64,000 bases of DNA, taken from Bidens hawaiensis. Lineage: Eukaryota; Streptophyta; Magnoliopsida; Asterales; Asteraceae. Under the pieces are notes generated by a model that saw nothing but the letters and a program-made list of their open reading frames with translations, did no database searches and was not told the DNA's origin. The first letter of the stretch is position 1. Each line of letters begins with the position of its first letter. This document shows, piece by piece, positions 1-64,000 of the stretch. Location of the stretch: NCBI GenBank assembly GCA_021521415.1, contig JAIQDT010000232.1, positions 1,611,001-1,675,000 on the forward strand, given 5' to 3'. The position numbers and the translations under genes were made by a program.

Positions 1-258
1 GTATTGCTTGTCACAGATTTGCGACACACTTAATAAATTATGGTCTACCTTGTCACAGTAGTTAACCTTTTCAAAAGTAATATGCCCATTCGAAACATCA
101 CCTTCTTGTGTAATCATAACCCTAGAATTCCCAGCAAACGCCACATAACCCCCTTGAATATTTCTCATATTTTTTAAGAGGTTGAGATTTCCAGTAATAT
201 GACGGGAACATCCACTATCCATAATCCAGTTTTCACCAGAAATGGTCTTGGATTTACC
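1..258 (-). pseudogene. Copia element A: start of pol (protease region), cut by window edge
   Basis: Reading the minus strand leftward from 258, the translation shows the copia protease signature W-I-M-D-S-G-C-S-R-H-I-T-G-N, followed by the segment that leads to the GAG-pre-integrase domain (L-L-S-V-S-Q-I-C-D). The catalytic Asp of the D-S-G triad is present. In the family this enzyme cleaves the Gag-Pol polyprotein inside the particle. The rest of pol lies outside the window. The piece follows a splice-acceptor-like TAG at 259-261 on the minus strand, just after the gag stop. It belongs to the same element as the broken gag at 279-3544, so it is scored as part of a dead copy although this short piece itself is open. 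Confidence 0.85.
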
Positions 259-278
259 CTACACACAAAAGAAAATGA

Positions 279-3200
279 TTAGTTCAAAAACGCAGCCCAG
301 GCCTCAGTCTTGGGCACCTTTTGGTATTCTTGAGAAATGTTAAACTTAGCTGAATTCAACTGTTGTTCAGCCTATTTCGAATAAGTTACTGGCTTCTTAG
401 ACTTTCTTCTTATATAAGCTGCTTGAACCACATTTGAATTTTCATTCTTGCATAACGGTGCAGTCGGAATAAACTTTGGTTTTACTTGAACAAGTGTCTC
501 ATTTACATGAATAACCTTCCGAGGATTCACGTTTGAGAACATTATGTGAGTATCATCATCATACGATGCCGGACGTTTCAGAATCTCTTTTATCAAAGGA
601 ACCGGTTTCGGTTGTTCCTTCACAAAAGGATGAAGATTTTGAAATTTCTGTTGTCCACAATTTCTCACAACGTGACCTTGTTGACCGCAAAGAAATCAAC
701 TTCGCATGTCCACACGATAGCTTTGAGATTTAACAATAGCATATGACAAAGAGGGTTGATAACTCACATTTTTGGTAAAACTTTTAGCTAACTCATCAGA
801 TGACATTGATTTCTTCTTTAGATAAAAATCCAAATTAGAACAATTTGAAAAACTTTGCAAAGTATCCGTACCCATTGATTTTACAAATTGAACTTTCTTA
901 GCTTGTTTTAAAACTTTTTTTGCTTATCAACGGCTCAGATGTCATTGATGTTTTAGCTTGAGCACACCGACTTTCAAGTTCTTGAATCTTAGAGGTTTCA
1001 TTGTGAAAAACACTTTCAATCAGTTCCGGTTTAATTATACTAATTGGAATGTCTTTCTCAGTGAACATCATGTCAATCCCTTTCAACTTGAACACACGAC
1101 CAGTTGTTGGTTTCGAAACAGTAGGATTGATAAAGCGCATCAAATCCTCATCAGAAACTTTACGTTTTTCTGGTTTCTTAACCTTAACAGGAGTATTTTT
1201 TTTCACCTCAGTTGTGTGCGAACCATACACAGCCTCCTCAAATTCATGAGGTTCACACAGTATGTGATTAGAAATTGAATGTTCTTGTTCTTGTGTATAA
1301 TTTCAGGTTCGAACACATCTTCAATGATGACTTTGTCCACATTTTCAACAAAGACTTTGTTGCTTTGAACATGAGGTTTCTGAATTGTAGATTGGGCTTT
1401 AACAGTTTCAGTTTTACTGGTTTTGCCTTTTCAGAAATCACAGATTCTTTAACAATCACATCCTCTTCCTTTCTAGCAAAAGAATTTGGTTTGTAATCAT
1501 TATGAAAGGGTGAAGGATTTTCGACAAAACCTATTCCTTTCTTTGAATCTTTTTGCTTACTTGAGACTTCAATTATCTCATTTAGTAAAAATGAAGAGTT
1601 TCTGAATTTTCCCAATTTGTTCTTTAACTCCAAAACCTCATTTTCAAGCTCGGTTATCTTGGTTCTATGTTTCAAAATTTCTTGAAACTTTTGATCATTG
1701 ATAGTCATTTTAACCGATAACTCAGCCTTAAGATCATGATTGCTTATAGTTAAAGCCTCAATTTTTTCTCTTGAATTCATTTGAGAAGTTAAGGATTGCC
1801 TATAAGTGTCCTTTAAAGAAACTATCTCTTTTAACAAATTATCATTTTGAAGTTTTAAGGAATCTATCTTAGGTTTGTTGATTTTACAATCGGCACATGA
1901 AACATTCACAGAAATTTTAGAAGTAGAAGCACTAACCTCATTTTGTTTAGTCATGCAAGCCGACGAGGTTGAGTCACTGATTTTAGCCATACAAGCAAAA
2001 GTGGTTGGAAGCTTTTTTCTTGAATCATCTGAATCAGACTCAGTATCAGCATCCAAAGACAGCTCGCTTCCACTAGCATCTTGAAAATTCTCGGTAAATC
2101 CAAACGTTGCCAGATTTGCTTGATTGTTATTACACAACAATCTTTTGAGACCAATCATCCCCATCTAGGTTAGATAACAGTGCTTGATTTCTAGAAGACG
2201 ACGGTTTTGTACCAGAAGATTTTCCCGCATCACTTCCACTTTTACCAGATGAATTCTGATCTTGCTTTCTAGGACCAGAATATTCTTTCTTTGGCTTATC
2301 ACATTCTTTTGCAAAATGCCCAAACTCTTGACAGTTATAGCACTTGACCTTTAACTTATCAAACCCTATTTTCTTGGTCAATGAAGGAAGATCTTTGTCC
2401 GTTCTTTGCATAAACTTTTTCACTTTCCTGACTATCATAGCCATATTCCACTTTAAGTCCATAAGTTCTAGATCATCGGGATTTGATCATAGGATTCATC
2501 GGTTAAATCACTTGTTGCAATCTTGCTACTAACCAAATTCTCGTATGAAGACATAAAGGCAGACAAAAAGGCAAAATTTTGTTCAGCCTCCTTCATGTTT
2601 ACATTTGTTTGAGACGAGAATTGGTTTGTGGGTGATGAAGTTTCAGATGAACCATAAACACCAGAAGATCCAGTATTTCCAGCTGTATAGAAACAAGCAC
2701 GTGGATCACTATACATAGTTGTTGCATTCTCACTTCCATTTTGTGTGAGAAATGCAGTGATAGGTGAAATGGTTGAACTTAATGGCATACTCCCATCATA
2801 CAATGCAGGATCTTGACTATCCTTTGAAGAATTTTGACATTTAAGATCGTATTCTCGTGCCTTAATCTTTTGCATAAACTCCGATGCAGTTAAATCTTCA
2901 TTGTTGAAATAATTATTCTCTTTCAGAACCATCAAGAAGGTCTCGTAAGAACTTGGTAATGCACTTTTAATGGTATCAATTTTATCAATTTCAGAAGTTT
3001 CCAATCTCATCTTGTCCATCTCAGCAATTAAATGATTAAATCTTATTATCATTTCTTCAACAGTCTCACCCTTATGCAGGTTAAAATTTCTGAATTAAAA
3101 CTTGAGCATAACCTTTTTCCTTTCAGTGGTGTTACCCATACTTCTCATTCGAATATGTTGAAATAAAGAAGCACAAATCTGTATACTCCCTACTTGGTGA

Positions 3201-3544
3201 AAGATGTTTTCAGGTAAAGCCATAGTAAGAGTAGAATAAGCCTTTGTCTCAATTTCCAAAGCTTTCTTCTCTTCAACCGAGTATTGTGAGATAGCTTTAG
3301 GTGTAAAACCAATAGTCTCATCCCCAATCATTGGAACGGTGTAAATCTCATCCAAACAGTACGAACAATCGGGGTGAACTGACCCTAGATGAGCACGGAA
3401 AAGAGGTTCCCATTTAGCAAAATCGCTAAATTTAATCAAACGTGGGCACTTTGAATGTGAACCAATCTCGGTGTCCAGTTGTAACATTTGTTGCATCAAC
3501 ATGTTTTGGGAAACTAATGCATACATACCGGCCATTTTTGACAT
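279..3544 (-). pseudogene. Copia element A: gag, broken by a stop and several frameshifts
   Basis: The minus-strand frame starts at an ATG at 3544 (M-S-K-M-A-G-M-Y) and encodes a long Gag of Sirevirus style: an N-terminal UBN2-like capsid domain, a CX2CX4HX4C zinc knuckle near 2340, a coiled-coil stretch at about 1900-1620, and remains of a second knuckle near 660-700. The B copy at 57063-57727 is a close relative and gives the intact reading. Against it, element A has a nonsense codon at about 3097 (a Gln codon became TAA), a frameshift near 2465, another near 2150, and further breaks around 1268-1230 and 898-668. Gag ends at a TAA (279-281) placed in a branch-point-like CTAAT. The protein would form the virus-like particle. 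This copy cannot make it. Confidence 0.85.
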
Positions 3545-4107
3545 GTTTCAAACTTTGAGGATTAAAATTGAAAATTAATTAACGAACTTTAAACAGTGTT
3601 CAGAACTATGAACAGTAATCAACGAATCAAACCTTAACAAAGTTAAGATTGATCAGGTAACGAATTAGAAAAGTTGTAACGAATCAGAAATGTTGTAATG
3701 AATTGGAAACAGTAGTTTTTATGAATTAGAAAAAATTTATAACGAAGGGGTTTAACGAATAAGGTGAATGTCTTAACGAATCACTAAGAGAAGGCTTAGC
3801 GAAGTAGATGACGAATCAGCTACAGTTGATAACGAATCAACTTATAGCGAATCAGGTTGTTACAACGGTTTGTAACAAACCTCTAACAATAAATGCCACG
3901 TGGCAAAGGTGGTTATAACTCAATTACCGAGGTATGACACGTGTCACACGAGTTTGTTGACACGAATCAGAATGTATAACGAATAGGTTAACGAATCAAC
4001 CAAAACTCATAGCGAATTAGCTAAATATGTTAACGAATCGAGTTGAAAGATTAACGAATCAGATATGAATCTTCAAATCTTCAAACAAAGATTTCCAGAA
4101 TTCTGGA
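3545..4107 (-). other. Element A gag leader (proximal part) with ACGAAT inverted-repeat cluster
   Basis: This untranslated leader of element A lies between its primer site and gag, and is interrupted at 4107 by the intact element. It is packed with short words of the type AACGAAT and their complements (for example around 3600-3860 and 3960-4070). It resumes at 16508. The B leader at 57728-58637 shows the same content. I see no reading frame in it. Confidence 0.7.
4103..4107. repeat. Target-site duplication CTGGA, left copy
   Basis: CTGGA directly precedes the left LTR, and the same five bases follow the right LTR at 16508-16512. A 5-bp duplication is normal for copia integration. It proves that 4108-16507 is one insertion event. 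Confidence 0.97.
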
Positions 4108-4538
4108 TGTTGGTACATGTTTGTCAGTAGTTCATAGTCTAGTATTTGTTATCGAGTCTGTAATATAGTTAATGGTTTGTTTATGGTTTGTTTTGTAAAC
4201 TAGCGAAGTTATCAGCAAGTTCGCTATGGCGAACTTGCTGATCTAGCGAGGTTACTGACAACTTCGCCAGTGGCGAAGTTGTCGTGTTTAAATAGAACGT
4301 TTCAGCAGAGAACGGGGGTTAGGGTTTTGGTTTTACGTTTTGTTTCGTTTTGTTCTCTGTAACAGTGACCTACTGTCACGGGTTTGGTTATTCAATATAA
4401 CGTGTTTACCTTATAGCTCGTGTTCATTGTTCGTGTATTCAATCTATACAATATCTACGCTCGTATCTATATACGCAGGGATTCCGCACCTGCGTTGTTA
4501 GAGATTTCCCGTATACGATCCACGTCCAGGAACCTACA
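4108..4538 (+). repeat. 5' LTR of the intact copia element
   Basis: The LTR is 431 bp and runs from TGTTGG to CCTACA. The copy at 16077-16507 has the same length and shows no difference that I could find by eye. U3 carries two perfect hairpins directly before a TATA-like box. The Gag leader and primer site follow it. Confidence 0.97.
4211..4294 (+). promoter_or_regulatory. LTR promoter: two perfect inverted repeats and TATA-like box
   Basis: Inverted repeat 1 spans 4211-4242, with 14-base arms (atcagcaagttcgc and its complement) around TATG. Inverted repeat 2 spans 4257-4283, with 12-base arms (gacaacttcgcc and its complement) around AGT. TTTAAATA at 4287-4294 follows only four bases later, so it is the probable TATA box. 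Palindromes upstream of the LTR TATA have been described for Sireviruses in maize. Which protein would bind here is unknown. Confidence 0.7.
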
Positions 4539-4540
4539 AT

Positions 4541-4553
4541 TGGTATCAGAGCC
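4541..4553 (+). other. Primer-binding site (initiator tRNA-Met type)
   Basis: TGGTATCAGAGCC begins two bases after the LTR. It matches the complement of the plant initiator tRNA-Met 3' end, as is standard for plant copia elements. Minus-strand DNA synthesis would be primed here. Confidence 0.93.
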
Positions 4554-5078
4554 ATCGGCTCGATTGTGAGGTTCGGGATTTCACGCGGGTGTAGATTTCG
4601 TTTAATTTCGGGTGTTACCGGGACGAGTTTTTGGTGTGTTTATTCATTCTAGCTACCTACCAGTGTGTTTAAGCCTTTAAACCTTCAAAATTCTCGTTAA
4701 AATCCGAGTTTCAGATCTGAACTGTTCTTCGCGTTCATCGGGCGAAGTTGCTGAATTCAGGCGAAGTTGCCGTCACTGGAGATTAGGGTTTCGGCGAAGA
4801 TATAAGGATTAGCGAAGTTAACCACAACTTCGCTTACCTCATAAGTTCGCCAAAGCGAAGTTATCCGTAACTTCGCTTACCACCCAACTTCGCTTACATC
4901 CTAAGTTCGCTCATTCTAAGCGAAGTTATTCTTAACTTCGCCAAGTCAAGCGAATTTAAGATCCAGCGAAGTTCTTGTTCAGCGAAGTTAACTTCCAGCG
5001 AAGTTATTCTTAACTTCGCCATCTGAGCTGTTTTAATATTTTTTTTGTGTTTTTCAGGTTTTTCAGGTTTTCGCAAGG
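4554..5078 (+). other. gag leader with GCGAAGTT/AACTTCGC inverted-repeat cluster
   Basis: This is untranslated. From about 4735 to 5022 it is filled with the octamer GCGAAGTT and its complement in alternating orientation, for example 4812-4819 paired with 4827-4834. Two acceptor-like TTTTTCAG sequences end at about 5056 and 5065, shortly before the gag ATG at 5079, so part of the leader may be spliced out. No clear donor was identified. Confidence 0.65.
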
Positions 5079-7703
5079 ATGTCCGCGATTAACATCTCAG
5101 ATTTAGTCAAGATGGAGGTAGAGGCGGGGTCAGCCACTAAGGCCCCGAGGTTGATGAAGGGAACGGACTTCGTGGCATGGAAGGACAGGTTCATCCAGTA
5201 TATCAAATATCAGGACGCCAAGATGTGGGTGTGCATGCAGGATGGATATGTACCTCCAACCATGCAATACGAAGGACGTGATGTGGTGAAGAAGTACAGT
5301 AAGATGGATGACGAGGAGAAGAAAATGTATGAGGCTGAGAGTAAGGCCCATGCTGCTATTACTATGGCACTACCTCAAGAAGTTCTTCATACATTCCGAA
5401 AGTACACTTCTGCAAGAGAGCTCTGGGATGCTCTGGAAAACAGATTCGAGGGGAACGTGGGTATACGTGCCTCAAAAATTAAACTTTTAAAAACCCAATT
5501 CTCCGTCTTCAAATATTTGAAGAATGAATCCTTAGATGATATTATCACCCGATACTATCACTTAATGACAGAGCTTAGCAACTATTCAATTGCCTATCGA
5601 GAGGAGGAGATCGTTGAAAAGCTTCTAGATGCTCTCCCACCGAAGTGGGAAATGTATACCGTGTTAATGAGGGAAGACAAAGACTTTCCTAACTGTGACT
5701 TAGAAACTGCAGTGAACAAGCTCAGAACGTATGAGCTAAATATGGTTCGAAAGGAGACACCCACAGACCAGATACAAGACCCTGGTATGTATGGTGCTAA
5801 AGTTAACTCAGGCTCAAGTTCAAGGCCTGAATCTGCTGCATTTTATTCGAAGGGGGAGTCAGGTTCTGACTCTGCACATGAAGGAAATGTTTCTGTGAAC
5901 TCAAATGGGGACGTATGTTTTGTTGCTGGAGGATCTAGTGCTTCAAAGCCTCAATCCTCTACAAGTGGTTATTCAGCTGGTCCCACAAGCAATAATTACA
6001 CCAAGATGCCTATGAGTGTAAAATCTGCTGAAGAGCAGTTTGCAGTCTACGCTTCATTTATTGCTTCATACGAGAATTATATCCAGGGGAAGATTGTGGA
6101 CCCTGCCGTTCTTGATGAGGATTATGACCAGATTGATGCTGACGATTTGGAAGAAATGGATTTGCAATGGCAAATGGCAATGATCGTGAGACGGGTAAAA
6201 CGTTTTATGAACAAAACAGGAAGAAAGTTTGTTGGTGGTAGGCCTGGATTTGACAAATCAAAAGTAAGGTGCTACAATTGTCAACAGTTCGGGCACTTTG
6301 CTAGGGAATGTAGGAATGAGAGAGTTGAACGGGGACAAGTTAGGCCTAACCAACACTCTGGAATTAACCGCGAGATCAATGCCATGTTAACTAGAGAGGC
6401 AGGAGAATACAACTGGAACCAACACTCAAGTGGTTTGGGTGAACAAGCACACATGGCTGAGACTGAAGCTGTAGAAGTTGAGAAGGTTGATGGAGAGAAG
6501 AAAGCAAATGAAGAAGAAACTGCTTTCATGGCGAACGATCAGGATGGTAGATCCAAGGTATGTCCCAAAATTATTTGTGCTAATTGTGAAAATTTGACTG
6601 AGCAACTAACCAATATAACTGATCAGTATGTCAAATTAGATGCTGAGTTTAAAACTGTTAAAGAAGATCACCATTTCATTAAAGCAAGAGAAAACAGTTA
6701 TAAAGTTAAGATAAAGGCTTGTGAAAAAGACATTAAAAGTCTTAAAACTAAACTTGCTGAGAAAATAGAAATTATTGATCTTAGTTATGAGGTTTTGGAA
6801 GAAAAGACAAAATTGATTGCTGATAGAGATAAACAGATTGCTGACCACCAGGTAAAGGTGGTGGAACTGAACCGCAAACTTGAGCAGTTCAGAAACTCCT
6901 CGGCTATCCTTGATCACCTTGTGAGTGATCCAAGTACCTCTGCAAAGAGGGCAGGAATCGGATACCACGAGGTTCCACCACCCTTTAACCATAATTACAC
7001 TTATAATCCAAGTGTTCAGAAATCTGTTGATTTTGAGATTGCTCAGTCAACCCCAATTAGAATTACTAGTGTCAAACCAAGTGTTAGCTGTGGCGAAACA
7101 AGTTCGCCTGTTTCTAGTGTGAATATTTCTGTATCAAGTCCAGTCTCATCAGATTCGGATATGTTGTCCGAATCTGGTCAGACAAAAGAAAAGGTAGAAT
7201 TACCCACCAGTGGAGATAATGATAAAGTTTCTAAAAAGAGTTCTCCACTCAATCCGTACGTCCCACCTTATGTGAGACGAACGGCTGGTAATACTACCTC
7301 TACATCCAAACCAACATTTGACAAGAAAATGGAGAGTAGATGTTGCTTTAGATGTAACAGGTTAGGACATCTTGTTGCAGATTGTCCTTTGAAACCGAGA
7401 TTCAGAGATGTGAAGCCAAATAAAAATGAGAATAAGCGTCATTTTATTCCAGCTAAAAATGAAAACTTTAAAAATTGCCAAAATGTAACGAATTCAAGTT
7501 TTCATAAAAACCAACCTCATTTTTACAACCAAACCACAAGAAATAACACTTTCTATTCTCAAAGGTTTGGAAGGCATTACACTCAATCTGCAGGGAGATT
7601 CCCTAACAGGACGTACAGAAATTATCCTGACGCTAACTTGAGAAAGCCAGGGTACGGGATGTATCGATCCAAGACCAACTGGTCTTGGGTCCCAAGATTC
7701 TAA
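5079..7703 (+). CDS. gag: Gag of the intact copia element (874 aa)
   Basis: This is the structural polyprotein that packages the element RNA into cytoplasmic particles. Residues about 25-220 are the capsid-type UBN2 region (W-K-D-R-F near 30, A-L-P-Q-E-V-L near 95, L-W-D-A-L-E-N-R-F near 110). A CX2CX4HX4C zinc knuckle lies near 398-411 (C-Y-N-C-Q-Q-F-G-H). A Lys/Glu-rich coiled-coil stretch follows at about 490-620. A second knuckle (C-F-R-C-N-R-L-G-H) is near 756-770, and a basic Asn-rich tail ends W-V-P-R-F-stop. Length, coiled coil and the W-V-P ending fit Sirevirus Gags. The ATG at 5079 is the first one after the leader and starts the conserved region. The frame is unbroken. It overlaps pol, which lies in the -1 frame. 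Confidence 0.95.
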   Translation: MSAINISDLVKMEVEAGSATKAPRLMKGTDFVAWKDRFIQYIKYQDAKMWVCMQDGYVPPTMQYEGRDVVKKYSKMDDEEKKMYEAESKAHAAITMALPQEVLHTFRKYTSARELWDALENRFEGNVGIRASKIKLLKTQFSVFKYLKNESLDDIITRYYHLMTELSNYSIAYREEEIVEKLLDALPPKWEMYTVLMREDKDFPNCDLETAVNKLRTYELNMVRKETPTDQIQDPGMYGAKVNSGSSSRPESAAFYSKGESGSDSAHEGNVSVNSNGDVCFVAGGSSASKPQSSTSGYSAGPTSNNYTKMPMSVKSAEEQFAVYASFIASYENYIQGKIVDPAVLDEDYDQIDADDLEEMDLQWQMAMIVRRVKRFMNKTGRKFVGGRPGFDKSKVRCYNCQQFGHFARECRNERVERGQVRPNQHSGINREINAMLTREAGEYNWNQHSSGLGEQAHMAETEAVEVEKVDGEKKANEEETAFMANDQDGRSKVCPKIICANCENLTEQLTNITDQYVKLDAEFKTVKEDHHFIKARENSYKVKIKACEKDIKSLKTKLAEKIEIIDLSYEVLEEKTKLIADRDKQIADHQVKVVELNRKLEQFRNSSAILDHLVSDPSTSAKRAGIGYHEVPPPFNHNYTYNPSVQKSVDFEIAQSTPIRITSVKPSVSCGETSSPVSSVNISVSSPVSSDSDMLSESGQTKEKVELPTSGDNDKVSKKSSPLNPYVPPYVRRTAGNTTSTSKPTFDKKMESRCCFRCNRLGHLVADCPLKPRFRDVKPNKNENKRHFIPAKNENFKNCQNVTNSSFHKNQPHFYNQTTRNNTFYSQRFGRHYTQSAGRFPNRTYRNYPDANLRKPGYGMYRSKTNWSWVPRF

Positions 7704-10700
7704 CTCATTGTTTTATTGTGCAGGAACAGTTGAACAGGGCTGCCAACAATCTTTGGATTGTAGATAGCGGCTGTTCCCGGCACATGACTGGCAACAAACA
7801 CTTGTTGCAAGATTTAAAACCTGTTCAGGGAGCTAGAGTTAGTTTTGCTGGTGAAAGTGGAGGACGAATAACTGGAAGAGGAACAGTGTCAAATGGGAGG
7901 ATGACACTAGAGAATGTGAATTTTGTGGAGGAGTTAAAGCACAATCTGCTAAGCGTGTCGCAGATTTGTGATAAAGATTATACTGTCCATTTCACGAAAG
8001 ATGAAGCGATTGTGTTAAAGCCTGGTTTTCAAATACCAGAAGAATGGATTGTGATGAAAGCTCCACGTGAGACAAACACTTATGTGATGGATATGAGGTC
8101 AACTGTAATGATAACTGGAGAATCATGTTTACTGACAAAAGCTAGCGAATCTGAATCGGAGCTGTGGCACAGGAGGATGGGACATATTCATCTTCGGAAG
8201 ATGAACTACCTTGTCAGAAATGGGCTTGTGATTGGTGTTCCTTTAAAAAATTTCAACTTTGAAGATAAATGTATTGCATGCAAGAAAGGAAAACAACATA
8301 AGAAAAGCCATCTCACCAAGAAGATTAATTCAATAGGTGGTACTCTAGAGTTACTTCATATGGATCTCTTCGGTCCAGTGAATGTACAAAGTCTTGGCGG
8401 TACTTCCTACTGCTTGGTGATAACTGATGATTACTCGCGATACTCGTGGGTATACTTTCTGAAAACTAAAGATGAGACTGCTCAGATGGTAAAGAATCTA
8501 ATTACAAAAGTTGAGAATATCATGAGCAAATCAGTTAAGTACATCAGAAGTGACAATGGGACGGAGTTCAAAAATTTTGAAATGGAAATCTTCTGTCTTC
8601 AGAAGGGCATTGAGCATCAATTCAGCGCTCCGTATACTCCACAACAGAATGGAGTGGCTGAAAGGAAGAACCGAACGTTGATAGAAGGAGCCAGAACTAT
8701 GCTGGCTGACTCAAAACTTCCTGTGATGTTCTGGGCTGAAGCGGTGGCTACAGCCTGCTATGTTCTGAATCGGGTGTTAACGGTTAAGAAGCTTGGAAAA
8801 ACGTGTTATGAGCTTATGCAAGGAAGGAAGCCCAACTTGTGCGGTCTTGAGCCATTTGGGTCTCCTTGTTCGATTTTGAAGCCTAACTCGAAATTTGGGG
8901 AAGTAGCTGATGAGGGAATCCTCGTTGGTTACGTTGTTGGGACCCCCAACAGACGGATCTTCAATACTTCCACTTGCAAGGTGGAGGTGGTCTGTAACAC
9001 TGACATTACTAGTTACCAACCGCCAAAACCAAGCAATGGACCGGCGGAGCTCTTTGACTATGTTAAACTTTTTAAGTCGTTTAACGTGCCTGATCTGGAG
9101 ATTTCTGAAGTGGAAGAAACTACTGCGACGAAGATGATTTTTGATGAGGAAGAGAATTTACTGCACCATCAGATGACTGAAACATCTCAACCTTCCACAT
9201 CAAACCCTTTCAATACCCCTGCGGCCTCAACTGAAGACGAATTCCTTAATCCGTTTCACTCTCAGCCTGAAACAACCATAGATGAGCTCTCTTCAAACTT
9301 AGAAGACAATCTGCATGTCGGTGCTGTACCGACCACGAGAATTCACAAGAATCACCCACTGGAGAATGTTATAGGTGATGTGTCCTCCGGTGTACAAACC
9401 AGAAGTAGTTTGACCGAGAACACCTGTGTCTATACCAGCATAAGAGACACAGGTATACTGAATGAATGTTTGTACTCCTGCTTTATAAGCCAAATTGAAC
9501 CAAAAAATTATCAAATGGCTTTAAAGGACAGCTCGTGGGTCGATGCCATGCAGGAAGAGTTGGCTCAGTTCAAGAAGATGGAAGTGTGGACTTTGGTTGA
9601 AAAACCAAAGCATGTGCATGCTATAGGCACAAAATGGGTGTTCAAATGCAAGAGAGATGATAAGGGAATAGTCGTGCGTAATAAGGCGAGGCTGGTGGTT
9701 AAAGGTTTCAATCAACAAGAGGGTATTGATTACAATGAAGTTTTCGCTCCTGTTGCCCGGTTAGAAGCAATTCGACTGTTTTTGGCATTTGCTGCTTTTA
9801 AGAAGATGAAGGTTTTTCAGTTGGATGTTAAGAGTGCGTTCCTTAACGGGAAAGTTGATGAGGTTGTGTATGTTGAGCAACCTCCGGGTTTTCCAGACCC
9901 GGACTTTCCTGATCACGTATACAGGTTGAGCAAGGCATTATATGGGTTACATCAGGCTCCTCGGGCCTGGTATTCAACTTTATCTGATTACTTGCTGGAA
10001 AATGGTTTCGAGAGGGGGTTGATAGACAGCACGCTTTTTGTAAAGAGAGATGGATGTGACTTCCTGCTGGTTCAAGTCTACGTGGATGACATAATTTTTG
10101 CAGCCACAAGAGTATCCATGTGTCAGGATTTTGAGGACGTCATGAAGAAACGATTCGAGATGAGTGCAATGGGTGAACTAACTTTCTTTTTAGGTTTGCA
10201 GGTGGATCAAAGGAAGGATGGTATGTTCATTCATCAAACGAAATATGTTCATGATGTGCTGGAAAGATTCAAGATGGGGGACAGTTCTCCATTTGACACA
10301 CCAATCTGCGTCAATCACAAACTGGGAACTGAATCAGACGGTGACGCGGATGTGGACCCTACTCAATATCGGGCGATAATAGGTTCTTTGATGTATTTAA
10401 CTGCTTCTAGACCTGATATTATGTTTGCTGTTTGTCTTTGTGCTCGTTTCCAGGCAAACCCAAAGGAATCTCACATGAAAGGTGTGAAGAGGATCTTGCG
10501 GTACCTCAAAGGCAAGCCGAAACTAGGGTTGTGGTACCCGAAAGGTGGAGACTTTGAACTGATAGCATACTCGGATTCTGACTATGGTGGTTGTAATCAG
10601 AGTCGGAAGTCAACAACGGGAGGCTGCCAATTTCTTGGAGGAAGATTAGTTTCATGGCAGTGCAAGAAACAAACATCGGTTGCAATTTCAACATGTGAAG

Positions 10701-11026
10701 CTGAATACATGGCAGCATCCAACTGCTGCTCCCAGGTTTTATGGATTCAGCAACAATTGCGCGACTACGGTTTGAATTTTCTACTCTCTCCCATTTTAAT
10801 TGATAACACTGCCGCAATCTCAGTCATTAACAATCCCGTGAAGCATAGTAAAACAAAGCATATTGACATTCGTCATCACTTCATACGGGATTGTGCTGAG
10901 AAGAGACTCATTAAGATCGAAAAAGTTGATACTCTTGAAAATCTTGCTGACTTGTTCACAAAAGCTTTTGATAAATCAAGATTTCTTAACCTGATTGAGC
11001 TTAACGGGATGGTCAATCCCGAGTAA
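7685..11026 (+). CDS. pol: Pol of the intact copia element (protease, integrase, RT, RNase H)
   Basis: The open frame gives about 1,113 residues from a non-ATG position at 7685; the true N-terminus is unknown. It is in the -1 frame relative to gag, so it needs a frameshift or splicing. Domains in order: protease with W-I-V-D-S-G-C-S (about 23-31); GAG-pre-integrase with L-W-H-R-R-M-G-H (about 160) and a C-I-A-C motif; integrase with D in H-M-D-L-F-G (about 225), D in R-S-D-N-G-T-E-F (about 288) and E in N-G-V-A-E-R-K-N (about 325); reverse transcriptase with [10 protein letters not shown] and the Y-V-D-D catalytic motif (about 798); RNase H with Y-S-D-S-D-Y-G-G (about 962) and D-L-F-T-K-A-F at the end. 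All key residues are present and there are no stops, so the enzyme set looks functional. An A-run follows the stop. Confidence 0.95.
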   Translation: MGPKILTHCFIVQEQLNRAANNLWIVDSGCSRHMTGNKHLLQDLKPVQGARVSFAGESGGRITGRGTVSNGRMTLENVNFVEELKHNLLSVSQICDKDYTVHFTKDEAIVLKPGFQIPEEWIVMKAPRETNTYVMDMRSTVMITGESCLLTKASESESELWHRRMGHIHLRKMNYLVRNGLVIGVPLKNFNFEDKCIACKKGKQHKKSHLTKKINSIGGTLELLHMDLFGPVNVQSLGGTSYCLVITDDYSRYSWVYFLKTKDETAQMVKNLITKVENIMSKSVKYIRSDNGTEFKNFEMEIFCLQKGIEHQFSAPYTPQQNGVAERKNRTLIEGARTMLADSKLPVMFWAEAVATACYVLNRVLTVKKLGKTCYELMQGRKPNLCGLEPFGSPCSILKPNSKFGEVADEGILVGYVVGTPNRRIFNTSTCKVEVVCNTDITSYQPPKPSNGPAELFDYVKLFKSFNVPDLEISEVEETTATKMIFDEEENLLHHQMTETSQPSTSNPFNTPAASTEDEFLNPFHSQPETTIDELSSNLEDNLHVGAVPTTRIHKNHPLENVIGDVSSGVQTRSSLTENTCVYTSIRDTGILNECLYSCFISQIEPKNYQMALKDSSWVDAMQEELAQFKKMEVWTLVEKPKHVHAIGTKWVFKCKRDDKGIVVRNKARLVVKGFNQQEGIDYNEVFAPVARLEAIRLFLAFAAFKKMKVFQLDVKSAFLNGKVDEVVYVEQPPGFPDPDFPDHVYRLSKALYGLHQAPRAWYSTLSDYLLENGFERGLIDSTLFVKRDGCDFLLVQVYVDDIIFAATRVSMCQDFEDVMKKRFEMSAMGELTFFLGLQVDQRKDGMFIHQTKYVHDVLERFKMGDSSPFDTPICVNHKLGTESDGDADVDPTQYRAIIGSLMYLTASRPDIMFAVCLCARFQANPKESHMKGVKRILRYLKGKPKLGLWYPKGGDFELIAYSDSDYGGCNQSRKSTTGGCQFLGGRLVSWQCKKQTSVAISTCEAEYMAASNCCSQVLWIQQQLRDYGLNFLLSPILIDNTAAISVINNPVKHSKTKHIDIRHHFIRDCAEKRLIKIEKVDTLENLADLFTKAFDKSRFLNLIELNGMVNPE
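7700..7723 (+). promoter_or_regulatory. Splice-acceptor-like signal overlapping the gag stop
   Basis: CTAAC (7700-7704) matches a plant branch-point and contains the gag TAA. It is followed by a T-rich run and TTGTGCAG ending at 7723. The same arrangement occurs in element A (minus strand, 284 to 259) and in element H (22198-22222). Its use as an acceptor is an inference. Confidence 0.45.
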
Positions 11027-11063
11027 CCATGTTCTACCTTAAAAAAAAAAAAAATGTCTTTAT

Positions 11064-11337
11064 TGCTTAAAATTAGTCGGTTATCTCAGTTTGATGGACA
11101 TCTCCTCGGATATGTTTTGGTCCTTGTTTTCGATTTAGGAGATGAGGATAGCCATTAACCGGAAGACTGAAAGTAACTGGGACAGTCTTGACATGTTTTC
11201 TTTCAGTTGCTGAAAATTAGTCGGTCATTCTTAGTAAGAAGGACACATACTTGTATGTGGTCGGTCCAGTTGATCCAAGGATCTTCAGGATAGCCGTTTA
11301 CCTGATGACTTTGACATGATTGGGGCAATTGAAGTCA
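11064..11337 (+). ncRNA. Two tandem structured-RNA-like modules downstream of pol
   Basis: Two related units, about 11064-11188 and 11210-11337, share the order AAAATTAGTCGGT, a first hairpin, GGTCC, a second hairpin, AGGATAGCC, TTACC and a GGGNCA-like end. Unit 1 pairs cggtta (11078) with taaccg (11156), catctcct (11099) with aggagatg (11137), and agact (11164) with agtct (11184). Unit 2 pairs cacatac (11244) with gtatgtg (11253), gatcc (11272) with ggatc (11279), and tgactt (11306) with aagtca (11332). Stems change bases but keep pairing, which argues for selected structure. H, E and D carry the same twin modules. It is called ncRNA-like; it is probably part of the element RNA rather than a separate gene. 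Confidence 0.55.
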
Positions 11338-11768
11338 AAATTTTTTTTGGGAAATGAAATTACTTTTCAAGTCTATTACTTCGTAAGAAGTTCTTTGCTA
11401 TGTTTAACAGAAAATTGATCCAACCTTGGAAAATGATAGATATACTGATTGTGTGTGCTTAGCTAGTGAAGTTATTAGGCTTAAAAGGCTTTAGAACAGT
11501 CATTGTATGTCATGGTGATTTTAATGGTGCGTAAAAGTGTATGTGATACTAACTTAAATTTACTCGAATTTATGTGGAAACTCCTTAAGAGTTTTGCATG
11601 GCTTCATACATATCTTTTCGAATGATAGGCAGAAAGGCGACTACCCAGTCATACACGAGCCCGTGAGTGTTCTGATTCCCGTAAAGAAAGCATCTCAAGA
11701 CACTGCAGTGATCCAGATTCGGGACTTGCAGTAGTTTAGTACTCCGATGTAAATACTGATGTTGATTC

Positions 11769-11836
11769 AAAAAAAAAAAAAAAAAAATAAAAAAAAAAAA
11801 ATAAAAAAAAAAAAAAAATAAAATAAAAAAAATAAA
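11769..11836 (+). repeat. A-rich low-complexity tract
   Basis: This is a nearly pure A run with scattered T, about 68 bases, inside the spacer after pol. It could be a slippage product. A second, shorter A-run lies right after the pol stop (11041-11054). Confidence 0.9.
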
Positions 11837-12441
11837 TTTTATTCATGTATCATTTTTGTACTTATGAGAAATAGTGACAATCAAGACGAGAACCGAGACT
11901 TCTCAAGATTTCTCAAGTTTGGAGTAAGAAGAAAACGGGAAGCAGACAACAAGTATCTACAAGTTAATCAGACACTATGGGTCGAAGTCAATTCGGGGTG
12001 ACGTGGGTATAGCCAAATACGCTTTGAGAATAGATAGAAGTCATCATTACCTCTGAGTTGTTGCCATCTTAAATTTTTGAGCTTAACTGAACCTTAATCC
12101 GTATCACAGAAACAATGATAACCATTTAAGTTATTACATGCTTACAACCTGTCTCTCTATGTCATAATACAGCCAAACACGGATCCAAGTGACAGTCACA
12201 TAGCTAGTATGATTCCTGTTCGGATCTTTTCAAAAACGTAGTGGTCCCTGACTAGACTGAAATTTGATCCCTTATTTCGTTAAAATTATATAAGTATTTT
12301 CTGTTACGTAGTTATTTTATTTTTATTATTTTATTATTATTGGTTACTTGGACATAATCATTTTAGTTATAACTCTTTTTGGAAGTTTTCAAGGTTAAAT
12401 GACAGATTTTTCAAACTTAAAGGGCTGATTTTGAAGGTACT

Positions 12442-12549
12442 GGCGAAGTTGTTGAATTTGGCGAAGTTGTTGAATTTGGCGAAGTTGTGCTTAACTTCGC
12501 CATGGCGAAGTTAATCGTAACTTCGCCGGACACAACTCCGCCCTATATA
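12442..12549 (+). promoter_or_regulatory. Probable internal promoter of the third ORF: inverted-repeat cluster and TATA box
   Basis: GGCGAAGTT occurs repeatedly from 12442, then twice as perfect inverted repeats: 12478-12501 (9-base arms) and 12504-12527 (10-base arms, loop ATCG). TATATA follows at 12544-12549. This is the same order and the same octamer as in the element's own LTR (4211-4294), although the flanking sequence is not an LTR copy. H, E and D each show an inverted-repeat cluster and a TATA-like box at the matching place. Transcription from it is inferred. Confidence 0.6.
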
Positions 12550-12669
12550 CGTTATGTCACTGTGCTCATTTGTTATCTTCCGGCGAACATATATTCACTA
12601 AACCCTACGGCAATCTTTATACTCAATCGTCTTTTCGATCTTGTGTTTCTTGTTACTATTATTCGTGTG

Positions 12670-13226
12670 GTATGTGTTATCTCTTGCGTCTTACCTCTCT
12701 CGTTCGTAATAGTTTACCCGGTTCGAGACCTCGGATCGTCGGTTTTTCAAAACCAAGTTTTTCCGACCCTTTGTTACGTGCTCATGGACGAGCCTTACGT
12801 CTCAAATCCTTTGAAATATGTTGTTCTTCACTTATAAATCATCGATTTTGTCCGAAAACCATCGGACAAAATCGATTGAATCTCAACAGTCGCTGGTTCT
12901 GGTTCTGGCGAAGTTAAGGTTTTGGCGAAGTTATCATCAACTTCGCCAGTGGCTGAAGTTCGCCAATGGCGAAGTTGTCCCCAACTTCGCCCTCGGCTTA
13001 AGTTCGCCAGTGGCGATGTTAACCGTAACTTCGCCAAGAATTTAACTTCGCCTATTTCCAATGCCTTATCAGTTTTCAGACGAACTTAAGGACGAAGCGA
13101 AGTTGTCTCCAACTTCGCCTCATCCTTAACATCGCCTGTACTGGTTACCTCACAACTTCGCACTTGGTAAACCGCGAGCTTGTGATTTCGGTTTTAAACG
13201 GTTCTAACTTGATTTGTTTTGTGCAG
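12670..13226 (+). other. Probable leader intron of the third ORF, containing a second inverted-repeat cluster
   Basis: A donor-like G/GTATGT at 12670 and an acceptor TTTTGTGCAG ending at 13226, two bases before the ATG, delimit 557 bases. Most of 12905-13165 is again GCGAAGTT and its complement in alternating orientation. Matching introns can be drawn in H (27955-28573), D (62033-62903) and E (51387-50484, minus), where the donor is AAG/GTATA. No transcript data are available here. Confidence 0.5.
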
Positions 13227-13228
13227 AT

Positions 13229-16018
13229 ATGGCTGCTGTTGGAGGAACTGGTGGTAATGACGGTGATGACCAACGACGACAATTCTTTCCATCCCACAAC
13301 CAATATATCACCTTAGATCCGGATGCACGAGGCTTAGATGATTTCAGGGAGATTATCACATTTCTCCAGCGATCAAGGATATTTCATGCTATAACGACAA
13401 CATTGCCCATCTCCCTACCAAACATTGAGGACTTCTGGGAGACAGCTTACCTTGATTGCAGGGCTGAGCCTTCGGTGATTAGAGCAACCGTAAATGGCCA
13501 AAACATACAATTCTCTTCTGAGGATATACGGTTGGCTCTGCAATTCGGTGCAGAAACCAGAGATGACCCTACGGAATTCACAGCTCCTTTCCGTGATGGA
13601 GCATATTTGAGAATGGGCTATTCGGGTCCACTGGGGGACTCACAAAGGAGGAAAGGCTTTCTGCTGGACCAATGGCGGTTCTTGATGCATGTGTTGATTG
13701 TTTGCATGTCCGGCAGGAAGGCGGGGACAGACGGAATGGGGGCGACGATGCAATCGGCTATGCTTGCGCTGACTTATAATCGCAGATACTCATTTAGTCA
13801 GATGATATTCTATGAGATTGATCGCCAAATACGGGCTGCGGCGCGCGAGCGATTCACTATGTATCCGCGCTTCTTGCAGATGATTATCAATCACATTGCT
13901 CCGTCTCTACCGCAACGGCGCCCAATCCGATACGTTGAGGGTGTATCCAAGCGTATCTTCGCTCAGTGCAGGACGTCAAGCACACGGAGCAACCCTGAGC
14001 GTCGTCCCAGGCATACTCCTCTTTTCGGGTATCTAATTAACCCAGAGTATGTCCATGCAGGCGGGGATGAGTTCAGGGATCCACAACAACATCAGGCGGC
14101 AGCACCTCCTGCTGTATTTGCTGCGCCTGTTGTCACTTCTGCTGCTATGCCAGCTACTTCATCGCAGGCTGTGTCTACTGCTGAAAACATTGATCTGGAT
14201 GCTGCTTTCAGTGGACACGGTCTGTTCGATATGGATCTCTCGGGTAATCAGTATTTGGGTACTACCTCAGCGGCTACTTCGGTAGCTGAAACCGAGCTGG
14301 ATGAAACGTTTGCTGAGGCCAGACGGTTGTTGGTGACTCGGGAGAGGACAACGGGTAAGCGGCCGAGGGCTGTGGATGAGGATGAAAATGATGAAGATGA
14401 GGAAGAGGCAGTCCAAGTTGTGCTGAGACGCTCACGTCGAGAACGACAAGGTATGGCCACTGGAGCGGGGGAGACTTCAAGGTACGTACGATTTGCTCCG
14501 CCTGCCTTGTCAGGTATGTCTCTATTGCCTACTACTGCACAGGTTACTGCGGTCGAGGCGTCGGCACCAGTAGTTGTGTCGCTACCACCCCAACTGGTTG
14601 ATCCCCCGGTGGTAGTTGCACGCTTCGTCGAATCAACAATTACAACAACTGCAGGGTTACCTAGGGTACCACCTGCGGTCACTTCTGCTACTGAGGTTCC
14701 ACCAACTCCATCGCCTGCTTCAGACTCTGAACGGATTGCTTCGCTGGAGCGTATTGTTACTGAACAATCGAAGACCATTGAACGCCTAGTGGAAGCCAAT
14801 CAAATCCAAGCCGCCCTCCTGGTAGAACACGGACGAGTTATCGATGCCTTCAAGGAATTCTTGGCATCTCAGGGGGAGACGACTTGCAGGGGCGATGAGT
14901 TGAGAACAAAGAGACGACAAGATCATGACGATGATCCCAATGCACCTTCGGGTGCAGGTGGTGAGCTGCCAAGAACCTCTCAGGCTCTTGGGGCTTCCAC
15001 AACTGAGGGGGAGTCAACTGATGCAGCGGGTGATGATGTTGTGGATGTTGATGACGATGCTGATGTTGAAGATGTCATCGATGCTTTGAAGGACTTAGAT
15101 GAGGAGGAGGATGATGACTGTGTGAATGATGATGACGTGTTGCCCGTGGAGGAGATAGAAAGGATTGGAGAAAAGATTGATGTGGTAAATGTGTTGGAAG
15201 AAGGAGAGATCGTGGATGATGCAGTGGAACATGAGATTCCAGCTGTTGAAAGAGCAGATTTTGGGGATAAGAATGTGGTAGATGAGATGGTGTGGGAAGA
15301 GCAGCCTAGATGGAAGGAAGAATATGCTCATTGGTTTGTCAAGACCAAGAAGCCTGCTGTTCCAACCATGTTCAGAAAGAGCTACAACATTAAAGGGTAT
15401 GCAGAGGCGAAAAAGGGGATTATTTGTTGGATTTATGATGAACAGCTCAAGTTGTTTGTGGTGAAGCGTTATGATGGCGTTCAATATTTCAAGAGAATGT
15501 TGAGATCGTTCAACACATTGCCTGAATGCGAAGTAAAGGACTTGGCCAGGTTGGGCCTGATAAACAGAAGCAACGACAATATGGCTAGAATGATTGAGAA
15601 GATAATGTGGAAAGAAGGAGTAAAAGAAAAGAAGTTCGAGTTGCTAAAGCCACAAAAGGGAAAATTAGTGAAGGATACAGAAAGAGGTATGAGAGCAGAT
15701 GGTAAACCGTGGATGGTGATGAAGTACAAACCAGTCCGATGTATCAAGGAGGTACCCATGAAAACTATGCCTCAAAATGTACTGAAAGATCTGAAATGGT
15801 GGTATGTGGATTGCGAGACAGCTGAGGCGGTTATGGAAGATGAGGACGAACAAGAAGTACTTCGGGTTTATGACCCGATGCATCTTGTTAATCTATCGCA
15901 GGCTGATCTGGAAGTGCTGAACAACAAGAAGATCTTCTACATTCCTGCTTGGAAGGATCAAGCGAGGAAATATCAAGGAGTTGTGTCGGTTTGTGTGAGA
16001 GAAGGGGCGCACGCGTGA
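13229..16018 (+). CDS. Third ORF of the intact copia element (929 aa), function unknown
   Basis: The ATG at 13229 lies two bases after a splice-acceptor-like GTGCAG. The frame extends upstream, but only by non-ATG codons. Residues about 35-235 form a domain shared with the ORFs at 49681-50478 and 62909-64000. It has R-S-R-I-F-H-A-I-T near 45, F-W-E-T-A near 70, I-R-A-T-V-N near 85, and F-T-M-Y-P-R-F-L-Q near 210. I recognise this domain from anonymous proteins of daisy-family repeats. Then come a low-complexity part, a basic patch (G-K-R-P-R), a coiled coil near 500-550, a strongly acidic stretch near 600-680, and a basic, Trp/Lys-rich C-terminal domain near 690-925. There is no signal peptide or membrane segment, so it is not Env-like despite its position. 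A nuclear or RNA-associated role is possible but unproven. Confidence 0.85.
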   Translation: MAAVGGTGGNDGDDQRRQFFPSHNQYITLDPDARGLDDFREIITFLQRSRIFHAITTTLPISLPNIEDFWETAYLDCRAEPSVIRATVNGQNIQFSSEDIRLALQFGAETRDDPTEFTAPFRDGAYLRMGYSGPLGDSQRRKGFLLDQWRFLMHVLIVCMSGRKAGTDGMGATMQSAMLALTYNRRYSFSQMIFYEIDRQIRAAARERFTMYPRFLQMIINHIAPSLPQRRPIRYVEGVSKRIFAQCRTSSTRSNPERRPRHTPLFGYLINPEYVHAGGDEFRDPQQHQAAAPPAVFAAPVVTSAAMPATSSQAVSTAENIDLDAAFSGHGLFDMDLSGNQYLGTTSAATSVAETELDETFAEARRLLVTRERTTGKRPRAVDEDENDEDEEEAVQVVLRRSRRERQGMATGAGETSRYVRFAPPALSGMSLLPTTAQVTAVEASAPVVVSLPPQLVDPPVVVARFVESTITTTAGLPRVPPAVTSATEVPPTPSPASDSERIASLERIVTEQSKTIERLVEANQIQAALLVEHGRVIDAFKEFLASQGETTCRGDELRTKRRQDHDDDPNAPSGAGGELPRTSQALGASTTEGESTDAAGDDVVDVDDDADVEDVIDALKDLDEEEDDDCVNDDDVLPVEEIERIGEKIDVVNVLEEGEIVDDAVEHEIPAVERADFGDKNVVDEMVWEEQPRWKEEYAHWFVKTKKPAVPTMFRKSYNIKGYAEAKKGIICWIYDEQLKLFVVKRYDGVQYFKRMLRSFNTLPECEVKDLARLGLINRSNDNMARMIEKIMWKEGVKEKKFELLKPQKGKLVKDTERGMRADGKPWMVMKYKPVRCIKEVPMKTMPQNVLKDLKWWYVDCETAEAVMEDEDEQEVLRVYDPMHLVNLSQADLEVLNNKKIFYIPAWKDQARKYQGVVSVCVREGAHA

Positions 16019-16060
16019 AAGTGCAAGATTACAAGACTCAGAGATCAAGATATGAAGCTA

Positions 16061-16076
16061 CTGCCAAGGGGGAGTC
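16061..16076 (+). other. Polypurine tract
   Basis: The purine run AAGGGGGAG lies directly before the 3' LTR. It is the usual plus-strand primer site in reverse transcription. Confidence 0.85.
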
Positions 16077-16507
16077 TGTTGGTACATGTTTGTCAGTAGT
16101 TCATAGTCTAGTATTTGTTATCGAGTCTGTAATATAGTTAATGGTTTGTTTATGGTTTGTTTTGTAAACTAGCGAAGTTATCAGCAAGTTCGCTATGGCG
16201 AACTTGCTGATCTAGCGAGGTTACTGACAACTTCGCCAGTGGCGAAGTTGTCGTGTTTAAATAGAACGTTTCAGCAGAGAACGGGGGTTAGGGTTTTGGT
16301 TTTACGTTTTGTTTCGTTTTGTTCTCTGTAACAGTGACCTACTGTCACGGGTTTGGTTATTCAATATAACGTGTTTACCTTATAGCTCGTGTTCATTGTT
16401 CGTGTATTCAATCTATACAATATCTACGCTCGTATCTATATACGCAGGGATTCCGCACCTGCGTTGTTAGAGATTTCCCGTATACGATCCACGTCCAGGA
16501 ACCTACA
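16077..16507 (+). repeat. 3' LTR of the intact copia element
   Basis: This LTR is 431 bp, the same length as the 5' LTR and identical as far as I can see by eye. It is followed by the second CTGGA target copy (16508-16512). Confidence 0.97.
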
Positions 16508-16914
16508 CTGGAAATTGAAGAACACAAACCCAGACACCAAATTTGTAATACTAACTTAATATCCAACCAAATTACACGATCAAACTATCACCATACTAGT
16601 AACCATATCGTGAATCCATTCGCCTCAACCCGTAAATCAATTAACCACTAATTCATATCCGATTTGATCAAAGTCAAACCTTTGTTCTCGGTACAACCAG
16701 ATCTAGCCAAAATCAATCTAAACACAAATCAGCAACCAATTCCAATCGTCCAAACCTCACACATACCTTAACAAACCCAAATCCAGTCCAATCAATCCAA
16801 ATTACACATAATTCGATTCAAAATCAAACCTAAACTAAACTTAACACAAAATAACAATTAAATGTCTATGAATAACGAATTGTCTATCAAAATCAAGAGT
16901 AAAAGAGCACCGAA
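16508..16914 (-). other. Element A leader, distal part
   Basis: This continues 3545-4107 after removal of the intact element. The joined sequence matches the B leader at about 58200-58637 in order and content (CCAGA...CTGGAAA, then a long C/A-rich stretch). It is noncoding. Confidence 0.75.
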
Positions 16915-16929
16915 AGCTCTGATACCACT
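16915..16929 (-). other. Primer-binding site of element A
   Basis: On the minus strand it reads AGTGGTATCAGAGCT, adjacent to the LTR end. It is of the initiator tRNA-Met type. Confidence 0.85.
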
Positions 16930-17452
16930 TGTTTGAACTTGGCCAATCCTTTAAACACTACACAGATCTTTAGATCTGATTATACGATTAACCTAAATAC
17001 GGATCTAGTTCGTAATTGCTCTTGATTATATGTTATCTGATGTATATATTGTATTAGTTATATGTATGTATGTTAATAATATTACTATGAAGCTTGAGGG
17101 TGAATTTGGACAGAGTTTTGTTAATTAAAACTCAAAACTTAAATTAACAGTGAACGGTGTTCACTATATATAGAAGATGGATCTAGTTCGTTAACATTCC
17201 CTAACGAACTAGAGTCCACTTCATTACATACATTAAATGAAATAAACTTAGCGAATCACCCCCTGATTTGTTAAACATCCTTAACGAATCAGGAGGAATA
17301 ATAACTTAGATCTAGTTCGTTAAATATCCTTAATGAACTAGACTATACATTAATGAACTACATTAATATATTTAATAAATAATACATTAATTAAACGACA
17401 AATACATTAACGACAAATACAAAGACTCGAGATGCAAAATCGTGTACTAACA
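16930..17452 (-). repeat. 5' LTR of element A
   Basis: This 523-bp LTR runs on the minus strand from TGTTAGTACACG (17452) to TTCAAACA (16930). Inverted-repeat pairs of the TAGTTCGTTA type fill about 17186-17345 and lie upstream of a TATATATA box (17165-17172) in minus orientation. Together with gag and the protease start it defines a minus-strand element that runs out of the left window edge. Confidence 0.85.
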
Positions 17453-20400
17453 ATATTTGTCACTAGGATTAAAACTCATAATAATGATATGGCTAAACTA
17501 AATGAAAAACCTTTCCAATATGATAAACTAGTTGAACATCATGAAAGACGTGTTATTGAACTAAATGTTAAAATTAAGATGCTAGAGTTAGATTTGACTC
17601 AAAGGAAAATAGTCGTTGACAGATTTGATTTAGCTTCTGGTAAGCTTAATGGAATCATTGGGGCACAGATTAGGGGTGAGACAAAAGACGGGAATAGGCT
17701 ATGATAATACTATTGTTCCACCTCCATTTAATGAGAATTATACTAGCCTACCTAAATTTAGTTTCAATATCCCACCTTAGGATGAAATGGTCCATGGTAT
17801 TGGACATATGCCGAAACCAATGACATTTACTCCTATTGTCCCCAACACTGTTAATCCTCTTCTTCCATCAATTAGTCCTAATGGTAGTTCATCTTCTTCG
17901 GCAAGTTGTGTAGAAGGAAGTGATTTTGTGGAAACGAACAAGGGTTATAGAGATAAAAAAATTTAAATTTACTTTTGATTATAGTTTGAATCTAAAACGA
18001 TCTATTGTTAACCATGTCTGTAATAAAATACTTTTAAAAATATTTTGAACGATCATGTACTTTGTGAGAGTGTTGATGTTGGAACTTCTCTTGATGATGT
18101 GAATGAAAATGATGTTTCTGTCTCTAATATTGATTGTGAAACAATATTTGATGAAACTTTCAGCAATAGGAACGTGCAAGAAAATGAGTTTGTTGAAACA
18201 AACATGCCTGGATGTTCATCAAGAGATCGTAAGTAGAGGGAGATAAAATTAAAAGAAATTGTTTTGAAAATGAAAAACCTAGTACTTCAAGTAAATATGT
18301 GCCACCACATAGAAACTCTTTCTTTCAATCAACTAATCAATTTAATCATCCTCACCTATAAAATCATTTTGACAACAGTTAATATGGTTTTCATCAACAA
18401 AATTATGTCAATTCAATCTATCCAAATGTTTTTGATGATCGGGGTTATAGATCAGATAACTTGTTTGTTCATTTCCAAGCATCACCTTATTCACCACAAC
18501 CAATATATCATAGTTCTGAAAAGTTCTATAAGGATACTAGAAAAAGGCTTTGTTTTGTTTGTGGTAACCCATCTTACCTTGCAAACATTGCAAGAAATGA
18601 CATAGAAAGTAACGGGAAATGAATAGTCAGTTTAATCAATTTCGTTCCAGGGCTACACCAAGCTCAAGAACGAGAAATGATCAATCTAACAATTCTACCA
18701 GTGCAATGGTGTGAGATCCAAAAACAAGAAAACGGGTAAACCACCTTTTTGGATAACCAAAAAGGAAAGAGAAAAAAGGAACTCTAAGTCTGACAAGTCA
18801 AAGAATTCACCAAAAAGAAACAGGAAATGAAATCCAAATATTGAGAAATTTGAGGACTTTTTTTTAACCCAAGAAGAAGACAGTCCAGAAAATCTTCTAA
18901 AACCAGGAAACCCGCACGTGCATGAGTTCCTAAGGGCTGTTTATATGATTCTAACACATCCCAAAACTTTAGAATTATTGACACGAAAATAAATGATGGT
19001 AATTTTGTGGTCGATCTTCCCGAGACAACCCATGTCTAATTAGCTATTAATGTATGTCGGGTCAATCAAGAAGGTTTGTTAACAGTATCTGGTACCTAGA
19101 TAGTGGCTGCACTTGACACATGACGGGAGATAAGTCCTTGCTGTTTGATGTTAAACTGTTTAATGGTGGACACGTTCTTTCGCTAGAGACGTGGGTGGTA
19201 ACATCACAAAAAGAGGAATATTGTCAAATGGGATCCTGAAGTTTGATGACGTCAATTTGGTGGAGCAACTGAATCACAATCTGCTTAGTGTCTCACAAAT
19301 CTGTGATCGACAATACTCCACATTGTTCACAGAAAGTGAATTCTTCATTCTAAAAACAGGTTACAATGTCCTAGAAGAATGGATTTTGATGCGTACTCCG
19401 AGGCAAAATGATGCCTATATATTAGATATGAATAGCTCTTACTCACGTAGTACCGCTTCATTCTTAATATCTAAGGCCTCAGAGAATGACTCATCTCTAT
19501 GGCATAGACCTCTTGGCCACGTAAACTTTAAAAATTTGAAAAACTGGTCAAAGTTGAGAATGTTAGGGGATTGCCTGTTAAAACTTTCTCTTGCATTGAA
19601 AAATGTATTACGTGCTTTAAATGCAAGCAACACAAGCTCCCTCACAAGCCCAAGACTATCAAATCCATAGATTCCATTCTTCAGCTGTTACATATGGATT
19701 TATTCAGTCATATCCATCCATTGGCAATCGGCCGAAAAGCCCATTGTCTTGTGATTACTGATGATTATTTTCGTTTCAGTTGGACTTTCCTTTTAGGGCA
19801 CATGGATGAAACCGATCAGTTTTTGATTAAGTTCATTACACTTGTGGAGAGGCAGTCATATAAAAAGGTGAAGTGTATAAGAAGCGACAACGGAATAGAG
19901 TTATACAACTAAACAACGGATGACTTCTGCAGTTCAAATAGAATATATCGCCATTATAGTGCACCTTATACTCCGCAACAAAATGGGTTGCTGAACATCG
20001 TAATTGAACACTGATTGAAGCTACTAGAACAATATTGTCAAACTTCAAACTTCCTTTGTTCTTTTAAGGTGAAGCAATCAATGCAGCTTGTTTCATTCAA
20101 ACCGTGTGATCAACAAAAAACGCTTAAACAAAACTCCATTTGAAGTCTACTACAAGACAAAGACGCATGTCAACTACTTCAAGACATACGGATGTCCATC
20201 CACCCTGCTCCATACTGGTGCTCAGCCTGAACCAAAGTTTGCTGAAAAGGCATTTAAGTGTTATTTGTTGGTTATGCTGCAAATAAAACTGCTTATTGTG
20301 TCTACATTAAGAAGACCAAGCTGATTTTGGAATCATTCAACATTGACTGGCAAGAGCTTAGCACTATTGCTGCTCGCACGGGACCTGACTGGTTGTTTGA

Positions 20401-20875
20401 CTACAATTACTTGTTCAAACAGTTCCATGGCATGTATACTCCACCATTTGCAAACACCCAAGTTCCATGTTCTTTAACCGAGCCTTTGCTAATGCAATCC
20501 ATTATCAACAGTTTGTCTGAAGTGAGACTACCTGTTAAACCTTCCAACAGAATTATACCACCTGTTGCACCACCAGCTGATCCCATTCTCGAAAATAATA
20601 ATGGTCAAGTCGTCAACAATCCTGCTCCTCAGTCTGCTGACTCAACTAATTTAGTTGTTGTTGAAGATGTATCTGACACAGATTCTGATGATTCTTATAT
20701 GTGCGCCGATAATGTTAAACATATTCAAGCTGAAGCTGCACAAGAAGTTCAAGCAGCTCTGAGCCTAGTAGAATTTGTTGCCACACCGCCCTTTTCTAAT
20801 CAGATTTCTCAAGCTGCTGCTGCCATTGAATCTACTACTGGTGAATCTAATAACACCGCATCAACTACAGTTAAT
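17453..20875 (+). pseudogene. Element F: decayed plus-strand copia gag-pol
   Basis: A coiled-coil Gag fragment (17470-17700) is followed by a poorly preserved second knuckle region. A protease trace with D-S-G-C lies near 19100. Then come the GAG-pre-integrase domain (19191-19670), an integrase piece with H-M-D-L-F and a S-D-N-G motif (19690-19912), the integrase C-terminal part (20088-20330), and the linker before RT (20258-20881). There are many stops and frameshifts. It is cut at the left by element A and at the right by the LTR of element H, so LTRs, RT and RNase H are absent. It is among the older copies in the window. Confidence 0.8.
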
Positions 20876-21467
20876 TGTTAATGCACGGTATTGTCGTCTC
20901 GAGTCTTTCTAATCATTTACGTAATTTATTATTATTTTAACGTAAAGGGAATTTGAGTAATTAAGTCTCATAGGTTATACATGGCTCATTCATTAAGGAT
21001 GTCTAACGAATGAGACCATTCATGTTAATTATAGTTCATTCGTTAAGGATGTTTAACAAATGAACCTTAATCGTTATAGTTATATGTCCATTCGTTAAGG
21101 ATGTTTAACGAATGGACCTTAGTCGTTATTTTTTGTATCCATTCGTCATGGAATGTTGGCGAATGGGGTATAGCGAATAAGTCATTCGCTATACCATTTT
21201 GGTAACTTATGTAATGAAGACGAATGAAGGCCATTCGTTACAGAATGTGTAAAGAATGGCATTCGTCTTCTATATATAGGCTGTTAAGCCAAATCATAAT
21301 TTAAGTGTTCTTAAAGTATTTTCCTCCCTTGTCGTTACCCTGCTCAATTTTTTACTCAAACACTTCGTTAATTTGTTAATCATAAACGTATATCATATAA
21401 CTAGATCCTGGTTCAATCGTTATGACGGATTCTGTCATTTGAAGCTCTACTAGTGTTGTGTTCAACA
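20876..21467 (+). repeat. 5' LTR of element H
   Basis: This 592-bp LTR runs from TGTTAATGCACGG to GTTCAACA. It carries repeated ATTCGTTA/TAACGAAT pairs between about 20990 and 21260, directly before TATATATA at 21271-21278. An AGTGGTATCA primer site follows (21468-21477). Confidence 0.82.
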
Positions 21468-21477
21468 AGTGGTATCA

Positions 21478-24400
21478 AAATGAAACTTCCAAGATACATG
21501 GTCTTGAACATGCATTTGTTAATTCCAAAACATCAATCACGACAGATCCTTTGGTCAAAGCCAAACAATTTTTAAAATCTGCTGAGAAAGTTCAATTTGT
21601 TAAAATAACTGGAACTGACGCTTACAGAGTTTTTCTAACTGTTCAAATCTTGACTTTTACATGAAAAAGAAATCTGATACGTTTGATGATTTGAACAAAG
21701 GGCCTATTCCTGGTGTGTTTCATCAACCTTCTATTGCACCAGTTTCTACAAACCATAACGTGAATTTGTTGACATGAGAACTTGTTTTCTATGTGGCGAA
21801 CAAGGTCATCTTGTAATAAATAATGGAATGAAGAAATCAGAGAATCTTTATCCATTTATCAAGGAACAAGCCAAACCCGTTCATGTGATTAAAGAAATTA
21901 TGAAAAAGACCCACGTATTGTGATGATGAGACTCACATCATGTTTTCAAATGTGAATCCGCACAAGATGATTCATGTTGATGAGAGCACGAGTAATTTGA
22001 AACCCAAATTTGTTCCTATGAACCAATTTGTAAGAATGTGAATACAAATGTAGTTCAAGCTGCATATTTGAGACGAAAGTCGAAAAGACCTGTGACTTAT
22101 TCACAAGTAGCTAAACCACTTTTGGATTCTGTAAGAATTAACGCTTCAGTGAAACTAAAGAGGTGCCCAAGACTGAGACCTGGGCTGTTTTATTGAACTA
22201 ATCATTTTACCTATATGTGCAGAGTTTATCCAAGAATATATCTGGTGAAAATTGGATTAGGGATAGTGGATGCTCTTGTCATATTACTGGCAACATCAAC
22301 CTTTTAATAAAATGTCAAGAATATTCAAGGAGGGTATGTGGCTTTTGTGGGTAATTCGGGAGGAATGATTACAAAAGAGGGAGAAGTTTTAAATGGTAGT
22401 ATTACATTTGAAAAAGTTAATTACTGTGACAAAGTGGATCATAATATGTTGAGTGTTTCTCATATTTGTGATAAAAGGTATACCACGTTATTTAATGGCA
22501 AGGAGTGCATCATACTCAAACCGAGTTTTGTTATTCTCGAAGACATAGTGGTTATGAGATCACCTCGATCATATGATATTTATGTCTTAAACATGACTTC
22601 TAAGGTAACTACTTCTGTTGAAAGATGTTAAATCTCAAAATCAACTGAGAAAGACTCGAATCTGTGGCATATGCGTATGGGTCACATTCATGTCAGAAAT
22701 ATGAATTATCTTATGGAAAATGATTTGGTTGATAGGGTTTCCCTGAAACACTTCAAGCTGACAGATCACTATGTTGCATGCAAAAACGGCAAAGAGAAAA
22801 AGAATTCGCACCCATCTAAGTTAATTAATTCCATTTATACTCCTTTGGAACGACTTCATATGGATTTGTTTGGTCCAGTGAATCGTGCGAGTATTGTTGG
22901 AGATTGGTACTGTCTAGTTGTCACTTATGACTATTCAAGATACTCATGGGTGTTATTTATGAGTTCTAAAGATCAGACACAGATTCTTGTACAAAATATA
23001 ATCACAAAGATCGAATCACTATATAAACTAAAAGTGAGACGTGTTCGAAGTGATAATGGTACGGAGTTCAAAAACAATGCTTTGAATTTCTTTTGTATTC
23101 AAAAAAGAATTCATCAAGAATATAGTGCTCCTTATGTATCTCAACAGAATGGTGTTGCTAAAAGGAAGAATCGAGCATTGATTGAAGCTGCAAGAAAAAT
23201 GCTAGCAGATTCAAAGCTTCCTGTCCAAATTTGAAATGAGACGGTGAATACTGCTTGCTACACGCTCAATCGAGTTATGACTGTGATGAAACTGCAAAAG
23301 ACAAGTTATGAGCTTTTGAACAATCGTAAACCAAATTTGAAGTTTCTAGAACCATTCGGGTGTCCTTGTACTATATTGAAGAATAATGCCAGAAAATTCG
23401 AAGAAAAAGCTATTGAATGTTATTTCTTGGGTTATGCGTCACCTAAGAAGCGTGTGTTCAATTTTTCTTCGGGGTGTCTTGAAGAATGGTACCATGTTGA
23501 TTGTCAACGATACACTACACCTCCTGCTGGAAAGGGTTCAGATTGGATGTTTAATTATAAGAGTTTATTAAATTTATTTACACCCATAGTTGATCAACCT
23601 AACGAAGACTTGATACGTGCTTATTTAGAAAATTGTTTTCCACACCAAGATCTTCAAATTCTACTCATGTTGATGTTACACAAGACGATCTTCCTAATGC
23701 ATCTAATGTTATTTCTATCTCGTCAGATGATGGTAATTTTGTTGATTCCTCTTCAATTCCATATCCTGAAACTCATGAGACTGGTGATTCGTCTCATAAT
23801 GCTGAAGATAATCTAACTAATTTAACTGATAATGTTGTTGTTCCTGAGAATCCAATACTTCAGATTAACACGTATCATCCTTAGGACAATATCATTGGTG
23901 ATCTTGATGTTGGTGTGCAAACACGTCATCAGATTGCTAATTCTAGTGATGCTAATGTATTGTGTGTGTATGCCGATATGCATTCATCGGGAATCATGAA
24001 TCTCGCAAAATACAATTGGTGTCTGTCACAAATGGGACCAACGAGTGTTCGTATGGCTCTTGAAGATTCTTAATGGGTAGAGGCAATGCAAGAAGAACTG
24101 TAACAGTTTAGCCAACTTGGTGTCTGGGATCTCATTGACAAGCCTATTAGAGTTAAGAATCCTATTCCAACAAATTGGGTATTTAAATGTAAGAAGGATG
24201 ATCATGGGATTATCGTTAGAAATAAAGCACGTTTGGTTGTACAAGGGTTTCATCAGCAAGAAGGCATAGATTACACGGAAGTATATGCTCCCATTGCAAG
24301 ATTGGAGGCTATACGAATATTTTTGGCTGATGCAGCTTTCAAGAATATGAAGGTTTATCAAATGGACGTCAAGAGTGAGTTTCTGAATGGGGAACTTCAT

Positions 24401-25583
24401 GAAGAGGTGTTTGTGTTGTAGCCTCCTGGTTTTGAAGATCCAGATTATCCGGACAGTGTTTACCGATTGAACAATGCTCTTTATAGTCTACATCAAGCCC
24501 CGAGAGCTTGGTACGACACACTTGCTGACCATCTAATCGATAATGGCTTCAAATGAGGACCTGTGGACTGTACTCTCTTTTAGAAGAATGTTGGTGCTGA
24601 TTTGCTCCTCATCCAGATATATATCAATGACATCATATTTGGTTTTACAAACGACAAGCTATTTAAGGAGTTTAAGAAGTCGATGCAAACGAAATTTTAA
24701 TTGAGCTCGATGGGGAGATGAATTTATTCTTATCGTTGCAGGTTCATCAGTCTGAAGCTGGAATTTTTATTCATCAGACAAAATATGTGAACGATGTCTT
24801 GAGCTGATTCAAGATAACTACCGGAAAAATTCCTTCGGCGCCTCTTCTCGTGGGTCACAATTTGTCAGCGGATGAATTGGAGGATACCGTTGATCCAACC
24901 CTTTTACCGAGATATGATTGGTTTTTTAATGTATTTAACGGCTGCTCTTCCTGATATCATGTTTGTTGTTTGTTTATGTGCCAGGTACCAATCGAGTTCC
25001 ATAGTGACTCATCTGCCGGCGGTTAAACGTATACTTCACTATCTGAGGGGTAATCATGACACCGGGTTATGGTATCCCAAGGATGATAGCTTTGAACAAA
25101 TTACGTTTTCCGATTCTGATTATGGAGGATGCAAGATCAATTTTAAATCTACTACAACAGGTTGTCAATTTCTAGGATGTCAGCTTGTTTCCTGGCAGTG
25201 TAAGAAGCAGACAACGGTCTCCACTTCAACCGCGGAAGCAGAGTATGTGGCAGCCTCGAGTTGCGGTTCACTGGTTCTTTGGATTCAGCAACACTTGCGG
25301 GATTACAGTTTGAAGTTTCTTACTACTCTCATTTTTATTGATAACTCTGCTGCTATTAGTACCGCCAAAAACTCTGTGCACCACTCTAGGACAAAGAATA
25401 TCAAAATTCGATATCATTTTATATGTGATTGTTTTGAAAAAGAAATTAATTGATCTTGAAAAGGTGTACACAGATTTTTAGAAAGCTGATCTATTTACCA
25501 AAGCTTTTGATAAATCTCACTTTAACTTTTTGCTTGATTTAAATGGATTGAAAACTCTTGCTGATATCCTTAAGCTCGGATAA
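21478..25583 (+). pseudogene. Element H: gag-pol remnant
   Basis: Directly after the first ten bases of the primer site, the sequence enters the middle of gag (N-E-T-S-K-I), so the first half of gag and the leader are deleted. Then come a knuckle trace (near 21785), the gag end with the CTAAT/CAG signal at 22198-22222, protease (D-S-G-C-S near 22265), GAG-pre-integrase, integrase (H-M-D-L-F-G and S-D-N-G-T-E-F near 22858 and 23050; 22671-23234), RT (24160-24700, catalytic Y-V-D-D changed to Y-I-N-D), and RNase H to the stop at 25581. Several stops and frameshifts are seen. The pol ending L-K-T-L-A-D-I is shared with E and D. Confidence 0.85.
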
Positions 25584-27469
25584 TCAATTTTATTTTATTT
25601 TTTTATATTGATTTCTTTATTTTATTGTTTAGGGTTTTGGGGGAGAAATGGAAAAATACAAAAATATTATGATTTCTGTATGTATAGAGAAATTCCAAAA
25701 ATAATAAAAATTTGAAAATGCAAAAATATTGTGATTTCAATATGTATAGAGAAAAACCAAAAACATTCAAATATTTCAAAAAGTTCAAAAATATTTTTTT
25801 ACACTCTTTCGCTTAAAATTATGCCAGTTTCTCAAAATTTAATGAACATATACTTGTACATATTTGGTCCTGATATTTACTTGTAGATATTAGGGATAGC
25901 CATTTACCTGAAAATGGAAAGTAATTGGGGTGACTGCTGAGTGTATTTATTTAATTCTTTCGTTGAAAATTATGTCAGTTATTTAAGTTTGTGAAACATG
26001 TTTACATGTTTTGTCCTGATATCTACTAGTAGATTTATAGGATAACCATTTATCTATAGACTGAAAGTGACTGGGACGACTGAATTTTAAATGCTCCTCG
26101 AAAATGATTTTTGAAGAAAAAAGAGAAAATGATAGTACATTGATCATCTAGTCCCATATCCAGAAAGAAATAAGCTTAAAAGACTGAGTCCTTAATTGCT
26201 TTGGTTCATTGATAAGTCTTAAACAAACCGTTAAGGTAAAGTATGTGATATAAACATAAAGAACTGTCAAATTGAACGAGGTGTTAGTCTCTTCCAAAAG
26301 TTTCGGTAATGAAGGCGTAAATTTAATAGTCTATCATACTCAAGCCTTATGTCTGCTTGTCACTAAAAACAAAAATTACAAATAAATTGTATCTGGTTTA
26401 TGGTTAACACCGCAATGGTGTATGGTTATATAATCTCAAATCTTGTATTGATGGAATGCATCTGGTTTCTGGACACTGTGAGTCTTTATGCGGCTTAATT
26501 ATCTAGGTATTCATAAACATGAATATTTCAAAAGCTTTTAGAGCAAACCCGAAGTCATTAAACTTGATCACTACGGTACATTGTACAAATTCATTACTGA
26601 CTTGCTCAAAATCCGTTGTTAGTCATACATTGTTCCTCCCTTGAGTGCGTCTTAATACCAATAAGAAACGGACCCCAGGGGATACAATGTATGTAAGCCT
26701 ACAAATGAACTCGTGCATACTCATTCGCAGTAAAGAAAGCTTGGTGTATTGCTTGATAACGGGGGCATACCTTGTAGTGGGGATTATGAGCTTAGATTTT
26801 AATAAATCTACAAAAATGTATATTTTGATTAGTAGCATAATGGCTTATGTCAAGTTGGGGTGACATGGTAAAAGTGAAATTAAGTTGGAACCGAGATCAA
26901 AGGCAGATAGTTTCTGATATTATGTGCTCTAATTAAAAATTAAATCATATCACAAAAATACTCTAAGGTGTATTATAAGATTTAAGTGGACAACAATATT
27001 AATGACCGACTTAACACCAGTCATAATAACACTGAAAAATAAAACTGCGATGGAAGGGCGATTTGGTCAATATGATTCTCTGCTCAACTCACAAACATAT
27101 GCACTGCTTTCGTAGAATAGTTTTCATATTTGTCTTCAGTTTATTTGTTTTTTTACATTAAAATATTCAAAAATCCAAAAATATTGTGTTCTCTATTTTT
27201 GTTTTCTGCTTTATTTTCGATTTTCAAGCTAAAGGTACATATTTGAAAAAGAAAATACCAAAAAGATTTTCCCAATATTTATTTAATTCCTTTAAGTAAT
27301 TGGTTTAAATTATCTATTTTTAACTTTTGTGTTTTGAACGCAAAGCACGTTAAGGTGTTGCATCTTACTCCGAGTGGTAAGAATCTTAAGGTAAAGTTCA
27401 TCGGGACACGGGTTTCGATGCATTATTTAATTCTTGAAAGTTATGATGAAAAAGTTTCAATTGAATTTA
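25584..27469 (+). other. Element H noncoding spacer after pol
   Basis: This is noncoding. It contains twin modules at 25809-25936 and 25959-26082, a block strongly conserved with E and D at about 26465-26735, and A/T-rich sequence with a repeated CAAAAATATT word (25640-25790 and 27165-27190). Confidence 0.7.
25809..26082 (+). ncRNA. Twin structured-RNA-like modules, element H copy
   Basis: Unit 1 (25809-25936) has a second hairpin atattta/tagatat with one G-U type pair. Unit 2 (25959-26082) has aacatg/catgtt and atctac-TA-gtagat. The order of constant words (AAAATTATG, GTCCTGAT, GGATA, CCATTTA, then a GGGNNGACT ending) matches the other elements. Confidence 0.5.
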
Positions 27470-27850
27470 TTTAATGGCTATTCGTTATGTGAGTCATAAT
27501 GAATAGAGTCCATTCGTTATCTATACTGATAACGAATGAGGGTCATTTATTTTTCCATTTGGATAACGAATAAGTCTATTCGTTAACATCATTCGCTTCC
27601 GCTACACTGATAACGTATGAACTCATTCGTCATTAATATTTATTACCTATGAAGAACGAATCTGAGTTGATTCGTTATGATATTGAATTTATTGTTCATT
27701 CTTTAACGGGGTTAACGAATGAACCAACGAATACGAACCATTCGTTAATTTTGAATTAACGAATGGGTCCCTTCATCTGTCTGGGAAAGTGTGCAAGTTG
27801 TGTCCCTTATAATGAACAGGGGTGAGCGAATAGGCTCATTCGTTCACCTC
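27470..27850 (+). promoter_or_regulatory. Element H: inverted-repeat cluster and TATA-like box before the third ORF
   Basis: Dense ATTCGTTA/TAACGAAT words run from about 27475 to 27770. They are followed by CTTATAAT near 27806 and by a hairpin with arms ggtgagcgaa and ttcgttcacc (27821-27848, one wobble pair). The position matches 12442-12549 of the intact element. Confidence 0.45.
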
Positions 27851-27954
27851 TTTGATACACTTACAGAAAAGAACCCTTGCAAATTTTTCAAGAAATTTCT
27901 ACCATCACCAAACACACTTTTATTGATCTTTTTAGAATCATAAGGTATAAACGA

Positions 27955-28573
27955 TCAAAACGTGATGATTTTCATAGATTTTCGTCAATGTTTGATAGAT
28001 TAATTAGTCACCTCTTTAATCGGGTTTAAGTTATGAACATTAATCATACCAATAATGTGTTTTAACCTTCATGGTTGTTTGGGTTTGTGCATCGATGGTC
28101 AGACGAGTTCATTGATACTCAGTGTTCATTGCGTCATCATTCTACATGGAATAATTGATTATTGATTGCATGTTTGGCCATGTCTGTTCATATATAATTT
28201 TGACTTTGACAATTGAGGTCAAAGTTACTAATCTTTGTGGTTATTCGTTATGGACAACGAATGGACACTCATTCGTGTCTAAGGTCCATTCGTTGACCCA
28301 TTCATTTAATTTATTTAACGAATTAGTCCTTTTGTGTGATTTGATAACGAATGAACCTTCATTTGGTGTCATTCGCTATTACGTATTCGTTAATCTCTCA
28401 TTCGCTATAATGACTATAACGAATCATACCATTCATTATAACGAATGACACTATTCGTCATAACGTAAGAACTAACGAATGATACTTTCAATTTAAATTT
28501 CAAAATTGATTTTAAATTTTTTAAATATTTTAATAGTATGTTTTTAATAATCCTCGGGTTTATGTGTTTATAG
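27955..28573 (+). other. Element H: probable leader intron of the third ORF
   Basis: A donor-like TAAG/GTATAA at 27955 and an acceptor-like TTTATAG ending at 28573 lie just before the ATG at 28576. The interior again carries many CATTCGTTA/TAACGAAT words (28240-28480). Confidence 0.4.
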
Positions 28574-28575
28574 AA

Positions 28576-28720
28576 ATGGTTGATGAGATTGCACAAGATG
28601 TTCCTATGGAGGATCCACAAACAGTTGTCCAAGAACAACAACATGCATAGCAACAACAAGCTCTAGCCACTCCTTTATTGCCATTTGACAAAAAGCACAA
28701 TATATGTGCTTTTGTGCAAC
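28576..28720 (+). pseudogene. Element H: truncated third ORF
   Basis: The ATG at 28576 opens a frame with an acidic, Gln-rich N-terminus, then L-P-F-D-K-K-H-N-I-C-A-F. This matches the start of the ORFs at 62909 and 50478. A stop interrupts it near 28650, and homology ends near 28720. The remainder of the ORF and the 3' LTR are missing, replaced by other repeat DNA. Confidence 0.7.
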
Positions 28721-29167
28721 GTATACATATGTGTATGCCAACTGCTTCATGATTTGATGTGACATTTTAGAATTGTTGATTGGTTTAGAGTCACGTTCAT
28801 GCGTGAGTGACAGCTTGGTAGAGAGCACTTGAGTTTGAGGCTTGCGTTCGAATTGGAGGGCACAGAACGTGACTCAGGACACACGACCACTGCTATATAC
28901 CAAGGATGTCTGTTCTACTTTCCTTTTCTTATTTTATTTTTGTCTTCTTCCTATCTCACATTGAGGACAATGTGAAATTTAAGTGTGAGGATAGGGAATT
29001 GATGTTTTAAATGTACTAATAAATAACAAAAATAGAATTAAAGAAAGGTTTAAAAGAAAAATTAAAGAAATAAGAGTAAAAGAGTTTTAAAAATTTCCGT
29101 GTTTTTGAAAATTTTTGCATTAAAAGAAATGATATTATTACTGAGTGTTTTTGAAAATCTCTTGGTG

Positions 29168-29226
<59 letters not shown>

Positions 29227-29959
29227 CAGACTAGTTGCGTATATAATTTGGGATGTGTCGGTAGGCCCAACTAATTCTCTAAAGTTTCCCTTTAATATTT
29301 TTAAATGGTACCTTAGAAAATTCATACACTTTATGGGTTCTCATCTTGGGGGGAAACAGTGAAGTTAAAATTCAATATAATATAGGGTGGATTACCGTAA
29401 TCTTTTTACTTTGATGTGGTAAGAATTGGGTTTACTTAAAATATAGCATAACATACGTCTTATGAAAATAAATTGAGTGGTGGCGCCCCGCCAAAAGTCC
29501 ATCTTTTCACGATAAAATTTTAGGTTTATATAAGACATAGTCCAATAATATCTAGGATCGGCTCGTATGACCATTACATGAATAATCATTCATAATTCCA
29601 TCTAGTGCACTTTCTTCTTACCATTAAAGAGTCATTTACTAACGGTGATTTGTCGGACCATTTTGCAACGACTCTAGCCTAGCTAGCTCTATATGTTTGA
29701 TATATGGTTAAGCTGAGCCGCCACTCTTGAGTGTCATTGGTTTACTAATGATTAATTAAAACTTAATTCTAAATATGATTGGGGGCTCGATGGGTGTTGG
29801 TGGGTTTAAAGTGAATCAATATATCGGCATTCGCGGTTAATACGCCAATTGTTTCTAATGCATTAATAAAAGAAAATAATAAATCAACCAAAAGTTGTTA
29901 TTTTCTTCTTGGGTATGATCCTGTGCATTTTACTTTTTCAAGGACGAAAAAGGTTTAAG
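28721..29959 (+). other. Repeat remnant, probably the 3' part of an Athila/Tat-type gypsy element
   Basis: No gene is seen. A hairpin cacattg-AGGA-caatgtg (28957-28974), followed by AAGTGTGAGG, resembles the conserved motif after the reading frames of Athila/Tat elements, as I recall it. A tRNA-like or SINE-like patch lies at 28790-28874. A TTCAAGGACGAAAAAGG purine stretch precedes the LTR-like start at 29960. Confidence 0.4.
29170..29223. repeat. (AT)n microsatellite
   Basis: About 27 uninterrupted AT units. Confidence 0.98.
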
Positions 29960-30595
29960 TGTTGAGATATTTGATGTGTTGCAAAACACATAATGCTTTA
30001 TCCCGTTTTTATGTTTGTTTTATGCATAAACGTTAACAATTAGCGAATATTTCTTGCATAAAATTAGATGATTTTGAATATTGTAGGTCTTGTGGTTAAA
30101 GAGCATGGAAAAGGAGGTCTAAGAAGAAGAAACGGGGCTCAAACGAGGAGCAAATAATTGGTCGTTGTGCGTATATATGTTTAAGCGAGTAAAAGACAAA
30201 AAAATCAGGAATAAGCCTTGGTCGCGCCACGCGACCAAGAGAGGATTTCAAGGCCACGTAGCGTGGTGTGGTGGCTGTCCCATAATGCCTAGAAATCACA
30301 TAGCCCGTCTGTTTTATCTTATTAGGCATTGTGTGCTTGTTTTAACCTATTTTATATTAGGAAGGAGGTGCTTAAACATATATATAAAGGGTTTTAACCC
30401 TAACCACAAAATAAACCATCATTCCAGCCATCATATATCTTTCTTGGACGAATTACAAAGGAGGAAAGCTACTGGATTCAAGTTTCATCACCCGGTTGTC
30501 GGTTTTGAGTATTTTAATGATTGTGAGTTGTTTTTTGATTTTTAGACATTCAAACAAGTTGTAATCAGTTTCTAATGAACATGCTTGTCATATTT

Positions 30596-30645
<50 letters not shown>

Positions 30646-30837
30646 CTGTTGTTCATTCATTATGGTTGGCTAAACTTATTTGAATCGCGTAGGTTTGATG
30701 TTTAACGGTTGATTTATTAATTTCCGAGTGCAAATCTTGGGTTTTATTGTTTAGTTATTGGATCGTTGATTAGAATGATTTAGAGAGGGCCTGGCTTAAG
30801 TGTGTGTTTTTGAAGATGTTGGCTAAGGTGTAGAATG
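29960..30837 (+). repeat. Probable gypsy LTR (Athila/Tat type), right end lost
   Basis: It starts TGTTGAGATATTTG after a purine-rich tract. It holds CATATATATAAAGG (TATA box near 30377) followed by an AACCCTAACC leader typical of plant LTR starts of transcription. It merges into a different LTR fragment near 30838. There is no coding content. Confidence 0.45.
30598..30645. repeat. (TAT)n microsatellite
   Basis: About 16 uninterrupted TAT units inside the LTR-like region. Confidence 0.97.
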
Positions 30838-31049
30838 ATGGAGATGGACAGGATTTTGGGTTTAAGGGTTATTTATACTCCTTAAGCCCATGAACCTTAG
30901 GCCCATATTTATCTTAAGTCCATGATTTAATTCCATCTATTTTAGCATATAATCCTTTTATCATTATTATTATATTATTATTAGTTTTATACTAACTCAA
31001 AATAATTCTTCCAACGTAAACATTATTTATAGAAATTCGGGATGTTACA
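30838..31049 (-). repeat. Gypsy LTR fragment, same family as 42737-45115
   Basis: Its order of words (GGATTTTGGG-TTTAAGG, TATTTATACTCC, TTAAGCCCATG, then GGGATGTTACA at the end) repeats 44890-45115. On the minus strand it begins TGTAACATCCC, typical of Tekay-like gypsy LTRs. Only this end is preserved. Confidence 0.6.
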
Positions 31050-31090
31050 CACATGCCTCGTGATAAAATAATGTTAGTCAAAATTTGAGG

Positions 31091-32986
31091 TGTTACAAAT
31101 TTCACAAATTAAATAGCATCTAGGGTTTTGAAATTGTTTTGAGGGTGAGGCATAGCCTCGGAGTTGAGCGTGTGAGTACATCAATAATAATATAATAAAT
31201 AATTTAAATAAATAAGCTATAAATATAAACAATCAAAAATAAACAATTAGGCAAACAATAAACACGTATTGGGCCTTAGTCATTCTACTAGGTCATTACG
31301 TCCATGGCCTATCCTATAGCCTTCGAATTGATACCAATCAAGGGCTCGAATGATCACTCAGTAGTTGATGATACACTATTAAGTAAATATTAATATTAAT
31401 ATCTAATTATTTTATTGGCTTAAAATCAAAGTACAATTTAAAAATATTCAATAACAAATACCAAACGAATATATAAATTACACAATTGTCTTTATTTCGT
31501 TGATAACCTAAGGCATAATTTCTATGTGCTTCAAATTTTAAACTTCCAATAAAGCTACCTGCAACATAAGTAAAAATATGGTTTTGTCAACGTAATTGTT
31601 GAGTGACCAAACACAAGATTTGATATAATATAATAATGAAAAAAAAAATTCATATGTGGTTTGCGGTATCATGTCAATTAAATAAATAGTTGACTAAACA
31701 AATAATTTGTCTTTTGGCCATGACGCTCGGTCAATGGTTACCTGGATGGAGTATGATCATATTAAATGAGGATGGGTATGAGGTGGTCCAACTGTCAAAC
31801 AATAAATAAATAAACACATAGACAAATAGCATAGAAACAATCAATTGAGTAATACACGTAAGCTCATAGTAATAAAACTGTGGTTGAGGACTTGTTTAAC
31901 ATAAACAATTTAAATAGTGATACGCATATTATCCCAAAAAAAAGATGAAAAGGGAGGTGATTACACTCCTTAGAATGAGGCACGCATAAAGAAGTTAAGT
32001 AGATGTGCGAGAAATAAGCGAGCCGAAAAGATTATATGAAAAATCCTAAAAATTTATAATAATAGAGTATAATTAAAATTAAGATGAAACGAACTAAAAT
32101 TACCAAAAATTACGATGTACAACTCATGATATAAAGAAAACGAGAGATAAGCTAGCTGACTAAGTTTTCATGAAAATATTCTAAAATTTAAACACAAGTA
32201 CTAAAATTAAAAGTGAACTGAACCAAACAAAAATTATAGAAAGTTACAACATCTGACTCTAGTTGTTTCAGAATCTAGAATTAAACGAGTGTGGGGCTCG
32301 TGTCTAACCCGGATGTCAGTATGAGATTGAATTCAGGTCCAAAATAATAAGATACTAACAGAATATAAAAGGGCCAATAGCTAACTCGAGTCGTTTATTG
32401 TTTATTTGAAAAGCCCCAAAATCCACTTAGCATAAACCCTAACAGTCCAAAGACTGACGAAATCTCATCAATCATTGAAAATGATTTGAGGGCTTTCATT
32501 TAGAACATGATAATAAACAACTTCGATGTTTACAACTTACTTTGGAAAGCTTGAGTTAGATGATGAACAGCCAAACAGTTGACTTTTTAAGTCAAACCTT
32601 GAAGCACTTGGAAATTATAACACTAAACGTAACTTAAAATGAAATTGGGGAGTAACAACAAATGAGTAGAGGCTAGATCATTTATATAGGTATAACAAAA
32701 TCCCTAAAATCAATATATTAACGAAAATAGATCAAAACTTGTTCCTTACTCTAGGGAATCGATGAAATATGATTACGCATGATGCCAAGGCATATTCTAA
32801 TTGCTAATTGTTATATGGAGAAGATACATGGAATCGGGTTGCCTAAATAAGCGAAATTATTATCAAAACTATAAAAATGTACCAGCACATTTCCCCCGGC
32901 GTCGCGGCACACGAGGGCAGTTCCTCCGTGACGCGCTGGGTGAGGGGGGTACTAGTTTTTTTTTTTTTAAATTGACGGATGTTACA
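31091..32986 (-). repeat. Possible solo gypsy LTR
   Basis: The segment is bounded by TGTTACA at 31091 and GGATGTTACA ending at 32986, so on the minus strand it starts TGTAACATCC. A short GC-rich island (32891-32950) near that start looks like other plant gypsy LTRs. There is no primer site or ORF. The boundaries are tentative. Confidence 0.35.
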
Positions 32987-35900
32987 GACCCTAGAATATT
33001 TGTCTAGTTATAAACTTTGTTTACATTATCTGCATGTTGAAAAACTTTATTTTCTTTGCAAATATGTGAACTAACCAATCATTGTGTTGACACTTTACCA
33101 CGTCTTTCTCAGTTCGTTAAGGCACTGTTCACAGAGACGCTTTAGCATGTCTTTTTCAAGTCGCTAAGGTACAATGCACGGATTAGAAGTCTGCATTCTT
33201 CTAATATATAAAGTTTAAAAACTATGGTTTTGGTTTTCAAAGATTTATTATTTTGGGCGCACGTGTTTTCGCTATTACTATTTGCAATAATGGTTTTGGG
33301 AACTTTTTCCCTTTTGTTACGCTTCTACTACTAAAGTAAACTTTAATTATGTTTTCCGTTTGTGGATAACGTTTGTTTTGGAAGTTATATAGAATTCGAT
33401 CGGTGTAACTAATGAATGCGATCCTGAGAGGTCGTACTTTTCGCGGTCCTGCATGTGGAATTGAAAGTGTTAAATTTAGTTTAAGTTGTTATGCTTTAAA
33501 ATGATAGATTGGTTTATTTGGATCAAGAAAATAAAAATCTTGGCCTTACCCAGACCCTAGAACCCAGATCTTGCAATTGTGGCTTAGTTCATTTTACAAA
33601 AAGATAATTTGGTAGAGTTCGACTATATTTAGAAAGTTGTATACTAATAGACCGGGCTCCCTACGACATTAAAGTAACAAACTTAACCCAAAAATTAGTA
33701 TATCTCTTGATCTTGTTGAATGGGTTGGTCTAGATCTCGCAAAATAGTTCTTAATGCGTGACTGGGTCTAGCTCACACAAAGCTGTTCAGAAAATGTGTG
33801 ACGCCCCATCATGCAAACCAGTTCAGAATGCGTGATGACCCCATCATGCAAAGCTAAGCAGTTCAAGAAACGCGTGATCACACCCATCACACAGAAGAGT
33901 TCAGAAAATGAATAACTAACCTTTTGCAAAAGGTTGTCAATATTTAATAATGACCCCGTTTGCGTAAAGGGCCAACTATTGTGAGAACAGTCCCCTTTTT
34001 TTTATTTTCGTGAACCTTTATGTGTGATCTTGGTCTGTTATGCTAGGAGGTTCAGTAAGGAAAGAACCCCATACATGAAAATTTTGCTTGATACCCACAC
34101 GTGTCCCGGTTTGAACCCCACGCATGACCATTTTGGCGGTTTTGCATAATCATTTAAAAAATGTGTGAACCTTAATATGTAATCATCCATGACTAAACCT
34201 GGTTCACATGTGAGTAATCATAACCTTTGTGAGTGATAATCCAGTAATGAATAACCGGTTTAATGAGGAAACTAAGCTAAGAAGCGGAATAGGGTCCAAC
34301 TAGATACACTTAGATCAGGTGGTAGCTGTTTAAATGTTTAAACAGTAATTTACGGACTACTATTCAAGAAGGAAAAATTTTCAGTCTCGTAACCCTAAAC
34401 GAATCACATGAGTGTCTCGACCCCATTTCGCATACGCACGTGTCAGGTAAAGGTACAGTTGTCAAATTCTATGTGTATATGCAATCATTATATGAGTCAA
34501 GCGTGGCCCTATTTATGGGAAGCGTTTAGGCCCTTGTATGCGTGTATCATGGGCAACGCCTTGGTGGTGTATGTCGGTAATTGCAATTACTTATCTTCAT
34601 ATGGGAAAGTTAGATTGATTGACCGTATTAGATTGATTTGCTTTAGACACGGTAAGTAAACTTATGTTATGTGCTTCGATACGTCATATGTTATTGTATC
34701 TATATAATAACTCACAGGTAGTGTAAAAGTAGCACTCATTTAGCGTGTAACTAAATATTAAGTTAGCAGGTTTAAGATCGGATGAGAATAAGGAACAGCT
34801 GGGGCACTGATGGATTATCCATGCTGGAGAACTTACATCTTTTGTTTTCTTTTTTGTATTACCTTTAGGAATTCTACTGTTCAATGCAGAATCTAGGTAT
34901 ATTTGTGAAATTAATTTAGGGTTTTTAATTCGATTTAATCCTAAAACTATTTCGTGTTCTAGAATGTATAGAAAGGGAAGGTTATGAAGTTACAGAGACA
35001 ACTAATGCGTAGCATCTATTCAAATATTTACGTTATTTAATTGTTAAAACCACTTACTTGTCATTTGATGTCGATTGTGGTTCTATGTATACACAATTAT
35101 GGCGAGTCAATTTATTTCAGTAGTGTGGAGATTTCAATTTATCAGATTAATATTGAAATTTATAGATTGCAACTTGTTATGAAATCAGACTATTTTATAG
35201 ACACAACCCAATCTTATGGGGGATTTACATTATGTTGGTATATATGTATACTAGCTTTAGAACCTGTAGATGCACACGAGATATTTAAAATAAGTACAAT
35301 TAACCTAAAGAAATAAAATGATTAAATTAAAAAAAGATCCATATCTTATCAAATTAAATAATGTTATAAGTTTAAATTATATTTTTTAATAAAATATTCA
35401 TAAGAATATGTGTATTCTCACGCAATTTCTTCAAAATAATTATACGGACGCACGTAATAATTTTATAAATTTTTTAATGAAATAGCAAATTCTAACAAAA
35501 TATGATAAGATGTTTCATTATGAATGGTATAAAAAGAGCATCATATATAAATTTAACTTAAATAAAACATGTTTTTATATTACAGCTTCAAAAAACATGG
35601 ATGAAAAATCCATTAAGGTTGGATGAATATGTGAAAATAAAATTATTATTCAATCATAATTACTTCTACTCATTATCATCTTAGACCTACAAATATCGTT
35701 AATTAAATTTTACCACATTCATCTCGAACACTCAAAAGTCAAAAGTGTATATTAAGTTGATTAATATAAAAGGTAAATATCGATTTTATTAAGATATTGA
35801 TATTTTGATTATATTGCAATGGATACCCACATATTTTTAATCCCTATGATTTAGGTAATTAGTTATTGATTAAAGGATGGTTTAATATGATTTATTAGAC

Positions 35901-36254
35901 TGACATAAATACGTTTTAACTAAAATAGAATAATATTTTGAGCGGAAAATTGTGGTTCGCAATGAATCTTCAAGTGACATGTGTCTACAGCTATTTTTTT
36001 AGTAGAATAGGTAGATGATGTATCTGTAATGCTTACTAATGAATGAAATCAATTATTCCCTTATTTCTCTATATTCTCTCTAACTAGCTATTGAATTTGT
36101 GTATTACACGGGATTCGTCTGTGTAAATTAATATAATGATTTATTTCAAACACGTAATTTCATTCATATTTTTAAAGGTAAACCTAAGAGCATAATTATG
36201 TTAAAAATGTATTACAAATACTTCTTTTTATACAACATTTGACATGGTATTGAT
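32987..36254. other. AT-rich DNA without recognisable gene
   Basis: There is no frame with recognisable domains on either strand. A degenerate short repeat (GCGTGATGACCCCATCATGCAA-like words, partly self-complementary) occurs at about 33795-33900. The rest looks like old repeat or intergenic sequence. Confidence 0.6.
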
Positions 36255-37265
36255 AACTTAAGCACACCAAGGCTTCTGGCTGATCTGGTCTCACTAGAGA
36301 GTTTTTACTTCGATGGAGGCGAAAGGCCCAATAAAAGAGTAAGAAAAAGATGTGAACATGAACACAGAGTTTGCCCTAAGGCTCATGGAAGTTTCCCTAG
36401 CGAAAAGGAAAGCCTAATAACGGCTTCAGTAGAGAACCCAACTCTTTTCCTTTTACCACAAAAACTTCCCTGAAGTTAGTCCGGTCATTCCATACAACGA
36501 AGCTAGCGAACTAAAGCAGCACCCAACGGAACTTTAGTCTTTTTTTATATTTGTAGCAGGGCCGTTAAAGCAAGGGATAAAGGAAGGCTGCTTGAACGAC
36601 GTTGCTATCATAAGAGAGGACCAGACAGTTCCTGGTTCTAAAAGCAACAATCTATTTTTTTACCCCACCGCAACTACCGAGAGTTGCTCCTTTATTCGCC
36701 GCAGGAAGAAATTCCAACTATGTTGCCTTCTAACAATAGGACTGGAATCCGAGCTCCAAGGCAAGAGCTTGAAGATAGAAAGAGAAGATATTAATGGGAT
36801 TCTTTATAGTCGAAGTTGCGCCTAATGCTTAATCTAACTATTAGGTACTATATTAGAGAAAGACTCAATCTGCCCATGACTATACGCCAGGAAGAACTTT
36901 ATTAGGGTAGTAGCCCAGCTCTTTAAGGGGGAAGCACATAACTAATAGCGTTTAGGCTTATATGATTCATGTTATCCCCTCGAAGCCCCTATCGCCTGCC
37001 TGGAACTCCTGAATTCACTCTTTAACTAGGGGAAGCACCTAAAAGGGGAGCAACTAGGCTAGACTACTAATCTTATGGAGTAGTCTGACCCTAGGAAAGA
37101 GATTTTCATCGCTGCCGAGAATAAACATGATGTGTTGGGTGACTGGAATCATCCAAGATCAGCTGAACAGGCTGACAATCGGCAGTTAATGCTGAGCAAA
37201 GCTGCTTAAAGCGTGAGGCTGATCCGTACATCAACTGCAGAAGAATGCGGTATAGGAGTGCATCT

Positions 37266-37590
37266 ATGTTTCTGCTTTACCAATATGATATTTTTTTGGC
37301 ATTAATGATAATATCAAGTCTTATTCCTATTTTGGTATTTTTCATTTCGGGATTTTTAGCTCCGATTAGCAAAGGAACGGAGAAACTTTCTAATTACGAA
37401 TTAGGTATAGAACCAACAGGCGACACCTGATTACAATTTAGAGTCCGCTATTATATATTTGCTCTAGTAATTGTTGTTTTATATGTGGAAATGGTTTTCC
37501 TTTATCCATGGGCAATGAGTTTTGATGTATTAGGTGTATATGTATTTGTAGAATCTTTAATTTTTGTTCTTATCTTAATTGTTGGGTTCA
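37266..37590 (+). pseudogene. ndhC: Plastid ndhC pseudogene
   Basis: The ATG at 37266 starts a protein matching plastid NAD(P)H-quinone oxidoreductase subunit 3 in length and order: [10 protein letters not shown] near the start, then L-A-P-I-S-K-G, and Y-E-L-G-I-E-P at about 45-52. A conserved Trp codon is TGA at 37428-37430 and an Arg codon became TAG soon after. Beyond this the frame still reads the conserved [13 protein letters not shown] segment. The last dozen or so residues are replaced. In plastids the product is a membrane subunit of the NDH complex. This copy is dead DNA in the nucleus. Confidence 0.9.
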
Positions 37591-38029
37591 TGAATGATAA
37601 ATTATAGATCTAACCGCTGAATCAGAAAAATTGGGTGATATCATATGGCCTTTTATCTGCTAACTCTACAAGTTGTATATAAGCGAACACGGATCACTGC
37701 CATCCTCCGCAGGGTAAACCACCGCCTCTCAGGTTCCCCAATTGATTCTACCACAGAGGCCAACGATAAACAATAACCCTCCCCCGGGGTACACAACTTA
37801 CAACTTTCATCGTATTTTGCTTTCCAAAGAGAAACTCTTCTCAAAATCTCACTAAAAAGGTTCAAAAGGATTCCTGTGGTTCCAGAGGATCCAGTTACAG
37901 GATAACCAGGAACGAAGAGCTTTCCCCCATTTTCCGCCGATTCTTTGGCCTTATGAACGCTGGTTTTAAGAATGAGTGATTGCCATTCCCCAACCATTAC
38001 TGTATGCATTCCACTTATTGAACAGGGTT

Positions 38030-38285
38030 CTATGGTCGGTCTGTGACCCCTGGATGCCGAAGGCGTCCTTGAGGTAATCTCGTAGTTCCTACGGGGTGGA
38101 GATGATGGGGTCGATCCATGAATTTTCCTTCCTTTTGACGTATTTCTCTCAAAGGGTTGAAGGGAGATAGTGCATCAAGCTGTTCGCAAGGGCCAACTTG
38201 ATCCTCCTCCCTAATGATCCCCAATAAAGGAACCCTAGGAGAGCCGCCAACTCCAACTACCGTCCATGTACGATCCATACTAGAT
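38030..38285 (+). pseudogene. Plastid inverted-repeat fragment (region upstream of the 16S rRNA gene)
   Basis: The sequence resembles, from memory, the plastid spacer before rrn16: CCCTGGATGCCGAAGGC, TCGTAGTTCCTACGGGGTGG, GATAGTGCATCAAGCTG and GTCCATGTACGATCC appear in that order. It joins directly to a ycf2 piece near 38300, which is not the plastid order, so a rearrangement took place. Confidence 0.6.
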
Positions 38286-38299
38286 CTGGCCTTGTTGTT

Positions 38300-38725
38300 T
38301 GAAGATCTATCTCGTACTCCACGGTTCCACTATGAAAGAACTCTGAATCATTCTCTTGAGGCTCATTCTGCAAGAACTCTGAATCATTCTCTTGAAGCTC
38401 ATTTTACAAGAACTCTGAATCATGCTGTTGAAGCTCATCCTCTTCATCATAACGCTTATTCCAAAATAACCTGGACCAATAGGGAAATCCCAATTCATTG
38501 GGCCTCTCGATACAATCATATAGAAAGCCCCAAGGATGCCATATTATAGGAGCCCAAACTATTTGATTAAGTAGATCCTCCTCCATCTGTTTCCAGTCGA
38601 GGGCTCCTTCCCTTTCCCTCTCTTCAAACTCTGATTCGTCTTTTTCATAGAGAAATCTATAATCAAGGATAGAACAAGATCCTTTTTTTGCATCATATCT
38701 AAAGGATTCTTTGGTCGGGTTGAAG
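38300..38725 (-). pseudogene. ycf2: Plastid ycf2 fragment
   Basis: The minus strand reads segments of Ycf2: [11 protein letters not shown] near 38735-38700, then [28 protein letters not shown] (38570-38475), and D-E-E-D-E-L-Q. Ycf2 is a very large plastid protein of the import-motor complex. Only about 140 residues are present, with frameshifts and a stop. An acidic 12-residue segment (E-L-Q-E-N-D-S-E-F-L type) is repeated three times in 36-base units at about 38335-38440. Confidence 0.88.
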
Positions 38726-39828
38726 AAGCAATGTTACTCAATCCTTATCAAACTGACTGTATGTCCGTGAGGATCCCACCAGAGCGCGTTCCACTTTTAA
38801 CAGGCCACAAACTAGACCAGAATCATCTCAACAAGCCCATAAGGAGTGATTCCAGTTTTTAGTATGGTGGAGGTCTTACTTGTATTGCAATAATGAAAAA
38901 ATGTACAAACACAAATAATGAGTAGACTAGCCCACTTTTATATGTAGGTTCATTTCAGGATTTTTTTTGTTTTAAATAAAGAAGGGCGTGAACTTTTAGT
39001 GTAAGGCATGTGTTTCTCTCAGAAGATGGATGGGATAAATACCCATATTTCTAAAAAAGTTGCTTAGTCATATTCTTTTTAATGTTCCCAGTTCTGGTAC
39101 GTAGACCAAATAAGACAAAGCAAGCAAAAGTTCCTAGATTCATGGAGATATAGAACAACATATAAGTTATTATGCTTGCATATCCACATAAATTCCATCG
39201 AATCACTATTTGCAATCCAGGATTCTATTTTATCATCAGTCCAGTCTGCGTTCGCATTTTTTCTTTTTCTTATCAATAAATAATCTCTTTACTTTTATGA
39301 CTTAGATGTCTCGAATTTCTCAAAAAAGTGATTCGATTGATGGGATTTGGTATGATACATAGGAGATCGATGATAGCGATGATATTGATATTTAATATTT
39401 TTTCTTAGAGCGTCTTGATTTGACCCCATAAGCGGGACCACCACCCAATAAGAGTAATTATTACCGGTACCACGGAAAGACATGTTTTTAGATCTCGAAT
39501 TGAAAAACCTCCTTCATTTATTCATTTTATTGTAAATAATAAGATAATACATATTTAAATATACAATTATCTAGTAAAAAAGATTTACTTTTTGTTAAAT
39601 ACAGAAAAAAACGTCATTTTCTTCTCCAATATTTCCCAAAAAGACTCAGTTATTTTTCCTTGGGGTTCCGTTCCATATTTCATATTGATAGAAGTCTTTT
39701 TCTATTATTATACGTTAAATGAGACCAAAAAGACGAAATGAACAAAAAAATTCTAGATATTAATAGAGGAGACAATGATGTGGAAAACAAGAAAGGAATT
39801 CTTTACAATAACACTAAAGACCAATGGA

Positions 39829-39902
39829 AGGGATGTAGCGCAGTTTGGTAGCGCGTTTGTTTTGGGTGCAAAATGTCACGGGTTCAAATCCTGTCATCCT
39901 TA
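39829..39902 (+). tRNA. trnP-UGG: Plastid-type tRNA-Pro(UGG), probably a non-functional copy
   Basis: The cloverleaf order is clear: AGGGATG acceptor strand, GCGC D-stem, anticodon TGG in the loop TTTGGGT, T-loop GTTCAAATC, and closing CATCCTT. The acceptor has one G-T pair, and the anticodon stem differs slightly from the plastid gene I remember. In this nuclear location it is probably not used. Confidence 0.85.
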
Positions 39903-40217
39903 CATATTACTACTCCTGTGAGCAGTAATGAGGTATTTTTTAAGATCAACTCACAATGGAGATATCATAAATAATCTTTCATTCTTATGGTTGAGCGCTT
40001 CTTTCTCATATCGATAATTCAGTATCTTTGACTTTTCAATAAGGGAGCGTTAGCTCGGCCGTTTTCTTGCAAAATTTCTAGCGCACGCCCTTACGTTTTA
40101 TGTTCTTGCTCCGCAGTACAAGCCTCATACTTAGTCGCGCCCTTTAATATGATGAAGAGGGGCTCCACCCTCTTTGATTTTCTGCACCAATCCTTATTTG
40201 CTACTACATATTTTTTG

Positions 40218-40289
40218 GGGTGTATAGCTCAGTTAGTAGAGCATTTGGCATTTAACTAATGGTTGCAGGTTCTAGTCCTACTATACCTA
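40218..40289 (+). tRNA. trnK-UUU: Mitochondrial-type tRNA-Lys(UUU) pseudogene
   Basis: GGGTGTATAGCTCAG begins a sequence of tRNA length with anticodon TTT in the loop CATTTAA and closing CTATACC. The base before the anticodon, universally U33, is A here. The T-loop reads TTCTAG instead of TTCAAG. Both argue for a decayed copy of the plant mitochondrial gene. Confidence 0.75.
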
Positions 40290-40540
40290 AACCTAACTTG
40301 CACTATACTATGTGTAAGGATGCGTAGTCGCGCAAAGAGCACTATACTTCGCCGTCTTTGATTGGAATGAAACACATATCTAATGTGTGCAGTGAGGGAT
40401 CTTTACTATCTAGGTAGCCAGTTTTTACTTCACTCGACCCATGCAATGCCCAAAGAGTCCTTTGTCTTTCTTGGTTGGACCAAGCAGTATATTGCACATA
40501 CTGATTAATTGTATAGATTTAGTCTCATTTAGAGAGTTAT

Positions 40541-41762
40541 GCTATATCTATAGTACCCCCATGAGACTTTCTAGCTAGCTCGAGAAATCAAAATTCGTGG
40601 GGCCCTAGAGTCTACTTACCACTATACATAAACAAATTCTGACTCGAACCAGTGTGATCATCACCAAAAAGTGGCCCGTTTCAACGTGAACCCATTTTGA
40701 CCATAACCAAATTCATTTCTTTTTAAGTTGGCCCAATTTGACCAAATTCATTTTCACACAAATCCGTTATAAAGAAACCCAGTATGAACGGTTTTTTGAG
40801 CCAAACAAAATTGTTTATATAATTGGCCATTTTGACTTGAACTCATTTTCACTCAAACATGTTTTGAGCTCTTCAATTCATGTCTTATTGACTCATTCGG
40901 TAAAAATTACACCGGAAGCTCATTCCTTTTATAATATGAACATCCATAATCCTTTTACATATTATAATATGCAAACCTTATGCCATAATTTCCCATGTAA
41001 AGTCACACAGCCTGATTATACATAAAAAGTCACAATTCTAGCATGTTAGGTAAATACTATAATTATCTATCATTTTTATGGTAACACAATCATCTCCAAC
41101 CATCTTTAATGGTCTATACATAAAAAGTGACACATTTGATTCATCAATCACACAGATCACCACTTCAAAATAGATATAGTTTAAACATTTAAACCCAAAA
41201 AACATGCATCTATTACTTAATATCTTCAAGTTGTATTTAAAAACTCAAGACAACATTCATAAGCCAATCATTGACAACCATAATAAACTCAAATCTCAAT
41301 GTTTTACTCAAGATTTCATAACGATCCAAAAGAATCCGATCATCCCTTGACAACAACATTGATACGTGTAAAAAACTTGATTTAATAGTAATGTCATAAG
41401 TCTATGATGATGTATGTTCAAGGAGCATCCCTTAACATTGATAACAAAATTTTTAGGTTTATGAATAATCTTGTAACCTCAAACAAAGTTGTTTGCAAAC
41501 TATGGAATATAAGCTATAACCAAACTCTACCAACTAAGTAATTGTGCAGCCCCAAATTGTGTTTTACATTGTAAAGTTAAAATTATTGTATTTATTCCAT
41601 GAAATATTAGTACACACTAAATTAAATATGTATTTAACCATAGGTCACTAATGATTCGTAAATCTTATTTAACTAATTATGTAATTCAATGTTTCATTTT
41701 AAACTCGTTATAGATATTTCATAGTTTATATGTTTGTTTTTTAAAGTAAAATTGGTTTTGTA
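40541..41762. other. AT-rich DNA without recognisable gene
   Basis: There is only a short, compositionally biased open frame (40738-41025) and no domain. Short words such as TTTGACC recur at 40695-40850. I see nothing else. Confidence 0.55.
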
Positions 41763-42736
41763 TCAATCAATCAATCAATTATACCCAGTGTAATCTCACC
41801 AATAGAAAAGCTACAAGTAGGGTCTAGGGAGCGTGGGATGTAGGCACACCGCACCTCTATCCAATGGGATAGAGAGGTGGCTTTCAGAGAGACTCTCAAC
41901 TCTACAAAAAATACGTATGAGAGAATATAAGAAGAAATCAAAGTTGAACAGTAATATAATTAATAATAGCACGTAGTAAAAATAATTATACTAATACGTT
42001 AATATATAAAAATATATAATATATGGAAAGAAAATAATATAATGGTGTGTGAAAAAAAATTAGGTAAAGAGAAGCCCCTAAGGTATTCCTTTCTCCCTAA
42101 AAATTCGTAACTTTAATTTTACGTCTTCAAGAATTCCTATTCACAACCATGTCCCCGGAGAGGTTTATGTCTAAAAAATCATGTCTAATCCTCTCATACC
42201 AAGTAAAATTAGGTCGGCCTCTACCCCTCCTCCCATGTATGGTAATGTTTTCTATGGACCTAACAGGATTCTTCGTCTGTCTTTTCTTCACATGTCCAAA
42301 CCATCTTAATCTCCACTCTCTTATCTTGTCGGATATGTTAGCTACCCCTAATCTTTCCTGAAACACATTGTTTGTTGTTCGGTCTAACCTTGTGTGCCCA
42401 CACATCTAGCGTAGCATTCTCGTCTTTGCTACCTCCATCTTCCGCACTTGTGCCTTCTTAATGGCCCAAAAATTTGTTTCATATAACATTGCAGGTGTAA
42501 CTGCGACCCTATAAAATTTTCCCTTTACTTTATTTGGGAATCACTTGTCGCACAATAAACATGTGGCTGCTCTCCATCTACATCATCCTACCTGAACTCG
42601 ATGGGCCACATCACTGTCTAATTTACCCATCGCTCTGAACAAATGATCCTAGATACTTGAACTTCGTTACCTACGTAACCACTTGCCCTTCAATGGTGAT
42701 CCGGACGCCCTCTTTGTCATTTACCCCCACTAAAAT
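41763..42736 (-). mobile_element. LINE (non-LTR retrotransposon), 5'-truncated 3' end
   Basis: On the minus strand, 42736 to about 42107 encodes the C-terminal part of a plant LINE reverse transcriptase: Y-L-R-S near 42650, A-T-C-L-L-C-D, M-L-Y-E, then M-C-G-H-T-R-L-D-R, and R-L-R-W-F-G-H-V-K (42405-42127). It has stops and frameshifts. The 3' untranslated end near 41850-41780 carries the well-known GGGTATAAT-like tail block and ends in TTGA repeats (41763-41780). It is truncated at 42736 by the end of a gypsy LTR, so the gypsy element landed inside the LINE. Confidence 0.85.
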
Positions 42737-43114
42737 TGTAAGGCCCCGTTACCGGTACCTCACATTTGGACATTGGATTAGCTCATAAACATAGTCCTAA
42801 TTATCAGAGTTAATAAAAACATAAGCGGAATATAAAAACATTCATAAAACATTACATTAACCATAACTTGTCTTAAAATAAACATCTTGTCTTTCAAAAT
42901 ATTATAATATTAAACATAAACGTCTCGAGTCTTCCGATGCCAGCCTCTTATTCAATGCCACGTGTTCCCCTCAAGCGAGCTGTCTCATCCTACTCACCTG
43001 AGTGCATTCTAAAAGTCAGCTACGCTGAGTGAGTTCTAGTTAATAACATAACATACTTTACATACATACGTACATACTTTCATAATTCAAATTTCTACTT
43101 TACTTTATTCTATT

Positions 43115-43397
43115 CTGCCTCGGATATTATTAGGGTCCGGTCCCATTTCTGCCTTCGATATTATTAGGGTCCAGTACCTTTTCTGCCTCGTGATTATTAA
43201 AGGGCTCGGTCTCTTTTCAGCCTTGGATATTATTAGGGTCCAGTCCCTTTTCTGCCTCGAGATTATTACAGGGCTCGGTCCCTTTTCTTCCTTGGATATT
43301 ATTAGGGTCCAGTGTCTTTTCTGCCTCGAGATTATTAAAGGGCTCGGTCCCTTTTCTGCCTTGGATATTATTAGGTTCCAGTCCCTTTTCTACCTTT
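43115..43397. repeat. Tandem repeat, 69-bp period
   Basis: CCTTGGATATTATTAGG recurs at 43221, 43290 and 43359. Each 69-bp unit is itself a dimer of two related halves (one with AGGGTCCAGT, one with AGGGCTCGGT). Confidence 0.92.
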
Positions 43398-43439
43398 CTA
43401 TCTCTTACATTCATTCATAACATACATATGTATCATTCA

Positions 43440-43715
43440 TAGTTCATACATAACATTCATATTCATAATCATAACTTGGCAGTACGTGCAATATCCGAAT
43501 ATCGTTCACGTACCGACAAGCAATCATTCATACATTATACATAGCCTTCATATTCATAACTATAACTTGATAGTACGTACAATATCCGAAGATCGTTCAC
43601 GTACCGACAAGCAATCATTCATACATTATACATAGCATTCATATTCATAACTATAACTTGGCAATACGTGCAATATCCGAAGATCGTTCACGTACCGACA
43701 ATCAATCATTCAAAC
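43440..43715. repeat. Tandem repeat, 91-bp period
   Basis: CAATCATTC recurs at 43521, 43612 and 43703. About three copies are present, containing CGTTCACGTACCGACAA. Confidence 0.9.
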
Positions 43716-45115
43716 CGTTCACATATATCACATAGGGCATACACTTATCACTTAGGATAAGTGTATTAACAAATCACATCGAGTATGCACACATCCCCGA
43801 AAACATAACAAGGAATGGGGCTAGAAACTCACCTGGATCATGTTGCGTTCACCGTTAATCGTTATCCCCTTCTTTAACTGAGCCCGGCTAACTGTTAAAT
43901 ATTTATGTATCAATACTCATCTAATCTAATCCAAAGACCTAGTATTAGCTTAGCATTTTTATGGTTTTCCTTTATTTTAACATTCTAGCGTTTTACCTCT
44001 TAGGTCCTTACAATGCATACCGTCACGTGTATGCACATATATGTATACATATACAGGTCATCATGTATCCGGGTCTCAATTTAAGCGAACTTAGATATAA
44101 GCGAACTTAGATATCAGACGAACTTAGATATAAGCGAACTTAGATATCTGGCGAACTTATATATAAGCGAACTAGATCTAGGGTTTATTTTATGAACCGT
44201 ATATGTCCATGAGTTTGTTAATTCTGTTTTATACATCAAGTTTGCAACTTTATCACATAATAGGGTCCAATTTACTATCCTACTAAGTTTCATGCAAAAC
44301 CGACTTCGTTTACCCGTTCTTTTTACAAACCGAACACTACTCGTTTTACCTAAAACGAACGAACTAACCCGTTTATTATCAAGTTCATTACTTTATCAAT
44401 AATCATGACCCGATCTATCATCCTACCAATTTTTATGTAAATCCGTTCATGAAAAGTAAGCTTTTTTTAACAAAAACGTACCTTTGAGGTTTTTGTAAGA
44501 AATCACTCGAGATGCTCAAAACCATATCAAACGAACTCCGATTTGAGTGATTCAAGCGGCCACAGAACCGTCTCGTCCCGATCTACAAAGACATCAGCTC
44601 ACCTTCGCCGGAAACCGCTGCTACAGTCGCTAGAACAGCTGAACAGTTGCCGGAATCTTCACTTTTGAGTTGCTATGGTTTTTCCAATAAAAATCTGACT
44701 TCCCGACTTCTGATCGAAGATCTAATCATTGGAAATATTCATTTATATACCATGAACACTCAGTTAAAATTTGAGACCGATCTGACGGCTAGATCTCTGG
44801 GAATCTTTGTGTCTTTATGGGTGGTTTTCTCAAAAACGGGAATTGGGTTAATTGTGTGTTTTGATGGTGTAGGCTATGGTGTGAAGATGTATGAAAATGG
44901 AAAGGATTAGGGTTTTAAGGGGTATTTATACTCCCTTAAGCCCATGGACCTTAAGCTCATCTTTCCTTTTTGGTCCATAATTAATTACATCTAATTAGTC
45001 TACTTATCCTTTCATCTTTATTATTTTACTATTTTTCTATTAACTCAAGTAAACTTTTCCATCTTAAATAAATAATATATTAATTATTTATTCTTACAAA
45101 TTTTGGGATGTTACA

Positions 45116-47274
45116 AGTCTACCCACCTTATAAGAGGTTTCATCCTCGAAACCTGCTTAGTCCTTGTAAAAATGAATACTTCCTGTATTCACATCCTTTC
45201 TTTAGCTTCCTGGCTTACCGGTTTATCTTTTGTCTTACAATCAACGAGTGATGTTAATTAGTTTTAGCTTTCTATGTAGCTTTTCCATGAAGTCCTTGGT
45301 GATACGCTTCCTTATCCAGACTTTGCAAGTGCATATTACTTCCACAAGCATACTCTTCTTTCTTGTCCTTTAAATAGAATCATTGCACTTACTATCATTA
45401 CACTTAGCACTGAATGATCATTCCGTCAAATTAAAACCTTTAGCAAATATATTGTTTGCATTACGTTCAAAACATAAGGAAACACTCCTAGTTTCTCCTT
45501 AATGATTATTTCTTGAAATCCCTTTGTACATCCCTTACGGTAGAACACTTCTTGCAATTCTTGAGTACACCCATCACATAATTTGTCGGAGAACTCCTTA
45601 AGTTACCACTTATACCTTCTTTCATTCTCAGCTCTGCATCAACATGTAAGGTTCATGAGTCATAGCTGTCCAAGGTAGCTTGATCATGAAGTCTATGATG
45701 ATACATCTCCCTCTTTCTTTCTTTCTTGACTAATCAAGCCTCACGTTGTCCTATGAATCCATTGTTGTTTGTTGTTGCATATCAGGCTGCCTGATCTATC
45801 GTAACCAATTACCTTAACCGACTTCCTTTCCGGTATGTCTTGACCTTCTTTCATAATACCATTCTATCCTTTCCGCTCCAGAGGACTTCCCTTCCATGAT
45901 CACATGATTATCAATTACTTACTAATCATTTGTGTCAAGACTCGTCTAAACCATATCTACGCTTTCCTTGCATGTCTTTCCACCTTTTGTCCTTGGTTTC
46001 TAGCATTCTCTTGCAGTGTGACTTTCGGCTCCACATTCGTAACACTTATGGTTGTTCTTATCCGTGTTGGCAAAGTATCATGTTTATCCACACCTGTCAC
46101 ATACCATGGACTCATCTTCATCTGACTTCTACTAAAGCGTTTCACTTCTATTAGTATATGCCTCCATTATAAGCGACATCTAGACTTATGACCTTCATCC
46201 AGGATTTGGCCTCGAAGATATCCATGACGTGGAATCCTCAAGCGACCAATTCTGATCTTCACATCATAAGTATTATCTTTCAACTCTCGTTGTAACTAGA
46301 GAATTCATTAATTTTTCGTCTTGCTCTCATCCTTTATAACTTTTAACTGTACCTCGTGGATCTCGCTAATGCAATCCAGAGTACTAACTAATTTACACTA
46401 CTTGAATGTCGTGATATCTTCTCCACATTCTGGCCATCAGCAACCATATTAGCCTCACCAGAATAATACTTGATTCCACAATCATAATCCTTCATCAGCC
46501 TCACTCATCTTCTTGCCTCGTATTCCGTTCCTTCTGCTTCTTATGACATGTGTCAGTGGTACACCTTGAAAACTTAGCATACAATTACTCTTTCTTTAGC
46601 GTTTCCAACACTTCTCTCAAGTGTTCAACATGGTCGGACTTATCCCTTGAATAATCAAAACTATCGTCTGTGAAGGCAACGACATATTTGTCCTAATATT
46701 GGATCACATGCCCTATTCATCATAATCATAAATGCTGCTTGAGCATTCCTCTATCCAAACGATATCACGAGAAACTCGTAGTATTCGTAATGCGTCTGAA
46801 ATATTGTCTTAGGGATGTCTGCCTCTTTCACTTTCAACTGATGATAGCCTGCTCTGAGGTCTATTTCCGAGGACCAACTCAAACCTTGAATTTGATCAAA
46901 CAAATTATCCATTGTGGAAATGAATATCTATTCTTCACGGTAAGCTTGTTCATCTTGCAGTAATCTATACACATCCCCATACTTCCGTCTTTCTCCTTCA
47001 CGAACATCACCGGTACACCCCGCAGGGAAACACTCTACATTAAAGCTCCTTTGTCGAGGAGTTCTTTTAGTTTGGGTATTAACTCTTTCGTCTTAAACGG
47101 TGACATGCGGTAAGGTGCTTTCGCGACGGGTTGTGCTCCTGGTATTAACTCTACCTGGAATTCTACCTTTCGTTCCAGTGGTAACCCCGGAAGGTCCTAT
47201 GGGAACACTTCTGGTTGGTCACACACTATAGGAACATCTTTTATTTCTTTCGTGTCGGCAGTAGCTTTGACAAC
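45116..47274 (-). pseudogene. Gypsy pol remnant
   Basis: The minus strand shows decayed Ty3/gypsy RT: near 47150-46930 the region before RT (G-V-P-V-M-F-V-K-E-K-D-G-S-M), then L-F-D-Q-I-Q-G, S-E-I-D-L-R-A-G-Y-H-Q (about 46900-46840), D-I-P-K-T, and Y-E-F-L-V. A stop occurs shortly after. RNase H and integrase further down (46500-45200) are barely recognisable. The right end stops at 47274, where a copia LTR is inserted. The 5' half and 5' LTR of this gypsy element are absent from the window. Confidence 0.75.
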
Positions 47275-47763
47275 TGTTAGTGCACGAAATTGTTGTCCGT
47301 AGCATTCGAATAATTTATACATAGTTTAGATTGTTTATTTATTTTAAATGGCCCATTCGCTATGGTTTGTATAGTGAATGAGGTCCATTCGTTAGTAATC
47401 TAGGCTAGTTCGTTAATGTATCATTCCATTCGTTATGGAAACATATCGAATGAGGGCTAGTTCGTTAAGTTATTACTATTCATCATGGAATGTTGACGAC
47501 TAGAGTCTAATTCGTTATGGAGGCATAACGAATTAGAGTTAACTTAACGAATGGAGCATGTGGCCTATATATAGGTGGTTCCATGCTCATAATTAAGTGA
47601 GTTCACACACATGAGAGATGTGAGATTCTCCATAAGTTATTATGTATTTATCCATCATAATGTATTCTCTCCTTATTTATCAATAAAACCGTATTTAAAG
47701 TATTCATGTTCGGATTATATAATCGATGTATCATAGCGGCTAGATCCGTAACGGGTTTCTACA
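47275..47763 (+). repeat. Copia LTR, plus orientation (left arm of inverted pair)
   Basis: This 489-bp LTR runs from TGTTAGTGCACG to GTTTCTACA. Inverted ATTCGTTA-type words are followed by TATATATA at 47566-47573. TTGGTATTAGAGC, a one-base variant of the usual primer site, begins at 47765. It interrupts gypsy pol. Confidence 0.9.
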
Positions 47764-49219
47764 ATTGGTATTAGAGCAGGAGCTGCTCTCGCTACTTCCA
47801 TTAAGGTATGAATCTGAATTTTTCGTTTTTTTCGTGTTCTTCGGGTTTTGGTCAGATCTGTAGGAAATTAGTGTGTTATTGGTGGATTTGAGAGTGAATT
47901 CGTGTTTATTGATGGAAGATGTAACTTCGTCATGGAATGTTGACGAATGAAGTCTAATTCGTTATGGAGGCATAACGAATTAGAGTTAACTTAACGAATG
48001 GAGCATGTGGCCTATATATAGGTGGTTCCATGCTCATAATTAAGTGAGTTCACACACATGAGAGATGTGAGGTTCTCCATAAATTATTATGTATTTATCC
48101 ATCATAATGTATTCTCTCTTTATTTATCAAATTTTTTTTATTTTTTTTATTTTTTTTATTTTTATTATTTTTTTAACTAATTATCTCTCCATTCGTTATA
48201 AATAATCAACCCATTCGTTAACTTAATTCGTGCTCTCCAATTCGTTAACTTAATCACCATTCGTCAACCAGTCACTCATTCGTTATACACTTAAATAATC
48301 AACTCAATTCGTTATAAATTACCAACTCCAATTCGTTATAACAGTTACACAAATGGCCTCCCATTCTTTATGATTTCACTTCGTTATTACAGTTAACGAA
48401 TCACCTTAATTCGTTACCAATACCTTAGCGAATTAACTTAACGAAGTAACTTAACGAATTGCCTTAATTCGCTACCTTTAACTTAACGAATCTCTTCAAC
48501 GAATTAACTTGATTTGTTATCTATAACTTAACAAATTACTTTGATTCATTAGATTTTCCATTCGTTAAGTTTCCACAACGAATTGCAACAGTAACTTAAC
48601 GAATTAAGTTGTTGGATCTGAACTGCTTCGCAGGAAAAACGAATTTGGCCGGAAAAATCAGTTATCTCGCCGGAAAACTCAGATATGGCCGGATTCTGCA
48701 AAAACCATGTATCATCCATGGCAGAATCATCAAACCACTATAATTATCCACGAAAATCACCACGAAAACTCGGTTTTTCACCACGATTCCAAATCTAACA
48801 TCCAAATAACTTAACAACCACTAAATCATCATAAACAGAATCAAACCATAACATACTCTTCCATGGTGAATCACTCATTTCATCATAAATTAACACCAAA
48901 TTACATCAGTAGATTCGTATTCCCTTAACTAACACAAATCTACCATCAATTCGACTTAACAATCATTGAATTGATCCAAATCTGATCAATCCGTGACCAT
49001 GCTCTTCGATAGCATATCCTTCAATACACCATAACTTAACCTCAAATTACACAGGAAGTTACATCTTCCATCAATAAACACGAATTCACTCTCAAATCCA
49101 CCAATAACACACTAATTTCCTCCAGATCTGACCAAAACCCGAAGAACACGAAAAACACGAAAAATTCAGATTCATACCTTAATCGAAGTAGCGAGAGCAG
49201 CTCCTGCTCTAATACCAAT
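47764..49219. other. Inverted 5' leaders with an extra LTR fragment
   Basis: 47764-47928 is a plus-strand copia leader. 49055-49219 is the same sequence inverted. At 47925 the leader switches, at the shared word TTCGTCATGG, into a second copy of the middle of the LTR (to about 48129), then T-rich DNA. 48180-48620 is a dense AACGAAT/ATTCGTTA cluster belonging to the minus-strand leader. No gene is present. Confidence 0.8.
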
Positions 49220-49708
49220 TGTAGAAACCCGTTACGGATCTAGCCGCTATGATACATCGATTATACAATCCGAACATGAATACTTTAAATATGGTTTTAT
49301 TGATAAATAAGGAGAGAATACATTATGATGGATAAATACATAATAACTTATGGAGAACCTCACATCTCTCATGTGTGTGAACTCACTTAATTATGAGCAT
49401 GGAACCACCTACATATAGGCCACATGCTCCATTCGTTAAGTTAACTCTAATTCGTTATGCCTCCATAACGAATTAGACTCCAGTCGTCAACATTCCATGA
49501 CGAATGGTAATAACTTAACGAACTAGCCCTCATTCGTTATGTTTCCATAACGAATGGACTGATACATTAACAAACTAGCCTAGATAACTAACGAATGGAC
49601 CTCATTCTCTATACAAACCATAGCGAATGGGCCATTTACAATAAATAAACAATCTAGAATATGTATAAATTTTTCGAATGCTACGGACAACAATTTCGTG
49701 CACTAACA
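49220..49708 (-). repeat. Copia LTR, minus orientation (right arm, also the 3' LTR of element E)
   Basis: It has the same length (489 bp) as 47275-47763 and a few percent sequence difference by eye. On its right side is the E third ORF with a polypurine tract (49709-49722), as for a 3' LTR. On its left side is a primer site (TTGGTATTAGAGC on the minus strand), as for a 5' LTR. Confidence 0.88.
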
Positions 49709-50478
49709 GACACCCCCTTTTCCGTAGCTATCGAATAATTTAACCTTGAATACTTTAACTGAAAAAACCGAGGATACATTAAAAATTTCTTCTTCTGGTC
49801 CGTCTGCTGAACTTGTTCTGCCAAATGATCGAATACAAGTTCAGAGTAGTTGAATGGCTTGTTGAGGATTAAAGCCACAAAAGCTGATTGCAAGCTGAGT
49901 CTACATTCATCAAAGCCACCACGTCGACCACTCATACAGTGAATAAGAACATGGAGAAGATATTTGTATGGTGGGCATAATCCATTCTTGTTCAACATAG
50001 ATTTATTAACGTCTCCACCATAATGTACACGGGTAAACAAACCCCTGACCAATTGCCTATCAAATTCACTTGGGTTATCATCAGTATCAGCAAATCAAAG
50101 CACACGACATATTACTTCAACATCAATTGTAATCAAAATTTCATTAATCGTGGCTCGAATATGCTTCTCTTCCTCCACATACTCAGCAGTATCCCAAAAC
50201 TGCCTGATAATACTCAGATACACCGTAGGTCGAGAGGTAATGGCGTAATGTATCACTGATCGTCTTAGAAAGGCCAACATATCTCCAAATGTAGCTATAT
50301 CAGCAACGTCTGAGTCAACATAAGCACAGATGTTGTGCCTTTTGTCAAATGGTAGTAAAATAACATCGTCTTGTTGTTCTTGTTGTGGTGGTTGATCTTG
50401 TGGAGGTTGTTCTGGTGGTGGTTGTTCGTGTTGCCCTTGATCGGCAATTGGTGAATCTTGATTTACTTGATCAGCCAT
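49681..50478 (-). pseudogene. Element E: third ORF, frameshifted and C-terminally truncated
   Basis: The ATG is at 50478 (M-A-D-Q-V-N-Q), preceded on the minus strand by an acceptor-like TTATACAG. A Gln/Pro-rich tail is followed by the conserved domain: L-P-F-D-K-R-H, F-L-R-R-S-V-I-H-Y-A-I-T, F-W-D-T-A-E-Y, I-R-A-T-I. A frameshift occurs near 50090. The next frame (50052 onward) reads K-Y-L-L-H-V-L-I-H and F-L-M-Y-P-R-F. After that motif the sequence leaves the family and runs into the polypurine tract and LTR, so the C-terminal two thirds seen in the intact element are missing. Compared with D (62909), the N-terminal part is highly similar. Confidence 0.8.
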
Positions 50479-50483
50479 GTTTA

Positions 50484-51387
50484 CTGTATAAGTATAAACG
50501 AATATGAGTAGACGTAAAATGTATTCAATATCAAAATATGTCAACTTATTTATAAGTGGTGTATTAATTGTCATAAGATGTATGTATTTCGGTTATTTAC
50601 GCGTTTAGACGACTGAAATACTTTATATAATTTAAAAATGAATTTTAAAATTAATTGAAATTGAATGTCATTCGTTAGATATCCCACTGATTCGTTACTA
50701 TTCAATAACGAATCGTGCGATTCACTATCAAGTAAATAAGCTAACGAAGTAGACCAAGCGAAGTACTATTCAAAAGAACGAACTATGTTCTAGTTCGTTA
50801 TAAATTGACGAACCCATATCAGATTCGTTAACAAGGTTATTCGCTGATCTAGTTCGTGTCACTCCTTAACGAATTGGACACGAAAAGTCCCAATTCGCTA
50901 AAGATCACGAATGGTCAGTAAATTAGACTTGATCTTTAACTCTCAAAGTCAAGGTAAAATTAACAAGAACATGAAAGGTCAACAACACAAATCCAGCTAC
51001 AATTAGCTCATGCTTATCGTCGAACAAACAAAGTAGCAGATCTATGTGACTCGGAATCGCTATACGAAGCTCACGGTGTTAAGATTGAGGCTTAACACCG
51101 TATCCTAAGACCAGAACACTCAATACATAAACAGAGTCTAAAACCCTTAAACAATAATCATTCACACGACCCGGCAAACAATAATCAATCGTTGATTAAA
51201 GTCTACCCAGGGTATCGGAATCGCATTCCAATCATAATGAATCAAAAATAAGCAAGTTTAACATAAGATACCATAAATAAATCAGGTTTATAAACTCGGA
51301 AAAACCCTTAAATCTAAAAAGTCCATTATTACTCTAATAATACATAGTTATTTTTGACGAAAATCACATCGTTGTGATTATCTATAC
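50484..51387 (-). other. Element E: probable leader intron of the third ORF
   Basis: On the minus strand, TCTAAG/GTATAG at 51387 and TTATACAG ending at 50484 match the pair in D (62033-62903). A cluster of ATTCGTTA/CGAAT words lies at 50660-50910 inside it. Confidence 0.45.
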
Positions 51388-51516
51388 CTTAGACACACAA
51401 TGGTAATCGTGATATGTCGAAAATTGAATATCGAATTTCAGAGAAAATTTTGAATGGGGTGTCTTTAGGATGAAGAAAAAAGATGAACAGTGAAGGACTG
51501 TTCGTCTTTTTCTGTC

Positions 51517-51790
51517 TTATATAGGATAACACGTTCCCCGAGGTATACAGTGTACGAATTACGCAATTCGTTTGAATTTTAAATAACGAATTACCTAATT
51601 CGCTATTCCAGTTCGTTACCTTAGGGTAGCAAACAAGAAATGATAAGTGTCTTGATTCGTTAAATATGTATAACAAAGAAGGGTTGATTCGTTACAGAGT
51701 GCGGAAGCGAATTAGGTGAGCGAACTAGAAACCAGTTCGCTAAAGAATCACCTAGTTCGTTATCCATAATTAATGAAGTAGAATTTTAAC
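51517..51790 (-). promoter_or_regulatory. Element E: inverted-repeat cluster and TATA box before the third ORF
   Basis: In minus orientation, inverted words (TAGTTCGCT, GATTCGTTA and complements, 51780-51550) lead into TATATAA at 51523-51517. D has the same arrangement at 61620-61901, and the 5' untranslated start after it is also similar. Confidence 0.5.
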
Positions 51791-53736
51791 AAATTAAAAA
51801 CTTTATTTAATTTTAATTTAAATAAATAAATGAATTAAATAATACATTAACACTTTATTTAATTTTAAATTAAATAAATAAATGAATTAAATAATACATT
51901 AAAGAATTTTAACTTTAAAAGAATTAACGAGAACCTTTTATCCCGATAATTTTGATACCTTAAAAACGTTTCATTTTTACGAAACATAACTTAAATAAAT
52001 TATAAATAATATATAAAGTAAGAAAGATAAAATCTTTTTGGTATTTTGTAAAAAAATTTAAAGAATGTATGCACAAAGAAATATCCGTAATTAAAAAAAA
52101 AATTGAACAATCTTTTTGTGTTTTTCTATGATTTTAACAAAAGCAATACATATTTTTGTGTTTTTGTTGAGTTTGAGCAGAGAATAATATTGACCAAATT
52201 GCCCTTTCATCACAGTTTTATATTTCAGCGATATTATGACTGGCGTTAAGTCGGTCATTGGTATTTTTGTCCACTTAAATCTAATAATAAATTTTCAAGT
52301 GTTTTTGTGATATGATTAATTGGTTCAATTATAGCACAGAATATCTGAAACTATCAGCCTCTAATCTCGGTTCAAGCTTAATTTGATTTTTGCCAAAACA
52401 CTCCAACTTGACTTAAACCATTATAGTGTTAATCAAAATTTTTGATACCAATTGAGAAATTTTGAGCAATGCATCAAGTTTCTTTTACTGTGAATGAGTG
52501 TGCACGAGTCCATCTGTCGGCTTACATACATTGTATCCCCTGGGGTCCGTTTCTTAATGGTATTAAGACCCGCGCAAGGGAGGAACATATGTATGACTAA
52601 CGACGGTTTTTGATCAAGTCAGTAATTTGGAAGTTTGTACTAAGTACAACAGTGATCAAGTTAATGACTTTGTGTTTGCTCTAGAAAGAGAGTGAAATAT
52701 TCATGCTTATGAATACCCATATGATTAAGCCGTATAGAGACTCACAGTGTCCAAAATCCTAACGCTTGTTATTTGCTTTATTATATTTTTGGAGATCAAC
52801 AACTATAAGGATTGAGTATGTCTGGTTATTACAATTCTGCCATCATCACCGAGACTTTTGCTAGAGACTAACACCCCTTTCAATTTGGCGTTTCTTTATG
52901 TTTATATCGCATACTTTACTCTACTTGGTTGTTTTAAGACCTACCAATGCACCAATGCAATTAAGCACACAGTTTTTTAAGCTTACTTCTTGCTGGACTT
53001 GGAGTCAAAATAATCAATGTACTATCATTTTCTCTTTTTGCTTTAAAAACACAAAATTTTGAGGAGCATAAAACAAAATAAAGATAAATTTAATCGCCCT
53101 AGTTAACTTAAGTCTATAAATAAATGGCTGTTCTATAAATTCAACAAGTGAATAATAGGACCAAAACATGCAAGCATGCTTCACAAACTTAAATAACCGA
53201 CATAATTTTCAGCGAAAAATTAATCTAAAAGCGCATCACGAACGCCTCAACTATTTTCTATTATTAGGTAAATGGCTAACCTGAACATTTACAAGTAAAT
53301 TTCAGGACCAAACATATACATGTACATGCCCTTCAAATGTACATAATTGACATAATTTTCAGCAAATGCATGCAAAACTCTTTTTGGTTTTTATCTATAC
53401 AAACTGTAAAATCACAATATTTTTGTCTTTTTCAATATTCTTATCAACAAAATAAAATTCACAGTCTTTTTGAATTTTTGGTTTTTTCTGTACAAATCTG
53501 AAAAGTACATTCTTTTTGGATTTTCAAATTTTAAAATGTTTTTGGTTTTTCAAAATATTTTAACAGAAAACATTAAAGAAAAGAAAATCAATCTTTTTGT
53601 ATTTTTTAGGAATTTTTAATGTTTTTGGATTTTATCTATACAAACGAAAATCACAATCTTTTTGTATTTTCTAGATTTTCACCCCCTAAAACCAAAATAA
53701 ATTTAAAAAGAAAAAAATGACATAAAATAAAGATAA
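51791..53736 (-). other. Element E noncoding spacer after pol
   Basis: There is no gene. It holds the conserved block (about 52490-52760), the twin modules (53100-53363), and repeated CAATCTTTTTG words (53400-53680) that are the minus-strand form of the CAAAAAGATTG array in D. Confidence 0.75.
53100..53363 (-). ncRNA. Twin structured-RNA-like modules, element E copy
   Basis: The first unit (53363-53236) contains a 27-base hairpin at 53306-53280. Its outer arms are cctgaa and ttcagg, and its inner arms are atttac and gtaaat around TT, with one bulged base. The second unit (53215-53100) has attca/tgaat. D has the same hairpin with different outer pairs. Confidence 0.5.
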
Positions 53737-55105
53737 TCATCCTTGTTTAAGGATATCAGCGAGGGTCTTCAATCCGTTTAAACCAAGCAAAAATATAAAA
53801 CGCGTTTTGTGAAAAGCTTTGGTAAACAGATCGGCTTTCTGAAAGTCAGTATGTACTTTCTCAAGGTCAATCAACTTCTTCTCAAAGCAATCCCGTATAA
53901 AGTGATATCGAATTTCGATATGTTTTGTTTTCGAATTTTGTATGAGATTCTTTGTGATAGAAATTGCAGCAGAATTATCAATCAGGATAGGAGTAGTAAG
54001 AAAATTCAAACCGTAGTCGCGGAGATGTTGTTGTTTCCATAAAACCTGGGAACAGCAACTTGAGGCTGCAACATACTCAGCTTCGGCGGTTGAAGTGGAG
54101 ACCGTTGTCTGCTTCTTACACTGCCAGGAAACAAGCCGGTTTCCTAAAAATTGACATCCTGTAGTCGTTGATTTGAAGTTGATCTTGCAACCTCCATAGT
54201 CCGAGTCCGAATAAGCAGTAAGATCGAAAGTATAATCCTTGGGGTACAATAACCCGGTGTCTGGATTTTCCCTTAAATACTGAAGAATTCTCTTGACTGC
54301 AGCTAGGTGAGTCACTCGTGGACTTGCTTGGTACCTAGCACAAAGACAAACAGCAAACATAATATCAGGGCGAGAAGTCGTTAGATACATCAAAGACCGA
54401 TCATGGCACGATAGAGGGTAGGATCAACGGTATCCTCCAATTCATCCGGTGATAAATTGTGACCCACTGGAAGAGGAGTAGAAGGGATTTTTCGGGCAGA
54501 AATCTTGAATCGGCTCAAGACGTCGTTCACATACTTAGTCTGATGAATAAAAATTCCGTTGGCAGACTGGTGAATCTGCAGCCCTAAAAGAAATTCATCT
54601 CTCCCATCGAACTCATCTCGAACTTTGTTTGCATGGACTTCTCGAACTCCTTACACAATGTATCGTTTGTTGACCCGAAGATAATGTCGTCGACATAAAT
54701 CTGAACTAGGAGAAGATCATCACCAACAGTTTTATGAAATAAAGTGCAGTCGACAGTCCCTCGTTTAAAGCCGTTATCAGTCAGATGGTCGGCAAGTGTG
54801 CCATACCAAGCTCTCGGGGCTTGATGTAGACCATACAGGGCCATGTTTAGTCGGTAAACTCGGTCCGGATAATCAGGATCTTCAAAACCAGGAGGCTGTA
54901 AAACGAACACTTCTTCGTGTATTTCACCATTGAGAAAAGCACTTTTAACATCCATTTGATATACCTTGATATTCTTGTAAGCTGCATATGCTAGGAAGAT
55001 TCGAATCGACTCTAATATTGCAACTGGAGCATATACCTCTGCGTAATCAATACCCTCTTACTGATGAAACCCTTGCACCACTAGACGTGCCTTGTTTCTG
55101 ACAAT
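53737..55105 (-). pseudogene. Element E: RT and RNase H part of pol, truncated
   Basis: The minus strand from 55105 starts within RT at [15 protein letters not shown] stop lies soon after (about 55060). Then come D-V-K-S-A-F-L-N-G (54950), the catalytic Y-V-D-D (about 54690), and a frameshift near 54585. RNase H begins with L-T-A-Y-S-D-S-D-Y-G-G at about 54225, contains S-T-S-T-A-E-A-E-Y, and ends D-L-F-T-K-A-F with the stop at 53737. Protease, integrase and all of gag are missing. The break at 55105 is replaced by unrelated LTR-like DNA. Confidence 0.88.
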
Positions 55106-57062
55106 GTCACACCCTCAAAATCCACTAACGGAGTTTTACCGTCAGAGGGTGTGAACTAACAGGATCGGATTCATTAGTTATAATCAAACCATAAAAACGT
55201 TTACGAGTAATTAATTGCGAGAGCGTAAAACCATAGAAACCAATGTTGCGTCACGCAGGACGACTTAAAACCCAATAATACCAGTTTAAAATAAGTTTGC
55301 ATAATTAAAAGTGTTTCAAGCAATGCATGATCCTAAACCGCGCGCCCGCCTCGGCTACCTGAGAATAACATACTAAAAGTGTCAACACAGGGTTGGTGAG
55401 TTCACGAGTTCAAATAAAATAAAGCGTTAGCGTTTGCGTTCAGCGTTTTGCGTTCAGCGTTACCAGATAGTGTTATGTCAATTATATATCTATAGGTAGC
55501 TAGCCTATAAAACAAGTATTACTAAGTGTGCGACACCGAAGCTGACTGTTTATCATTTGCCTTGCCACCAGGTCTATCCCGACCATGGTATGTGTTTAGC
55601 CAAGATTACACCCACTCGACCTCCAGTCGAGTTTAGCGTTGGGTGGGGTTTGTCAAACCCAGTAGTACTACTCAACAATGACTCGCTATTATCCAATATT
55701 AAACGGTTCGATGTGAATGAAGGACTTTAGTTAACGCGTTTGCCACTTAGTCTTTACAAGTGATATATAATTTATACTAACAAAATCTTAAATGCGTTTT
55801 TTCGGAGTATGTTATCTCCCCAAGTGAAAAGCGTTTGAAAACAGTTTAAAAGGGGTAAGTGAACTCACTGTTTGCGAAGTATTCCCAAAATAATTCACCA
55901 AGATGCGCGTCACAGAAAAACTCTCTCTAGCGTTCTAAAACAACAAAGAGATTTTTCTAAGTGTCGGAATATTATCGAGTCTCTAGACCCAGCACATAAT
56001 ACCTATGCATACAACATGTTTCGTGTTTCGTTTGTGAATCGTGTGTGACTTTAACAAGTGTATTTGTGATACGTTACATGTGTGAGCAATTATTTACGTG
56101 CCATGTATTCATAATGTACATCACTAGCAATTACTCCCCGTAAGGGCAATTTGGTCAACACATAACAATTAACTAGCAATTATTCCCCACGAGGGCAATT
56201 TGGTCAAAACACGATAACAAATTAGCAATCACGTTGTTTCATGCAACTTTCACAAAATTCAGCAACTAGTTTCACCGAGACAGAAATTCTACTTGAAAGA
56301 TTGTACTATTCCACCGATCATAGCATCTCAATTAATTTATCAAAAATCATCACTAAAGCATGCATGTGTTAGGTTTCCAGAACATATTTTATTTTATTTT
56401 TATTCCACATAGATTTCTCATAATGATCAAAAACTACAGCAAGCTCGTAACAGTCAAATTCATGCGCAACAGAATGTTATTTGAAATTCCCGTTAAACAA
56501 AAAATCCAATAAATGCAAGACCACTTGGGTTAGGTTCCTAACTCAACAAGTCAACTTTCAGAAGTGGAACCAACCCAATTGGTCTCGTAGTTCATGAGAT
56601 ATAACATTTACAAAACAACCTAACAGCAGGTCTAACAACTCACCTTTGCACAACGTTTTTGTAAAATCATAAAAGTTAACTTTTACACGTCCAAAAATTA
56701 CAAATTTATATTCTTTAGAAACTAGACTCAACCTAGTTTACTGTAGTATCAATTATCTCAATCAATTTTTAATTTTACACCCTGTTACAGTCAATCAAAC
56801 ATCAACAACACATTCTGTCCAGAAACTGTTTGCATCCAAACTCAACAATTTAACTATCTATGGACCACAAATCATTCATATAACATTCTAGACACCATAA
56901 CTACTATCCATGCATATCAATTACACCATACATACATAGTTAGGGTTTTATTTGATCTCAAACTCAAAGACACAACAATTAACATGCAATAATATCAAAA
57001 CTAGTTATCAAATCATCATCAATACACCATCAAATCAACAACAATCATATGAACACCATACA
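55106..57062. repeat. LTR-like repeat fragment, probably gypsy
   Basis: It begins TGTCACACCCTCAAAATCC, a common start of gypsy LTRs in composites as I recall, and is noncoding throughout. A short direct repeat (ATTCCCC...GGGCAATTTGGTCAA) occurs at about 56130-56155 and 56180-56205. It separates the E pol from the B gag. The right boundary is where gag homology starts, near 57062. Confidence 0.45.
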
Positions 57063-57727
57063 TAGGAAAATTCAAGTGTAGTCAAGTCTTCGTTCAAGAA
57101 GTAGTCATTCTCTTTTAAGACCATGAGAAATGTTGAATAAGAACTTGGAAGCACACTCTTAATAGTGTCAATTTTATCTGTTTCAGAAATTTCCAGTTTC
57201 ATCTTGTCCTTTTTAGCAATTAAGTGAATAAACCTTGTAATCATCTCTTCAACTGTTTCTCCCTTCAATAGATTAAAATTTTGAAACTGAAACTTGAACA
57301 TCACTTTCTTACTCTCAGCTGTGTTCCCCATACTTCTCATACGAAGATGTTGGAATAGAGAAGCACATCTCTTTATGTTACCAACTTGATGAAAGATATT
57401 TTCTGGCAATGCTATAGTGAGAGTGGAATAAGCTTTTGTTTCGATTTCTAAAGCTTTCTTTTCTTCTTGAGAATATTGAGAAACAGCTTTAGGAACAAAA
57501 CCAATAGTATCATCACCAATCAACGGTTCCTTATAAACTTCATCAAGACAATATGAGCAATCAGGGTAAACAGATCCCAAATGTGCACGAAACCGAGGTT
57601 CCCATTTGGCAAAGTCACTAAACTTCATCAATCTTGGACATTTCGAGTGTGAACCTATTTCAGTATCAAGTTGTAACGTTTGTTGCATCAACATATTTTG
57701 AGATGCCAATCCATACATACCGGCCAT
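57063..57727 (-). pseudogene. Element B: N-terminal gag fragment
   Basis: The ATG at 57727 (M-A-G-M-Y-G-L-A) opens about 220 residues of Gag capsid region: F-A-K-W-E-P-R-F-R-A-H, Y-S-T-L-T-I-A-L-P-E-N-I-F-H-Q-V, G-E-T-V-E-E-M-I-T-R-F. It is open and closely matches the gag of element A, where one Gln codon of this stretch has become a stop. Homology stops at about 57063. The rest of gag and all of pol are replaced by 55106-57062. In context it is the 5' end of a minus-strand element with its LTR at 58652-59166. Confidence 0.85.
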
Positions 57728-58651
57728 TTTTTAGAAATTTTAAAATTCTAAGGTGTAACGAATCAAACAACAAATAAGGTTTAACGAACTGTGAACAGTT
57801 GTAGCGAACTGTGAACAGTAAAATAACTAATCAAATCTTAACGAAGTTAAGATTGATCAGACAAAGAATCAGAATTGAGTTTAACGAATCAATCAACGAA
57901 TGACTAAGCGAATCACAACGAATCAACTATAACGAATTAGGTTGTTACAACCATCTGTAACAAACTCTAACACCTTATGCCACGTGGCAAAGGTTGTTAA
58001 GACACAAATTCCAATGTGGACACGTACCACACGAATCTGTTTATCCAATTAGCAAATCAGATGACACGAATTAAGAACTAACACTAACTGGAAAACGAAT
58101 CACTTGAAATAGATAACGAATTAACAGATTTAATGAACGAATCAAAAGAAACAAGATAGCGAATCACCATTTGAATGATAACGAATCAAGTTCATCTTTG
58201 AATCTTTGAATCTTCAACGAGAAATTCCAGAAATCTGGAAAATGATGAACACTAAACCCAGAAACCCAGAATACATAAATTTGTAATACAACCTCGATTC
58301 TTAACAAAATCGCAAAAATAACCTATCAAACAACTCCCAAACCAATCGCGAATATAAAAAACCGAAACTCGTAACCAATTACTCCATTCCTCGAATCCAA
58401 TTGTACCAAAACCAAACTCTGTTTCGGACACAAATCAGAAACAATACCAAATCAACACAAAACCAAACCAGATCTCAATTCCAAATCACAATTCCTTCCA
58501 ATACCTTAATCAACCTCAAATTCAATCCATACACACCATAATTCAATCTATTATCCTCAAATTAATTCAAAATTAAGCAAACAGAACCTTAATTATATAT
58601 AATACTAAATATCAGTCAGCGTAATTGAGCACCAACAGCTCTGATACCACT
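57728..58651 (-). other. Element B gag leader and primer site
   Basis: ACGAATC-type words fill 57757-58195. A near-palindrome TTCCAGAAATCTGGAA lies at about 58224-58239. A C/A-rich stretch follows, then the primer site AGTGGTATCAGAGC (minus, 58651-58638). It is collinear with the A leader. Confidence 0.75.
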
Positions 58652-59166
58652 TGTTGGAACCCGGTTCGTATCAATCAATAACGATAACAGATCTCAGATC
58701 AGTGAATATATGATTAATACTAGATCTAGCTCATAATTATATAGATTAAGTATTGTATATGTATACGTATTATCAGTATAAGTATATAGGAAGTTAGTAT
58801 AATATTAAGATTGAAGATCGAGAGAGGATTTGGACAGCAATTCGATAATTAACTCTCAAAACTTAACTTATGAGTGAACAGGGTTCACTATAAATAGAAG
58901 ATAGGACTGGTTCGCTAACATCCCCTAGCGAACCAGATCCTACTTCGTTACATACATTAAATAAGATGAAACACCCCTGATTTGTTAACATTCCCTAACG
59001 AATCAGGAGTAAATAAGTTTAAGTCTTAGTTCTCTAACATCCCCTAGCGAACTAGACCTTATACATAACGAACTAGAAAATAATTAAACTAATTGTTACA
59101 TTAAATATTAAACAAAAACGTTAACGATAATTACACAGACTCAAGACGTAAAACCGTGCACTAACA
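58652..59166 (-). repeat. 5' LTR of element B
   Basis: This 515-bp LTR begins TGTTAGTGCACGG on the minus strand (59166) and ends GTTCCAACA (58652). Inverted pairs such as TTCGCTAACATC/CTAGCGAACC (58910-59060) lie upstream of TATTTATA (58896-58889). It is related to the LTR of element A and differs from that of element E. Confidence 0.87.
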
Positions 59167-59485
59167 CTGTTCCCAGGTTTTGTGGATACAACAACATCTC
59201 CGCGACTACGGTTTGAAATTTCTTACTACTCCTATTATGATTGATAATTCTGCTGCAATTTCTATCACAAAGAATCATGTACAACATTCGAAAACAAAGC
59301 ATATCGAAATTCGATAACATTTTATACGGGATTTCTTTGAGAAAAAGTTGATTGACCTTGAGAAAGTACATACTGACTTTCAGAAAGCCGATCTGTTTAC
59401 CAAAGCTTTTGACAAATCGCGTTTTCAATTTTTGCTTGGTTTAAACGGATTGAAGACCCTCGCTGGTATCCTTAAACAAGGATGA
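59167..59485 (+). pseudogene. Element D: RNase H end of pol
   Basis: Starting inside the motif C-S-Q-V-L-W, the plus strand encodes the last 105 residues of copia RNase H (L-R-D-Y-G-L-K-F, D-N-S-A-A-I-S, S-K-T-K-H-I-E-I-R, D-L-F-T-K-A-F), with one in-frame stop (a Tyr or His codon became TAA near 59312). It ends at TGA 59483-59485. Element B was inserted exactly here, and the upstream part of D is not in the window. It is nearly collinear with 53737-54060 on the opposite strand. Confidence 0.85.
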
Positions 59486-59574
59486 CTATCTTTATTTTAT
59501 GTCATTTTTTCTTTTAAAATTTATTTTGGTTTTAGGGGGTGAAAATCTAGAAAATACAAAAAGATTGTGTTTTT

Positions 59575-59945
59575 TCGTCTGTATAGATAAAATTCAAAAA
59601 CATTAAAAATTCCTAAAAATCCAAAAAGATTGCTTTCTTTTCTTTAATGTCTTCCGTTAAAATATTTTGAAAAACCAAAAACATTTTAAAATTATGAAAA
59701 TCCTAAAAGAATGTAGTTTTCAGTTAGTACAGAAAAATCCAAAAATCCAAAAAGATTGTTTCGTCTGTATAGATAAAATCCAAAAAAACATTAAAAATTC
59801 ATAAAAATCCAAAAAGATTGCTTTCTTTTCTTTAATGTTTTCCTTTAAAATATTTTGAAAACCAAAAACATTTTAAAATTATGAAAATCCTAAAAGAATG
59901 TATTTTTCAGTTAGTACAGAAAAATCTTAAAATCCAAAAAGACTG
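59575..59945. repeat. Tandem duplication, 186-bp period, with AATCCAAAAAGATTG words
   Basis: TCGTCTGTATAGATAAAA recurs at 59575 and 59761, with about 90 percent agreement by eye over the unit. Each unit contains several CCAAAAAGATTG-like words. Confidence 0.85.
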
Positions 59946-60039
59946 TGAAGTTTATTTTGTTTATAAGAAAATTGATAAAGACAAAAATATTGTGTTTTTA
60001 AAGTTTGTATAGAGAAAAACCAAAAAGATTTTGCATGCG

Positions 60040-60314
60040 TTCGCTGAAAATTATGTCAATTATCTACACTTGAAAGGCATGTACGTGTATATGTTTGGTC
60101 CTGACATTTACTTGTAAATGATCAGGTTAGCAATTCACCTGATAATGGAAAATAGTTGGGGCGTTCGTTATGTGTTTTTAGATTATTTTCTCGCTGAAAA
60201 TTATGTCGGTTATTTAAGTTTGTGAAGCATGTTTGCATGTCTTGGTCCTATTATTCACTTGGTGAATTGATAGAACAGCCATTTATTTATAGACTTAAGT
60301 TAACTGGGGCGATT
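60040..60314 (+). ncRNA. Twin structured-RNA-like modules, element D copy
   Basis: Unit 1 (60040-60166) has the hairpin catttac-TT-gtaaatg at 60105-60120, extended by ctga/tcag. Unit 2 (60190-60314) has attcac/gtgaat around TTG, extended by ctat/atag, and gcatg/catgt before TTGGTCCT. Constant words are as in the other copies. Confidence 0.5.
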
Positions 60315-60546
60315 AAATTTATCTTTATTTTTTTTTTATGCTCCTCAAAATTTTGAGTTTTTTGAAGCAAAAAGAGAAAATGATAGTATATTGATTATCT
60401 TGACCCCAAGTCCAGCAAGAAGTAAGCTTAAAAGAATGTGTGCTTAATTGCATTGGTGCATTGGTAGGTCTTAAAACAACCAAGTAGAGTAAAGTATGTG
60501 ATATAAACATAAAGAAACGCCAAATTGAAAGGGGTGTTAGTCTCTA

Positions 60547-60724
60547 GAAAAGTCTCGGTGAGGATGGCAGAAATGTAATAACCTGTCATACTCAAGCCAT
60601 ATACTTGTTTGATCAACCAAAAATAACATAAAGCAGAAAAGTCTTGGTGAGGATGGCAGAAATGTAATAACCTGTCATACTCAAGCCTTATACTTGTTTG
60701 ATCAACCAAAAATAACATAAAGCA
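60547..60724. repeat. Tandem duplication, 89-bp period
   Basis: GAAAAGTCTNGGTGAGG starts at 60547 and again at 60636. The two units differ at only a few positions. Confidence 0.93.
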
Positions 60725-61619
60725 AATAACAAGCTTTGAGTTTCTGGACACTGTGAGTCTTTATGCGGCTTAATCATCTGGGTATTCATAAGCATGAATA
60801 TTTCACTCGCTTTCTAGAGCAAACCCAAAGTCATTAAACTTGATCACTGCTGTACTTCGTACAAATTTCCAAATTACTGACTTGATCAAAATCCGTTGTT
60901 AGTCATATATGGTTCCTCCCTTGCGTGCGTCTTAATACTATTAAGAAACGGACCCCAGGGGATACAATGTATGTAAGCCGACAGATGGACTCGTGCATAC
61001 TCACTCACAGTAACAGAAAATCAATGCATTGCTCATAAATTTCTATAAAAATAATTTTTGATCAACAATATAATGGTTTAAGTCAAGTTGGGGTGATATG
61101 GCTAAAATCAAATTTAGCTTGAACCGAGATTAAAGGCTGATAGTTTCTGATATTCTGTGCAATAATTGAACCAATTAATCATATCACAAAAACACTTGAA
61201 AGTTTGTAATTAGATTTAAGTGGACAACAATACCAATGACCGACTTAACGCCAGTCATAATATCGCTGAAATATAAAACTGTGATGGAAGGGCAATTTGG
61301 TCAATATGATTCTCTGCTCAAACTCAACAAAAACACAAAAATATGTACTGCTTTTGATAAATAATAGAAAAACACAAAAAGATTATTCATTTTTTATGTT
61401 CGGATATTTCTTTGTAGATACATTCTTTAAAATTTTTACAAAATACCAAAAATATTCTAACTTTCTTTCTTCATATATTATTTAATATTCCTTTAAGTTA
61501 TGTTTCGTAAAAGTAAAACATTTTTAAAGTATTCAATTATCGGGATAAAAGGTTCTCAATAATTCATTTAAGTTAAATTTTTTTTTATTTAATTCATTTA
61601 AGTTAAAATTAAATAAATT

Positions 61620-61901
61620 TTTAATTCGTTAAAAGCGAATTCGTTAAGTATAGATAACGAACTAGGTGATTCTTTAGCGAACTAATTTCTAGTTCGCTCA
61701 CCTATTTCGCTTCCGCACTTTGTAACGAATCACTTGTTCTTCGTTATACATATTTAACGAATCAAGACACGATTCATGTCTTGTTCGCTACTCTGACGTC
61801 ACGAATTGGAATAATAAATTACTTAATTCGTTAGTGAAAGTTCAAACGAATCAGGTTGATTTCGTTAATGGCGTACCTTGGGTGGCGTGTTAAGCTATAT
61901 A
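61620..61901 (+). promoter_or_regulatory. Element D: inverted-repeat cluster and TATA box before the third ORF
   Basis: Pairs such as TAACGAACTAGGTGATTC with TAGCGAACTA and CTAGTTCGC, and ATTCGTTA with TAACGAAT, fill 61620-61880. GCTATATAGG (TATATA at 61896-61901) follows. Confidence 0.5.
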
Positions 61902-62032
61902 GGACAGAAACACGAACCGTCCTTTCACTATTCATCTTCATCCTTACACCTAAAGTCACCTTTTTCAAATTTTTTCTCTGATTTTCGACTTTCGAATTTC
62001 GATCTTTTACGAATATCTTTGTGTTGCTAAGG

Positions 62033-62903
62033 TATAGCTGATCATATCTTTGTGTATTACGTCAAAAATGCTACTGGTTAATTAGACTAAAGATGTGATT
62101 TTGTCCTAAGGGTTTTCACAGCTTGATAAACCCTGATTAATGGACATTAATCGGTCTTTATCTAGTTTATGTATAGTCATTTGTAACCGGAATGTGATTC
62201 CGAGACCTTGGGTAGACCTTAATCAATGATTGATTATTGTTTGCTGGGTTTGATTGAATGACAATACGTTTAGGTTTTTAAACTCTGTTTAATTTACGGA
62301 GTGTTCTTCTTTAGGGTCTGGTGTTAAGTCTCAATCTTAGCACCATGTGTGTCGGATTGCTATTCCGAGTTGGACAAATCTGTAGTTTTGATTATTCAAC
62401 GATTAGCATGAGCTAATTGAATCTGGTTTTGTCCAGATGACCATCTGTGTTCATAATAATTTTGACTTTGACTATGCGAGTCAAAGATCAAGTCTAAATT
62501 ATTGACCATTCGTTAACCTTAGCGAATTGAAACTGCATCGTGTCCAATTCGTAAAGGAAATACACGAACTAGCTCAGCGAATCACTTTCTCAACTAATCA
62601 AATACGGATTCGCTAAATCTGTAACGAACTAAACTTTAGTTCGCTAATATTTATAGTTAATTCGCTACAGCTAATTTGTTAATGTATTTACATGATAGCG
62701 AATCACTTGATTCATTACTGGATAGTAACGAATCAGAGTGATAATCACACGAATGACATTTATTTTTAATTATTTAATTCAATTTAAATTACCTTTAAAA
62801 TTCAATAAATTAGTTCAACCGTCTAAACGCGTAAATACATTAATTACACACGACATATTATACACATTATATATTACTAATACCTTTTCTAAACTCTATT
62901 CAG
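62033..62903 (+). other. Element D: probable leader intron of the third ORF
   Basis: Donor GCTAAG/GTATAG at 62033 and acceptor CTCTATTCAG ending at 62903, five bases before the ATG. A second cluster of GCGAAT/ATTCGCTA words lies at 62510-62750. Length and position match E and, loosely, H and the intact element. Confidence 0.5.
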
Positions 62904-62908
62904 TAATA

Positions 62909-64000
62909 ATGGCTGATCAAGTAAATCAAGATCCACCCGTTGCTGATCAAGGGCAGCAAGAACAACCACCACAAGAGCAACCACCTCAAGAACAACAGGA
63001 TGATGTTATTTTATTACCATTTGATAAGAAACATATCATCTGTGCTTATGTTGATCAAGATGTTGCTGATGTTGCTACGTTTGGAGCTATGTTGACTTTC
63101 TTAAGACGCTCGATGATACATTATGCAATCACTGCTCAACCTAAAGTTTATCTAAGTATTATTAGGCAGTTTTGGGATACTGCTGAGTATGTTGAGGAGG
63201 AAAAACACATTCGAGCCACGATAAATCAAACTGAATTTATAATTGATGTGGAAGTTGTTCGCCGTGTGCTTTATTGTGATGACAATGATGACTATCCAAG
63301 TGATTTTGACAAACAACTGATCAAGGATCTGTTCACTCGGTTACATTACAGTGGGAATGTTGATGAATCTATGCTGAACAAGAATGGTTTATGCCCACCA
63401 TACAAGTATCTTCTACATGTCTTGATTCATTATATGAGTGGTCGTGGTGGTGGTTTTGACCAATGCAGAAGCAGTGTACAATCGGCTTTTGTTGCACTTA
63501 TTCTCAACAAGCCGTTTAACTACTCCGAGCTGGTATTTGATCATTTGACTATTCAAGTTCAGCAGACGGACCAGAAGAAGAAATTCTTGATGTATCCCAG
63601 ATTTCTCAGTTGATAATTCACGACCTTATTCCAGATTTGGTAATTGATCAATCATTGGTGAATGATGTGCCTGACTTAGCACACATGACGGCTGACACAG
63701 TGCGTAGAATGACACTTCATCGAAAGGGAAGACCACAGAACAAACGAATGATTGGTCATATCATTAACCCTAATTATGTATGTCCTTCCGAGGATCACTG
63801 GATTCATGATGATTCAAATTCCGAGCGTGAGGAAAGAGAAGGTGGGAACGATGGTGGTGATGATGGTGGAAATGGTGGAAATGGTAATGCAGCTCTTCGT
63901 GAACAACAAGTTGCGGTTGATGCTGCATTGGCTGCCACTATTGCAGCTCAACGAGAAAGAAAGAGAAAAGGCAAGGAAGTGGCAACTGGTGAGTCGTCAA
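62909..64000 (+). pseudogene. Element D: third ORF, one frameshift, runs off the window
   Basis: The ATG at 62909 (M-A-D-Q-V-N-Q) is preferred over the longer upstream frame because it follows the acceptor-like site and matches element E. A Gln/Pro-rich N-terminus is followed by L-P-F-D-K-K-H, F-L-R-R-S-M-I-H-Y-A-I-T, F-W-D-T-A-E-Y-V, I-R-A-T-I-N, L-L-H-V-L-I-H and F-L-M-Y-P-R-F. At about 63607 a one-base deletion ends the frame. The next frame continues with I-I-H-D-L-I-P, R-R-M-T-L-H-R-K, an Asp/Gly-rich low-complexity stretch and a basic K-R-K-G-K patch, still open at 64000. The domain is that of the 929-codon ORF at 13229. Function is unknown. Confidence 0.82.

Follow-up and report, generated by a model that had tools for sequence, protein, structure and literature searches.

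Constitutive transport elements (CTEs) of the type found in Mason-Pfizer monkey virus (MPMV) bind NXF1 and export unspliced RNA. The MPMV CTE itself is described as a single extended stem-loop, 150-175 nt in length and interrupted by two internal loops (PMC7551171). Structured export elements also occur in LTR retrotransposons of the mouse, where the IAP RTE and the musD MTE rely on RBM15, or on a pseudoknot and kissing loops (PMC12786077). The RNA stability element of RSV is likewise structured, and lies just 3' of a stop codon that is followed by a very long 3' UTR (PMC2925335). In plants, the copia element Evade (Copia93) of Arabidopsis carries an ENE, a functional fold with four U-rich tracts in internal loops, in the spacer between pol and the LTR (PMC12501189). 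The linkers of Sireviruses retain conserved signals despite ~5% linker identity, and the motifs reported there are copies of the polypurine tract (PPT), an inverted repeat at the PPT, palindromic boxes, a TATA motif and an integrase signal (PMC2829016). The sections of a 2025 review that deal with the subject state that RNA export of plant LTR retrotransposons has not been directly studied (PMC12786077).

Here we describe a module of two tandem units that follows pol in copia retrotransposons of Bidens hawaiensis, in a 64-kb stretch of genomic DNA that we call the window. Like the MPMV CTE, the module would be a cis-acting, structured signal whose recognition parts occur in duplicate, in a retroelement that has an unspliced genomic RNA. 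Unlike the CTE, it consists of two separate three-way junctions over ~275 nt; a single long stem with two internal loops is not what the units form, and the likeness proposed is one of analogy. The RSV element follows gag whereas the module follows pol, and the sections of the RSV paper that treat the element do not describe twin units (PMC2925335). Like the module, the Evade ENE sits between pol and the LTR of a plant copia element; it is U-rich in its internal loops, whereas the well-kept unpaired stretch of the units is A-rich, and we saw no facing U-rich tracts in internal loops within the units when the alignments were inspected by eye. The linker that hosts the module resembles that of Sireviruses in holding conserved signals, and no twin junction after pol appears among the Sirevirus motifs in the relevant sections of Bousios 2010 (PMC2829016). 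Searched against Rfam 15, the whole window returned only two tRNAs at the gathering threshold (39829-39902 and 40218-40289). At E <= 10 there were three matches around the module of element I and seven around that of element D, all below gathering; the modules of elements H and E were searched at the gathering threshold only. The sources reached by our literature search, which included few subscription journals, list no such twin element. We regard the fold as a candidate new Rfam family.

Element I (4108-16507), one host of the module, is a young copia insertion flanked by the target-site duplication CTGGA. Its LTRs (4108-4538 and 16077-16507, plus strand as are all features of I) are 431 bp long, begin with TG and end with CA, and are identical to each other. 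The primer binding site TGGTATCAGAGC lies at 4541-4552. ORF1, a stop-to-stop frame at 5037-7703, is a copia gag with CCHC knuckles (Pfam PF14223 and PF00098), and ORF2, at 7637-11026 in a different frame, is pol (Pfam rve and RVT_2). The two frames share 67 nt (7637-7703), and pol is reached from gag by a -1 step. A poly-U tract with CAG at 5040-5060, just before gag, is a possible acceptor of a leader intron. ORF3 runs from its first ATG at 13229 to 16018; among the 7991 candidates sharing most words that were scored, it has four distant relatives, all in Tanacetum coccineum at 24-27% identity, with PF20167 in two of them. The terminal PPT AGGGGGAG (16067-16074) starts 10 bp before the 3' LTR, as in SIRE/Sirevirus elements, and further PPT octamers occur at ~14872 and ~15007 inside ORF3 and at ~5851 inside gag. 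The AT/TG attachment site of that lineage is replaced by TC/TG at 16075-16078. ORF3 itself is a sense extra ORF between pol and the 3' LTR, a feature carried by 74% of SIRE elements according to the part of the survey that covers them (PMC6317226). By these sequence features the elements can be called SIRE-like. Palindromic repeats of the types GCGAAGTT and AACTTCGC occur in the LTR (4200-4290), in the leader (4740-5030) and before ORF3 (12440-13160), positioned like the repeated motifs of Sireviruses, without their CGG-CCG core. Three other copia copies in the window, H, E and D, retain the 3' end of pol.

The two units lie in I at 11062-11189 and 11206-11332 (covariance model matches of 108.6 and 97.4 bits), in H at 25808-25937 and 25959-26083 on the plus strand (111.8 and 125.7 bits), in E at 53366-53238 and 53216-53090 on the minus strand (130.8 and 119.1 bits), and in D at 60040-60168 and 60190-60316 on the plus strand (127.5 and 118.6 bits). 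The covariance model was trained on these same eight window units. When the window was searched with it at E <= 10 it gave nine matches: the eight units, two per copia copy, at E <= 5.7e-22, and a ninth at E 0.82. The twin units that a sequence-only reading of the window had reported after pol are thus confirmed as real, with coordinates now refined by model and alignment, and the stem sequences it quoted are present in them. Its statement that the module is present in all four copies that reach the third ORF holds within the window, with the qualification that only a 14-residue match to ORF3 was found in H.

Across the seven copies that could be measured, pol homology ends 35-594 nt upstream of the first unit. 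The gap is 35 nt after the stop in I and 257-594 nt in the six others, five of which fall at 387-594 nt. In D, a tandem 187-nt A+T-rich repeat lies between pol and the module (59573-59946). When the non-coding DNA after pol was compared between I and D, the module was the only clear match (62.5% over 296 columns, E 1e-16), with one further weak block at E 0.001.

To obtain a consensus structure the eight window units were aligned by sequence alone and folded with RNAalifold, which gave 39 base pairs. Each unit has an outer stem, made of P0, P1 and P1b/c, that closes a three-way junction with two hairpins, P2 and P3. P0 pairs UCGCU with GGGCGA and is separated from P1 (UCRGUUA/UAACUGG) by a ten-base A-rich bulge on the 5' side, with no unpaired bases on the opposite strand; P1b/c follows. 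P2 has a stem of the CAUGU/ACAUG type. P3 starts with UGGUCCU, which pairs with AGG and GCCA across a 3-nt bulge between the two. Inspection of 16 units by eye found AAAA(U/C)UA within the 5' bulge in 15, CCAUU 3' of P3 in 14, and a P3 bulge that reads AUA in ten, UUA in three, ACA in two and AUU in one. The earlier fold had captured P2 and P3; the outer stems P0, P1 and P1b/c, the A-rich bulge and the 3-nt bulge had been missed.

Several statistics bear on whether this pairing is maintained. With RNAalifold on two sequence-only alignments under four settings, none of 500 column shuffles was as stable in any case (z -8.5 to -11). In the sequence-only alignment A2 of the eight window units, the 39-pair structure is satisfied in 89.4% of its 310 cells; sliding the strands lowers this to 35-44%, and dealing the 3' letters anew gives 82.4% (0/500 reach the observed value). 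A double-sided change is present in 19 of the 39 pairs. Alignment A9, which holds 16 units, was fitted to the model and is biased towards structure, unlike A1 and A2, which were aligned by sequence; in it 89.3% of 617 cells pair, 23 of 39 pairs carry a double change, and dealing the letters anew gives 80.3% (0/500 as high). A tree-aware null that retains the tree, the per-column substitution counts and the paired ancestor predicts 70.3% paired cells (sd 2.7) for the 16 units, against 89% observed (0/1000 simulations). Taken by helix part, six of seven exceed this null on paired cells (<=10/300 simulations each), and the two-pair base of P3 does not (47/300). Eight new units from the rest of the genome, which played no part in defining the fold and were aligned by sequence, pair in 278 of 324 cells (85.8%; slid 37-42%), and keep pairing in 45 of the 57 cells where both bases differ from the window pair; the structure model was used to find these units, so that copies that pair are favoured among them, and inserted bases were dropped from their alignment. 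The minimum free energy fold of one unit recovers 71-84% of pairs in the other elements for seven of the eight window units (slid 31-48%), and the first unit of I is the exception at 53%. A pairwise G-test with APC and the tree null, which has little power with 14 units, found 0/39 pairs at E < 0.05 over the whole alignment (best 0.22), where the top column pair, at E 0.18, lies outside the structure; restricted to the 39 pairs, it found two at E < 0.05. Folding of single sequences is weak as well, with a mean z of -1.5 in sense and -0.9 in antisense over 14 units; the second unit of L031 is about equally stable in antisense and the first unit of E has a lower z there.

The sequence-only reading had proposed a functional RNA fold and had made the case depend on covariation in a larger alignment, which persisted when the number of units was doubled. 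Together with the out-of-sample pairing, the covariation gives good support to the view that the units form an RNA fold preserved through compensatory change. The pairs also indicate a strand. In the window units G-U pairs number 56 against 12 A-C, and in eight further units 43 against 6; because G-U far exceeds A-C, the sense RNA is the folding strand. The consensus energy is -40.0 kcal/mol in sense and -21.2 in antisense, with shuffles run for the sense strand only.

How widely the arrangement occurs was sampled in one genome, using 25 stretches of 10 kb picked by their position on contig C1, together with the left flank of the window (L012); sampled loci carry L numbers. At E <= 1e-15 the model matched three of the 25 stretches (L020, L031 and L032) and also L012, with a tandem pair in each. 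All eight distinct loci (I, H, E, D, L012, L020, L031, L032) hold exactly two units, whose starts are 143-151 nt apart. The same holds for seven near-identical copies of I (L003-L006 and L008-L010), which add no independent evidence because of that near-identity. Weak single matches in L022 (E 0.11) and L025 (E 0.94) were not counted as units. Two bacterial matches from a search of genome contigs are probably due to chance, as the model finds nothing in either, and pattern scans and a pol-piece search of viral contigs gave nothing usable. A search of the 3.47-Gb genome with the module of I yielded 2271 candidates, 40 of which were scored, the window's own included, and all 40 matched at 100% (rounded). 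Since the LTRs are identical and the scored matches uniform, the family carrying the module appears to be young.

Among eight copies that have the 3' end of pol and enough DNA downstream, seven carry the module (I, H, E, D, L012, L020 and L032). The eighth, L022, whose pol end is 47% identical, is without it. So are L036, which has an ORF3 and in which pol homology fades ~100 codons before its end, and L018, in which pol is 26% identical and its end is not reached. L031 has both module and ORF3, with the pol end outside the sampled stretch, and L035 was set aside because too little of it falls within its stretch. A module found mainly outside these elements would have spoken against the earlier reading; in the DNA sampled it follows pol at seven loci, and at L031 it sits at the cut end of the stretch. 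The units of H, E, D, L012 and L020 that stand second in their pairs cluster together in a 16-unit tree, and do so with support 0.996 in a tree of 14 units. In the 16-unit tree, E, D, L012 and L020 have first units that join the first unit of H, with a looser tie to the second units of L031 and L032. Among these five elements the duplication is thus an old one.

Conservation does not stop at the units. It extends over ~1.3 kb within D, E, H, L012 and L020 and among I, L031 and L032, continuing ~1 kb beyond the units, and some parts are better conserved than the units themselves. An identity profile of D against E, H, L012 and L020 places this non-coding linker domain at 60040-61360 (plus strand), with the twin units as its 5' part; the corresponding domain of I, at 11062-12272 (plus strand), is ~60% identical over ~890 columns to L031 and L032 (E 2e-44 and 3e-40). 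The blocks downstream of the units lie at 60340-61360 in D, 26092-27110 in H, 53075-52133 (minus strand) in E and 11420-12272 in I, with D and H 88-93% identical in part. We saw no long ORF common to the linker domains, and their folding signal is patchy. In these alignments the twin units form the structured 5' start of a conserved non-coding domain larger than themselves; because it outruns them and is in parts better conserved, they may serve a larger element.

Downstream of this domain, ORF3 begins at what looks like a splice acceptor. In I, a U-rich tract ending in CAG (13207-13226, plus strand) stops 2 nt before the ATG, and the predicted acceptors of D (62882-62903, plus strand; ATG at 62909) and E (50484-50505, minus strand; ATG at 50478) stop 5 nt before it. 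A U-rich tract with YAG was found at six of seven readable ORF3 starts, at 2 nt in I, L031 and L032 and at 5 nt in D, E and L020; in the seventh, L036, the CAG is replaced by CAA. The count leaves out H, L012 and L014. Four tracts scored by script hold 13-15 pyrimidines in 20, and counts by eye gave 11 for L031, just below the script cut-off of 12, and 14 for L032. Such a site precedes 55 of the 2546 ATGs in the window. In L022 a site of this kind precedes an ATG at 1327 that is not tied to a frame. We found no convincing splice donor. The predicted acceptors suggest that the extra ORF is expressed from a spliced mRNA in the manner of retroviruses. In the sections of the reviews that treat it, retrovirus-like splicing is reported for the extra ORF of barley Bagy2, with the role of such ORFs debated (PMC7264820), and splicing is reported for the plant copia element Evade and for Ogre (PMC12786077). 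Lying between the pol stop and the acceptor-like site, the pair of units would stay in genomic RNA and leave the spliced ORF3 mRNA, which presumes a donor 5' of the module.

We hypothesise that the module is a cis-acting element of unspliced RNA that acts like the export elements of retroviruses. By analogy this is a possible reading, which we favour tentatively and hold at somewhat below even chances. Only the unspliced gag-pol or genomic RNA would retain the module, with ORF3 made from the spliced mRNA. The A-rich bulge AAAA[U/C]UA, the 3-nt bulge of P3 and the junction sequence CCAUU may be binding sites for a host factor or for the element's own Gag, and the bound factor would let intron-containing RNA exit the nucleus and persist. 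The module would then work like the MPMV CTE, the direct repeats of RSV and the mouse IAP and musD transport elements, by analogy. The sequence-only reading had offered an export role as a guess, and a guess it remains: the tandem duplication and the location between pol and the ORF3 acceptor-like site fit it, but decay protection and packaging would suit the data as well. Against export stand the variable distance from pol to module, the two loci without a module (L022 and L036), the missing donor, the absence of an Rfam match and the conservation that extends past the units. The stronger proposal, that the module is the first export element for the RNA of a plant LTR retrotransposon, built as a duplicated three-way junction that evolved independently of the retroviral elements and is paired with a spliced ORF3, we consider doubtful. 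Either way, a defined fold of ~275 nt, in a family that has identical LTRs and numerous near-identical copies, offers a concrete object for testing.

It is also conceivable, though rather unlikely, that the module protects RNA from UPF1-dependent decay as an RSV-type stability element. The RSV element is structured and lies within 400 nt after gag, in the sections of the paper that describe it (PMC2925335), and the module starts 35-594 nt after pol homology; the gap of 387-594 nt in five of seven copies argues against this, as does the lack of any conserved pyrimidine-rich tract to be seen in the 16-unit alignment. We think it unlikely that the module is a packaging or dimerisation signal. The A-rich bulges would here be contacted by zinc knuckles of Gag, restricting packaging to unspliced RNA; the CCHC knuckles are present, each RNA would offer two binding sites, and the module is predicted to be absent from spliced ORF3 mRNA. 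Known packaging signals lie mostly near the 5' end, which speaks against it. An intronic fold that sets the usage of the ORF3 acceptor, upstream of which the module does lie, is improbable, since 1.9-2.6 kb separates the two in I, D, E and L020, far for direct action. We give very little weight to a device of the plant-virus type, either a 3' cap-independent enhancer or an exonuclease-stopping fold: branched folds are typical of the 3' regions where such devices sit, but a cap and a poly(A) tail are to be expected on retrotransposon RNA, and no Rfam model came near gathering around the I and D modules. That the RNA has no function, the units being DNA palindromes that serve as binding sites or a remnant of duplication, is scarcely credible, since distant outer strands covary, G-U pairs are in excess, the strands are asymmetric and pairing holds out of sample, even if the lineage has palindromic repeats in LTR and linker and the mean single-unit folding z is only -1.5.

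One further observation concerns the sampled DNA. At positions 2813-8577 of L029, five primer binding sites lie 1440-1442 nt apart with a gag match after each, forming a tandem array of retrotransposon 5' ends.
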